Shown: one piece after another, positions 1-64,000 of the stretch | Layout of the letters: each line of letters starts with the position of its first letter | Numbering within the stretch: the stretch's first letter is position 1 | From: Archivesica marissinica | Lineage: Eukaryota; Mollusca; Bivalvia; Venerida; Vesicomyidae | Direction: 5' to 3' | DNA length: 64,000 nt | NCBI GenBank assembly: GCA_014843695.1 | Contig: CM026400.1 | Location: forward strand, 33,113,500 to 33,177,499 | Notes under the pieces: model-generated | Database searches by the model: none | What the model was told of the DNA's origin: nothing | What the model saw: only the letters and a program-made list of their open reading frames with translations | Position numbers and translations under genes: made by a program

Positions 1-3000
1 GTGGGATCTAATATCATGGAATCACTCACCCAGCTCGAGGGATCTAATATCACGGAATCACTCACCCAGCTCGAGGGATCTAATATCACGGAATCACTCA
101 CCCAGCTCGAGGGATCTAATATCACGGAATCACTCACCCAGCTCGAGGGATCTAATAACACGGAATCACTCACCCAGCTAGTGGGATCTAATATCACGGA
201 ATCACTCACCCAGCTTGAGGGATCTAATATCACGGAATCACTCACCCAGCTCGAGGGATCTAATATCACGGAATCACTCACCCAGCTCAAGGGATCTAAT
301 ATCACGGAATCACTCACCCAGCTCGTGGGATCTAATATCACGGAATCACTCACCCAGCTCGTGGGATCTAATATCACGGAATCACTCACCCAGCTAGTGG
401 GATCTAATATCACGGAATCACTCGCCCAGCTCGAGGTATCATACATCTAATATCACGGAATCACTCACCCAGCTCGTGGGATCTAATATCACGGAATCAC
501 TCGCCCAGCTCGAGGTATCAAACATCTAATATCACGGAATCACTCACCCAGCTAGTGGGATCTGATATCACGGAATAACTCACCCAGCTAGTGGGATCTA
601 ATATCACGGAATCACTCACCCAGCTAGTGGGATCTAATATCACGGAATCACTCACCCAGCTAGTGGGATCTAATATCACGGAATCACTCACCCAGCTCGT
701 GGGATTTAATATCACAGAATCACTCACCCAGCTCGTGGGATCTAATATCACGAAATAACTCACCCAGCTAGTGGGATCTAATATCACGGAATAACTCACC
801 CAGCTAGTGGGATCTAATATCACGGAATCACTCACCCAGCTAGTGGGATCTAATATCACGGAATCACTCACCCAGCTAGTGGGATCTAACATCTAATATC
901 ACGGAATCACTCACCCAGCTCGTGGGATCTAATATCACGGAATCACTCACCCAGCTCGTGGGATCTAATATCACGGAATCACTCACCCAGCTCATGGGAT
1001 CAAACATCTAATATCACAGAATCACTCACCCAGCTCGTGGGATCTAATATCACGGAATCACTTGCCCAGCTCGTGGGATCAAACATCTAATATCACGGAA
1101 TCACTCACCCAGCTCAAGGGATCAAACATCTAATATCACGGAATCACTCACCCAGCTCAAGGGATCTAATATCACGGAATCACTCACCCAGCTCAAGGGA
1201 TCAAACATCTAATACCACGGAATCACTCACCTAGCTCGTGGGATCTAATATCACGGAATCACTCACCCAGCTTGTGGGATCTAATATCACGGAATCACTC
1301 ACCCAGCTAGTGGGATCTAATATCATGGAATAACTCACCCAGCTAGTGGGATCTAATATCACGGAATCACTCACCCAGCTAGTGGGATCTAATATCACGG
1401 AATCACTCACCCAGCTAGTGGGATTTAATATCACGGAATCACTCACCCAGCTCGTGGGATCTAATATCACAGAATCACTCACCCAGCTCGTGGGATCTAA
1501 TATCTAATATCACGGAATAACTCACCCAGCTAGTGGGATCTAATATCACGGAATAACTCACCCAGCTAGTGGGATCTAATATCACGGAATCACTCACCCA
1601 GCTAGTGGGATCTAATATCACGGAATCACTCACCCAGCTAGTGGGATCTAACATCTAATATCACGGAATCACTCACCCAGCTCGTGGGATCTAATATCAC
1701 GGAATCACTCACCCAGCTCGTGGGATCTAATATCACGGAATCACTCACCCAGCTCATGGGATCAAACATCTAATATCACAGAATCACTCACCCAGCTCGT
1801 GGGATCTAATATCACGGAATCACTTGCCCAGCTCGTGGGATCAAACATCTAATATCACGGAATCACTCACCCAGCTCAAGGGATCAAACATCTAATATCA
1901 CGGAATCACTCACCCAGCTCAAGGGATCTAATATCACGGAATCACTCACCCAGCTCAAGGGATCAAACATCTAATACCACGGAATCACTCACCTAGCTCG
2001 TGGGATCTAATATCACGGAATCACTCACCCAGCTTGTGGGATCTAATATCACGGAATCTTCACTCACCCAGCTCGTGGGATCAAACATCTACTATCACGG
2101 AATCACTCACCCAGCTCGTGGGATCAAACATCTACTATCACGGAATCACTCACCCAGCTTGTGGGATCAAACATCTAATATCACGGAATCACTCACCCAG
2201 CTTGTGGGATCAAACATCTAATATCACGGAATCACTCACCCAGCTATTGGGATATAATATCATGGAATCACTCACCCAGCTCGTGGGATCAAACATCTAC
2301 TATCACGGAATCACTCACCCAGCTCATGGGATCTAACATCTACTATCACGGAATCACTCACCCAGCTCGTGGGATCAAACATCTAATATCACGGAATCAC
2401 TCACCCAGCTAGTGGGATCTAATATCACGGAATCACTCACCCAGCTCGTGGGATCAAACATCTACTATCACGGAATCACTCACCCAGCTCGTGGGATCAA
2501 ACATCTACTATCACGGAATCACTCACCCAGCTCGTGGGATCTAATATCACAGAATCACTCACCCAGCTCGTGGGATCAAACATCTACTATCACGGAATCA
2601 CTCACCCAGCTAGTGGGATCTAATATCACGGAATCACTCACCCAGCTTGTGGGATCTAATATCACGGAATCACTCACCCAGCTAGTGGGATCTAACATCT
2701 ACTATCACGGAATAACTCACCCAGCTCGTGGGATCAAACATCTAATATCACGGAATCACTCACCCAGCTTGTGGGATCTAATATCACGGAATCACTCACC
2801 CAGCTAGTGGGATCTAACATCTACTATCACGGAATAACTCACCCAGCTCGTGGGATCAAACATCTAATATCACAGAATCACTCACCCAGCTAGTGGGATC
2901 TAATATCACGGAATCACTCACCCAGCTCGTGGGATCAAACATCTAATATCACGGAATCACTCACCCAGCTTGTGGGATCTAATATCACGGAATCACTCAC

Positions 3001-6000
3001 CTAGCTCGTGAGATCAAACATCTAATATCACGGAATCACTCACCCAGCTAGTGGGATCTAATATCACGGAATCACTCACCCAGCTCAAGGGATCTAATAT
3101 CACGGAATCACTCACCCAGCTTGTGGGATCTAATATCACGGAATCACTCACCCAGCTAGTGGGATCTAACATCTACTATCACGGAATAACTCACCCAGCT
3201 CGTGGGATCAAACATCTAATATCACGGAATCACTCACCCAGCTCGTGGGATCAAACATCTAATATCACGGAATCACTCACCCAGCTAGTGGGATCTAATA
3301 TCACGGAATCACTCACCCAGCTTGTGGGATCTAATATCACGGAATCACTCACCCAGCTAGTGGGATCTAACATCTACTATCACGGAATAACTCACCCAGC
3401 TCGTGGGATCAAACATCTAATATCACGGAATCACTCACCCAGCTTGTGGGATCTAATATCACAGAATCACTCACCCAGCTAGTGGGATCTAACATCTACT
3501 ATCACGGAATAACTCACCCAGCTCGTGTGATCAAACATCTAATATCACAGAATCACTCACCCAGCTAGTGGGATCTAATATCACGGAATCACTCACCCAG
3601 CTCGTGGGATCAAACATCTAATATCACGGAATCACTCACCCAGCTTGTGGGATCTAATATCACGGAATCACTCACCTAGCTCGTGAGATCAAACATCTAA
3701 TATCACGGAATCACTCACCCAGCTAGTGGGATCTAACATCTACTATCACGGAATAACTCACCCAGCTCATGGGATCAAACATCTAATATCACGGAATCAC
3801 TCACCCAGCTTGTGGGATCTAATATCACGGAATCACTCACCCAGCTAGTGGGATCTAACATCTACTATCACGGAATAACTCACCCAGCTCAAGGGATCAA
3901 ACATCTAATATCACGGAATCACTCACTCAGCTCGTGGGATCAAACATCTAATATCACGGAATCACTCACACAGCTAGTGGGATCTAATATCACGGAATCA
4001 CTCACCCAGCTCGTGGGATCAAACATCTAATATCACGGAATCACTCACCCAGCTCGTGGGATCAAACATCTAATATCACGGAATCACTCACCCAGCTCAA
4101 GGGATCTAATATCACGGAATCACTCACCCAGCTCGTGGGATCAAACATCTAATACCACGGAATCACTCACCTAGCTCGTGGGATCTAATATCACGGAATC
4201 ACTCACCCAGCTTGTGGGATCTAATATCACGGAATCACTCACCCAGCTCGTGGGATCAAACATCTACTATCACGGAATCACTCACCCAGCTCGTGGGATC
4301 AAACATCTACTATGACGGAATCACTCACCCAGCTCGTGGGATCAAACATCTAATATCACGGAATCACTCACCCAGCTCGTGGGATCAAACATCTACTATC
4401 ACGGAATCACGCACCCAGCTAGTGGGATCTAATATCACGGAATCACTCACCCAGCTAGTGGGATTTAATATCACGGAATCACTCACCCAGCTCGTGGGAT
4501 CAAACATCTAATATCACGGAATCACTCACCCAGCTAGTGGGATCTAACATCTACTATCACGGAATAACTCACCCAGCTCAAGGGATCAAACATCTAATAT
4601 CACGGAATCACTCACCCAGCTCGTGGGATCAAACATCTAATATCACGGAATCACTCACCCAGCTCAAGGGATCTAATATCACGGAATCACTCACCCAGCT
4701 TGTGGGATCAAACATCTAATACCACGGAATCACTCACCTAGCTCGTGGGATCTAATATCACGGAATCACTCACCCAGCTTGTTGGATCTAATATCACGGA
4801 ATCACTCACCCAGCTCATGGGATCAAACATCTACTATCACGGAATCACTCACACAGCTCGTGGGATCAAACATCTACTATCACGGAATCACTCACCCAGC
4901 TCGTGGGAACAAACATCTAATATCACGGAATCACTCACCCAGCTAGTGGGATCTAATATCACGGAATCACTCACCCAGCTCGTGGGATCAAACATCTACT
5001 ATCACGGAATCACTCACCCAGCTAGTGGGATCTAATATCACGGAATCACTCACCCAGCTCGTGGGATCAAACATCTAATATCACGGAATCACTCACCCAG
5101 CTAGTGGGATCTAATATCACGGAATCACTCACCCAGCTCGTGGGATCTAATATCACGGAATCACTCACCCAGCTCGTGGGATCTAATATCACGGAATCAC
5201 TCACCCAGCTCGTGGGATCTAATATCACGGAATCACTCACCCAGCTAGTGGGATCTAATATCACGGAATCACTCACCCAGCTCGTGGGATCATACATCTA
5301 ATATCACGGAATCACTCACCCAGCTCGTGGGATCTAATATCACGGAATCACTCGCCCAGCTCGAGGTATCAAACATCTAATATCACGGAATCACTCACCC
5401 AGCTAGTGGGATCTAATATCACGGAATAACTCACCCAGCTAGTGGGATCTAATATCACGGAATCACTCACCCAGCTAGTGGGATCTAATATCACGGAATC
5501 ACTCACCCAGCTAGTGGGATCTAATATCACGGAATCACTCACCCAGCTCGTGGGATCTAATATCACAGAATCACTCACCCAGCTCGTGGGATCTAATATC
5601 ACGGAATAACTCACCCAGCTAGTGGGATCTAATATCACGGAATCACTCACCCAGCTAGTGGGATCTAATATCACGGAATCACTCACCCAGCTAGTGGGAT
5701 CTAATATCACGGAATCACTCACCCAGCTCGTGGGATCAAACATCTACTATCACGGAATCACTCACCCAGCTAGTGGGATCTAATATCACGGAATCACTCA
5801 CCCAGCTCGTGGGATCAAACATCTAATATCACGGAATCACTCACCCAGCTAGTGGGATCTAATATCACGGAATCACTCACCCAGCTCGTGGGATCTAACA
5901 TCTAATATCACGGAATCACTCACTCAGCTCGTGGGATCAAACATCTAATATCACGGAATCACTCACCCAGCTAGTGGGATCTAATATCACGGAATCACTC

Positions 6001-9000
6001 ACCCAGCTAGTGGGATCTAATATCACGGAATCACTCACCCAGCTCGTGGGATCAAACATCTAATATCACGGAATCACTCACCCAGCTCGTGGGATCAAAC
6101 ATCTAATATCACGGAATCACTCACCCAGCTTGAGGGATCAAACATCTAATATCACGGAATCACTCACTCAGCTCGTGGGATCAAACATCTAATATCACGG
6201 AATCACTCACCCAGCTCGTGGGATCTAATATCACAGAATCACTCACCCAGCTCGTGGGATCTAATATCACGGAATCACTCACCCAGCTCGTGGGATCTAA
6301 TATCACGGAATCACTCACCCAGCTCGTGGGATCAAACATCTACTATCACGGAATCACTCACCCAGCTCGTGGGATCAAACATCTACTATCACGGAATCAC
6401 TCACCCAGCTCGTGGGATCAAACATCTAATATCACGGAATCACTCACCCAGCTCGTGGGATCAAACATCTACTATCACGGAATCACTCACCCAGCTAGTG
6501 GGATCTAATATCACGGAATCACTCACCCAGCTCGTGGGATCAAACATCTAATATCACGGAATCACTCACCCAGCTAGTGGGATCTAATATCACGGAATCA
6601 CTCACCCAGCTCGTGGTATCAAACATCTAATATCACGGAATCACTCACCCAGCTCGTGGGATCTAATATCAGGGAATCACTCACCCAGCTCGTGGGATCA
6701 AACATCTAATATCACGGAATCACTCACTCAGCTCGAGGGATCTAATATCACGGAATCACTCACCCAGCTCGTGGGATCTAATATCACGGAATCACTCACC
6801 CAGCTCGTGGGATCTAATATCATGGAATCACTCACCCAGCTCGAGGGATCTAATATCACGGAATCACTCACCCAGCTCGAGGGATCTAATATCACGGAAT
6901 CACTCACCCAGCTCGAGGGATCTAATATCACGGAATCACTCACCCAGCTCGAGGGATCTAATAACACGGAATCACTCACCCAGCTAGTGGGATCTAATAT
7001 CACGGAATCACTCACCCAGCTTGAGGGATCTAATATCACGGAATCACTCACCCAGCTCGAGGGATCTAATATCACGGAATCACTCACCCAGCTCAAGGGA
7101 TCTAATATCACGGAATCACTCACCCAGCTCGTGGGATCTAATATCACGGAATCACTCACCCAGCTCGTGGGATCTAATATCACGGAATCACTCACCCAGC
7201 TAGTGGGATCTAATATCACGGAATCACTCGCCCAGCTCGAGGTATCATACATCTAATATCACGGAATCACTCACCCAGCTCGTGGGATCTAATATCACGG
7301 AATCACTCGCCCAGCTCGAGGTATCAAACATCTAATATCACGGAATCACTCACCCAGCTAGTGGGATCTAATATCACGGAATAACTCACCCAGCTAGTGG
7401 GATCTAATATCACGGAATCACTCACCCAGCTAGTGGGATCTAATATCACGGAATCACTCACCCAGCTAGTGGGATCTAATATCACGGAATCACTCACCCA
7501 GCTCGTGGGATCTAATATCACAGAATCACTCACCCAGCTCGTGGGATCTAATATCACGAAATAACTCACCCAGCTAGTGGGATCTAATATCACGGAATAA
7601 CTCACCCAGCTAGTGGGATCTAATATCACGGAATCACTCACCCAGCTCGTGGGATCAAACATCTACTATCACGGAATCACTCACCCAGCTAGTGGGATCT
7701 AATATCACGGAATCACTCACCCAGCTCGTGGGATCAAACATCTAATATCACGGAATCACTCACCCAGCTAGTGGGATCTAATATCACGGAATCACTCACC
7801 CAGCTCGTGGGATCTAACATCTAATATCACGGAATCACTCACTCAGCTCGTGGGATCAAACATCTAATATCACGGAATCTCTCACCCAGCTAGTGGGATC
7901 TAATATCACGGAATCACTCACCCAGCTAGTGGGATCTAATATCACGGAATCACTCACCCAGATCGTGGGATCAAACATCTAATATCACGGAATCACTCAC
8001 CCAGATCGTGGGATCAAACATCTAATATCACGGAATCACTCACCCAGCTTGAGGGATCAAACATCTAATATCACGGAATCACTCACTCAGCTCGTGGGAT
8101 CAAACATCTAATATCACGGAATCACTCACCCAGCTCGTGGGATCTAATATCACAGAATCACTCACCCAGCTCGTGGGATCTAATATCACGGAATCACTCA
8201 CCCAGCTCGTGGGATCTAATATCACGGAATCACTCACCCAGCTCGTGGGATCAAACATCTACTATCACGGAATCACTCACCCAGCTCGTGGGATCAAACA
8301 TCTACTATCACGGAATCACTCGCCCAGCTCGTGGGATCAAACATCTAATATCACGGAATCACTCACCCAGCTCGTGGGATCAAACATCTACTATCACGGA
8401 ATCACTCACCCAGCTAGTGGGATCTAATATCACGGAATCACTCACCCAGCTTGTGGGATCTAATATCACGGAATCACTCACCTAGCTCGTGAGATCAAAC
8501 ATCTAATATCACGGAATCACTCACCCAGCTAGTGGGATCTAACATCTACTATCACGGAATAACTCACCCAGCTCGTGGGATCAAACATCTAATATCACGG
8601 AATCACTCACCCAGCTTGTGGGATCTAATATCACGGAATCACTCACCCAGCTAGTGGGATCTAACATCTACTATCACGGAATAACTCACCCAGCTCATGG
8701 GATCATCTAATATCACGGAATCACTCACCCAGCTCGTGGGATCAAACATCTAATATCACGGAATCACTCACCCAGCTAGTGGGATCTAATATCACGGAAT
8801 CACTCACCCAGCTCGTGGGATCAAACATCTAATATCACGGAATCACTCACCCAGCTCGTGGGATCAAACATCTAATATCACGGAATCACTCACCCAGCTC
8901 GTGGGATCAAACATCTAATACCACGGAATCACTCACCAGCTCGTGGGATCTAATATCACGGAATCACTCACCCAGCTTGTGGGATCTAATATCACGGAAT

Positions 9001-12000
9001 CACTCACCCAGCTCGTGGGATCAAACATCTACTATCACGGAATCACTCACCCAGCTCGTGGGATCAAACATCTACTATCACGGAATCACTCACCCAGCTC
9101 GTGGGATCAAACATCTAATATCACGGAATCACTCACCCAGCTCGTGGGATCAAACATCTACTATCACGGAATCACTCACCCAGCTAGTGGGATCTAATAT
9201 CACGGAATCACTCACCCAGCTAGTGGGATCTAATATCACGGAATCACTCACCCAGCTCGTGGGATCAAACATCTAATATCACGGAATCACTCACCCAGCT
9301 AGTGGGATCTAACATCTACTATCACGGAATAACTCACCCAGCTCAAGGGATCAAACATCTAATATCACGGAATCACTCACCCAGCTCGTGGGATCAAACA
9401 TCTAATATCACGGAATCACTCACCCAGCTCAAGGGATCTAATATCACGGAATCACTCACCCAGCTTGTGGGATCAAACATCTAATACCACGGAATCACTC
9501 ACCCAGCTCGTGGGATCTAATATCACGGAATCACTCACCCAGCTTGTGGGATCTAATATCACGGAATCACTCACCCAGCTCATGGGATCAAACATCTACT
9601 ATCACGGAATCACTCACCCAGCTCGTGGGATCAAACATCTATCACGGAATCACTCACCCAGCTCGTGGGAACAAACATCTAATATCACGGAATCACTCAC
9701 CCAGCTAGTGGGATCTAATATCACGGAATCACTCACCCAGCTCGTGGGATCAAACATCTACTATCACGGAATCACTCACCCAGCTGTGGGATCTAATATC
9801 ACGGAATCACTCACCCAGCTCGTGGGATCAAACATCTACTATCACGGAATCACTCACCCAGCTAGTGGGATCTAATATCACGGAATCACTCACCCAGCTC
9901 GTGGGATCAAACATCTAATATCACGGAATCACTCACCCAGCTAGTGGGATCTAATATCACGGAATCACTCACCCAGCTCGTGGGATCTAACATCTAATAT
10001 CACGGAATCACTCACCCAGCTCGTGGGATCAAACATCTAATATCACGGAATCACTCACCCAGCTAGTGGGATCTAATATCACGGAATCACTCACCCAGCT
10101 AGTGGGATCTAATATCACGGAATCACTCACCCAGCTAGTGGGATCTAATATCACGGAATCACTCACCCAGCTCGTGGGATCTAATATCACGAATCACTCA
10201 CCCAGCTGTGGGATCTAATATCACGGAATAACTCACCCAGCTAGTGGGATCTAATATCACGGAATACTCACCCAGCTGTGGGATCTAATATCACGGAATC
10301 ACTCACCCAGCTAGTGGGATCTAATATCACGGAATCACTCACCCAGCTAGTGGGATCTAACATCTAATATCACGGAATCACTCACCCAGCTCGTGGGATC
10401 TAATATCACGGAATCACTCACCCAGCTCGTGGGATCTAATATCACGGAATCACTCACCCAGCTCGTGGGATCAAACATCTAATATCACGGAATCACTCAC
10501 CCAGCTCGTGGGATCTAATATCACGGAATCACTTGCCCAGCTCGTGGGATCAAACATCTAATATCACGGAATCACTCACCCAGCTCGTGGGATCAAACAT
10601 CTAATATCACGGAATCACTCACCCAGCTCAAGGGATCTAATATCACGGAATCACTCACCCAGCTCAAGGGATCAACATCTAATACCACGGAATCACTCAC
10701 CTAGCTCGTGGGATCTAATATCACGGAATCACTCACCCAGCTTGTGGGATCTAATATCACGGAATCACTCACCCAGCTAGTGGGATCTAATATCATGGAA
10801 TAACTCACCCAGCTAGTGGGATCTAATATCACGGAATCACTCACCCAGCTAGTGGGATCTAATATCACGGAATCACTCACCCAGCTAGTGGGATCTAATA
10901 TCACGGAATCACTCACCCAGCTCGTGGGATCTAATATCACGGAATCACTCACCCAGCTCGTGGGATCTAACATCTAATATCACGGAATAACTCACCCAGC
11001 TAGTGGGATCTAATATCACGGAATCACTCACCCAGCTTGTGGGATCTAATATCACGGAATCACTCACCCAGCTAGTGGGATCTAACATCTACTATCACGG
11101 AATAACTCACCCAGCTCGTGGGATCAAACATCTAATATCACAGAATCACTCACCCAGCTAGTGGGATCTAATATCACGGAATCACTCACCCAGCTCGTGG
11201 GATCAAACATCTAATATCACGGAATCACTCACCCAGCTTGTGGGATCTAATATCACGGAATCACTCACCTAGCTCGTGAGATCAAACATCTAATATCACG
11301 GAATCACTCACCCAGCTAGTGGGATCTAACATCTACTATCACGGAATAACTCACCCAGCTCGTGGGATCAAACATCTAATATCACGGAATCACTCACCCA
11401 GCTTGTGGGATCTAATATCACGGAATCACTCACCCAGCTAGTGGGATCTAACATCTACTATCACGGAATAACTCACCCAGCTCAAGGGATCAAACATCTA
11501 ATATCACGGAATCACTCACTCAGCTCGTGGGATCAAACATCTAATATCACGGAATCACTCACCCAGCTAGTGGGATCTAATATCACGGAATCACTCACCC
11601 AGCTCGTGGGATCAAACATCTAATATCACGGAATCACTCACCCAGCTCGTGGGATCAAACATCTAATATCACGGAATCACTCACCCAGCTCAAGGGATCT
11701 AATATCACGGAATCACTCACCCAGCTCGTGGGATCAAACATCTAATACCACGGAATCACTCACCTAGCTCGTGGGATCTAATATCACGGAATCACTCACC
11801 CAGCTCGTGGGATCTAATATCACGGAATCACTCACCCAGCTCGTGGGATCAAACATCTACTTCACGGAATCACTCACCCAGCTCGTGGGATCAAACATCT
11901 ACTATCACGGAATCACTCACCCAGCTAGTGGGATCTAATATCACGGAATCACTCACCCAGCTCGTGGGATCAAACATCTACTATCACGGAATCACTCACC

Positions 12001-14566
12001 CAGCTAGTGGGATCTAATATCACGGAATCACTCACCCAGCTCGTGGGATCAAACATCTAATATCACGGAATCACTCACCCAGCTAGTGGGATCTAATATC
12101 ACGGAATCACTCACCCAGCTCGTGGGATCTAACATCTAATATCACAGAATCACTCACTCAGCTCGTTGGATCAAACATCTAATATCACGGAATCACTCAC
12201 CCAGCTAGTGGGATCTAATATCACGGAATCACTCACCCAGCTAGTGGGATCTAATATCACGGAATCACTCACCCAGCTAGTGGGATCTAACATCTACTAT
12301 CACGGAATAACTCACCCAGCTCGTGGGATCAAACATCTAATATCACAGAATCACTCACCCAGCTAGTGGGATCTAATATCACGGAATCACTCACCCAGCT
12401 CGTGGGATCAAACATCTAATATCACGGAATCACTCACCGAGCTTGTGGGATCTAATATCACGGAATCACTCACCTAGCTCGTGAGATCAAACATCTAATA
12501 TCACGGAATCACTCACCCAGCTAGTGGGATCTAATATCACGGAATCACTCACCCAGCTCAAGGGATCTAATATCACGGAATCACTCACCCAGCTTGTGGG
12601 ATCTAATATCACGGAATCTCTCACCCAGCTAGTGGGATCTAACATCTACTATCACGGAATAACTCACCCAGCTCGTGGGATCAAACATCTAATATCACGG
12701 AATCACTCACCCAGCTTGTGGGATCTAATATCACGGAATCACTCACCCAGCTAGTGGGATCTAACATCTACTATCACGGAATAACTCACCCAGCTCGTGG
12801 GATCAAACATCTAATATCACAGAATCACTCACCCAGCTAGTGGGATCTAATATCACGGAATCACTCACCCAGCTCGTGGGATCAAACATCTAATATCACG
12901 GAATCACTCACCCAGCTTGTGGGATCTAATATCACGGAATCACTCACCTAGCTCGTGAGATCAAACATCTAATATCACGGAATCAATCACCCAGCTAGTG
13001 GGATCTAACATCTACTATCACGGAATAACTCACCCAGCTCGTGGGATCAAACATCTAATATCACGGAATCACTCACCCAGCTTGTGGGATCTAATATCAC
13101 GGAATCACTCACCCAGCTAGTGGGATCTAACATCTACTATCACGGAATAACTCACCCAGCTCAAGGGATCAACCATCTAATATCACGGAATCACTCACTC
13201 AGCTCGTGGGATCAAACATCTAATATCACGGAATCACTCACCCAGCTAGTGGGATCTAATATCACGGAATCACGCACCCAGCTCGTGGGATCAAACATCT
13301 AATATCACGGAATCACTCACCCAGCTCATGGGATCAAACATCTAATATCACGGAATCACTCACCCAGCTCAAGGGATCTAATATCACGGAATCACTCACC
13401 CAGCTCGTGGGATCAAACATCTAATACCACGAAATCACTCACCTAGCTCGTGGGATCTAATATCACGGAATCACTCACCCAGCTCAAGGGATCTAATATC
13501 ACGGAATCACTCACCCAGCTCGTGGGATCAAACATCTACTTTCACGGAATCACTCACCCAGCTTGTGGGATCAAACATCTACTATCACGGAATCACTCAT
13601 CCAGCTAGTGGGATCTAATATCACGGAATCACTCACCCAGCTCGTGGGATCAAACATCTACTATCACGGAATCACTCACCCAGCTAGTGGGATCTAATAT
13701 CACGGAATCACTCACCCAGCTCGTGGGATCAAACATCTAATATCACGGAATCACTCACCCAGCTAGTGGGATCTAATATCACGGAATCACTCACCCAGCT
13801 CGTGGGATCTAACATCTAATATCACAGAATCACTCACTCAGCTCGTGGGATCAAACATCTAATATCACGGAATCACTCACCCAGCTAGTGGGATCTAATA
13901 TCACGGAATCACTCACCCAGCTGGTGGGATCTAATATCACGGAATCACTCACCCAGCTAGTGGGATCAAACATCTAATATCACGGAATCACTCACCCAGC
14001 TAGTGGGATCTAATATCACGGAATCACTCACCCAGCTCAAGGGATCTAATATCAGGGAATCACTCACCCAGCTCGTGGGATCTAATATCACAGAATCACT
14101 CACCCAGCTCGTGGGATCTAATATCACAGTATCACTCACCCAGCTCGTGGGATCTAATATCACGGAATCACTCACCCAGCTCGTGGGATCTAATATCACG
14201 GAATCACTCGCCCAGCTCAAGGGATCAAACATCTAATATCACGGAATCACTCACCCAGCTCGTGGGATCTAATATCACGGAATCACTCACCCAGCTCTAG
14301 GTATCAAACATCACGGAATCACTCACCCAGCTCGTGGGATCAAACATCTAATATCACGGAATCACTCACCCAGCTCAAGGGATCTAATATCACGGAATCA
14401 CTCACCCAGCTCGTGGGATCAAACATCTAATATCACGGAATCACTCACCCAGCTCGAGGCATCAAACATCTAATATTACGGAATAACTCACCTAGCTTGT
14501 GGGATCTAATATCACGGAATCACTCACCCAGCTCAAGGGATCAAACATCTAATATCACGGAATCAC
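1..14566. repeat. Giant intronic minisatellite, 36/43-bp units
   Basis: This is an uninterrupted tandem array built around GGAATCACTCACCCAGCT and GGGATCTAATATCAC. The basic unit is 36 bp; a 43-bp form carries a 7-bp insertion (AAACATC) after GGGATC. Variants change a few fixed positions (CTCGTG, CTAGTG, CTTGTG, CTCAAG, CTCGAG). Because 36 is a multiple of three, long stop-free stretches appear on both strands; they have no coding meaning. Larger blocks are themselves repeated: position 1 onward recurs at 6807 onward, and the stretch near 5284 recurs near 7239. The array stops about 25 bp before the acceptor of the first visible PRPF4 exon, so it fills the end of that gene's upstream intron. 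Its left end lies outside the window. Confidence 0.97.
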
Positions 14567-14593
14567 AAATATTGTTTGACCTCTTTATTGCAG

Positions 14594-14688
14594 TCTGTGA
14601 CCAATGAATGTAGCCAGATAGGAGACACACGTCCGCTCTCGCACTGTCAGTTTAGCCCTAACAGCGCAATGCTGGCTACAGCTTCATG
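14594..14688 (+). CDS. PRPF4: PRPF4 exon ([10 protein letters not shown]...), start of WD40 propeller
   Basis: The acceptor is CTCTTTATTGCAG, ending at 14593; the donor GTATGT begins at 14689. It encodes [20 protein letters not shown] and then [11 protein letters not shown], the entry into the WD40 domain. It ends after two bases of a TGG codon (phase 2), completed by the G at 15730. Confidence 0.93.
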
Positions 14689-17600
14689 GTATGTATTACT
14701 GTACACGAGACCGTATAATAAGATTATATATATTTCTCCCTCATGTTTCTCCCTCCTGTTTCACTCATATGTTTCTCCCACATGTTTCTCCCTCATGTTT
14801 CACCCTCATGTTTCACCATCATGTTTCTCCCTCATGTTCCACTTTCATGTTTCTCCCTAATGTTCTCCATCATGTTCCACTTTCATGTTTCTCCCTAATG
14901 TTCTCCATCATGTTTCACCCTCATGTTTCACCCTCATGTTTCACCATCATGTTTCACCATCATGTTTCTCCCTCATGTTCCACTTTCATGTTTCTCCCTC
15001 ATGTTTCACCCTCATGTTTCACCATCATGTTTCACCATCATGTTTCTCCCTCATGTTCCACTTTCATGTTTCTCCCTAATGTTCTCCATCATGTTTAGTT
15101 TATACAAATTTTGTTTTAGCTCGATTACTAAACAAGTTCTTACAACTTATATTAATCACTCTCGACACATCATTCCTGATGGAATCCATCGCCACGAGGG
15201 AGAGAGAAGATTGCATACGGGCATAATCATAACGGCTCCAGCGGGGCGCAAACTCCGGGCATTTCGCTCCAGAAGCGAACGCACTACCACTGCGCTATCA
15301 TGATTGCCTCATGTTTATCCCTCATGGTGATGGATTCCATCAGGAATATTGTCATGGCAAGAGTGATTAAGCTAAAAGTTGAACTAAAGTAAAGATGTAT
15401 CGGTTAAAATAACATGTAATCTACCTCTGTACCGGTATAAACTAATATAAAGTCATAGTACAAAAAATGCACTGATGGTCACGGGTTCGAGCCCCGCTCA
15501 GGCCGTGTCTCATTTATATGAAAAATTGGCAGTTTCTTACGGAGGTTGGTGCACCCAAGTACTGGTTAACCGCTGGAGCCTGTCCAGGAAAGATGTTGTT
15601 AGGTAAACTGCCCAAAATGGTGCTGATGCAGGCGTAAAACCCGAAATATAACATAACAAAAAATGATCTGGCTATTTAGGGTGTAGCATTTTAGTCGGCG
15701 GTAAAACCTGAGTGACATTTTGATTTCAGGTCTGGTTTGTGCAAGCTTTGGTCAGTCCCAGATTGTACAGAGATTCGAACACTTAGAGGTTTGTAAGCAT
15801 GCAGATAAACAACGATAACCTCCCATTGTATAATTCTATATTACTGTAAATATATATTATACCAGTCTAGATAAATCATCGTATAATTCTATATTACTGT
15901 AAATATATATTATACCAGTCTAGATAAATCATCATATAATTCTATATTACTGTAAATATATATTATACCAGTCTAGATAAATCATCGTATAATACCATAT
16001 GATATTTCAATCCAGATAATTCACACTGGTACCAACGAATACTAGGTAGTGATTGATGATAGGTACCGATGGATGCTGGTACCGATGGATGCTAGGTACC
16101 GATGGATGCTGGTACCGATGGATACTAGGTACCGATGAATGCTAGGTACCGATGAATGCTAGGTACCGATGGATACTAGGTACCGATGGATGCTGGTACC
16201 GATGGATGCTAGGTACCGATGGATACTAGGTACCGATGGATGCTAGGTACCGATGGATGCTAGGTACCGATGGATACTAGGTACCGATAGATGCTAGGTA
16301 CCGATGGATACTAGGTACCGATGGATGCTAGGTACCGATGGATACTAGGTACCGATGGATGCTAGGTACCGATGGATGCTAGGTACCGATGGATACTAGG
16401 TACCGATGGATGCTGGTACCGATGGATACTAGGTACCGATGGATGCTAGGTACCGATGGATACTGGTACCGATGGATGATAGGTACCGATGGATGCTAGG
16501 TACCGATGGATGCTTGGTACCGATGGATGCTAGGTACCGATGAATACTAGGTAGTGATTGATGCTAGGTACCGATGGATGCTAGATACGGATGGGTGCTG
16601 GTACCGACTGATGCTAGGTACCGATGAATGCTAGGTACCGATGGATGCTAGGTAGTGATTGATGCTAGGTACCGATGAATACTAGGTAGTGATGGATGCT
16701 AGGTAGCGATTGATGCTAGGTACCGATGGGTGCTGGTACAGGTGAATATTAGGTAGCGATTGATGCTAGGTACCGATGGATGCTAGGTACCGATGGGTGT
16801 GAGGTGCGATGGATGCTAGGTACCGACGGATGCTAGGTACTGATGGATGCTAGGTACCGACGGATGCTAGGTAGGTACCGATGGATGCTAGGTACCGATG
16901 GATGCTAGGTAGGTACCGATGGATGCTAGGTACCAATAAGTACCAGGTTATTTTTTATTTGTTTGGCCTGTCGATTTACTGACGTTCTGGCATGAAACAT
17001 GAAATTATTTGAAAGTAAGAAGTTATATTTTTACTCATTACAGGTCATAACTGTAATGTTGGTGCAATAGTGTTCCATCCACGTGCCACAATTGACCTGG
17101 AAGACACAGCGTGTTGTATGGCATCTTGTAGTCAAGATGGAGCCGTGAAACTCTGGAACCTTGTAGGGTAAGTTATCTCATGTCCATGCCACTGTATGTC
17201 TTGTATGGCATCTTGTAGGCAAGATGGAGCCGTCAAACTCTGGAACCTTGTAGGGTAAGTTATCTCATGTCCATGCCACTGTATGTCTTGTATGGCATCT
17301 TGTAGGCAAGATGGAGCCGTCAAACTCTGGAACCTTGTAGGGTAAGTTATCTCATGTCCATGCCACTGTATGTCTTGTATGGCATCTTGTAGTCAGGATG
17401 GAGCCGTGAAACGCTGGAACCTTGTAGGGTAAGTTATCTCATGTGCATGCCACTGTATGTCTGGAAGACTGACACAGCGTGTTGTATGGCATCTTGTAGG
17501 CACAAAGCTGGATACTCTACTGTAACTATTCTATCGCCGAGCCAGCACCAATATTTTTTTGCTACCGGGTGCACATTTGAGCGACGGACAGTTTTACCTA

Positions 17601-20600
17601 AAAACACCTTTCCTTGGCAGGCTCCAGCGGTTAACCAGTACTTGGTGCACCAACCTCCGTAAGAAACTGCCAACTTTTTCATGTAAACAGACATGGTCTG
17701 AGCGGGGCTCGAACCTGTGACCATCAGTTATGATAGGTTATAGGGGTATGCAAGTTAGTGACCTTAACCACTTGACCACGTAGGCACCAATATTCAGTCT
17801 TGCATGTATGGCAAAGCATAATGAATAACATTGTTTCAAAGCTCATGACAAAATTTAGTACACATAAATAATTGGGGATACAACAAAATGTTCGAATATT
17901 CGAATATTAAAATCATATAAAAATATAAAAATGCATCCTTTAGAATTTTGTTCAAATAAAATTTGACTAAATTGCAGTTAAATCATATAGCTGTTGATTT
18001 AATTTTCAATCAATTAAGATTTAAACACAAATAAATGGCCACATGCAGACCCGAAGATACTAAAAGTTGTCGCCACTATTGCGCCAATTAACAGAGAGAG
18101 TTGCTCTTAGTTACAGGTGCAACTAATGGAAGAATAATTCAAAGATATTATCGAATATTCGGATATTTGTTCGGAAGATGCATTATTTTCATCCTGCACC
18201 AACAAGAGTGATTAAGTTCAGGGCCTGCTCTGGCTCTTATTTTTTTGTAGCCAATTATTATTAGCCAAATCTGTGCTTCCTTTAGCCAATTCCGGCTTGC
18301 ACCATTTTTCCCAAACAGAGTTTTTATAGTATATTTATTATAATATATTTTAATGTGTCATGCAATTGTACCACATAAATGATGTATGCCCATGCCTTAG
18401 TTGTTAAACCTTCCCCTCATAGAAGCACCTCTTGACACCATTACCAATACGACATACATTGACAATGTAGTAGCCAAACCAATGTTCATAAACCCTTCAC
18501 CTCATAGAAGCACCTCTTGACACCATTACCAATACGACATACATTGACAATGTAATAGCCAAACCAATGTTCATTAAACCTTTCCCTCATAGAAGCACCT
18601 CTTGACACCATTACCAATATGACATACATTGACAATGTAGTAGCCACACCAATGTTCATAAACCCTTCACCTCATAGAAGCACCTCTTGACACCATTACC
18701 AATACGACATACATTGACAATGTAGTAGCCAAACCAATGTTCATAAACCCTTTCCCTCATAGAAGCACCTCTTGACACCATTACCAATACGACATACATT
18801 GACAATGTAGTAGCCAAACCAATGTTCATAAACCCTTCACCTCATGGAAGCACCTCTTGACGCCATTACCAATACGACATACATTGACAATGTAGTAGCC
18901 AAACCAATGTTCATAAACCCTTTCCCTCATAGAAGCACCTCTTGACGCCATTACCAATACGACATACATTGACAATGTAGTAGCCAAACCAATGTTCATA
19001 AACCCTTCACCTCATAGAAGCACCTCTTGACACCATTACCAATACGACATACATTGACAATGTAGTAGCCACACCAATGTTCATAAACCCTTCACCTCAT
19101 AGAAGCACCTCTTGACACCATTACCAATATGACATACATTGACAATGTAGTAGCCAAACCAATGTTCATAAACCCTTCACCCCCTGGAAGCACCTCTTGA
19201 CGCCATTACCAATACGACATACATTGACAATGTAGTAGCCAAACCAATGTTCATAAACCCTTCACCTCATAGAAGCACCTCTTGACACCATTACCAATAC
19301 GACATACATTGACAATGTAGTAGTCAAACCAATGTTCATAAACCCTTCACCTCATAGAAGCACCTCTTGACACCATTACCAATACGACATACATTGACAA
19401 TGTAGTAGTCAAACCAATGTTCATAAACCCTTCACCTCATAGAAGCACCTCTTGACACCATTACCAATACGACATACATTGACAATGTAGTAGTCAAACC
19501 AATGTTCATTAACCATTTCCCTCATAGAAACACCTCTTGACACCATTACCAATACGACATACATTGACAATGTAGTAGCCAAATCTATGTTCATTTAACC
19601 CTTTCTCTCATAGAAGCACCTCTTGACACCATTACCAATACCACATACATTGACAATGTAGTAGCCAAACCTATGTTCATTTAACCCTTTCTCTCATAGA
19701 AGCACCTCTTGACACCATTACCAATACGACATACATTGACAATGTAGTAGCCAAACCTATGTTCATTTAACCCTTTCTCTCATAGAAGCACCTCTTGACG
19801 CCATTACCAATACGACATACATTGACAATGTAGTAGCCACACCAATGTTCATAAACCCTTTCCCTCACAGAAGCACCTCTTGACACCATTACCAATACGA
19901 CATACATTGACAATGTAGTAGCCAAACCAATGTTCATAAACCCTTTCCCTCATAGAAGCACCTCTTGACGCCATTACCAATACAACATACATTGACAATG
20001 TAGTAGCCAAACCAATGTTCATAAACCCTTTCCCTCATAGAAGCACCTCTTGACACCATTACCAATACGACATACATTGACAATGTAGTAGCCAAACCAA
20101 TGTTCATAATAAAGGCCAGAATCTCATGTGGTCCCAGTAATATATATGGAGGTGCGATATATATGGCGACTACTTATCCACTGCATGATAGTTAAATGGC
20201 TGTCGTTTGTATGGAGATATAATAGTATATTAACCTAAATCTCTATGAAGTCCCAGTAATATCTATGGAGGTGGGATAGATATGACAACTACTTATTCAC
20301 TGCATGATAGCTTAATGGCTGTCGTTTGTATGGAGATATAATAGTATATTAACCTAAATCTCTATGATGGAAAGGGCTAAAGCTAGTTTCGCAATTGTTG
20401 TAGAATAAATAAAGTTTATACTAAACTGATTTGTATCATTGTTCTAGGGATGAGCCCATCGCAGACATTGAGGGACATGCTCCCTTCAGGGTTGCAAGAT
20501 TAGCGTATCACCCATCAGGTAGATTCCTGGCCACATGTTGGTAAGAATAACTTAAAGATCTCATCTTAGGAGGTGAACTAGTTGCCATAGGACTGTAACT

Positions 20601-23600
20601 CCGGCGGCGATCGGACAAACGGTTCGAAAGTTGTCGCCTAATTAAAGTTTTCTTTTGTAATAGTTTCACATATAATTAGGGATATTGATGAGTAATTAGG
20701 GATATCGATGAGTAATTGTGGATACCGATGAGTAATTAGGGATATCAGTGAGTAATTAGGGATACCAATGAGTAGTTAGGGGATATCAATGAGTAATTAG
20801 GGATATCGATGAGTAATTAGGGATATCAATGAGTAATTGAGATATCAATGAGTAGTTAGGGATATCAATGAGTAATTAGGGATATCAATGAGTAATTGAG
20901 ATATCAATGAGTAGTTAGGTATATCAATGAGTAATAAGGGATACCAATGAGTAGTTAGGGGATATCAATGAGTAATTAGGGATATCGATGAGTAATTAGG
21001 GATATCGATGAGTGGTACTCGATCGAACGTCCGTGTATCGAATACTTGTTCAAGTACTCGAGTACTCGGCCATTTGTTTAAAAGTCAATAAAATTTGAAT
21101 AAATCTATATTTCACCTGTGAAGAAGTATAGACCATCGTTATCCTCGGGTCAATGAAATACCAACCACGCAAAACAATGCGATATAAAGGTGTTATGGTA
21201 CTTATGTAATACTTGCATACAATAACAGGATATACCAGTGTCCATTCTAGGACGCTCGATTGCGGGATTCACGCTAACTTTCTAAAGACCCCGCATGTTT
21301 ATAAATCAAGTGCGGGATAATCGCGCATAAATTAAACTGCGGAGAAATCTGATTCGCAGGTTCGATCCCCCCGTCTGACCCTAATAAAATTAACAGTCTT
21401 TCAGATGGGACGTTAAACCGAGGTCTTGTGTCGGTGCTTTACACCGTGCATGTAAAAGAACCAGAGGAGACTCTGGAATGGGTCTCTGTCTGTATCATTG
21501 CACTATCCTCCAAAAATCTAAATTGACTAATCTCTTCAGGAGGCGTCGCTGATATGGGTAACCGGTAGCGACGATAACTAAGCATAAAACACACACACAA
21601 ATATGGGTACCTCTAGTTATTCTCTAGTTTTCTGTTGTTTTTTCAGTTTTGATAATTCCTGGCGACTGTGGGATCTGGAGGCACAAGATGAGATTTTACA
21701 TCAGGAAGGTCATAGTAAACCAGTGTACGACGTCTGCTTCCAGTGTGATGGTGCTTTATCTGCTACAGGGTAGGTGGTTCTAGTTCTCAGATTGGTGGCA
21801 TTGTGGCTGGTTTGTACATCAGGAAGGTCATAGTAAACCAGTGTACGACGTCTGCTTCCAGTGTGATGGTGCTTTATCTGCTACAGGGTAGGTGGTTCTA
21901 GTTCTCAGATTGGTGGCATTGTGGCTGGTTTGAATCATTGTTGGATCTCAGGGCTCAATCTAGGTCAGAATTTCTGGGACACATTATGACTATTAACCCA
22001 TTCAACACCAAGTAACTCACATGGACTGGTCCATGATATTCATAAACCAATAAATGAATCAGAAAATCACATTTGGACAAGTTCATTTATCAAAATGGGT
22101 AATTATGTCTAAAAATAGTCATATCACTGGCAAAAACTGCAGATCCTGATGAGACGGCTCGTGACGAGCCGGCTCATCTGGATCTAAACTTTTTGTAAGC
22201 CTATTTAGAGGTCTGTGGTGTTGAAAGGGTTAAATACAAACATTTGAATACTAGTAGTAGGAGTGTTTTATAATGGACCAGTGCATCCTGGATACTGGAC
22301 AAAATTTTGTATGAAAACTTAATTTTTTTTTTTTAATTGATATTTTTTAGGCAAGGCATTTAAATTCCACGATCCACCTCCGTGGTCGAGTGGTTAAGGT
22401 CGCTGACTTGTATACCACTGTAACCTATCATCACTGATGGTCATGGGTTCGAGCCCCGCTCAGACCGTGTCTCATTTATATGAAAAAGTTGGCAGTTTCT
22501 TACGGAGGTTGGTGCACCCAAGTACTGGTTAACCGCTGGAGCCTGCCCAGGAAAGGTGTTGTTAGGTAAACTGCCTGCTGGCGATATAGCCCAAAATGGT
22601 GCTGATGCAGGCGTAAAACCCGAAATATAACATAACATAAATTCCACGTTGCCTCCTCTCTCTCTCACGTGGCGATGGATTCCATCAGGAATGAGGTCTT
22701 GAGAGTGATTAATATAAGTTGTAAGAACTTGTTTCACAATCGAGCTAAAATAAATTTGTATAAACTAAAGAAACATACTACTCACACTTTCTCATCTTTG
22801 TCTATGATTAAGACACATAGCATTTAACATAAACATATGTACTGTACAAAAAAGTCAATATGTGTAAATATATATGCGTACACATATATCTTCCGTTTGT
22901 GTTATACTTTGTAAGTTTGTAACTCACACGTACATGATATTATAATTAACAAATTAAACATTCTATGCAGCTATCTACCACGCTGTACACCACCAGATGT
23001 ATAACAACATTCTATACAGCTACCTAACATGCTGTACCAAGTACACCACCAGATGTATAACAACATTCTATGCAGCTACCTAACACACTGTACCAAGTAC
23101 ACCACCAGATGTATAACAACATTCTATGCAGCTACCTAACATGCTGTACACCACCAGATGTATAACAACATTCTATGCAGCTACCTAACATGCTGTACAC
23201 CACCAGATGTATAACAACATTCTATACAGCTACCTAACATGCTGTACCAAGTACACCACCAGATGTATAACAACATTCTATGCAGCTACCTAACACGCTG
23301 TACCAAGTACACCACCAGATGTGTAACAACATTCTATGCAGCTACCTAACACGCTGTACCAAGTACACCACCAGATGTATAACAACATTCTATGCAGCTA
23401 CCTAACACGCTGTACCAAGTACACCACCAGATGTATAACAACATTCTATGCAGCTACCTAACACGCTGTACCAAGTACACCACCAGATGTTTTTTACAGC
23501 TACCTAACATGCTGTACCAAGTACACCACCAGATGTGTAACAACATTCTATACAGCTACCTAACATGCTGTACACCACCAGATGTATAACAACATTCTAT

Positions 23601-26600
23601 ACAGCTACCTAACATGCTGTACCAAGTACACCACCAGATGTATAACAACATTCTATGCAGCTACCTAACACGCTGTACACCACCAGATGTATAACAACAT
23701 TCTATGCAGCTACCTAACACACTGTGCCAAGTACACCACCAGATGTATAACAACATTCTATACAGCTACCTAACATGCTGTACACCACCAGATGTATAAC
23801 AACATTCTATACAGCTACCTAACATGCTGTACACCACCATATGTATAACAACATTCTATACAGCTACCTAACATGCTGTACACCACCAGATGTATAACAA
23901 CATTCTATACAGCTACCTAACACACTGTGCCAAGTACACCACCAGATGTATAACAACATTTGATAGATTAATTTCAATTTAATCTGCTCTACATAAAATT
24001 GAGTTAAAATAGAGATGCTGAGATAATTGAAAACCACTGGAGCCAATTAAAAAAACTTGGAGCCAACTAAGAGCCATATAGTTCACAAATAAATATTTGA
24101 AGCAATGTATTTGACAAAACATGTGCCCAAATTTGTTTTCGCCAATTCACAAAATTGACCGCCAATATTTGTTTTTGTCGCAATTGGCGCCATTGGCGAC
24201 CGACAGCGGAAACCCTGACTCTCACATTGGAAACATTTTAATCAACATGTATATCTACTATCAGTCATATATTTATGACAGTTTATTTTATTTTCATTGC
24301 ATGCAAATTGTATATGTATTATTATAATGATGAGCTATGTAATGCTTAAGTTATGTTCTGTTCTGTTCTAATTTGTTAATGGAATTTTGTTCATTTGAAT
24401 ATTGCAGAGATTGTGATCTGACAGTGTGATTTGTCATTTCATATACATACTGTATTACTATATTCCGTGTATTGTGTATTACAGGGACCTAGATGGCTAT
24501 GGTAGAGTGTGGGATCTGTATTACTATATTCCGTGTATTGTGTATTACAGGGGTCTAGATGGGTATGGTAGAGTGTGGGATCTGTATTACTATATTCCGT
24601 GTATTGTGTATTACAGGGGTCTAGATGGGTATGGTAGAGTGTGGGATCTGTATTACTATATTCCATGTATTGTGTATTACAGGGGCCTAGATGGGTATGG
24701 TAGAGTGTGGGATCTGTATTACTATATTCCATGTATTGTGTATTACAGGGGTCTAGATGGGTATGATAGAGTGTGGTATCTGTATTACTATATTCCGTGT
24801 ATTGTGTATTACAGGGGCCTAGATGGGTATGGTAGAGTGTGGGATCTGTATTACTATATTCCGTGTATTGTGTATTACAGGGGCCTAAATTGGTATGGTA
24901 GAGTGTGGGATCTGTATTACTATATTCTGTGTATTGTGTATTACAGGGGCCTAGATGGGTATGGTAGAGTGTGGGATCTGTATTACTATATTCCGTGTAT
25001 TGTGTATTACAGGGGCCTAAATGGGTATGGTAGAGTGTGGGATCTGTATTACTATATTCTGTGTATTGTGTATTACAGGGACCTAGATGGGTATTGTAGA
25101 GTGTGGGATCTGTATTACTATATTCCGTGTATTGTGTATTACAGGGGCCTAGATGGGTATGGTAGAGTGTGGGATCTGTATTACTATATTCCATGTATTG
25201 TGTATTACAGGGGCCTAGATGGGTATGGTAGAGTGTGGGATCTGTATTACTATATTCCATGTATTGTGTATTACAGGGGCCTAGATGGGTATGGTAGAGT
25301 GTGGGATATGTATTACTATATGTGACCCACCATGGCAAAATCAGTCTTAAGTCGGAAAAAATAAATAATGAGTTAACTATACCATCATATAGGTATAAGT
25401 ATTAACTTTCTAGTGATATCAGTATCATTCATGTAGCTCGTTTCAGTCCAAAGTTATGACCATTTGAATAATGGACTTCACTCGAGTAATATTCCGAGAA
25501 AACAGCTGTCAAAGATTTGCTAAGATTTGCAGCTGTTCTAGTATAAATACAATAATAATAATAAAATTATTAATACAAAAATACTAACAAAATGTTTTTT
25601 AAAAATATTTTTTATTGCCCTATATTTTATTTACTTAAACCAATATATCCTGAAAGGATTATTCTGAATTTTCAGAGTACATGTAGCAATCTCCATGTCT
25701 TTGTAGATATTCTAGTTTTATAGCCCTGTATATTGACTCCTTTGATCTGGCAGTGCCTAGGGCATAAGTGGACACCTGCTGTTATATAATCCTGTTAGTT
25801 GGATCATAGTACACAGTAGCAGTGTTTCATTGATCAATTAAAATGTTTACTTTAGCACAATTCCCCTTATCAGTTGTGTTGTTTTTAAGGAAAGGATTAG
25901 GGGGTAATTTATGGCTTTTTGTGGGAAGTAAAGTAACCTTGTGTGCAGCTCTGAATTAGAAAAGGGGTGAAAAGCTGGTTCACCTTGAAAATTTAAACAT
26001 TCGTTTGTAATATTATGAAACATAAAAGCTGAATTCAGTCACAGTTATAAAAGAATGAATGAACTTTTGGATTCAGGTGAAGTATTATTTTAGAATTTAT
26101 ATTAAATACATGTACGTCCGAAATACTGGGCTACACGGAACACTGGTACAGATAAATTGTGTGCTAAAATTTAGCACAACAAATCAGCAGATAAAGGTTC
26201 TACACTTGTCTAGGTTTACCATTTACCTATATATGACTGATTTTCATCGAAATAAATCTAAATATTAAGCTATATAATGAATAATTGTCATGAAATCACA
26301 CTGAAAATCGTTTTGTTTATATCCAAGCGTATGTGAACATAGGAACAGGTGCGCACTTGCAGATCACGTGGTGTTTATCGGCCAATGGATGAGTGGGAAT
26401 CCCGTTTAGGTCGCAACCGAAGAGATTTTTGAAAAAATTGGAATGATTTAAAGCCGTCGATTAGTTGGAAGCATATACGATATTAGTTCAAAAATAGCAT
26501 CAGCTGAAAATACGTCATCTCTAGTTTATTTCGGTACCAAATACATGGGGCCAAACCGCGGGACAGTATCATTGAAGGCCATCGGAAAACACCACCTACT

Positions 26601-29600
26601 CGGCTTAGATCTTTTGTTTCACTGCGATTAATAACAATGGCAATTAACACCAAGCTAATTAAAATGTCTTTTTAATGCCTTAAATTACACAAATACGTGC
26701 TTCTATCACATTTATTATAAAGATAAATGATTATAAAATGCCATTATACAATAATCTGAAAATTGTTAAAATACCATTTTGTTGACTTATAATGTAATTA
26801 TCTGCCTTACGATAATCCCGACTTACGACTGATTTTGATATGGCGGGTCACATATTCCATGTATTGTGTATTACAGGGGCATAGATGGGTATGGTAGAGT
26901 GTGGGATCTGTATTACTATATTCCGTGTATTGTGTATTACAGGGGCCTAGATGGCTATGGTAGAGTGTGGGATCTGTATTACTATATTCCGTGTATTGTG
27001 TATTACAGGGGCCTAGATGGCTATGGTAGAGTGTGGGATCTGTATTACAGGGGCCTAGATGGGTATGGTAGAGTGTGGGATCTGTATTACAGGGGCCTAG
27101 ATGGGTATGGTAGAGTGTGGGATCTGTATTACTATATTCCGTGTATTGTAGGGGCCTAGATGGGTATGGTAGAGTGTGGGATCTGTATTACTATATTCCG
27201 TGTATTGTGTATTACAGGGGCCTAGATGGGTATGGTAGAGTGTGGGATCTGTATTACTATATTCCGTGTATTGTGTATTACAGGGGCCTAGATGGTTATG
27301 GTAGAGTGTGGGATCTGTATTACAGGGGCCTAGATGGGTATGGTAGAGTGTGGGATCTGTATTACAGGGGCCTAGATGGCTATGGTAGAGTGTGGGATCT
27401 GTATTACTATATTCCGTGTATTGTGTAGGGGCCTAGATGGGTATGGTAGAGTGTGGGATCTGTATTACTATATTCCGTGTATTGTGTATTACAGGGGCCT
27501 AGATGGCTATGGTAGAGTGTGGGATATGTATTACTATATTCCGTGTATTGTGTATTACAGGGGCCTAGATGGCTATGGTAGAGTGTGGGATCTGTATTAC
27601 AGGGGCCTAGATGGGTATGGTAGAGTGTGGGATCTGTAGTACAGGGACCTAGATGGCTATGGTAGAGTGTGGGATCTGTATTACTATATTCCGTGTATTG
27701 TGTATTACAGGGGCCTAGATGGGTATGGTAGAGTGTGGGATCTGTATTACTATATTCCATGTATTGTGTATTACAGGGGCCTAGATGGGTATGATAGAGT
27801 GTGGGATCTGTATTACTATATTCCGTGTATTGTGTATTACAGGGGCCTAGATGGGTATGGTAGAGTGTGGGATCTGTATTACTATATTCCGTGTATTGTG
27901 TATTACAGGGGCCTAGATGGGTATGGTAGAGTGTGGGATCTGTATTACAGGGGCCTAGATGGTTATGGTAGAGTGTGGGATCTGTATTACTATATTCCGT
28001 GTATTGTAGGGGCCTAGATGGGTATGGTAGAGTGTGGGATCTGTATTACTATATTCCGTGTATTGTGTATTACAGGGGCCTAGATGGTTATGGTAGAGTG
28101 TGGGATCTGTATTACTATATTCCGTGTATTGTAGGGGCCTAGATGGGTATGGTAGAGTGTGGGATCTGTATTACTATATTCCGTGTATTGTAGGGGCCTA
28201 GATGGTTATGGTAGAGTGTGGGATCTGTATTACTATATTCCGTGTATTGTAGGGGCCTAGATGGTTATGGTAGAGTATGGGATCTGTATTACTATATTCC
28301 GTGTATTGTAGGACCTAGATGGGTATGGTAGAGTGTGGGATCTGTATTACTATATTCCGTGTATTGTGTATTACAGGGGCCTAGATGGTTATGGTAGAGT
28401 GTGGGATCTGTATTACTATATTCCGTGTATTGTAGGGGCCTAGATGGGTATGGTAGAGTGTGGGATCTGTATTACTATATTCCGTGTATTGTAGGGGCCT
28501 AGATGGTTATGGTAGAGTGTGGGATCTGTATTACTATATTCCGTGTATTGTAGGGGCCTAGATGGTTATGGTAGAGTATGGGATCTGTATTACTATATTC
28601 CGTGTATTGTAGGACCTAGATGGGTATGGTAGAGTGTGGGATCTGTATTACTATATACGTTTTGCGGATTTCTTGGGCTTTAAGCTTGTACGGCGTGATG
28701 CGTACTACATAATTATATAGTCTATAATATTGTCGCAGGTGTTCGCGTTTCACGGTTCGGCTAGTCCGTAGATATATATTGCTGCTAACAATCGAATGCT
28801 TGAAAACATTGGTATCATTTCCGGTGGCCTTACATACAATTTTATAACATGTACGCTTTCTATGACGACCGCTCCTTATCAGGTCTTCATGAAACTTGAG
28901 ACCTGTATTATATTAAATACTCATACCAAGCTATATGGAGTTGTTTGCTTGTAGTTATTGTTTATGTGGATAATGTTTATAATTTTCAGGCCTATAGTGC
29001 CTACGTGAATCTACGCCTATGATATTTAAAAACAAATATTATGTAAACTGCATTTATTTACAATTAGCGCTTTATGCAAGCCTAATCTCATTTTCGTTTT
29101 CGGAATTAGACCTGCTGTTCAAGGCGCTGTTTATATATATGTATAGAATAGATAGTCATTTAAAATCAAGGAATTTCATCTGGACTATATGTAGTCTTCA
29201 ATCCAATTTCCAAGGCATTGGGAACCAGTATAATTACTAGAATCAATTCTTAGATTGTTGTTGATATTATTTATATTCCTGGCCAATCAATAATTAAATC
29301 AAAATATTTCAGTATTTCAATATATATCCTCTCAAATTGTGCGAACCATCTTTAAATATTGCGCACAGTTTTGTATATTTGTATATTAATGACTAGCAAT
29401 GAGTGTGTGTTTAGACTGTTTGATTTGTGTCCATCGTATATGCCTCTGGCAAGAGGCCTTTTTTCTTAGTATTATTCTAACAATAATATCCTGTATTTAC
29501 CATTTAAAATTTCGTGTTTTTTTTTTTGGTGTTTTTTTTATTTAAATTGTTTCTTTTGGATTTCAATTTGTTTATCTTTTCTTCTTTATGTGTCTCTTTA

Positions 29601-32600
29601 CTTGTATATATTTCATTTGTCGTCGCACCTCCCTGATTCCCTCGATTATGACCGGAAGATCCCTGCTGTTGCCCGCCATGTACACATCGGACGTAGTATT
29701 ATATCAACATAGGTAATGACTTAATGTCATGGCGAGCGTCGGTTGGGTCTTTCAACTGTCGCAGACAGGTGACTCGTAAAACATACAATTACATACTTTA
29801 CCCACTAGAGTCGTTACTACTTGGGCTTATTTTTCTAAAATATAAATTAGTAATATATCTAAAATGTCTTCAAAACTTAATAATTAAGCCATGTATGAAT
29901 ATAGATTTTGCAGTTGGTATTATTTTAATAGTTGGACATACTCACATAGTAAACAACGAATACAGGTATAGAAACTACTACATCTCAGCGGAATCTCTAA
30001 ATATGTACTATCTAATATATACAAGTAAATTACTAATGTTAGCAGGCGACATTGAGCCTAATCCAGGACCGCTAGGAACCGAACACTGTCTATCCATTAT
30101 GCATCAAAATATTAGAAGCATCAGAAACAAATTTTATTCTATAAAGAACTATTATTTAGATTTTGATATTTTATGCTTCACAGAAACACATCTTGCGGCA
30201 AATATACACGATGACAGTTTAAAGTTGGAAGGTTTTGATTACACTTTTAGAAAAGATAATACATGTCACTCTGGTGGTTTTTTAATATATGTAGCTGCTC
30301 ACTTACGACCTAAACGTGTTTTGGAGTTAGAAAATTTGCTTCCAGAGTCAATATGGGTTCGACCTAAATGTGTTTTGGAGTTAGAAAATTTGCTTCCAGA
30401 GTCAATATGGGTTCAAATTAATGATCGAAAACAAACCTTTTTACTATGCACACTTTATAGACCACCTCATTATACCACTGCATTTTGGGACAAAATAAAT
30501 ATTTGCATAGAAAAGGCAACAGAAAACATACAGAAACTGATTTTAGTCGGAGATATTAATGAAGACCAATTAAATGATTCTAATAACAAATTTAGAGATA
30601 TAGGTACTCCTAGTAAACAATATGACTAATATAATAAACGAACCAACACGCGTGACAGACAATACTAGAACATTACTTGATCCAATAGCCATTACAAATA
30701 CAATAGAAGTGCATGATTCGGGAATTTTCGTAACTCCGGACACAGTAAGCGATCATTTTGGAACATACGTACACATAAAAATAGACATAAAATAACACTC
30801 TCCCTCATCTAAACGTAGAGTATGGAACTACAAGCGTGCAGATTTTAACAAAATGAACAATTTAATAAGAACAACTAATTGGGAAATTATAATAACTAGT
30901 GGTACTATCGATGAGGCATGCAATTCTTTCGTTTCCCAAGTTTATTGAGATAGCTAAACTGTGTATTCCAACGAGTTTTGTAACTATAAGACCTAATGAC
31001 AAACCTTGGTATAATTCCGAAATACGTCGATCCTCACGTCAGCGTGACAGACAAAAGCATAAAGCTATAAATTCTGGAAAACATTCGGATTGGATTATTT
31101 ACAAACATATAAGAAATACAGTAAATAACATGAAAAAGCATGCGAAAGAAATATTTTTTAACAATATTGAATTTACTTTAAGTGACTAATAGCTCGTCCA
31201 ATCCCAGACAGTATTGGAAAATAATCAAAATGTTACTTAAGGGAACTTCAAAACAATGTGAAAGTATACCACCATTAAAAAACAACGATCAGTCATTCTC
31301 GCTTTCGGACACCGATAAGGCTAACACATTAAACGACTTCTTTGTCTCTATATCAAAGGTAGATGATTCGCAAACTCCTTTGCCAACGTTTATATCTAAA
31401 ACCAATTCACGTATGAATAATTTCATTATAACTGAACAGGACATTACTGGTGTTTTATCTAATTTAATGGTTAATAAGGCATCTGGACCCGACGAAATAA
31501 GTCACAGAATGATGAAGGAATCTTCAGATACATTATGTGTACCATTATCTATACTTTTTAATCGCTCATTAACTGAAAGTGTCTATCCTAAATATTGGAA
31601 ATCAGCTAATGTAATGCCACTATATAAAAAAGGCGACAAAGACGAACCGTCAAACTATAGACCGATCTCCTTAATCAGTTGTGTAGGTAAGGTTATGGAA
31701 CGAGTTATTTTCAAACAAACGTATAACTATTTACACGGAAATAATCTTATATATCCCAAACAATCTGGATTTCTTCCTGGTCACTCAACTATCTACCAAC
31801 TAATAGATATCTACAATCACATTTGCAAGGCACTCGATGATAAGAAATCAACATGTATAATATTTTGCGATATATCCAAGGCATTTGACAGAGTATGGCA
31901 TAAAGGATTATTATTTAAGATAGAGCAATATGGTATCACCGGAAATCTGTTGACGTGGTTTTCAAATTACTTATCGAATCGCAAGCAACAGGTTTTTGTT
32001 AGAACGTCATTTTCGGAAGAAAAATCATTATACGAAGGTGTCCCGCAGGGTTCAGTATTAGGTCCTCTACTATTTTTAATTTACGTTAATGATATTGCAG
32101 ATTCTTTGATAAGTATTACCAGACTATTCGCAGACGACAGTTCCCTTGCAACATCAACGTGTGACATATCGCTAATGGAGACAATACTTAATGAAGATAT
32201 GAACACTATTATGTCCTGGTCCAAGCAGTGGCTTGTTAAATTCAACCCAACAAAAACAGAAGCAATGTTCTTCTCCTTTATCAAAAGAAACCGCCCTAAT
32301 GTGTACTTTGATAACACTCGTCTAACATTTGTTGAACATCATAGACATCTTGGTATTACTTTTAGCGAAGATGGGTCGTGGTACAAACACATATCTAATA
32401 TAATTACATCATCGTCTAAAGTTCTAGGTTCAATGAAAATGCTAAAATTCAAGCTAAAACGTCAAACACTAAATCAAATGTATATATCGTATTTGAGGCC
32501 GTTGCTAGAATACGCTTCACTAATCTGGGACAATTGTGCACAATATGAGAAAGACACTCTAGAAAAAATACAATATGAATCAGCAAGAGTTGTAACAGGC

Positions 32601-35600
32601 CTTACCAGATCTGTATCAATACAAAACTTACTACGTGAAATAGGATGGGTATCTCTAGCAGACAGAAGAAAAATCCAAAAGCTAGTGTTAATTTATAAAG
32701 AAAAAACAGGAATTTTACCGGCTTATTTACATGATCTATTCCCATCGAGTGTTTCAGATGCTAATCCCTATAACTTAAGAAATAGTACCAATTTTGCAAC
32801 TTTAGCTAGGAGAACGGAGATTTATTCACAATCTGTCATTCCATCGTCGTTGCAACTTTGGAATCAACTTGGTCAAGCTATTAGAGCATCTATATCACTT
32901 CCTGTATTCAAACGAAAACTTAAAGCTATGTTTAGATCTCCAACTGTCCCATTATACTATTTAAAAGGTGAACGTTTTTCAGCCGTGCATCATGCCCATA
33001 TACGAAATAATTGTAGTAATCTAAATGCCGATTTACATGGTAACCATTTAATACCTAGCTCTGTATGTGATTGTGGACATGACATTGAAGACGCTGAGCA
33101 TTATTTTTTTAGATGTACTCGTTTCATTATCCAGCGGAGAAAACTATTTACCAATACGCGAGGTTTCCATCCCATGAGTACATACAAATTATTATTTGGC
33201 AATGAAAACCTAACCGATGATCAAAATGTATCTATTTTCAATCATGTCCAAATATTTATAAAAAAAAAGGAACGATTTAAACATTAATTATCATACATTA
33301 TGATACATATAATATATAGTTTGTATCACGAGTCACTATATACTTTACTCTGATAACAAGGGTCTCGGGGGTGGGGCGATGACATCTGAGCATACTTGTC
33401 CATTTTTTTCATGTTTTTTCCTTCTCTTAATTATATCCTCACTTCTTGTACGCTTTCATACAAATAAACCACTACTTATTTATCAGCTACAATGGGGAGG
33501 ACCGAATCTAATGTTGTTATAACTTGTGGTCCAACCCATTTGTGTATGTATGTAATACCTGTATGATTGTGATTGTATTTATGTATACATATACAATAAA
33601 ATATGATTAAACTAAACTATTACTATATTCCGTGTATTGTGTATTACAGGGGCCTAGATGGGTATGGTAGAGTGTGGGATCTGTATTACAGGGGCCTAGA
33701 TTGGTATGGTAGAGTGTGGGATCTGTATTACTATAGTCTGTGTATTACAGGGGCCTAGATGGGTATGGTAGAGTGTGGGATCTGTATTACTATTGTCCGT
33801 GTATTGTGTTACAGTATTACAGTGGCCTAGATGGGTATGGTAGAGTGTGGGATCTGTATTACTATAGTCCGTGTATTGTGTATTACAGGGGCCTAGATGG
33901 GTATGGTAGAGTGTGGGATCTGTATTACTATAGTCTGTGTATTACAGGGGCCTAGATGGGTATGGTAGAGTGTGTGGGATCTGTATTACTATATTCCATG
34001 TATTGTGTATTACAGGGGCCTAGATGGGTATGGTAGAGTGTGGGATCTGTATTACAGGGACCTAGATGGCTATGGTAGAGTGTGGGATCTGTATTACTAT
34101 AGTCCGTGTATTGTGTATTACAGGGGCCTAGATGGTATGGCAGAGTGTGGGATCTGTATTACAGGGGCCTAGATGGGTATTGTAGAGTGTGGGATCTGTA
34201 TTACTATATTCCGTGTATTGTGTATTACAGGGGCCTAGATGGGTATGGTAGAGTGTGGGATCTGTATTACTATATTCCGTGTATTGTGTATTACAGGGGC
34301 CTAGATGGGTATGGTAGAGTGTGGGATCTGTATTACAGGGACCTAGATGGCTATGGTAGAGTGTGGGATCTGTATTACTATTGTCCGTGTATTGTGTATT
34401 ACAGGGGCCTAGATGGCTATGGTAGAGTGTGGGATCTGTATTACTATTGTCCGTGTATTGTGTATTACAGGGGCCTAGATGGTTATGGTAGAGTGTGGGA
34501 TCTGTATTACTATATTCCGTGTATTGTGTATTACAGGGGCCTAGATGGCTATGGTAGAGTGTGGGATCTGTATTACAGGGGCCTAGATGGGTATGGTAGA
34601 GTGTGGGATCTGTATTACAGGGACCTAGATGGCTATGGTAGAGTGTGGGATCTGTATTACTATTGTCCGTGTATTGTGTATTACAGGGGCCTAGATGGCT
34701 ATGGTAGAGTGTGGGATCTGTATTACTATTGTCCGTGTATTGTGTATTACAGGGGCCTAGATGGTTATGGTAGAGTGTGGGATCTGTATTACTATATTCC
34801 GTGTATTGTGTATTACAGGGGCCTAGATGGCTATGGTAGAGTGTGGGATCTGTATTACAGGGGCCTAGATGGGTATGGTAGAGTGTGGGATCTGTATTAC
34901 TATATTCCGTGTATTGTGTATTACAGGGGCCTAGATGGGTATGGTAGAGTGTGGGATCTGTATTACTATATTCCGTGTATTGTGTATTACAGGGGCCTAG
35001 ATGGGTACACAGGCACCAGACACAAAATATTTTTTTTATTTTTGGCCTATGGTCATATAGTAAGTAATATATAATAAAGGCAACCAACGAAATTGAAACA
35101 TGCATGCAGAAACATCGACGAGAAACTAGGTAAAAACGACCCGATCACTGATTTGCCCTCGTGGTCCCGACCGGAAGACCTTTTTCTGTCAACAAATACT
35201 TTTTATTTCATCGAGATCGGTCAAATAACACCAGAACGGCGCATTGTTTCATCGTGAACAGCAGGACATGAAATGTTGTCGTTTTGGCTGGGTGTTCGGT
35301 TTTTGATTTGGCGGAATGTTTTCTCGACGTTTTACCCAGTGTAATACTCATAACATCTAAAAATCACTCCTACTTCGTTAAATGGAATCTTTCTCTCGCG
35401 AATCATGTTGTTTGCAGCCTCGGCGTGCAGATCCAACAGCAATACAGGAATCAAATACAAAACAAAAGTAAAATTCAATAATTGTTCCATTTCATTGGCT
35501 GCTGTTTATATATGTATTTACATGTTTCATTTTTGACCAATGAGAAAAAAGCATTCATTCACATCGTATGTTGTCAAAAACCAATCGCCCAGCCAAAACG

Positions 35601-38600
35601 ACAACTTTTCGTTTCCTGCTGTTCCCGATGAAACAATGCGCCGTTCAGGTGTTATTTGATCGATTTCGATGAAATAAAAAGTATTTGTTGACAGAAAAAG
35701 GTCTTCCGGTCGGGACCACGAGGGCAAATCAGTGATCGGGTCGTTTTTACCTAGTTTCTCGTCGATGTTTCTGCATGCATGTTTCAATTTCGTTGGTTGC
35801 CTTTATTATATATTACTTACTATATGACCATAGGCCAAAAATAATAAAAATATTTTGTGTCTGGTGCCTGTGGATGGGTATGGTAGAGTGTGGGATCTGT
35901 ATTACTATATTCCGTGTATTGTGTATTACAGGGACCTAGATGGGTATGGTAGAGTGTGGGATCTGTATTACAGGGGCCTAGATGGGTATGGTAGAGTGTG
36001 GGGCCTAGATGGGTATGGTAGAGTGTGGGATCTGTATTACTATATTCCGTGTATTGTGTATTACAGGGGCCTAGATGGGTATGGTAGAGTGTGGGATCTG
36101 TATTACTATATTCCTTGTATTGTGTATTACAGGGGCCTAGATGGGTATGGTAGAGTGTGGGATCTGTATTACAGGGACCTAGATGGGTATGGTAGAGTGT
36201 GGGATCTGTATTACTATATTCCGTGTATTGTGTATTACAGGGGCCTAGATGGGTATGGTAAAGTGTGGGATCTGTATTACTATAGTCTGTGTATTACAGG
36301 GGCCTAGATGGGTATGGTAGAGTGTGGGATCTGTATTACTATATTCCGTGTATTGTGTATTACAGGGGCCTAATGGGTGGTAGAGTGTGGGATCTGTATT
36401 ACAGGGGCCTAGATGGGTATGGTAGAGTGTGGGATCTGTATTACTATATTCCATGTATTGTGTATTACAGGGGCCTAGATGGGTATGGTAGAGTGTGGGA
36501 TCTGTATTACTATATTCCGTGTATTGTGTATTACAGGGGCCTAGATGGCTATGGTAGAGTGTGGGATCTGTATTACTATATTCCGTGTATTGTGTATTAC
36601 AGGGGCCTAGATGGGTATGGTAGAGTGTGGGATCTGTATTACAGGGACCTAGATGGCTATGGTAGAGTGTGGGATCTGTATTACTATATTCCGTGTATTG
36701 TGTATTACAGGGGCCTAGATGGCTATGGTAGAGTGTGGGATCTGTATTACAGGGGCCTAGATGGGTATGGTAGAGTGTGGGGTCTGTATTACTATATTCC
36801 GTGTATTGTGTATTACAGGGGCCTAGATGGGTATGGTAGAGTGTGGGATCTGTATTACTATATTCCGTGTATTGTGTATTACAGGGGCCTAGATGGGTAT
36901 GGTAGAGTGTGGGATCTGTATTACATATTCCGTATGTGTATTACAGGGGCCAGATGGGTATGGTAGAGTGTGGGATCTGTATTACTATATTCTGTGTATT
37001 GTGTATTACAGGGGCCTAGATGGGTATGGTAGAGTGTGGGATCTGTATTACTATATTCCGTGTATTGTGTATTACAGGGGCCTAGATGGGTATGGTAGAG
37101 TGTGGGATCTGTATTACAGGGGCCTAGATGGGTATGGTAGAGTGTGGGATCTGTATTACAGGGGCCTAGATGGGTATGGTAGAGTGTGGGATCTGTATTA
37201 CTATATTCCATGTATTGTGTATTACAGGGGCCTAGATGGGTATGGTAGAGTGTGGGATCTGAGGACCGGGAGGTGTGTAATGTTTCTGGAGGGACATCTG
37301 AAGGCTGTACTTGGTGTCGACTTTGCTCCAGATGGGTATGAAAACATTTTCTTTTTACGCTATCCAATGAATGATTGAATTTTTCTCAGTGAAAGAAAAC
37401 TGCATCTTCCTCTTGAAACAGTGGACGATGGCATTTTCTCTGCCACTGCTGGAGTTTCGTATTCTTCCGTGGTTGGATGTACTTTTGTATTTTAGCTCTT
37501 TTCTGACTACAGTCCCACCTCCCCAAACGTCACCTCACACCCTCCCATGAGCGACACCACACCCTCTTTATAACGTCACCTTTATTCCCACCTGTTGCGT
37601 TTTAATACAATTTCACCTCTCATGAACGACACCTCCCAACACCACACAACGACAGTCAATTTCCCACCCAGCGATGCAGAAAACCTCCCAAGAACAGACA
37701 AATATTTTGCCGAAAAAAGAAACCGCCTGTGTCATCAGACGCAAATAATTGATAATTGTTCCTTTCAATTTTCAATAAACAGTAACTATCTTAATCTTGG
37801 ACCATATATATCTGGGGGCCAATCATCGACAGACTGTTAAAATAATCATTGTTTACGGGGATTCTTTCAATAAACAGCTTGACATGATTGGGTAGTGCAG
37901 TGGTTAGCATGCACACTTCTCACCAATGCAACCCTGGTCGATCCTCGGACCAGGACGTGTGGTCGCAGATCATACCGATGAGTTTTCTCCAGCTATAGGG
38001 TTTATTCTAGAGTGGAAAAAATGGCAGGGTAAAGGGGCAGGGTGGGTCAGTAAAGGGCAGGGTGGGTCAGTAAAGGGGCAGGGTGGTCAGTAATGGGCAG
38101 GGTGGGTCAGTAAAGGGCAGGGTGGGTCAGAAAAGGGCAGGGTGGGTCAGAAAAGGGGCAGGTGGGTCAGTAAAGGGGCAGGGTGGGTCAGTAATGGGCA
38201 GGGTGGGTCAGTAAAGGGGCAGGGTGGGTCAGTAATGGGGCAGGGTGGGTCAGTAAAGGGGCAGGTGGGTCAGTAAAGGGGCAGGGTGGGTTAGTAATGG
38301 GGCAGGGTGGGTAAAAAGGGGCAGGGTGGTCAGTAAAGTGGGAAGGGTGGGTCAAAAGGGGGCAGGATGGGTCAGTAAAGGGCAGGGTGGGTCAGTAAAG
38401 TGGGAAGGGTGGGTCAGAAAAGGGGCAGGATGGGTCAGAAAAGGGGCAGGGTGGGTCAGAAAAGGGGCAGGGTGGGTCAGTAAAGGGGCAGGGTGGGTCA
38501 GGAAAGGGACAGGGTGGGTCAGTAAAGAAGCAGGGTGCATTATGAGGTGCAGGAGGGTATTTTGGGGTTAGCCCCTAGAAAACGTTGCTATATTACGGTG

Positions 38601-41600
38601 ATTGATCAAAGAGGCAGTAAGGCAGTACATATTGGTGAAAATGACGGACAATTCTAAATTGTATCGGTCTGCAGGGGAGGGGGGGGGGGGCTAACCCTAA
38701 CCCTGCCATTCTGCCCTAGAAAAAACCATAAGTTTTCACACACACACACACACACACACGAATGACCACATATACGTTTTCACCCGATTCAACAAGGGTG
38801 ATTTAATATTCTGTTGTAGCTTGTTTCGCAATCGTTGTAAAATAAATATAGTTTTAAACTTAGGGGAGTCACAAATAAACGTGATGAAGTACTATTCAAT
38901 GCATCATATATTATAATATCAACAATGACTGTAAGCATCGGGAGACTTTATGGCCACTGTTGTGAATAATTCTTACATTTTCTCTTCAGATACCATTTAG
39001 CTACCGGGAGTGAAGATAACACAGCAAAGATCTGGGACATCCGACAGAGGCAATGCATATATACAATACCAGCTCATAAAAATCTCATCAGCAAAGTCAA
39101 ATTTCAACGTATGTAAACGTTTTCATGATTATTTAGTCCGCCTCCGTGGTCGAGTGGTTAATGTCACTGACTTGTATACCACTGTAACCTATCATCACTG
39201 ATGGTCACGGGTTCGAGCCCCGCTCAGGCTGTGTCTCATTTATATGAAAAAGTTGGCAGTTTCTTACGGAGGTTGGTGCATCCAAGTACTGGTTAACCGC
39301 TGGAGCCTGCCCAGGAAAGGAGTTGTTAGGTAAACTGCCCGCTGGCGATATAGCCCAAAATGGTGCTGATGCAGGCGTAAAACCCGAAATATAACATAAT
39401 AACATGATTATTTAGTTTAAGCATATTTATTTTCTGTCAATACATGATTATTTACAACAACTGATATAAGGAATTGGACAGAAAGCTGTATAGCTTATGA
39501 TTGTCCTCTCCTTTCTAAATAATATACACAAACATTTCATGGCATAATAATTTACAATTTCATAAATCAATGATTTTTCTTTAGGGAAAATGTAATGTTT
39601 TAGAATGATAACATATATGTACTTACTTATAACATTACTAAACTTAAGTATTACATATTTACATAAATATTATGAATTAAGAGTACAGCACATGAAAGGT
39701 TTTGAAAATTAAATGAAAGAGAAACAACAATTAGAAGATGAGAAACAAAAAGTAAATGAACATAGAGAAGGAGAAAAGAGGTACGGTATACAGAATGAAT
39801 GAACAACACTCCGCCATGATTCTTGGCAGCGACAGGGCGAGAATTTCGATACGAAATTGCACTACATTGTCAGTGTTGGAAAGGAAAATCTACTCATTCG
39901 AAATAAAATGTATTATAAACCATTGTATACCTACTTGGGGTTCATTCTAGGTCAGAATTTTTGGGAGAAGTGAGAAAGCACGTGATCGCTTCCTTAAATG
40001 GTGTTCTTTAATATACTTCTGCAAAATAGGGTTAAATTGCACAGTACAACCATTAAATACAACATTTGAATAGAAGGAGTGCTTTATAATGGGCCAGTGT
40101 ATCTTACTAGACAAAATTTTATTTGAAAATCGTAAAAACCAAAAAATATATTTAGTTAAAAGTCACAATTTGACAATTTTGAATAGGAGTGCGTTATAAT
40201 GGGCCAGTGTAATCTTACTGGTCAATATTTTGTATGAGACATTATAAAAGCTGTACGGTTTCACCAAAAATCTACTTTTACAGACGGGTCTGTAGTCCAG
40301 TGGTAACATGCTGGACTGGTAATTCAGGGATCGCAGGTTCGATCCCCCGCCTGACCCTAATAAAATTACCAGTCTTTCAGCTGTACACCGTGCACGTAAA
40401 AGAACCAGAGGAGATTCTGGAATGGGTCTCTGTCTGTATCATTGCACTATCCTCCAAAAATCTAAAATGATTAATCTCGTCAGGAGGCGTCGCTCATGTG
40501 GGCAACCGGTAGCGACGATAAATAAACGTAAAACACACTCTCACACCCCCAAAAACATCGGCAAAGACCTATCTATATGTTAGAAATGTATGTATACCCT
40601 GGGCTTGCTGTTTCACACTACTGTATATAGATCGTTGTTCTGTACGTATATTTCAGCAAATCATGCACGATACCTAGTAACAGCATCATATGATTCCACC
40701 GTGAAGGTATGTGTACCCTCTTCCGTACTGTAGGGTTAGGATAGGGGGGTGGGGAATTTATAAATATATGTGTACCCTCTTCCGTACTGTAGGGTTAGGA
40801 TAGGGGGGTGGGGTATTTATAAATATGTGTATCTTGTACTGTAGGGTTAGGTAGGGGGTGGGGGTATTTATAATTATGTACTCTTCCGTACTGTAGGGTT
40901 AGGATAGGGGGGTGGGGTATTTATAAATATTGGATTAATATGTGTACCCTCTTCCGTACTGTAGGGTTAGGATAGGGGTGGGGTATTTATAAATATATGT
41001 GTACCATCTTCCGTACTGTAGGGTTAGGATAGGGGGGGTAGGGGTATTATAAATATATGTGTACCATCTCCTACTGTAGGGTTAGGATAGGGGGGTGTGG
41101 TATTTATAAATATATGTGTACCCTCTATCGTACTGTAGGGCTAGGATAGGGGGTGGGGGTATTTATATATATGTCCTTCCGTACTGTAGGTTAGGATAGG
41201 GGGGTGGGGTATTTATAATATATGTGTACCCTCTTCCTTACTGTAGGGTTATTATATGGGGGTGGGTTATTTATAAATATGTGTTAGCCATCTTCCGTAC
41301 TGTAGGGTTAGGATAGGGGGGTGGGGAATTTATAATATCTGTGTACCCTCTTACTGTATGGTTAGGAAAGGGGGGTGGTGAATTTAATAATATATGTGTA
41401 CCCTCTTCCGTACTGTAGGGTTAGGATAGGGGGGTGGGGATTTATAAAATATGTGTACCTCTTCCGTACTGTAGGGTTAGGATAGGGGTGGGGTATTTAT
41501 AAATATATGTGTACCCTCTTCCGTACTGTAGGGTTAGGATAGGGGTGGGGTATTTATAAATATATGTGTACCATCTTCCGTACTGTAGGGTTAGGATAGG

Positions 41601-44600
41601 GGGTGAGGAATTTATATAAAAAAATTGGAAGGTATGTGTACCATCTTCCGTACTGTAGGGTTAGGATAGAGGGGTGGGGTATTTATAAAAAAAATGGAAT
41701 TCTCAAATATACGTCGTTCTTATAATGTTTTAACGTTGCTCTTGTGATTTTTATCTCCCGTCGTAATTTTAGCGAAGAGTATTGATTAGACGTTATATGT
41801 GCGTCACGCGTGTTCTCAGTAACCAATGGGTTAAATATGTATATCACTGTAGTGTGATTGCGCACTTTCCGTGCAGTTTGACCCAGTAACATCAGAGTTA
41901 TTGCCCTTTAATTGACTAAAAATCCACAAATGTAACTTTTGTCCGGCAAGTATCTTAAAAGGTACTGAAGATATGTCAATGAAACTTGTGTGGTAGACGC
42001 AAGTTTCAAAGACTTTGGTCGTTTATAATTTTGTTTATTACACGTCGTATACACACATGTTTCATCGCTGTCTGATTAGCGCAGTAGTTAGCGCGCTCGC
42101 TTCTCATCAATGCGACCCTGGTTCGATCCTCGGACCGGGAAGTATGTGAGATGGTACGATGGTCGCCAGATCGGACAGGTGGGTTTTCTCCGGGTACTCC
42201 GGTTTCCTCCCACATGAATGACCACATTTACGCTTTCATCCGAGCCAACGAGAGTGATTAATATAAGTTGTTAAAACTTGCTTCGCAATCGTTGTCAAAT
42301 AAATAAGGTTAAAAAAAAAATGTTTCATCGTATATCTAGAGTCATTCTTACATAATCTCTTTAATTCCCCATCGATGTTCTTGTGGTTTCCATAACGTTT
42401 TGTATGCATTTAATAATGGATGTCTTCCGAAACACAAAATGGTATCAAAATTTTAAAACATGGTATGTCCACACTATGAACTTGGTGTTGTGCGCATTTA
42501 ATAATGGATGTATTCCGAAACACCATGTTTTAAAATTTTGATACCATTTTGTATGTCCACACTATGAACTTGGTGTTGTGCGCATTTAATAATGGATGTC
42601 TTTCGAAACACCATGTTTTAAAAATTGGATACCATTTTGTATGTCCACACTATGAACTTGGTGTTGTGCGCATTTAATAATGGATGTATTCCGAAACACC
42701 ATGTTTTAAAATTTTGATACCATTTTGTATGTCCACACTATGAACTTGGTGTTGTGCGCATTTAATAATGGATGTATTCCGAAACACCATGTTTTAAAAT
42801 TTGGATACCATTTTGTATGTCCACACTATGAACTTGGTGTTGTGCGCATTTAATAATGGATGTCTTTCGAAACACCATGTTTTAAAAATTTGATACCATT
42901 TTGTATGTCCACACTATGAACTTGGTGTTGTGCGCATTTAATTATGGATGTATTCCGAAACACCATGTTTTAAAATTTGGATACCATTTTGTATGTCCAC
43001 ACTATGAACTTGGTGTTGTGCGCCTTTAATAATGGATGTATTCCGAAACACCATGTTTTAAAATTTGATACCATTTTGTATGGGTTGCATCATTTTATAT
43101 TTGTAATGTCCTGATGTTTTTTAATGCGTTTTGAATGTCATATTATACTCTTCAGAAATGGAGGAAATAAAGATGTTGTGGTATACATGTCACATGATCT
43201 CAAGGCTTCATTCTATTGGCTTACTACAACTAGCTCTCTCAATGCTAAAAATAGATTAGTCCTTCTCCGTGGTCGAGTGGCTAAGCCTTAAGGTCGCTGA
43301 CTTGTATACCACTGTAACCTATCATCACTGATGGTCACGGGTTCGAGCCCCGCTCAGACTGTGTCTCTTTATATGAATAATTTGGTAGTTTCTTACAGAG
43401 GTTGGTGCACCAAGTACAGGTTAACCGCTGGAGCCTGCCCATGAAAGGTGTTGTTCGGTAAACTGCCCATCAGCTCAAATGGGCAACTGGTAGCGACGTT
43501 AAATATACCTAAATATATATATTTATATATGGATTAAACAACTCAAGCAGATGATCACAGGTGCAGTGATTACAACCCTGTGTCAGTGGTCACCTCTATT
43601 AAGCAGCCAACCTGTATTAAGCAGCGAGTTTGAAGATTCCAAATATGTTGTTTTATTTTACATATGCCCTCTATTAAGCAGCCAATCTGTATTAAGCAGC
43701 CGGTTTCACAATTCCAAATATGTTGTTTTATTTTACATATGCCCTCTATTAAGCAGCCAACTGTGCTTAGCATCCACTTTCTGTGATTCCCTTGCCTGGC
43801 TGCTTAAGACAGGTTTGACTGTATATAAAATTACACTAAAAATTACCCTGTTACACTTGTAATATAGAGGGATGACAATGTACAGTTTCACAAGAACCAT
43901 AATTCTACCTCCAGTGATAACTGAATTATCTCCCCTTTACTATATTTTGCAACGTATTTTTGTCCAGAGAATATCTGAAAAAGTAAGTACGGGATTTACC
44001 GACTACAATGTAACTTGGCATATGAATAAAATGTGTTGTGCAAAAACCATACACCAAGTTTAAGTAATTACTGGATTATGGCCCTTTAAAATTTTACGCA
44101 TATGTTATGAGTTTATTAGTAGTGATAGCGCAGTGTTAATGCGTTCGCTTCAGATGCGAAAGGCCCAGAGTTTGCACCCCGCTGTAGCAGTTATGATTGT
44201 GCCATTGGGCAAGGCATTTAAATTCCACATTGCCTCTTCTCTCCGCCATAATAAATGGTAAAAAGATGGAATTATCTGATAAGCAAATGAGAAAAATGAA
44301 TGAATAAAAAATCAAATGAATAATAAATATATATATATATGTTTCTGTCTAAAAAAATAGACCATACGATATTGTGTGGTTATAACAGGGTTCATTCTAG
44401 GTCAGATTGTTTGGACGAAGTGAGAACGCGCGCGGTCACGTCCGTAAATTGTGTTATTTAATCAATTTCAACCAAATATGGTTAAAATGCACAACATTAC
44501 CATTAAATACAACATTTGAATAGAAGGAGTGCTTTATAATGGGGTCAGTGTATTTTACTGGACAATATTTTGTATGAAAATTGCAAACAAAAACAAAATT

Positions 44601-44894
44601 AAAAAAGGGAGAAGTGGGGACCTCAAAGGGCGAAGGCAGGGTCGCTAGGGCGACTATTTCGCCCACATCGCCCTCTAAAATGATCCCTGTTATAATGCAG
44701 TTATATAATGCAATTGTTATGCTGTTAATTTTCAGGTTTGGGCACACCCTATAGGAGCGCCAATCAAGACACTAGCCGGTCACGAAGGTAAAGTGATGGG
44801 TGTAGACATCTCCCCGGATCTACAGTATATTGCATCAGTGTCATTTGACAGAACGTTTAAATTGTGGGCGTCGGAGGTCAAAGGTGGATTATGA
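14594..44894 (+). CDS. PRPF4: PRPF4, U4/U6 snRNP protein Prp4, C-terminal WD40 half (9 exons)
   Basis: PRPF4 is a core component of the U4/U6 and U4/U6.U5 tri-snRNP. Its C-terminal WD40 propeller acts in the nucleus during spliceosome assembly. Nine exons join in phase: 14594-14688, 15730-15788, 17044-17167, 20448-20540, 21647-21769, 37228-37335, 38990-39108, 40657-40706, 44736-44894 (930 nt, 309 residues plus stop). All introns are GT-AG. Landmarks typical of the family appear in order: [124 protein letters not shown] and [11 protein letters not shown]. The length agrees with the C-terminal part of the roughly 520-residue vertebrate protein. The N-terminal half lies upstream of the window. 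The introns are unusually rich in repeats derived from the gene's own exon borders. Identification was made by eye from recalled family sequence, not by a search. Confidence 0.95.
14733..15097. repeat. ~13-bp minisatellite (CATGTTTCACCCT)
   Basis: About 27 tandem short units of CATGTTTCWCCCT with variants such as CATGTTCCACTTT. It starts about 45 bp after the donor of the first visible PRPF4 exon and is interrupted on the right by a minus-strand SINE. Confidence 0.9.
15098..15308 (-). mobile_element. tRNA-derived SINE, family 4 (GATAGCGCAGTG head), minus strand
   Basis: On the minus strand the head reads TGATAGCGCAGTGGTAGTGC, then a B-box-like GGAGTTTGCGCCCC, then a body with GGCGATGGATTCCATCAGGA, and a tail near TTTGTATAAACT. 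Flanks share TCATGTTTA (15089-15097 and 15309-15317), a possible target-site duplication, although the local minisatellite contains the same word. Related copies are at 44119 (+) and, split, at 22347-22760. Confidence 0.75.
15318..15420 (+). repeat. SINE family 4 tail fragment
   Basis: CTCATGGTGATGGATTCCAT and AGGAATATTGTC followed by GAGTGATTAA match the 3' half of SINE family 4, without a head. The copy is diverged. Confidence 0.45.
15468..15657 (+). mobile_element. SINE family 1, 5'-truncated
   Basis: It begins in the T-arm (CACTGATGGTCACGGGTTCG) and continues through the body (TTGGCAGTTTCTTACGGAGG) to the tail (GGTGCTGATGCAGGCGTAAA, AACCCGAAATATAACATAAC). The A box and anticodon region are missing. 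Part of the body (CTGGCGATATAG) is also deleted. Confidence 0.8.
15730..15788 (+). CDS. PRPF4: PRPF4 exon ([12 protein letters not shown]...)
   Basis: The acceptor TGATTTCAG ends at 15729; the donor GTTTGT starts at 15789. It encodes (W)[19 protein letters not shown](G), one WD40 strand set with the KLWSVPDC signature. Phase 2 in, phase 1 out. Confidence 0.93.
15831..15989. repeat. Three tandem copies of a 53-bp AT-rich unit
   Basis: TAATTCTATATTACTG recurs at 15831, 15884 and 15937, each followed by TTATACCAGTCTAGATAAAT. The period is exactly 53 bp. Confidence 0.92.
16021..16945. repeat. ~16-bp minisatellite (GGTACCGATGGATGCTA)
   Basis: Dozens of copies of GGTACCGATGGATGCTA/TACTA. Toward the right end the units diverge (GGTAGTGATTGATGCTA). 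It is intronic in PRPF4 and ends about 100 bp before the next acceptor. Confidence 0.95.
17044..17167 (+). CDS. PRPF4: PRPF4 exon ([12 protein letters not shown]...[10 protein letters not shown])
   Basis: The acceptor TTACAG ends at 17043; the donor GTAAGT starts at 17168. It encodes [20 protein letters not shown], then [20 protein letters not shown] and VG, a WD40 blade ending in the KLWNL strand. Its last ~48 nt and the following intron start are copied three more times downstream (17168-17481). Confidence 0.94.
17168..17481 (+). repeat. Tandem copies of exon 3' end plus splice donor (87-bp unit)
   Basis: Each unit holds ~40 bp of intron start (GTAAGTTATCTCATGTCCAT), then ATGGCATCTTGTAGGCAAGA and GCCGTCAAACTCTGG, then a new AGG|GTAAGT donor. 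Donors begin at 17168, 17255, 17342 and 17429, exactly 87 bp apart. A fifth, truncated copy (ACACAGCGTGTTGTATGGCA) stops near a minus-strand SINE. Reading on from the true exon meets TAA at once (GTA GGG TAA), so use of a downstream donor would bring in a stop codon. Confidence 0.93.
17530..17786 (-). mobile_element. SINE family 1, minus strand, diverged body
   Basis: On the minus strand it carries TACGTGGTCAAGTGGTTAAG (A-box side) and CACAGGTTCGAGCCCCGCTC (B box), then TTGGCAGTTTCTTACGGAGG. The 3' part differs from other copies around 17530-17600. Confidence 0.78.
17787..18403. other. AT-rich intron without recognised gene
   Basis: This intron holds runs of TTCGAATATTCGAATATT and other AT-rich sequence. 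Near 18220 the sequence CAGGGCCTGCTCTGGCTC resembles a CAGGG-type element end (compare the reverse strand at 24215). No coding signal is seen. Confidence 0.5.
18408..20376. repeat. piggyBac-like MITE swollen into an 85-bp satellite (~20 copies)
   Basis: It starts at TTAA (18404-18407) and ends before CTAA, with an inverted terminus (GATGGAAAGGG). Inside are about 20 copies of an 85-bp unit (AGAAGCACCTCTTGACACCA, GACATACATTGACAATGTAG), then two copies of a ~113-bp module (CCCAGTAATATCTATGGAGG, CCACTGCATGATAG). The single-copy relative at 56614-56964 has one 85-bp unit and two ~113-bp modules between TTAA-flanked ends CCCTTTCCCTCATAGA and TCTATGAAGGAAAGGG. The array is therefore an amplified internal part of that element. 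Confidence 0.85.
20448..20540 (+). CDS. PRPF4: PRPF4 exon ([10 protein letters not shown]...)
   Basis: The acceptor TTGTTCTAG ends at 20447; the donor GTAAGA starts at 20541. It encodes (G)[20 protein letters not shown] then [10 protein letters not shown], a WD40 blade. Phase 2 in, phase 2 out. Confidence 0.94.
20676..21013. repeat. ~20-bp minisatellite (GGGATATCGATGAGTAATTA)
   Basis: About 17 copies of GGGATATCAATGAGTAATTA and close variants. Confidence 0.93.
21345..21598 (+). mobile_element. SINE family 3 (head partly lost)
   Basis: B box GCAGGTTCGATCCCCC is followed by CTGACCCTAATAAAATTA, TACACCGTGCATGTAAAAGA, TGGGTCTCTGTCTGTATCAT and the tail GGTAACCGGTAGCGACGATA. Related copies are at 40284 (+), 45000 (+) and 55755 (-). 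The A-box region is unrecognisable. Confidence 0.8.
21647..21769 (+). CDS. PRPF4: PRPF4 exon ([20 protein letters not shown]...)
   Basis: The acceptor TTTTTTCAG ends at 21646; the donor GTAGGT begins at 21770. It encodes (C)[20 protein letters not shown], then [20 protein letters not shown](G), a conserved PRPF4 blade. Its final 72 nt plus 46 bp of intron are duplicated immediately downstream. Confidence 0.95.
21698..21933 (+). repeat. 118-bp tandem duplication of exon end plus splice donor
   Basis: The stretch from ACATCAGGAAGGTCATAG (21698) to TGGTGGCATTGTGGCTGGTT is repeated once from 21816. The two GGG|TAGGT donor regions start at 21770 and 21888. The copies look nearly identical, suggesting a recent event. 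Confidence 0.95.
21997..22229. mobile_element. piggyBac-like MITE with TTAA target duplication
   Basis: The termini are CCCATTCAACACCA and TGGTGTTGAAAGGG, inverted and flanked by TTAA at 21993-21996 and 22230-22233. TTAA targets and CCCW ends are characteristic of the piggyBac superfamily. There is no coding capacity in 233 bp. It contains a strong hairpin at 22141-22184. Confidence 0.75.
22141..22184. repeat. 44-bp near-perfect hairpin inside the MITE
   Basis: AGATCCTGATGAGACGGCTC pairs with GAGCCGGCTCATCTGGATCT across a short loop (GTGA). Confidence 0.8.
22347..22760 (+). mobile_element. SINE family 4 copy split by a nested SINE family 1
   Basis: The left part, GGCAAGGCATTTAAATTCCA, is continued on the right by ATTCCACGTTGCCTCCTCTC and TGGCGATGGATTCCATCAGG. 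The gap is a family-1 SINE with its own target duplication. The head of the family-4 copy is absent. Confidence 0.8.
22372..22637 (+). mobile_element. SINE family 1, full length, nested
   Basis: The tRNA-like head has CCGTGGTCGAGTGGTTAAGG (A box) and GGGTTCGAGCCCCGCTC (B box). The body has TTGGCAGTTTCTTACGGAGG, and the tail ends AACATAACAT. The target duplication TAAATTCCACG is perfect (22361-22371 and 22638-22648). Confidence 0.9.
22966..23958. repeat. 49/56-bp minisatellite (CACCACCAGATGTATAACAA)
   Basis: About 19 units of CACCACCAGATGTATAACAA, CATTCTATGCAGCTACCTAA and CACGCTGTAC. Long units carry an additional CCAAGTA. Confidence 0.95.
23965..24220 (-). mobile_element. Possible hAT-like non-autonomous end, minus strand
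   Basis: On the minus strand it opens with CAGGGTTTCCGCTGTCGG and continues with repeated TTGGC motifs. A similar CAGGGCCTGCTCTGGC start lies at 18220. No second terminus was found. Confidence 0.3.
24452..25320 (+). repeat. Block 1 of the PRPF4 acceptor/exon-start array (66-bp units)
   Basis: Thirteen near-identical 66-bp units. Each holds 32 bp of intron end (TACTATATTCCGTGTATTG, TGTATTACAG) joined to the first 34 nt of PRPF4 exon 37228-37335 (GGGCCTAGATGGGTATGGT, AGAGTGTGGGATCTG). Every unit therefore has an AG acceptor and encodes [11 protein letters not shown]. It is stop-free on both strands because 66 is a multiple of three. It is cut on the right by a TA-target transposon. Confidence 0.96.
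25321..26852. mobile_element. Tc1/mariner-type non-autonomous element inserted in the array
   Basis: The 35-bp inverted termini start TGTGACCCACCATGGCAAAA on the left and, read from the right end, TGTGACCCGCCATATCAAAA, with about 31 of 35 positions matching. Removing the element and one TA restores the array word CTATATTCC exactly. A TA target duplication indicates the Tc1/mariner group. The AT-rich interior has no transposase-like frame. Confidence 0.8.
26853..28656 (+). repeat. Block 2 of the PRPF4 acceptor/exon-start array (66/42/58-bp units)
   Basis: About 30 units. The 42-bp form lacks 24 bp lying between two TATTAC words of the 66-bp form. The 58-bp form lacks 8 bp and reads ATTGTAG|GGGCCTAG, still giving an AG. 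On the right, repeated groups of 58-bp units suggest a second level of duplication. It ends at the LINE insertion. Confidence 0.95.
29724..30629 (+). pseudogene. LINE protein N-terminal part: 2A-like motif and AP endonuclease
   Basis: An open frame of 301 codons. A 2A-like oligopeptide ([14 protein letters not shown]) lies near residues 103-116. Endonuclease motifs follow: [25 protein letters not shown] and LVGDINED. The family's endonuclease nicks target DNA for target-primed reverse transcription. The frame contains a 54-bp tandem duplication (30307-30414; [13 protein letters not shown] twice), which would add 18 residues inside the domain. It ends early by frameshift; the next ~270 bp are broken. 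Confidence 0.85.
30899..31189 (+). pseudogene. LINE linker between endonuclease and RT (shifted frame)
   Basis: An open stretch of 96 codons in another frame, with basic residues ([20 protein letters not shown]) of the kind found before the RT domain in CR1/Jockey elements. It overlaps the start of the RT frame by 8 bp, consistent with a single lost reading frame. Confidence 0.7.
31182..33287 (+). CDS. LINE reverse transcriptase with C-terminal zinc-type motif
   Basis: An open frame of 701 codons. RT blocks appear in order: [33 protein letters not shown] (catalytic Asp), [19 protein letters not shown], and RLFADDSS, the catalytic FADD box. [12 protein letters not shown] follows. The C-terminal end carries [17 protein letters not shown], a CCHC-like pattern common in CR1/L2-type elements. 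No RNase H domain was recognised. The frame itself is intact; the break lies upstream toward the endonuclease. Confidence 0.9.
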   Translation: MTNSSSNPRQYWKIIKMLLKGTSKQCESIPPLKNNDQSFSLSDTDKANTLNDFFVSISKVDDSQTPLPTFISKTNSRMNNFIITEQDITGVLSNLMVNKASGPDEISHRMMKESSDTLCVPLSILFNRSLTESVYPKYWKSANVMPLYKKGDKDEPSNYRPISLISCVGKVMERVIFKQTYNYLHGNNLIYPKQSGFLPGHSTIYQLIDIYNHICKALDDKKSTCIIFCDISKAFDRVWHKGLLFKIEQYGITGNLLTWFSNYLSNRKQQVFVRTSFSEEKSLYEGVPQGSVLGPLLFLIYVNDIADSLISITRLFADDSSLATSTCDISLMETILNEDMNTIMSWSKQWLVKFNPTKTEAMFFSFIKRNRPNVYFDNTRLTFVEHHRHLGITFSEDGSWYKHISNIITSSSKVLGSMKMLKFKLKRQTLNQMYISYLRPLLEYASLIWDNCAQYEKDTLEKIQYESARVVTGLTRSVSIQNLLREIGWVSLADRRKIQKLVLIYKEKTGILPAYLHDLFPSSVSDANPYNLRNSTNFATLARRTEIYSQSVIPSSLQLWNQLGQAIRASISLPVFKRKLKAMFRSPTVPLYYLKGERFSAVHHAHIRNNCSNLNADLHGNHLIPSSVCDCGHDIEDAEHYFFRCTRFIIQRRKLFTNTRGFHPMSTYKLLFGNENLTDDQNVSIFNHVQIFIKKKERFKH
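33618..35007 (+). repeat. Block 3 of the PRPF4 acceptor/exon-start array
   Basis: About 24 units of the same 66/42-bp family. Here many spacers read TACTATTGTCCGTG or TACTATAGTCCGTG instead of TACTATATTCCGTG. A block of about seven units around 34340-34560 recurs around 34620-34840. It ends at the foldback element insertion. Confidence 0.95.
35008..35872. mobile_element. Foldback DNA element with ~300-bp inverted arms and 8-bp target duplication
   Basis: The left arm (35008 to ~35308) starts CACAGGCACCAGACACAAAA; the right arm (~35571 to 35872) is its near-perfect reverse complement, ending GTGTCTGGTGCCTGTG. The flanks GATGGGTA (35000-35007 and 35873-35880) are an 8-bp duplication of array sequence. 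The middle ~260 bp is unique and non-coding. Long arms with 8-bp duplications suggest a MULE-type or hAT-type non-autonomous element; the superfamily is not certain. Confidence 0.88.
35873..37227 (+). repeat. Block 4 of the PRPF4 acceptor/exon-start array, reaching the true exon
   Basis: About 23 units (66 and 42 bp, some damaged near 36370 and 36925). The final unit continues without a break into the genuine exon. The last units, from about 36990, are in frame with it, so choosing an upstream copy of the acceptor would add in-frame 14- or 22-residue units. Confidence 0.95.
37228..37335 (+). CDS. PRPF4: PRPF4 exon ([16 protein letters not shown]...), parent of the array
   Basis: The acceptor GTATTACAG ends at 37227; the donor GTATGA starts at 37336. 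It encodes (G)[18 protein letters not shown], then [17 protein letters not shown](G). The first 34 nt are identical to the array units; the array similarity stops at CTG and the exon continues as AGGACCGGGAGG. It is one WD40 blade with the conserved [11 protein letters not shown]. Confidence 0.95.
37336..37884. other. Intron stretch without recognised feature
   Basis: It holds a C-rich section (CCCACCTCCCCAAACGTCAC) and ordinary AT-rich sequence. No gene is seen. Confidence 0.5.
37885..38865 (+). mobile_element. SINE family 2 copy split by a minisatellite
   Basis: The head GATTGGGTAGTGCAGTGGTT and B-box region GGTCGATCCTCGGACC are at 37885-38020. The matching 3' part (GAATGACCACATATACG, TTGTTTCGCAATCGTTGTAA) is at 38755-38865. 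Between them lie a G-rich minisatellite, 38580-38720 of other sequence, and a (CA)n run. Confidence 0.75.
38022..38545. repeat. G-rich ~21-bp minisatellite (GGGGCAGGGTGGGTCAGTAA)
   Basis: About 25 copies of GGGGCAGGGTGGGTCAGTAA with small indels. It has runs of G3-G4 on the plus (transcribed-sense) strand. Confidence 0.95.
38990..39108 (+). CDS. PRPF4: PRPF4 exon ([20 protein letters not shown]...)
   Basis: The acceptor TTTTCTCTTCAG ends at 38989; the donor GTATGT starts at 39109. It encodes (G)[20 protein letters not shown], then [19 protein letters not shown]. It contains the GSxDNTxKIWD WD40 signature. Confidence 0.95.
39138..39402 (+). mobile_element. SINE family 1, full length with 14-bp target duplication
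   Basis: It starts CCGCCTCCGTGGTCGAGTGG and has B box GGGTTCGAGCCCCGCTC. It ends AACCCGAAATATAACATAAT. The flanks CATGATTATTTAGT at 39124-39137 and 39403-39416 match perfectly, implying a young insertion. It is the reference copy for this family here. Confidence 0.93.
39417..39937. other. AT-rich intron, nothing recognised
   Basis: AT-rich sequence with short meaningless open frames. Confidence 0.5.
39938..40245. mobile_element. CAGGG/CTAGGTCAG-family element, partial
   Basis: GGGTTCATTCTAGGTCAGAA, AACATTTGAATAGAAGGAGT and GCTTTATAATGGGCCAGTGT match the copy at 44386-44689. The GTTATAATGGGCCAGTGTAA section occurs twice here. Confidence 0.6.
40284..40540 (+). mobile_element. SINE family 3, full length
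   Basis: The tRNA-like head has GTCTGTAGTCCAGTGGTAAC (A box) and GCAGGTTCGATCCCCCGCCT (B box). The body has CACGTAAAAGAACCAGAGGA and TGGGTCTCTGTCTGTATCAT; the tail is GGCAACCGGTAGCGACGATA then AATAAACG. Confidence 0.88.
40657..40706 (+). CDS. PRPF4: PRPF4 exon ([16 protein letters not shown])
   Basis: The acceptor GTATATTTCAG ends at 40656; the donor GTATGT starts at 40707. It encodes (P)[16 protein letters not shown], and the next exon begins VWAHP. A minisatellite begins at the donor. Confidence 0.94.
40707..41690 (+). repeat. ~60-bp minisatellite starting at a splice donor; G-rich, telomere-like core
   Basis: About 16 units of TGTGTACCCTCTTCCGTACT, GTAGGGTTAGGATAGGGG and GTGGGGTATTTATAAATA with many small indels. 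The first unit starts with the functional donor GTATGTGTACC. A copy near 41630 again reads GGAAGGTATGTGTACC, recreating the exon-end context. The remaining 41691-42057 holds no recognised feature. Confidence 0.92.
42069..42319 (+). mobile_element. SINE family 2, full length with target duplication
   Basis: The head is GTCTGATTAGCGCAGTAGTT; the B box is CCTGGTTCGATCCTCGGACC. The body is GATGGTACGATGGTCGCCAG and TCCGGTTTCCTCCCACATGA, and the tail is CTTCGCAATCGTTGTCAAAT then a run of A. The flanks ATGTTTCATCG (42058-42068, 42320-42330) match. Confidence 0.9.
42385..43085. repeat. ~88-bp tandem repeat (8 copies)
   Basis: The unit contains CCATTTTGTATGTCCACACT, ATGAACTTGGTGTTGTGCGC and ATTTAATAATGGATGTATTC. 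The copies differ by a few bases. Confidence 0.95.
43257..43520 (+). mobile_element. Chimeric SINE: family 1 head/body with family 3-like tail
   Basis: The head CCGTGGTCGAGTGGCTAAGC and B box GGGTTCGAGCCCCGCTC are family 1. After GTAAACTGCCCATCAGCTCA the tail GGGCAACTGGTAGCGACGTT matches the end of family 3 (GGTAGCGACGATAAATAAAC) instead of the usual family 1 tail. Confidence 0.8.
43601..43790. repeat. ~73-bp tandem duplication (CTATTAAGCAGCCAA)
   Basis: CCTCTATTAAGCAGCCAA and TTCCAAATATGTTGTTTTAT recur two to three times. Confidence 0.85.
44119..44250 (+). mobile_element. SINE family 4, tail truncated
   Basis: The head is GTGATAGCGCAGTGTTAATG, followed by GCGTTCGCTTCAGATGCG, CAGAGTTTGCACCCCGCTGT and GGGCAAGGCATTTAAATTCC. 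The usual GGCGATGGATTCCATCAG part is missing. Confidence 0.75.
44386..44689. mobile_element. CAGGG-terminus non-autonomous DNA element (hAT-like?)
   Basis: The left end is CAGGGTTCATTCTAGGTCAG. The right end read inward is CAGGGATCATTTTAGAGGGC. The flanks share GTTATAA on both sides, giving a 6-7 bp duplication depending on where the end is placed. CAGGG ends suggest hAT, but the duplication is shorter than the usual 8 bp. Confidence 0.6.
44736..44894 (+). CDS. PRPF4: PRPF4 last coding exon ([11 protein letters not shown]...)
   Basis: The acceptor TTAATTTTCAG ends at 44735; the stop TGA is at 44892-44894. It encodes [20 protein letters not shown], then [20 protein letters not shown] and [12 protein letters not shown]. 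It is the closing WD40 blade; the short tail after KLWASE matches the near-C-terminal end of the family. Confidence 0.95.
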
Positions 44895-44962
44895 TAGTGT
44901 GTGTGACGGGATCTACATTATATACGCATCATTTGACAATATGAACTCTGCATGCTGGGTGA

Positions 44963-44968
44963 AATAAA
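44963..44968 (+). promoter_or_regulatory. Putative poly(A) signal AATAAA of PRPF4
   Basis: AATAAA lies 69 bp after the PRPF4 stop codon. It is consistent with a short 3' UTR; no transcript evidence is available. Confidence 0.6.
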
Positions 44969-44999
44969 TGCTATAAATAGTTCAAAATAATTGTAGCAG

Positions 45000-45190
45000 A
45001 CGGTTAAACCGAGGTCTCGTGTCGGTGCTGTACACTGTGCACGTAAAAGAACCAGAGGAGATTCTGGAATGGGTCTCTGTCTGTATCATTGCACTATCCT
45101 CCAAAAATCTAAAATGACTAATCTCTTCAGGAGGCGTCGCTCATATGGGTAACCGGTAGCGACGATAAATAAACGTAAATCACACAATCA
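45000..45190 (+). mobile_element. SINE family 3, 5'-truncated
   Basis: CACGTAAAAGAACCAGAGGA, TGGGTCTCTGTCTGTATCAT and the tail GGTAACCGGTAGCGACGATA are present; the tRNA-like head is missing. Confidence 0.8.
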
Positions 45191-47040
45191 GCAGACGACA
45201 AGTCATTAATTAATGTGTTTTTCTTATTTGCAGCTGAAAACCCTACAAAACAATTCTAATGAATATCCCTGACATATTTAAAAAAGAATATTTGTCTTTC
45301 AGTAATTTATGGCAAATAAACATGGTATGGAGTTCTGACGCGTAGTAAACCATGTTTTATTCGATTTTAAATAACGCAAATACAAATATTATTTTGATTC
45401 TGATATGACGAAAATATCTAAAAAATTGCAAAAAGATGCCTAAATGATGTCGCAAAACGATAAAAATTCCAGTTAAATGATGTCGTGTTTATGTCAATCG
45501 TTAAACAATGCACAACGTGGTGAATTATTTGCATATACAGACAAAATGCTGAGCCATGTTGTATTTAAAGGCGTATATCACAATTGTTCGTGCGCAGCTT
45601 TCTACGCATCGCGATTATTACCGTTGGTACATTTCACGGCTCACCTCTACAGAAAAAAATAATATCACTTTTTGTGTTAGTTTTATATTTCAATAAATTA
45701 GTACGCGTCTTAATATTCATAATGGTCTTTTATAAACGCAATCAAACAGGAAAGTTTTTATCTGGAGCCAAGTCATCTGTAAGAAAGAAACAAATTGCAT
45801 TTGAACACGTACTGCCTGATAATAAAACTGACATCAATTCGGACGGGACACATCCCATTGTAATTTCGGACACTTTAAACGGCGATGATAAATGCTGCAT
45901 TTTGTGTTGTAAGTTTAATACAATAGAATGCAATTGAGATAAAATGATAAATACGAAATACCACAAATATTAGTCTCTAATTGTGGAAATATCCTATTTT
46001 GACACTGAAATGGTAACGATTATTCTCATTTAGCTCAAAAACAAGCACGGTGTGGTATGTTTTTTATGCTTTCATATTTATCAGTATATTGTAGATATAC
46101 TACACAGAAAATTTAAAAACATTCTGACGATTGAAAAAAAAATTATGACACATTTTCTTACTTTTCGCAAAGCCAAACTGCAAAAATATCCGAGACGTAA
46201 ACAATAAAAAATGGTCAAAATGAAAAATATTTCACATAGAATTATAAAGTTTTATTGATATACATGAACATCTGCTAGTTTGCATCAAATATATGCAATA
46301 TTAAATGGAACTAAACTCATTTTCTAGTGTTTTTATGTATGTTTAAAGGAATTTGTATGCTCATTTTTGACGTCAAAATTTGGACCAATAATGTGTACAC
46401 GGTACTACTCTTCAATTGTTCATAACTTAAAAACGAGCACGGGGACCCACTAGTTTTAAAATATTTTCATACATGGAAATGTCTAATCTAAATATATGCA
46501 AAGTTTAAAATTTTTTTGACGATTATCAATTATTGTGCTACACGCCTTTAACCATTAATTACATGGCTAGCGTGCAGAGAGTTGAAAGGTTGTGTTGTCT
46601 TCTCGTGGGTTTCGATTGTATCTCGGCAACGTACAAACTATCGCAGCTGTGTCAAATTGACTGAGCATTTAATGTTGGCCAACGAGGTCGATGGCAGATT
46701 TGGGGCAGTAGAAAATATATCTACTAGACTTCATTGGTAGAATAGTGTCTACCGATTAAAAAGTTGTTGTATCCATAATTTACATTTTGTCTTGAACATA
46801 TTTAAAGATCTGGACGTCTTTCTCCGTCTGAATTTGCAAGTTATGGTCATGTCCATTATCGACATTGCAGGACAACATGAACAGTTTATAGAAAGAAGTT
46901 GCATAAAAATTTTGTGATGTATGTGACATTTGAGTGTTGGGTAGTTATCCCGTTTCGGCTATAGGTGAGCCGGATATCTAAAGGAAATTTGGTAATAAAT
47001 GCAGAAGTAAAAAACGTTTTTTGTTCTTTGTTTCCTAAAT
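45191..47040. other. AT-rich intergenic stretch, mostly unrecognised
   Basis: No convincing gene is seen apart from one weak open frame (45723-45937). No tandem array is seen. Confidence 0.5.
45723..45937 (+). CDS. Hypothetical short frame, possible first exon
   Basis: The ATG-initiated frame encodes MVFYKRNQTGKFLSGAKSSV and ends with Cys-rich DDKCCILCC. A GTAAGT (GTGTT|GTAAGT) lies inside its last codons, so it could be a first exon spliced onward. The basic N-terminus followed by a CxxC resembles starts of transposon-derived proteins, but nothing specific is recognised and it may be chance. Confidence 0.2.
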
Positions 47041-47051
47041 TGAAAGTAATT

Positions 47052-47215
47052 TGTCCTATTAGTGCAGTGGTTAGCACGCTACGCTCGCTTCTTGCCAATG
47101 TAACACGGCTTCGATCCTCTTGAGATGGTACAGTGGTCGCCAAATCGGACAGTTGGGTTTTCTCCATATACTCCGGTGTCCTCCGCAATTGTTGTAAAAT
47201 AAATACAGTTTAAAC
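47052..47215 (+). mobile_element. SINE family 2, diverged copy
   Basis: CCTATTAGTGCAGTGGTTAG, GAGATGGTACAGTGGTCGCC and TTCTCCATATACTCCGGTGT match family 2. The B box is damaged (CGGCTTCGATCCTC) and an internal deletion removes part of the middle. Confidence 0.75.
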
Positions 47216-47231
47216 ATTTTGAATTTGTCTA

Positions 47232-47315
47232 GTTTAATCCCACCTGTCCGATCTGGCGACCACCGTACCATCTCACATACTTCCCGGTCGAGGATCCGAA
47301 CCTGGACTAGCAACT
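47232..47315 (-). mobile_element. SINE family 2 fragment, minus strand
   Basis: On the minus strand it reads GGTTCGGATCCTCGACCGGG, then GAGATGGTACGGTGGTCGCC, then CAGATCGGACAGGTGGG. It lies tail-to-tail with the previous copy. Confidence 0.75.
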
Positions 47316-47455
47316 TTAATAAAAGCGATGTACGCACATTCATTTCATTGCCTTATGATTGTTTACGGAGTCGAATGAAAAATAATATTCTAGTCAAAAT
47401 ATTATTTTTCAACAATATTCAAATACATTAAGAAATGTTAAAAAGGATGGATTTC

Positions 47456-47572
47456 TGGTTAACCGCTGGAGCCTGCCCAGGAAAGGTGTTGTTAGGTAAA
47501 CTGCCCGCCGGCGATATAGCCCAAAATGGTGCTGATGCAGGCGTAAAACCCGAATCATAACATAAAATAAAT
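47456..47572 (+). mobile_element. SINE family 1, 5'-truncated, 16-bp target duplication
   Basis: Only the last third is present (TGGTTAACCGCTGGAGCCTG to the CATAAAATAAAT tail). A perfect 16-bp duplication AAAAAGGATGGATTTC flanks it (47440-47455 and 47573-47588), so the copy was truncated when it inserted. Confidence 0.92.
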
Positions 47573-47675
47573 AAAAAGGATGGATTTCGTTTTGATAATA
47601 CTGGTATTCTATTGAATAGCAACTGCTAGGAAACTGGTGATACTCGTGTTTAGAGACACATTACAATCTACGAAA

Positions 47676-48450
47676 CAGATGTTGCAACCTAGGAAGATGC
47701 ACAGGTTGCAACCTAGGAGGAGACACGGGTTGCAACCTAGGAGGAGACATGGGTTGCAACCTAGAAGACACAGGTTGCAACCTAGGAGGAGACACGGGTT
47801 GCAACCTAGGAGGAGACACAGGTTGCAACCTAGGAGGAGACACGGGTTACAACCTAGGCGGAGACACGGGTTGCAACCTAGGAGGAGACACAGGTTGCAA
47901 CCTAGGAGGAGACACGGGTTGCAACCTAGGAGGAGACACGGGTTGCAACCTATGAGGAGACACGGGTTGCAACCTATGAGGAGACACGGGTTGCAACCTA
48001 GGAGGAGACACGGGTTGCAACCTATGAGGAGACACGGGTTGCAACCTATGAGGAGACACGTGTTGCAACCTATGAGGAGACACGGTTACAACCTATGAGG
48101 AGACACGGGTTGCAACCTATGAGGAGACACGGGTTGCAACCTAGGAGGAGACACGGTTGCAACTAGGAGGAGACACGGGTTGCAACCTAGGAGGAGACAT
48201 GGGTTGCAACCTATGAGAGACACGGGTTGCAACCTAGAGAGACACGGTTGCAACCTAGGAGACACGGGTTGCAACCTAGGAGGAGACACGGGTTGCAACC
48301 TAGGAGGATACACGGGTTGCAACCTAGAAGGATACACAGGTTGCAACCTAGGAGACACGGGTTGCAACCTATGAGGAGACACGTGTTGCAACCTAGGAGA
48401 CATGGGTTGCAATCTAGGAGGAGACACGGGTTGCAACCTATGAGGAGACA
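47676..48450. repeat. 24-bp minisatellite with palindromic core (GGTTGCAACC)
   Basis: About 32 units of GGTTGCAACCTAGGAGGAGA plus CACG. Each carries the 10-bp palindrome GGTTGCAACC. The period is a multiple of three, so stop-free frames arise that are not genes. Confidence 0.95.
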
Positions 48451-48957
48451 GTGTTTATCTAAGAATGACAGTGTAATATGGATTGCCAGTTTGTGTTTAT
48501 CTAAGAATGACAGTCTAATATGGATTGCCAGTTTGTGTTTATCTAAGAATGACAGTCTAATATGGATTGCTAGTTGTGTTTATCTAAGTATGACAGTCTA
48601 ATATGGATTGCTAGTTTGTGTTTATCTAAGTATGTCAATCTAATATGGATTGCTAGTTTGTGTTTATCTAAGTATGATAGTCTAATATGGATTGCCAGTT
48701 TGTGTTTATCTAAGTATGACAGTCTAATATGGATTGCCAGTTTGTGTTTATCTAAGTATGACAGTCTAATATGGATTGCTAGTTTGTGTTTATCTAAGTA
48801 TGACAGTCTAATATGAATTGCCAGTTTGTGTTTATCTAAGTATGACAGTCTAATATGGATTGCCAGTTTGTGTTTATCTAAGAATGACAGTCTAATATGG
48901 ATTGCCAGTTTGTGTTTATCTAAGAATGACCGTCTAATATGGATTGCCAGTTTGTGG
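48451..48957. repeat. 42-bp minisatellite (TCTAAGTATGACAGTCTAAT)
   Basis: About 12 units of TCTAAGTATGACAGTCTAAT and ATGGATTGCCAGTTTGTGTT. It directly abuts the preceding 24-bp array. The following 48958-49430 has no recognised gene; it contains a C-run near 49090. Confidence 0.95.
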
Positions 48958-49438
48958 GTGATCATTTTGATTTCACTGTATTCAACCTGTATGCCCAGCT
49001 TGGGACAATATTTACCAATCACTAAGTAGGCTAACGTTAATATTTTGTTACAATAGAAATAATAGAAGGCCCCCCCTTTCCAATAGGAGCGCCCCCCCCC
49101 CCACACACACCATTTTTCAGAAGACGGAGATAATAAAAGTTCTCTTTTGCTTAGTTTTACAACTTTGACTGGGTAGGAATGTGTTCGCCGTTTTTCATGT
49201 TGCCTCTGGAGCTGAAATTATTTTCAAAATGTCAGTTCTGTTCCTCCTTATTTTGTTTTTACTAAAACGTTCCTCAAATTGCCTCACGTTTTCATACAGA
49301 TAACCTCAACTGCAGGGCTTGTTCATCACAGTACATCTATATAGAACTACTTGAAGCCTGTTATTCCATAATGAACACTTGTATTGAACATTGTGACCAA
49401 TCACAAGAATGCCTCATAACTTATATGTCTAAACTTGG

Positions 49439-49700
49439 CTGTCCGATTAGCGTAGTGGTTAGCGCGCTCGCTTCTCACCAATGTAATCCGGGTTCGATCC
49501 TCGGACCGGGAGGTATGTGAGATGGTACGGTGGTCGCCAGATCGGACAAGTGGGGTTTCTCCGGATACTCCGGTTTCCTCCCACATGAATGATCACATAT
49601 ATGCTTTCATCAGCGCCAACGAGATATATAATTATACAATATAATTAATATAAGTTGTTAAAACTTGCTTCGCAATCGTTGTGATATAAAGTTTAAACTT
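49439..49700 (+). mobile_element. SINE family 2, full length
   Basis: The head is GTCCGATTAGCGTAGTGGTT; the B box is CGGGTTCGATCCTCGGACCG. The body is GAGATGGTACGGTGGTCGCC and TCCGGTTTCCTCCCACATGA, and the tail is TTGCTTCGCAATCGTTGTGA. Confidence 0.88.
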
Positions 49701-49802
49701 TAAAATTACTGAACCTTTTTTATACATTTGTACACAGATTCATATATTGTGTTTTAGCAGAAGTAAATACCATACAATAAGTAATAGTATCCGGTATCCG
49801 GG

Positions 49803-49945
49803 CCTGGAGGTTATAAAACATTTCTCCACTCTCAAAACTCAGTCTCAAGCGTCTGATTGGTTCAGCTGACAGTAATACTCAGAATCAACCAATCAGATCA
49901 CTTGAGCTTGAGTTTGTGATTTGAGAATAGTTTTATAACCCCAGG
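49803..49945. mobile_element. Small foldback MITE (GGTTATAAAAC ends)
   Basis: The left end CCTGGAGGTTATAAAAC and right end GTTTTATAACCCCAGG are inverted. The arms continue inward (GTCTGATTGGTT against AACCAATCAGATC). It is 143 bp and non-coding. Confidence 0.75.
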
Positions 49946-50022
49946 GCATGGTGTTTATCTGGAAAACATAAAAGGAATGTTCCTTCTAATTGAAAAAGAT
50001 ATGGGTTTGACAATATAGCATG

Positions 50023-50190
50023 TGGCGTCCGTGGTCCAGTCCAGGTATAGCGTTGGATTTGGAATCGAACGGTCCCGGGTTCGATACTAGGTCAGGCCAC
50101 GTATGTATTGTCATTGAGCAAGGCACCTCACACACATTGCATAGTACTGGTTAACCACTTAGGTCGGCTAATCCTGCCCATGCACGCGCG
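50023..50190 (+). mobile_element. tRNA-derived SINE, family 5
   Basis: The head GGCGTCCGTGGTCCAGTCCA and B box CCCGGGTTCGATACTAGG are followed by TTGTCATTGAGCAAGGCACC. A similar GTCATTGAGCAAGACAC follows a B box on the minus strand near 61500-61615. Confidence 0.65.
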
Positions 50191-50276
50191 CACACACACG
50201 TATACGTATCCGTAGTATAGGTATTACAATTGTTTCAGTTGTTTTCAGGGAACTAGTTCCAAATTGGTGTGCGCAT

Positions 50277-50470
50277 AGAAATATACAGGCTTGCGCAATA
50301 TACAGGCTTGCGCGCAATATACAGGCTTGCGCAATATACAGGCTTGCGCGCAATATACAGGCTTGCGCAATATACAGGCTTGCGCGCAATATACAGGCTT
50401 GCGCAATATACAGGCTTGCGCGCAATATACAGGCTTGCGCAATATACAAGCTTGCGCAATATACAAATTG
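50277..50470. repeat. Alternating 17/19-bp palindromic minisatellite (TTGCGCAA / TTGCGCGCAA)
   Basis: ATATACAGGC spacers alternate with the palindromes TTGCGCAA and TTGCGCGCAA, giving a 36-bp higher-order period. It is flanked by a direct repeat AAATTGGTGTGCGCATAGAA. Confidence 0.93.
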
Positions 50471-50761
50471 GTGTGCGCATAGAAATATACAGGCTTGAGC
50501 TGGAATCCAGAAATAGTTCATGTCCAGCAGGGATGTGGTATATACTATTATACTGGGCAGGGTTTCATGTTATTGTCAACATGTTTGCATTTAATTACTA
50601 AAGTATGCACTTTATAATTAATACACATTCACTCAATACACTATCCGAGTGTGTATTATGCAGAGTGAGTATTCAATCGTCCTTCTATTACATATTTATA
50701 TGTAATAATGATTTTCTTGTTGTTTCAGAGAGCGATACAAATCCAATAACACGTTCCGAAA

Positions 50762-52166
50762 ATGGCCAGCAAAATCCTTGAGTCAGATTTCTTTACGAAG
50801 GACACTCCACACGGTTATATTAAAAGATTAATGTATAAAAAATATCTGCAAGCCTATATTGCCAAAACACAATCTGAAAATAGATACAGAACCGTTATAA
50901 TTGATGGATTTGCAGGAGCTGGCCGCTATGGGGACGAATGGCCAGATGCTATCGAGAGCTATGGTTCTCCACTCATTGCTGTAATGGTAGCACTTCAGTT
51001 CCTTAGCCGAACATTGGGAGAAGAAAATATCGTCTTTGGTCCGCCGCCATCAGTCACGGGACCAGAACCTGTACTTGAAATGGACAATATTGTTCTTCAA
51101 GACTTTGCCATTTCCCTATTCTTCATAGAAGACAGCATTGACAATTACACGCAACTCAAATCGAATGTGAAACAACTCCTCATATACTTTATGCAGAAGT
51201 ATTTTCCCGACACAAAGCGCTCAGAGCACCAAACATCTGACGGACATGTTGTGCTTCACAGACTAACTCACAGACTAACAGATGTTAGTATTCAGATTGC
51301 AATATTCCAAAGGAAGTTTAAAGAGTTTGATCCACCTAATGAACTGTCGGAAAATAAGATACGTAGTCTTACTTTCCTGGATCCTTTTGGATTCTCGCAT
51401 ACGCCGATGCAACACGTTGCACGGTTTGCGTCTGGGAGAGGAAACGAATTGTTCATCAACTTTATGAGCAGTTATGTGAATCGCTTTGTTTCAAGAAGCA
51501 CAGATGCTGTTGTCGATCTGTATGGTATAGCTGTCCCTTCTGATGTAATTGAAACATTTCTTGCACAATTGGAGGAGGGTGATGATGCAATAGTCGAGTT
51601 TGTGAAACATGTAATTTTCTTCAACAGCGATCCAGTACATGAAAGGCCTGTAAATGATGTACAGAAATGTGCGGAAAACTACGAACAGTTTCTGAAGACG
51701 AAAACACGATGTGAATTTGCGCTCTCATTTGAGGTAAAGAGGAAAGGGTAACACAATCATATATCATATGATTCATATCACGCATCATCACAAAGGACTA
51801 GAAGCTATGAAGGAAGCAATGAATAGATGTTCACAAACAGAAGGCCAGATGAACATGTCCGACTTTAATATCCTCAGGAAGGGACACGAGCTAAACCTTG
51901 GCAATTGTGATGACCAAAACAGAGTTGCGGATGCTATTTTTAATAATTTCGCTGGACAAGAAAATGTTCGTATAGATACAGTAAGCGACTTTGTATGGCA
52001 AGACACCCCATATGTATATCGGAAGGAACCGCTTAAAATTCTACAAAAGGACAGAAGGATAACCGATGTTCGGGACAACCATGGACAATCACCGAAGCAA
52101 TTATATACATTTCCAGATCACACCAAGTGGCTCATTTCCTTTCAGGCTAGAAGCCGGACGTGTTAA
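50762..52166 (+). pseudogene. TcmP-like (three-Cys-motif partner) protein, probably frameshifted
   Basis: A 329-codon frame (50762-51751) has IDGFAGAGRY (residues ~47-56), GSPLIAV (~68-74), LDPFGFSHTPM (~206-216) and LFINFMSSYVNRF (~230-242). These match in order the bacterial three-Cys-motif partner family TcmP, a predicted methyltransferase-like fold of unknown reaction. The C-terminal part continues in another frame from about 51768: HHKGLEAMKEAMNRCS, TPYVYRKEPLKIL and YTFPDHTKWLISF, again as in TcmP C-termini. So one indel near 51735-51768 breaks the gene, or a very short intron is used (a GTAAAG follows GAG at 51733). An acceptor (TTGTTGTTTCAG, ending 50728) lies 33 bp before the ATG, suggesting a spliced eukaryotic 5' UTR. 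The family call is from recalled motifs and needs a profile search. Confidence 0.7.
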
Positions 52167-52330
52167 ACCACACAACGGACGGTTTAAACTCATGCATCAA
52201 AGGAGATATAGAATCTGATAACTGTGATGACCAAAACAAAGTTGTGGATGTTATTTTGAAACATTTTGCTGGACAAAAAAATGTTGGTATATATATACAT
52301 GTAGTAAGTTCATTTACATTGTATTTTGCG
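52167..52330 (+). pseudogene. Partial second copy of the TcmP-like 3' region
   Basis: NCDDQNKVVDVILKHFAGQK at 52217-52280 is a diverged copy of NCDDQNRVADAIFNNFAGQE at 51905-51960. It loses similarity after GTTGGTATATATA. It is a fragment left by local tandem duplication or a neighbouring decayed paralog. Confidence 0.7.
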
Positions 52331-52488
52331 TCGCCCCGATAATTAAGTATTCTGCCACGGTTCGCAACAATTCGGCTGATCGGATTTTCTCAACAATTTT
52401 ATATTTACTTTATTAAAAAGACAACATATTATAACATTGCGACATGAATATTGTTTCACAAGCTTCGATCATAGACGCAGACATCCGC

Positions 52489-52845
52489 ATCGGTGCCTAC
52501 AAGCTCGTGTGTATATAGACAGAAACAGGACGGAACAACCTAGGAGATCGGTGCCTACAAGCTCGTGTGTATATAGACAGAAACAGGACGGAACAACCTA
52601 GGAGATCGGTGCCTACAAGCTCGTGTGTATATAGACAGAAACAGGACGGAACAACCTAGGACATCGGTGCCTACAAGCTCGTGTGTATATAGACAGAAAC
52701 GGGACGGAACAACCTAGGACATCGGTGCCTACAAGCTCGTGTGTATATAGACAGAAACAGGACGGAACAACATAGGAGATCGGTGCCTACAAGCTCGTGT
52801 GTATATAGACACAAACAGGACGGAACAATCTAGGAGATCGATAAA
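52489..52845. repeat. 58-bp tandem repeat, 6 copies
   Basis: The unit is ATCGGTGCCTACAAGCTCGT, GTGTATATAGACAGAAACAG and GACGGAACAACCTAGGAG. The copies differ at one or two bases. Confidence 0.95.
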
Positions 52846-52894
52846 CTGACAACGCGACGGCGTAGCCTCATTTATCCGTATTTATGTATTTGCG

Positions 52895-53105
52895 TGCATC
52901 TGAGGAGATATAGAAACTGACAACGTGATGGCGTGATGGCGTAATATCGTGCATCTGAGGATATATAGAAACTGACAACGTGATGGCGTAATATCGTGCA
53001 TCTGAGGAGATATAGAAACTGACAATGTGATGGCGTAATATCGTGAGGAGATATAGAAACTGATGACGTAATATCGTACATCTGAGGAGATATAGAAACT
53101 GAGTC
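52895..53105. repeat. ~47-bp tandem repeat (GAGGAGATATAGAAACTGA)
   Basis: Five imperfect units of CATCTGAGGAGATATAGAAA and CTGACAACGTGATGGCGTAA. The following 53106-53770 holds no recognised gene. Confidence 0.9.
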
Positions 53106-53779
53106 ACATATTATCCTCAAACGTCCAATATGTAGAATATTAGCACTGTGTTCTGAGCTACTCGCCTCAGGATGCTGAGACATGTGTATAGCTTGGCAGT
53201 TAGTAATGAACTGATTAATTTTATGTGTACATACAATATTCTGATTGTTGGGCAGTTGTGTAGGTTGCCGAGCAAGTATCTAGCGAAACATATTTTTACA
53301 AACAGACTTGTGCAGTACATCAATATAAATTCACGGCCTTCAGAGTTTAGTGCCGACATGTACAGGATTACGTAAGTCAACAAACAAGAAACGCTTCAGA
53401 GACTTACTATGTCTATTGAGATAGCTGACCATTTCACATTAGATAAACAGTGTACGTCCTTGATAGCCTGGGAACAGGCGTCGATATATTTTGCCTGGTC
53501 AGTCAAATAAATATATTTTAACACCGATACTATTAATTGGGCGGTGTTGATATGTTCAGAAACTCAATAACTGGCGGGGTTTCCCGTGAAATTATTAATC
53601 CTATTAATAGGCCTATTAGCACGTGACTTAAGTAATGACGTACTTGAGTCGAAAGCTAGGCACTGCAATGCTGATGAAACTTTATAATTAGCCACCATTG
53701 TGTATGGGTCAACGGAACGATAAATAGTTTTAGAAAGTACAATGTGCTTCTGTTTTGACATATTTACTCAATATTTAAG

Positions 53780-55353
53780 TCGTCCTTAGTTCAATTACGC
53801 CGAATCGATCCATTACCATCTAAATGTAATCATAATATTTATAATCTCGTCGATATAAAGCATGAAAACAAATTTCATCATGAAGAAGCTGCTAAAGCCA
53901 CAGCACTGAACAAATAGTTTCAGTCTGTCTTCAGCTCCAAATCCCCACTAAGACTTACCTCCATTTGTAAAATGAAAATTCAGGACACAAATGAAAACCT
54001 GAATTGTCAATCCACGCCAAACATGAATGAGATCACAGTAAGTTCAAATGGCATAGAGAAACTTCTCAATAACCTGAACCCTCATAAGGCTAGTGGTCCT
54101 GACCAAATTAAGCCAATCATACTTAAAACCCTGTCTAAAGAACTATCACCTATCCTGTTGCTCCTATTTACAAAAAATGGGACAAGTCAAACCCCGCCAA
54201 CTATAGGCCTATCTCACTGACATGTGTTCTATGCAAGGTACTAGAACATATAGTTTCCTCCTCGATAGTAAAACACTTCACTAACCACAGTATTCTGTAC
54301 CATTTGCAGCATGGTTTTAGAGAAAAGCGGTCGTGCGTTACCCAACTAGTAATGCTAGTCAATGACTTGGTTACCTCTGTCTACAATAAGCATCAAGTAG
54401 ATCTCATCCTATTAGACTTCAGTAAGGCTTTCGATACGGTCTATCTATCACTGACATCTGCAAATGAATCGGTCACACTCCAAAACGATCTTAAGAGATT
54501 AGAAGAGTGGGAGTTGGAGTGGGACATGAAATTTAACTCCTCCAAATGTCAAGTTATCCACGTCACCAGAAGGAAACATCCTATTCCCAGTAAATATAAA
54601 CTCCATGGAGTCCAACTTGAGTCGGTCACCTCAGCCAAATACCTTGGCGTGGATATCTCAAATAACCTGTCGTGGGACACTCACATAAAAAGGTCAACAA
54701 AGAAAGCAAACCAAACATTAGGATTTCTACGTAGAAACCTCCAGGTCAAATCCGAACCCCTTAAGTCCATGGCTTACCAGACACTAGTGAGACCCCAGCT
54801 TGAATATGGCTCCGAGATCTGGTCGCCCAATACCCAAACATTGATAGACGAAATTGAAGGTGTCCAGCGGAGAGCAGCCCGTTGGATAAAGGCTGACTTC
54901 TATCGTACCTCTAGTGTTACAGACATGCTACATTCCCTAAATCTACGCAGACTAGAACAACGGCGTATTGACAATAAGTTATCCCATATGTATAAAATTC
55001 ATAATGATCTTGTTGCTATTTCCATTGAAAATTACCTAGTTCCCCTCTCCCGTCCTGCTCGCCATTGCCATTCCTTAAGCTATAGGTTAATTACAGCAAC
55101 TACAGACTACTTACAAGTTTTCCTTTTTTCCAAGAACAATCTACCATTGGAACTATCTCCCTCATGACAGTGTCCATCTCCCTACCATAGAGAAATTCAA
55201 TACGGCAGTTTGCCATATTGATCATGCCAGTCCATAGTTGTTCTGCGCAGTTGCTTTTAAACTTTTACCACAACTTATTTTCATTACTTTCTTAAATTAT
55301 ACTTTTAACTACTCATACGGTTTTTGAACGCGCAACAAGATAGATAGATAGAT
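53780..55353 (+). mobile_element. Degenerate Jockey/CR1-type LINE, internally deleted
   Basis: The first part has LNPHKASGPDQIKPIILK. A frameshifted stretch near 54180-54290 follows ([11 protein letters not shown] region), then QHGFREKRSC and LILLDFSKAFDTV. The sequence then jumps directly to DLKRLEEWELEWDMKFNSSK, skipping the [10 protein letters not shown] and YADD boxes. LGVDISNNLSWDTHI and a long C-terminal region follow to 55167. It ends in a GATA microsatellite tail (55339-55353). It cannot encode active RT. Confidence 0.88.
54304..55167 (+). pseudogene. RT fragment lacking the catalytic palm boxes
   Basis: A 287-codon open frame retains FSKAFDTV and the thumb/C-terminal part (LVRPQLEYGSEIWSP, EGVQRRAARWI), but an in-frame deletion removes the [14 protein letters not shown] region. 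The frame stayed open after the deletion, so the deletion is in phase. Confidence 0.85.
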
Positions 55354-55580
55354 ATAACACAGACACGGGACATTATAATATAATTTATATTATGTAAATG
55401 AGTCTACGAGAACATTCGTGTATATTGGGAAATGATCGTGTGTAATCGTGCCTGTTCGGCGATTTCCGCTATCTCGTCGATATAACACTGAAACGGGACA
55501 TTATATGTAAATGAGTCTACGGGAACATTCGTGTATATTCGGAAATGATCGTGTATAATCGTGCCTGTTCGGCGATTTCC
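55351..55580. repeat. 128-bp tandem duplication
   Basis: GATATAACAC, CGGGACATTATA, GAACATTCGTGTATATT and GCCTGTTCGGCGATTTCCG occur in the same order twice, 128 bp apart. The first copy carries an extra AT-rich insertion. Confidence 0.85.
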
Positions 55581-55754
55581 GATAGGATTCTATTTCTATA
55601 TTTAGCGATATTATCTTGTAGAAAAGAGTTGTCCCCAGGCTGTCATTTGGCTAGAAGTGAAAAATCAACATACTGGAACGTCATTGACTGTAAGATCAAA
55701 TATGTCACAGATCATATTCGTCACACGATTGTGTGTGTGCGTGGCGCGCGTTTA

Positions 55755-55905
55755 TTTATCATCGCTACCGGTAGCCCATATGAGCGACGCCTCCTGAAGT
55801 CATTGGTTATTTTAGATGTTTGGAGGATAGTGCTGTTAAATTTATTACGGTCAGACGGAGGATCGAACCTGCGAGCCCTAGATTACCAGTCCAGCACACA
55901 CGATC
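55755..55905 (-). mobile_element. SINE family 3, minus strand, diverged
   Basis: On the minus strand it has TGGACTGGTAATCTAGGGCT, GCAGGTTCGATCCTCCGTCT, then ACTATCCTCCAAACATCTAA and the tail CATATGGGCTACCGGTAGCG. Internal sections are deleted. Confidence 0.75.
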
Positions 55906-56070
55906 GTATGTCACACGAACCGAACATATTTGTTACATATTATATGTGATCGAGTTGTATTTTACGTGACGTGAAATAATATTTGTCACACCTCATTACC
56001 TTTTTGATACGATCATATATGTCACACATTTTATCTTTTTTTTACGATCATATATGTCACAAATATTTAG

Positions 56071-56240
56071 CTCACCTGATCATGTGAGGTATTGCTACCG
56101 CAATGTGTCTGTCCGTCGTCCGTGAACATTTTCAAACGTCTTTTCCTCAGTAACCATTGAGTCTATAGCCACCATTTATGGTCTTAATACTTGGGATGGT
56201 GCGGGATTACATAACCGCTAAACTCATTACGTAATCCAAG
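56071..56240. repeat. Dispersed AGCTCACCTG-type repeat, fragment
   Basis: AGCTCACCTGATCATGTGAG, CTGTCCGTCGTCCGTGAACA and TCAGTAACCATTGAGTC resemble a repeat seen widely in mollusc genomes (from memory). No second copy is in the window. Confidence 0.4.
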
Positions 56241-56318
56241 ATGGCCGCTGTCTAAAATTAGCACACATTCTTAAAAACTATTCTCACGAACCGCCAGCTG
56301 GTGTGACGTATATGATAT

Positions 56319-57035
56319 GTGACATATATTATCATACACTTGTCAGTGTGCAGAAAGAGACGTGACTTCATACAATTGTGTAAAACTGCTGTTTCAGTTC
56401 TTGTTCGTTTAGCATTCATAATATTTGTAACTGGATGTCGTAAATGCACGTTATTTACTGAGAATAGTGTCGAGCATATTCTATGTTATTGTCAAGGTAA
56501 CGCCACGCTTCATGTTAAAATGCGGACTATTTGTGTTGACAGTGAAGTGAAGAAGCAACTCCTGTATCTATCATCTTTTGAGCAGTGCATTGCTTTGTTA
56601 AAAATAGCATTAACCCTTTCCCTCATAGATGCACCTCTTGACGCCATTATCAATACGACATACATTGACAATGTAGTAGCCAAACTAATGTTCATAATAA
56701 AGGGCAGAATCTCATGTAGTCCAAGTAATATCTATGGAGGTGGGATATATATGGCGACTACTTATCCACTGCATGATAGCTAAATGGCTATCGTTTGCAT
56801 GGAAATATAATAATATATTAACCTAAATCTATATGTATTCCCAGTAATATCTATGGAGGTGGGATATATATGGCGACTACTTATCCACTGCATGATAGCT
56901 AAATGGCTATCGTTTGTATGGAGATATAATATTGTATTAACCTAAATCTCTATGAAGGAAAGGGTTAACTGTGGATGAGTATCTAAATTTTCAGATCTTA
57001 CAACTTTTGAAAGTATTGTGCAAAATGTTTGTTTG
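56319..57035 (+). pseudogene. Old LINE C-terminal relic interrupted by a MITE
   Basis: The frame before the MITE contains CRKCTLFTENSVEHILCYCQ, a CxxC...EHxxxxC pattern like the ends of several LINE proteins. It runs into a TTAA-flanked MITE and seems to resume after it (VDEYLNFQIL). It is a weak assignment. Confidence 0.35.
56614..56964. mobile_element. piggyBac-like MITE, single-copy form of the 85-bp satellite
   Basis: It is flanked by TTAA (56610-56613, 56965-56968). The ends are CCCTTTCCCTCATAGA and TCTATGAAGGAAAGGG. It contains one 85-bp unit (GCACCTCTTGACGCCATTAT, GACATACATTGACAATGTAG) and two ~113-bp modules (CTATGGAGGTGGGATATATA). Confidence 0.85.
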
Positions 57036-58659
57036 CTAATTCAATAGTCATCATATCTGTCATTTAATATACACATATGTAATATACACACCATTAAAAC
57101 AATGATTAGTCTAAATTTCGATATTGTTAGATGAATTGGCATTTGTGTACGGTATACATCGAAAAAAGGCCACCAAAAATGCTTTTAACGTATAAATAGC
57201 ATTGCTATCACAAAGTTGATGTGCGGGTCTCAATTACTTAGATTTTAGTAAGGGATACTGGCAAGTTCCTGGTAATAAGTAAAGTAGGGGCAATCCAAGG
57301 TGCCGAAAGACCGAAAACTAAGAAAGCAATACACTCGTTTTAGAGAAAGTAGGGTTCTATAGAAAATGTATCCCGAATGTTTCCGCTATTTCTGTTTCAC
57401 TGACAAATTTAACTAAGTAAGCCAAATCGTGTTGAGTGGGGTGAAAGTCAAGAAAAGGCTTTTCTAGTTTGACTGGTCCGCCTATTCTGAAATTACCGGA
57501 CTTGGATAAGATTTTTTCTGGCCCCAAAATATTGGGGAGTATGGTTCGGAGCACATCCCCTAGTAGCCTTACATGCATTATATACACTTATCAACAATGA
57601 ACGGACTCGTTTTATAATGGTGCATGATTACATTTATATTTTAAATGAGGTGCGATGGGACACGAACTATTTTACATATTGAAAAAAACACAACTTTATG
57701 TATAGGTTGTTATGTTATGATGCTGCTGAACTATTGTGTTGTGTTGTGTTTGGGTGTTTGTTTTGTTCTAGAAAATTAGCAATTTTCTTTTTTAAGTTGG
57801 GGCGTCTAAGTCCTAAGTTGATATGCGGGCCTCAATTTCTGCTTACTTGCATAGTAAAAACTTGCATCATATTTTGGGGTAAATTTGAACTATCTTATTA
57901 ATCAGTACATTTTTGACCGGATACTTACTTAGTACATTATTTACGGTACCCGAAATAATAAAGATCCAGGCAAATGTTGTCAAATTCGACAATTTATCAC
58001 AAGCGTATTTTTGTAATGCTAATGTACGTTAGATAAATGCCAGACAAGGCCTCTATTGATAAAGCATTAATTTATCTTGCGACGCGTTATAGGTAAAATA
58101 TACGAGTTTTTCGTGGAAAGTGTGCTCAAATCAGTAATATAAGGTGTCATTTTAAAACATTCATGGCACACACGATAAAGTTATTTCGACCACTAAGAGG
58201 TCGGTAAATGTAGGATTGTAGTTTATTGCTTGAAGTCAAAAGCTTCTTCCCCCGAACATATATTCCCGATGAGTATTTGGAGGACGTTAGAGATCCCCCA
58301 ACTAGTTTAAGGCCGGACCACGTACGGCAGCCACTGTTTGTATTCCCGGGGAAGACGTAGTTTGCTTAAGGCCAGTTTACGTATCACAGCCACTGTTGTT
58401 TGTAATCCCGGAGAAGACGTCGTTCAGTTACCAGATACTGTACGCCGGAGCCGTTACCTTCCTCGTATGTAGTCTCAACTCTCACATCAATGTTCTTGGT
58501 GTAAGCTCAAGGAAAACCAACACTATCATGGGATCCAAAATGGGAACATCGCCGTCAGGATTGAACCCTGTTATTTAAATCAGATATGTACTTTGTACTA
58601 TTCGAAGTGACTAAGTAATCAGTCCTTGATGACTATGATGTGTGTTTATTCTGTGTAGC
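57036..58659. other. Intergenic stretch without recognised gene
   Basis: AT-rich sequence with only short frames. A 76-codon minus-strand frame at 57357-57587 has no recognisable motif. A direct pair GGCCRGWYYACGTA...CAGCCACTGTT occurs near 58310 and 58370. Confidence 0.4.
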
Positions 58660-58772
58660 TATTGTACGTACGCATTTACTTGAGACATTATCATAAATTA
58701 CACGCTTCAATTACAGCGGTAAAGTAATTAAATAACTTCATGAATGTATTTAATCTATGCAATGAACGCAAG

Positions 58773-58851
58773 CGCCGGTAGCCGAACGGTCTAAAGGGTT
58801 GATACTAAACTCAAATGAAATGAGCTAGTTCGCGTGGGTTCGAATCCACTG
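58773..58851 (+). repeat. tRNA-like pol III module
   Basis: GCCGGTAGCCGAACGGTCTA has an A-box-like start and GTGGGTTCGAATCCACT a good B box with paired T-arm. The 3' end cannot pair with the 5' end as an acceptor stem, so it is tRNA-derived, not a tRNA gene. Confidence 0.6.
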
Positions 58852-59280
58852 CTTAAAAATTGCGAAGTTACAAAAATAGAAAGATTTTTTATTACGATAT
58901 AGATATTTATTTATAAATTATTTCAGTTATATTCTTTATATTTTAAATCAATGTTTCCCGATTCCCATTTTGATGCTAGTATGTGTTTTATTTCTTATTT
59001 TTATGATATTTTATTTTTCTACAACACAACTTATACAATTTTACGAGCATCATGAAATTTCAAAATTACGATCCATAATCAGTGGAGCTGCCACACTCAT
59101 ATGCCGAATCGGTATCCGAGCCATGTATAGTAATCACTACCTCAGTCTGCTTTTCTCCGGAGTAGTTATCTGATGCTTGCATCTTGCCAATCAATGAATG
59201 TTAATAAAATCGTGGAAAGCGAGAGTTCGTGCTATGTGTAGGATTTTTATAAAATCAAGAAATAATAGAAATAAAATTTA

Positions 59281-59350
59281 CCTTTTCGGGGATCGAACCC
59301 GGGACATCTACCGTCATAATTAGTGGCATTACCGCTGCGCCATCAATCGG
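59281..59350 (-). repeat. tRNA-like pol III module, minus strand
   Basis: On the minus strand it reads CCGATTGATGGCGCAGCGGT (A box) and CCCGGGTTCGATCCCCGAAA (B box). The outer ends (CCGATTG and GAAAAGG) do not form a full acceptor stem. Confidence 0.6.
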
Positions 59351-59705
59351 ATTTGATTAAAACATCAAGTTAGAACGGCCTTATACTGATTGTAACTTCG
59401 TATATGACCTAAGGTCAGCCGAATATGCAGATGTCTCAAGTAAATGTGTACGTACAATACCTTTGTTTTATCATCTCCTTAATGTAAATATTCATCTTTC
59501 GTTGAACATTAAACTTATAAATATTGTACATGAGTGTTGATTGTTTCTCGTTTGTTATTATAATCACGCTTTGCCGGTCCATCCTGTTACAATTGCTATC
59601 ACTAGGATTTCCGGATTATTTCGCTTATACTAATTTTCAATGGATAAACAGTGATTTTACGATCTACAAATTCTCAAAAGTGAAAATAAAATTTAATATA
59701 ATGGT

Positions 59706-59969
59706 ATTCCAGCAGTGTGTAGTGTGATCCAGCAGTGTGTGGTGTAGTCCAGCAGTGTGTGGTGTAGTCCAGCAGTGTGTGGTGTGATCCAGCAGTGTGT
59801 GGTGTAGTCCAGCAGTGTGTGGTGTAGTCCAGCAGTGTGTGGTGTGATCCAGCAGTGTGTGGTGTAGTCCAGCAGTGTGTGGTGTAGTCCAGCAGTGTGT
59901 GGTGTAGTCCAGCAGTGTGTGGTGTATTGCAGCAGTGTGTGGTGTATTGCAGCAGTGTGTGGTGTATTG
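59706..59969. repeat. 20-bp minisatellite (AGTCCAGCAGTGTGTGGTGT) running into the gap
   Basis: Thirteen copies, with variants AGTCC, GATCC and ATTGC. The array is cut by the run of N, so its full length is unknown. Confidence 0.95.
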
Positions 59970-60969
59970 NNNNNNNNNNNNNNNNNNNNNNNNNNNNNNN
60001 NNNNNNNNNNNNNNNNNNNNNNNNNNNNNNNNNNNNNNNNNNNNNNNNNNNNNNNNNNNNNNNNNNNNNNNNNNNNNNNNNNNNNNNNNNNNNNNNNNNN
60101 NNNNNNNNNNNNNNNNNNNNNNNNNNNNNNNNNNNNNNNNNNNNNNNNNNNNNNNNNNNNNNNNNNNNNNNNNNNNNNNNNNNNNNNNNNNNNNNNNNNN
60201 NNNNNNNNNNNNNNNNNNNNNNNNNNNNNNNNNNNNNNNNNNNNNNNNNNNNNNNNNNNNNNNNNNNNNNNNNNNNNNNNNNNNNNNNNNNNNNNNNNNN
60301 NNNNNNNNNNNNNNNNNNNNNNNNNNNNNNNNNNNNNNNNNNNNNNNNNNNNNNNNNNNNNNNNNNNNNNNNNNNNNNNNNNNNNNNNNNNNNNNNNNNN
60401 NNNNNNNNNNNNNNNNNNNNNNNNNNNNNNNNNNNNNNNNNNNNNNNNNNNNNNNNNNNNNNNNNNNNNNNNNNNNNNNNNNNNNNNNNNNNNNNNNNNN
60501 NNNNNNNNNNNNNNNNNNNNNNNNNNNNNNNNNNNNNNNNNNNNNNNNNNNNNNNNNNNNNNNNNNNNNNNNNNNNNNNNNNNNNNNNNNNNNNNNNNNN
60601 NNNNNNNNNNNNNNNNNNNNNNNNNNNNNNNNNNNNNNNNNNNNNNNNNNNNNNNNNNNNNNNNNNNNNNNNNNNNNNNNNNNNNNNNNNNNNNNNNNNN
60701 NNNNNNNNNNNNNNNNNNNNNNNNNNNNNNNNNNNNNNNNNNNNNNNNNNNNNNNNNNNNNNNNNNNNNNNNNNNNNNNNNNNNNNNNNNNNNNNNNNNN
60801 NNNNNNNNNNNNNNNNNNNNNNNNNNNNNNNNNNNNNNNNNNNNNNNNNNNNNNNNNNNNNNNNNNNNNNNNNNNNNNNNNNNNNNNNNNNNNNNNNNNN
60901 NNNNNNNNNNNNNNNNNNNNNNNNNNNNNNNNNNNNNNNNNNNNNNNNNNNNNNNNNNNNNNNNNNNNN
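59970..60969. other. Assembly gap, 1000 N
   Basis: Exactly 1000 unknown bases, a conventional placeholder, so the true size is unknown. Both edges are tandem repeats. Frames drawn across it are meaningless. Confidence 1.
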
Positions 60970-61130
60970 CCGAGGCTATTGGCCCGGCCGCCGTGTCTAT
61001 AATTTCTTATTGACCCGGCCGCCGTGGCTACAATTTCTTATTGGCACGGCCGCCGTGGCTACAATTTCTTATTGGCACGGCCGCCGTGGCTACAATTTCT
61101 TATTGACCCGGCCGCCGTGTCTGGAATTTC
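60970..61130. repeat. 31-bp minisatellite (CGGCCGCCGTGGCTACAATT)
   Basis: Five units of CCCGGCCGCCGTGGCTACAA and TTTCTTATTGA follow the gap. Its left end is hidden. Confidence 0.93.
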
Positions 61131-61499
61131 GAATAGACAAGGCAGTTGCGTATACAATTTTAAATTGTCAATAATATACAATTTAAAAAATACGTGTAGT
61201 ATTTAGTATTTGGAAATTGCTGATTTAATGAAATCTGGAACCCCTCAAAGGGACACATTACTGTTTCTTACAATTATTGCATAGCCCATCGAGACTCAGC
61301 ACTATTACAGATATTATAGCTTACAGGCCACACCCGAAGGGATACCTCGTGTGATACCATATTATCGACTGGGCCCTCTGATTATTTTACGAGGGAAACA
61401 ATAGCACCTGCCATGTGTACGTGTCAAACTGTCATATTGCACTGCCTTTATTTATCCATTAACGTCAATCCCCTTGCTGGATCCTAGACATGTTTTTAT

Positions 61500-61615
61500 G
61501 GGCAGGTACTAAGCAATGTGTCTTGCTCAATGACACTATGTACGTGCAGTGACAGAGTATCGAACCCGTGATCCCTGAACTCCGACTTTAGATACCACTG
61601 GAAGCTATTACCATG
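61500..61615 (-). mobile_element. SINE family 5-like, minus strand
   Basis: On the minus strand it has GATCACGGGTTCGATACTCT (B box) followed by GTGTCATTGAGCAAGACACA and a CTTAGTACCTGCCC end. The rest of 61131-62017 has no recognised gene. Confidence 0.55.
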
Positions 61616-62017
61616 GCATGCCATATACTAGTACACAATACAGTTCGAGCAGGAACTAAATGTACATCCGTGAATAAGAGGTGCAGCGAGATGACCATAT
61701 CTGCCATTCCAGATGCCGCTTTTATCAGTATTTCAGGCGGACAGGCACCCGTGTAGAACCACATACCTTTCATATGCCTGTTTAATTGCTAACTCCTGTT
61801 AGCTCTCCTCAATTCGACGAATAATTGCTAGTGCAATCGTGAGCTATAGGAAACAACAAAACGTGTTGTCTGAAAGTTGGTCACATTATCTAAACAGAAA
61901 TAATAAACTAAAACATTTTTGTTGCATAATGTGTTTAATATTAAATAAGACATAATAAACCTATTTCAAGGATTACTAGAGAAATCCTGACAGGTCAATA
62001 AACAACAACACTAATCT

Positions 62018-62331
62018 ACAAACTTAAATTGGCGTTGTTTACATATATATGATGTGGTAAACAGTAAAGGTAATGTACATGTATTTCTACATTCTTGTAG
62101 CCAAAATACAAGCTCAACTAAATAGCACAGTGAGCAGGGGCGCAGGCTACAATAAAATCTTTCTTTTGATGACACGAGTTCGAATCCTGTGGTGGACTTT
62201 TGTGTTGTTTTATTTGTTCGCATTTTATATAGCTCAGTTGGTTGTTCTGTCACAAAATAAGTAACGAAACATACTGCTGATTATGCTATACATATAAAGA
62301 CACAATGTGAACAACGCCAATTTAAGCTTGT
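62018..62331. mobile_element. Inverted-repeat element (~314 bp) with one tRNA-like module
   Basis: The ends ACAAACTTAAATTGGCGTTG (62018) and, read inward from 62331, ACAAGCTTAAATTGGCGTTG match at 23 of 25 positions. The centre (62128-62198) has the B box CGAGTTCGAATCCTGT. It has the same layout as 58660-59459, but the end sequences are different. Confidence 0.6.
62128..62198 (+). repeat. tRNA-like pol III module
   Basis: TGAGCAGGGGCGCAGGCTAC, then ACACGAGTTCGAATCCTGTG. The B box is good; the A box is weak. It is not a functional tRNA. Confidence 0.45.
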
Positions 62332-63037
62332 TTTCCAGTGTAAACAACTGTTTTCAAAATATACAATAAAATGTCTGATTAGAAAGTATCAGTATGACTA
62401 GTACCAGATAAAGGTAACAACTGGAATATGAGATGTGCAACAAGAACAAAATTAACCACACCCAAAATTAACACACACCCCAATGCACAGTTTGATACCC
62501 AATGTACTGCATATCTGAATAGTTTCAAGGCCATATGTTTAACAGTCTACACGTATTACCAAAACCATGTAGGTAAAATTAATATATATATATATATAGA
62601 TCACCACCATTTTTATTAAGCACCTAACACAATAATATATGCACCTTGAATCTTTAAATTGGTCTTAATACAAAAGTGTTCATGTCTTTATGTTTGCACA
62701 ACACTTGCATGTGTACTTTATGCAAATAAATTGGTTTTCGCCATGTATTTTGACAATGACCCTACTTAAAGTTTAATAAGTAGGATATACAAGATACATC
62801 TTTACACTTGACCTTTGTGGCTGGTCTCATGAGACTAGAAGGGACCGTATTTGATTCTATTTGCATGGTTAATCCCAGTTAATAGTTAGTGAGCTTGTAT
62901 CAACAGCAATTTCAGATGTTTCGACGTTGTCTGGGCTGTGTTGATGTTGTTTGAAATTTAATGGCGATGAAGAGTTGTCGTGTTGTGCCAATGTCTAGTG
63001 TTTCAGATGTCGTGAAAGGTCTGTCCTGCTGGTAATT
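62332..63037. other. AT-rich spacer downstream of the minus-strand gene
   Basis: It contains a (TA)n run near 62582 and no recognised gene. Part may be the 3' UTR of the minus-strand gene. Confidence 0.4.
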
Positions 63038-64000
63038 TCAGTGGTTTCTTTTACATTTGTTGCAGGTCCATTTATCTGCCAACGTTTTCTCCAAAAATAC
63101 AGACTTTGATACTGATAGGTATGTCTGATGAAACCATTCTTTACATGATATACATGAAATCATCCTCTCCTGTTGGTTGTCAGGAAGTCTACAAATACAG
63201 AAGAGTGGAACACGAAACTGACTAGTTATCCGTTTTCTTGGATTAATAGTATGCGACGGGAATTCAGAAATTCTGTCCTCTTGCAGACACGTAAAAAAAT
63301 GTTCGCGCATATCTTCCTGTCGGTATTGTAGATCTGTTGGATCATTCCCATTTGAAAGAGATACTGCTGCAGCAATGGCAAAAAGTCCACAATCTGCGCC
63401 ACCTCTTTGCCTATGAAAGGACTTGACATTCAAAGTCATCTCCTTCTGATCACCCATAATAATTGATGCAATTTGCATTTTCACATTTGGCTTAATTCTT
63501 CCAGTATACATGGAATCATAAATATCAACTGTGTGTTTTTCACAAGACATATTTGAAACGGTTAACCAATGTACCTCACCATCATGTAATACCTGTACAA
63601 ATTTATCCCGAGCAACTTCAAACTGAAGCTTTGATCCTAAGATTGGGTCTTGTAAACCTGGAGTGTCAGGATTTTGTTTCTTTACTAGCTTCAGAGCAAT
63701 TTTAATATGTTTGTCATTTAACATTGCACCGTTCTTTATTTCATTTAATTCAGCTTCGCTCAACATATTACATTCTGCTGCAGTTTTGTTCTTCATTTTT
63801 GAGCTTAAATTTCGTAATCGTGCTTGAAAAACGTTTTCCTTTTTGGCGACTGTTCTTTTCACTTTAGCTCGGCCTCTAACTGGATGTGCTTTTGGAAGCT
63901 TAAAGCTGTTGAGATTTAAGTTTCGCAAAACCGTTGGTGTACTTCCTGTAAAACATACCTTCACTGCTCGATACTTCTGGGGAAATATCTCTGTCTGACA
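63038..64000 (-). CDS. Ulp1/SENP-type cysteine protease with C-terminal PHD finger, 5' partial
   Basis: The minus-strand frame stays open to the window edge; no ATG precedes the domain inside the window, so the start or an upstream exon lies beyond 64000. Numbering from the GTG at 63964, a Ulp1-like (C48) core shows HW at 132-133, YDSM with Asp 150, Gln 186, and GGADCGLFAIA with Cys 192. These form the His-Asp-Gln-Cys catalytic set used for ubiquitin-like conjugates. A PHD finger follows at about 256-304 (FCIC, MISCISC, WFH, WTCNKC), but the Cys expected three residues after the WFH His is a Tyr, so one zinc ligand seems missing. Protease-PHD fusions of this kind occur in many copies in invertebrate genomes and are often linked to transposons. 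A GTATGT at 63957 (minus) could be a donor, so splicing is possible. Confidence 0.75.
   Translation of the reverse strand, partial: CQTEIFPQKYRAVKVCFTGSTPTVLRNLNLNSFKLPKAHPVRGRAKVKRTVAKKENVFQARLRNLSSKMKNKTAAECNMLSEAELNEIKNGAMLNDKHIKIALKLVKKQNPDTPGLQDPILGSKLQFEVARDKFVQVLHDGEVHWLTVSNMSCEKHTVDIYDSMYTGRIKPNVKMQIASIIMGDQKEMTLNVKSFHRQRGGADCGLFAIAAAVSLSNGNDPTDLQYRQEDMREHFFTCLQEDRISEFPSHTINPRKRITSQFRVPLFCICRLPDNQQERMISCISCKEWFHQTYLSVSKSVFLEKTLADKWTCNKCKRNH

Follow-up and report, generated by a model that had tools for sequence, protein, structure and literature searches.

An acceptor-side minisatellite at an exon edge of PRPF4 in the clam Archivesica marissinica, compared with known splice-site minisatellites

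NAGNAG tandem acceptors consist of AGs that lie a few nucleotides apart and are served by one common branch point, and tandem exon duplication copies a whole exon together with both of its splice sites. Minisatellites at exon edges have been described with donors: in human ABCA7, a VNTR of about 12–427 units lies on the donor side, in intron 18, and its frame-shifting 25-bp unit starts at the donor GT (PMC5954066). The parts of that report used here describe an isoform with exactly one unit retained, at 2 ± 1% on one reading of a sentence with "respectively" and independently of array length, and, as the VNTR lengthens, more frequent skipping of the following exon and reduced expression (PMC5954066). 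Turri et al. (1995), represented here by its title (mentioned in PMC3618361 and cited in PMC2572611), describes a minisatellite with multiple splice donors in an interferon-induced transcript. In the open-access literature searched, mostly by title and start of the abstract, no acceptor-side array like the one in PRPF4 was found.

The window, a stretch of 64,000 nt from Archivesica marissinica (GCA_014843695.1, contig CM026400.1, positions 33,113,500 to 33,177,499 of the forward strand; host genome 1.54 Gb), was compared with known proteins. Residues 2–516 of Mactra antiquata PRPF4 were matched from −12655 to 44891, and these matches lie together with the array on one gapless 84.8-kb piece, which upholds the earlier identification of the host gene as PRPF4 and shows it to be complete; its product is the U4/U6 snRNP protein Prp4, a splicing factor. 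The nine PRPF4 exons of the window, from about Mactra residue 207 onwards, splice to one open frame that ends in TGA, and the previously proposed exon pair 21647–21769 / 37228–37335 was thereby found to be right. Among the best 120 of 1531 matches, the closest proteins were a 517-residue protein (91%) and those of Mactra antiquata (89%), Mya arenaria (88%) and Dreissena polymorpha (85%), which points to a heterodont bivalve. The exon upstream of the array-bearing intron (21647..21769, + strand) was assigned by protein match and open frame. The exon downstream of this 15.5-kb intron (37228..37335, + strand; 108 nt, donor TGG/GTATGA) was assigned by protein and PDB alignment: all of its 37 residues align with human Prp4 382–418 in the PDB comparison, in which other WD40 proteins score higher through summed repeats. 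In the PRPF4 of all six relatives compared, the exon junction is free of any insertion.

Unit traces of the array, 92 in number, were located at 24453–37261, and the last is the start of the real exon, so that the array ends in the true exon, as had been claimed. An AG stands at the exon start in 90 of them, 89 of which are decoys while one, at 37228, is the real acceptor; it is missing at 35863, where a mobile element cuts the trace, and at 36001, and the claim that every unit keeps an AG acceptor needs this small amendment. The commonest unit measures 66 bp and is composed of the last 32 bp of the intron and the first 34 nt of the exon, as the earlier note had described it, but 59- and 42-bp classes exist as well: successive traces are spaced by 66 bp in 45 of 91 cases, by 42 bp in 19 and by 59 bp in 13 (77/91 together), with a smallest spacing of 35 nt. 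Three mobile-element insertions divide the array into four blocks, all on the + strand. Block 1 (24453..25320) holds 13 units at 66-bp spacing and is followed by an element (25321..26852, no strand assigned; ends read by eye) with terminal inverted repeats TGTGACCC...GGGTCACA and a TA target-site duplication, inserted inside an array unit. Block 2 (26853..28656) is a mix of 66-, 42- and 59-bp units, and its unit at 26877 is interrupted by a mobile element within the upstream segment; a non-LTR retrotransposon (28657..33617, + strand; RVT_1, E 2.9e-34) with an 11-bp target-site duplication, TATTACTATAT, parts it from block 3 (33618..35007). A foldback element (35008..35872, no strand assigned; read by eye), with inverted ends and an 8-bp target-site duplication, GATGGGTA, precedes block 4 (35873..37261), which runs into the real exon as far as its nucleotide 34.

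The PRPF4 array is thus laid out as an acceptor-side counterpart of the known exon-edge splice-site minisatellites. As in NAGNAG acceptors, AGs compete for one exon, but they are mostly 42–66 nt apart and most units bring their own upstream segment; as in tandem exon duplication, exon sequence is copied in tandem, but the unit includes 34 of the 108 exon nt and leaves out the real donor, whose surroundings occur once in the 40-nt comparison. Like the ABCA7 VNTR, as far as it is described in the parts of its report used here, the array abuts an exon and its unit contains the splice site of that exon; unlike it, the array is on the acceptor side, carries 34 exon nt per unit, has 66- and 42-nt units that keep the frame and is interrupted by mobile elements. 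The minisatellite of Turri et al. (1995) resembles it, by its title, in having many splice sites and differs in that these are donors.

The decoys were compared with the real acceptor base by base. Those at 24683, 25211, 34016 and 36471 equal the real site at all positions from −34 to +34, so that whatever discriminates between them must lie outside, in the exon body, the donor, or position and order. The upstream segment TATTACTATATTCC, present in 68 of 92 traces, is read as the place of a putative branch point and pyrimidines. In 21 decoys, of the 42-bp kind, such a branch/pyrimidine-like segment is missing and the AG directly follows the purine-rich exon tail; the two decoys nearest the exon (37120 and 37162) belong to these. 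The array and its 89 AG-bearing decoys are real, as reported before, but because of these 21 it does not amount to some 90 equal competitors. The real acceptor itself is not strong, with 60% pyrimidine at −23..−4, tied lowest of the nine window acceptors. RNA structure was rejected as the selector, the predicted accessibility of the real site ranking 8th of 90 at −8..+2 and 58th of 90 at −18..−9. Distinct substitutions at −17..−1 (3/32) are rarer than in the rest of the unit (P = 0.04, region picked post hoc); selection maintaining the decoys was not adopted on this weak, post hoc depletion, which is nevertheless unexpected under pure neutrality. An AG directly before GT, as in a recursive splice site, was found in 0 of 90 units.

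The units had also been said to have no donor, which does not hold for most of them: the string TGGGTATGG, a donor candidate by its letters only, is found past the acceptor in 55 of 90 units including the real exon and is altered in 35, and 55 copies of AGATGGGTATGG were counted. It is one base off the real donor AGATGG/GTATGA and identical to the real donor of a second PRPF4 copy (AGATGG/GTATGG; see below). It sits 12 nt past the acceptor, a distance that would make a very short exon, and near the start of the real exon it is presumably unused as a donor.

Read in the PRPF4 frame, units of 66 and 42 nt are free of stops and encode repeats of 22 and 14 residues, a point absent from the earlier note. 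The four decoys nearest the real exon (37162, 37120, 37078 and 37012; 37012..37227, + strand) are in frame and open up to it, with exon lengths of 174, 216, 258 and 324 nt; the two longest start from decoys with the full upstream segment (258 nt from 37078 and 324 nt from 37012).

Multiplied edges were sought among 17 exon edges of the window, and three were found, one acceptor and two donors. With ≤7 substitutions allowed in 40 nt, the acceptor edge of the array is matched at 70 places. The donor at 17167, belonging to the exon 17044..17167 (+ strand; protein match, open frame), lies in an 87-bp ×4 array (17114..17462, + strand), in which two of three decoys are identical to it in the 40-nt comparison and the third has 2 mismatches. 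The donor at 21769 lies in a 118-bp ×2 duplication (21697..21932, + strand), both copies being identical over the 20 nt before and the 20 nt after the donor. Both donor-side arrays also have the splice site within the unit and so resemble the ABCA7 type as described in the part of that report used here. For all three multiplied edges the conserved protein requires the exon-proximal copy, and read-through past the two multiplied donors runs into an immediate stop (WNLVG*, SATG*). A 57-bp ×17 array is found directly at the donor of exon 40657..40706 (+ strand; protein match, open frame); it starts at intron position +2 (40708..41689, + strand) and its units are without an exon part. The share of tandem repeats is 48% in the window and 10, 14, 11, 75, 80 and 46% in six 6-kb samples from elsewhere, which are few and were hand-placed at round coordinates. 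In at least part of the genome, then, such repeats are common, which makes an array that arose at an exon edge less surprising here than in a genome poor in repeats. As three of the six samples reach only 10–14%, PRPF4 is richer in tandem repeats than half of them.

PRPF4 3′ exons occur again on the same scaffold, 59 kb further on and past two 1000-N gaps. The array of this second copy comprises five units of 66 bp; besides the real one there are four decoys, each of which keeps the frame and is open, against 89 decoys in the window copy. On the piece carrying it, a search found no PRPF4 match before Mactra residue 327 and none for exon 40657–40706. The copies differ by 1.0–1.6% substitutions in three stretches, two of which flank the array while one contains the exon body, and by 3.4% beyond the gene. 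The second copy may be an uncollapsed haplotype or allele, or a recent 3′ duplicate; the 1.0–1.6% divergence fits an uncollapsed haplotype with assembly faults as well as a paralogue. The two arrays agree in their left edge and, in their first and last units, in the variants GGACC and CCATG, which are seen in other units too; the common edge and end-unit variants suggest that the array predates the split of the two copies. Unit variation and substitution differences fit growth in the window copy or contraction in the second.

The array is most likely a minisatellite without function of its own, tolerated through exon definition. Its anatomy, the reading frames, the local identity of sites, the complete open gene and the repeat content of the samples are observed; that it arose by duplication and lacks a function, that the last acceptor is used and that exon definition operates in the clam is what we infer from them. 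The founding event would have been a tandem duplication of 66 bp across the PRPF4 intron/exon border, with CTG common to its ends. At its left edge the array reads ..ACATACTG/TATTAC and at the end of the unit ..GGGATCTG/TATTAC, with CTG (3 bp) in common, which fits such a duplication. Slippage or unequal exchange would then have expanded it to about 90 units, and three mobile elements would have inserted into it. The first duplications would have been mild, since slips onto the four nearest decoys stay in frame. Recognition of the exon as a whole would keep the mRNA correct: the last acceptor, adjoined by the unique exon body and pairing with the donor 108 nt downstream, would beat decoys that have no exon body beside them, and those of 42 bp would be handicapped further by lacking a branch/pyrimidine-like segment of their own.

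Human data bear on this proposal. In long human introns, sites nearest across the exon are favoured, and for acceptors in long introns the upstream preference is significantly reduced, with no reversal reported in the part of the source used here (PMC9225289); within the same limits, the 15.5-kb intron is of the long kind for which these data speak for exon-proximal sites (PMC9225289). Exons of 258 and 324 nt, starting at 37078 and 37012, would not clearly be barred by exon definition, which counts against the proposal. When two acceptors on one RNA are concurrently occupied by U2AF or U2, splicing is inhibited in vitro according to the part of PMC5389562 used here, and the 67 decoys with an upstream segment may on this ground carry a cost. 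By analogy with ABCA7, the last acceptor would be expected to dominate, with a few percent of use at 37078 and 37012 and perhaps some exon skipping. The choice of the last AG had earlier been called an open mechanistic question; local sequence indeed cannot separate four of the decoys from the real site, but the phrase overstates the matter, given the exon-proximal sites favoured in the human data (PMC9225289) and the precedent of ABCA7 (PMC5954066), each as far as the parts used here reach.

Were the nearest decoys used to an appreciable extent, in-frame PRPF4 isoforms with 22–72 extra residues in one WD40 blade would result. Units of 66 and 42 nt are open multiples of three, the four nearest decoys are open in both copies, and 37078 and 37012 have the full upstream segment; the two nearest decoys, however, lack a branch/pyrimidine-like segment, and the insertion, which is present in none of the six relatives compared (other species, which may be without the array), would hit a propeller turn conserved in all six. 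A search for the array peptide (window 34232–34651) in other proteins gave no match at E ≤ 0.001 among 2433 candidates, and such isoforms are regarded as unlikely. The decoys might instead be regulatory, catching the spliceosome whenever fidelity or the supply of tri-snRNP is disturbed and so producing early-stop mRNAs, decay and autoregulation of PRPF4. This would suit a host gene for a U4/U6 protein, the stop that 85 of 89 decoys meet if reading continues without a break through the real exon, and the inhibition by dual U2AF/U2 occupancy seen in vitro in the part of PMC5389562 used here; yet tandem repeats are common in the genome samples, other arrays in PRPF4 are without such logic and the constraint signal on the acceptor is weak, so that a regulatory role is hardly to be believed. 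Extended to a gauge of spliceosome fidelity, the idea would have low tri-snRNP shift splicing to upstream decoys, the nearest giving longer in-frame PRPF4 and the rest decay, whereby PRPF4 output would report and correct acceptor accuracy; to this we attach next to no credence.

The assembly, too, could have created the array or its length. Four 1000-N gaps lie in the 184 kb examined, one of them within the window, neighbouring pieces have common stretches of 100% identity, and the second 3′ copy, 59 kb off, has only 4 decoys. Gene and array are nevertheless on one gapless piece, blocks of 0.9–1.8 kb are parted by distinct mobile elements whose target-site duplications derive from array units, and a similar array occupies the corresponding position in the second copy, all of which makes an artefact very unlikely.

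The array constitutes a natural experiment, in which an acceptor, its branch region and the first 34 exon nt are present in many identical or near-identical copies, and the contributions of exon body, donor, order and distance could be ranked from acceptor use in RNA. Together with its two donor-side duplications, PRPF4 probes the exon-proximity rule on both exon sides in a mollusc. Clean use of the last site would mean that exon definition prevails over dozens of matched competitors; otherwise the locus would show how an exon-edge minisatellite gives rise to protein variants.

Within the minisatellite array in the PRPF4 intron, a non-LTR retrotransposon was located at positions 28657–33617. 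Its first ORF carries the string DIEPNPGP, which by resemblance we take to be 2A-like, upstream of an endonuclease-like part whose match lies under Pfam's cut-off.

On the donor side, tandem duplications within PRPF4 were located at 17114–17462 (87 bp, four copies) and 21697–21932 (118 bp, two copies), and the decoy donors of both would lead to immediate stops. A 57-bp array (40708–41689) begins at the donor of PRPF4 exon 40657–40706, with many units reading ATATGT instead of GTATGT. Positions 1–14573 are occupied by a 14.5 kb tandem array of 36-bp units, ending approximately 20 bp upstream of the PRPF4 acceptor at 14594.

One 1000-N gap lies in the window (59970–60969) and three more were found across the 184 kb read, which included surrounding DNA of the same scaffold; stretches 100% identical between neighbouring pieces point to redundant pieces in the scaffold. 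Elsewhere in this genome, tandem repeats made up 46–80% of three of six hand-placed 6-kb samples (L024, L025 and L026).
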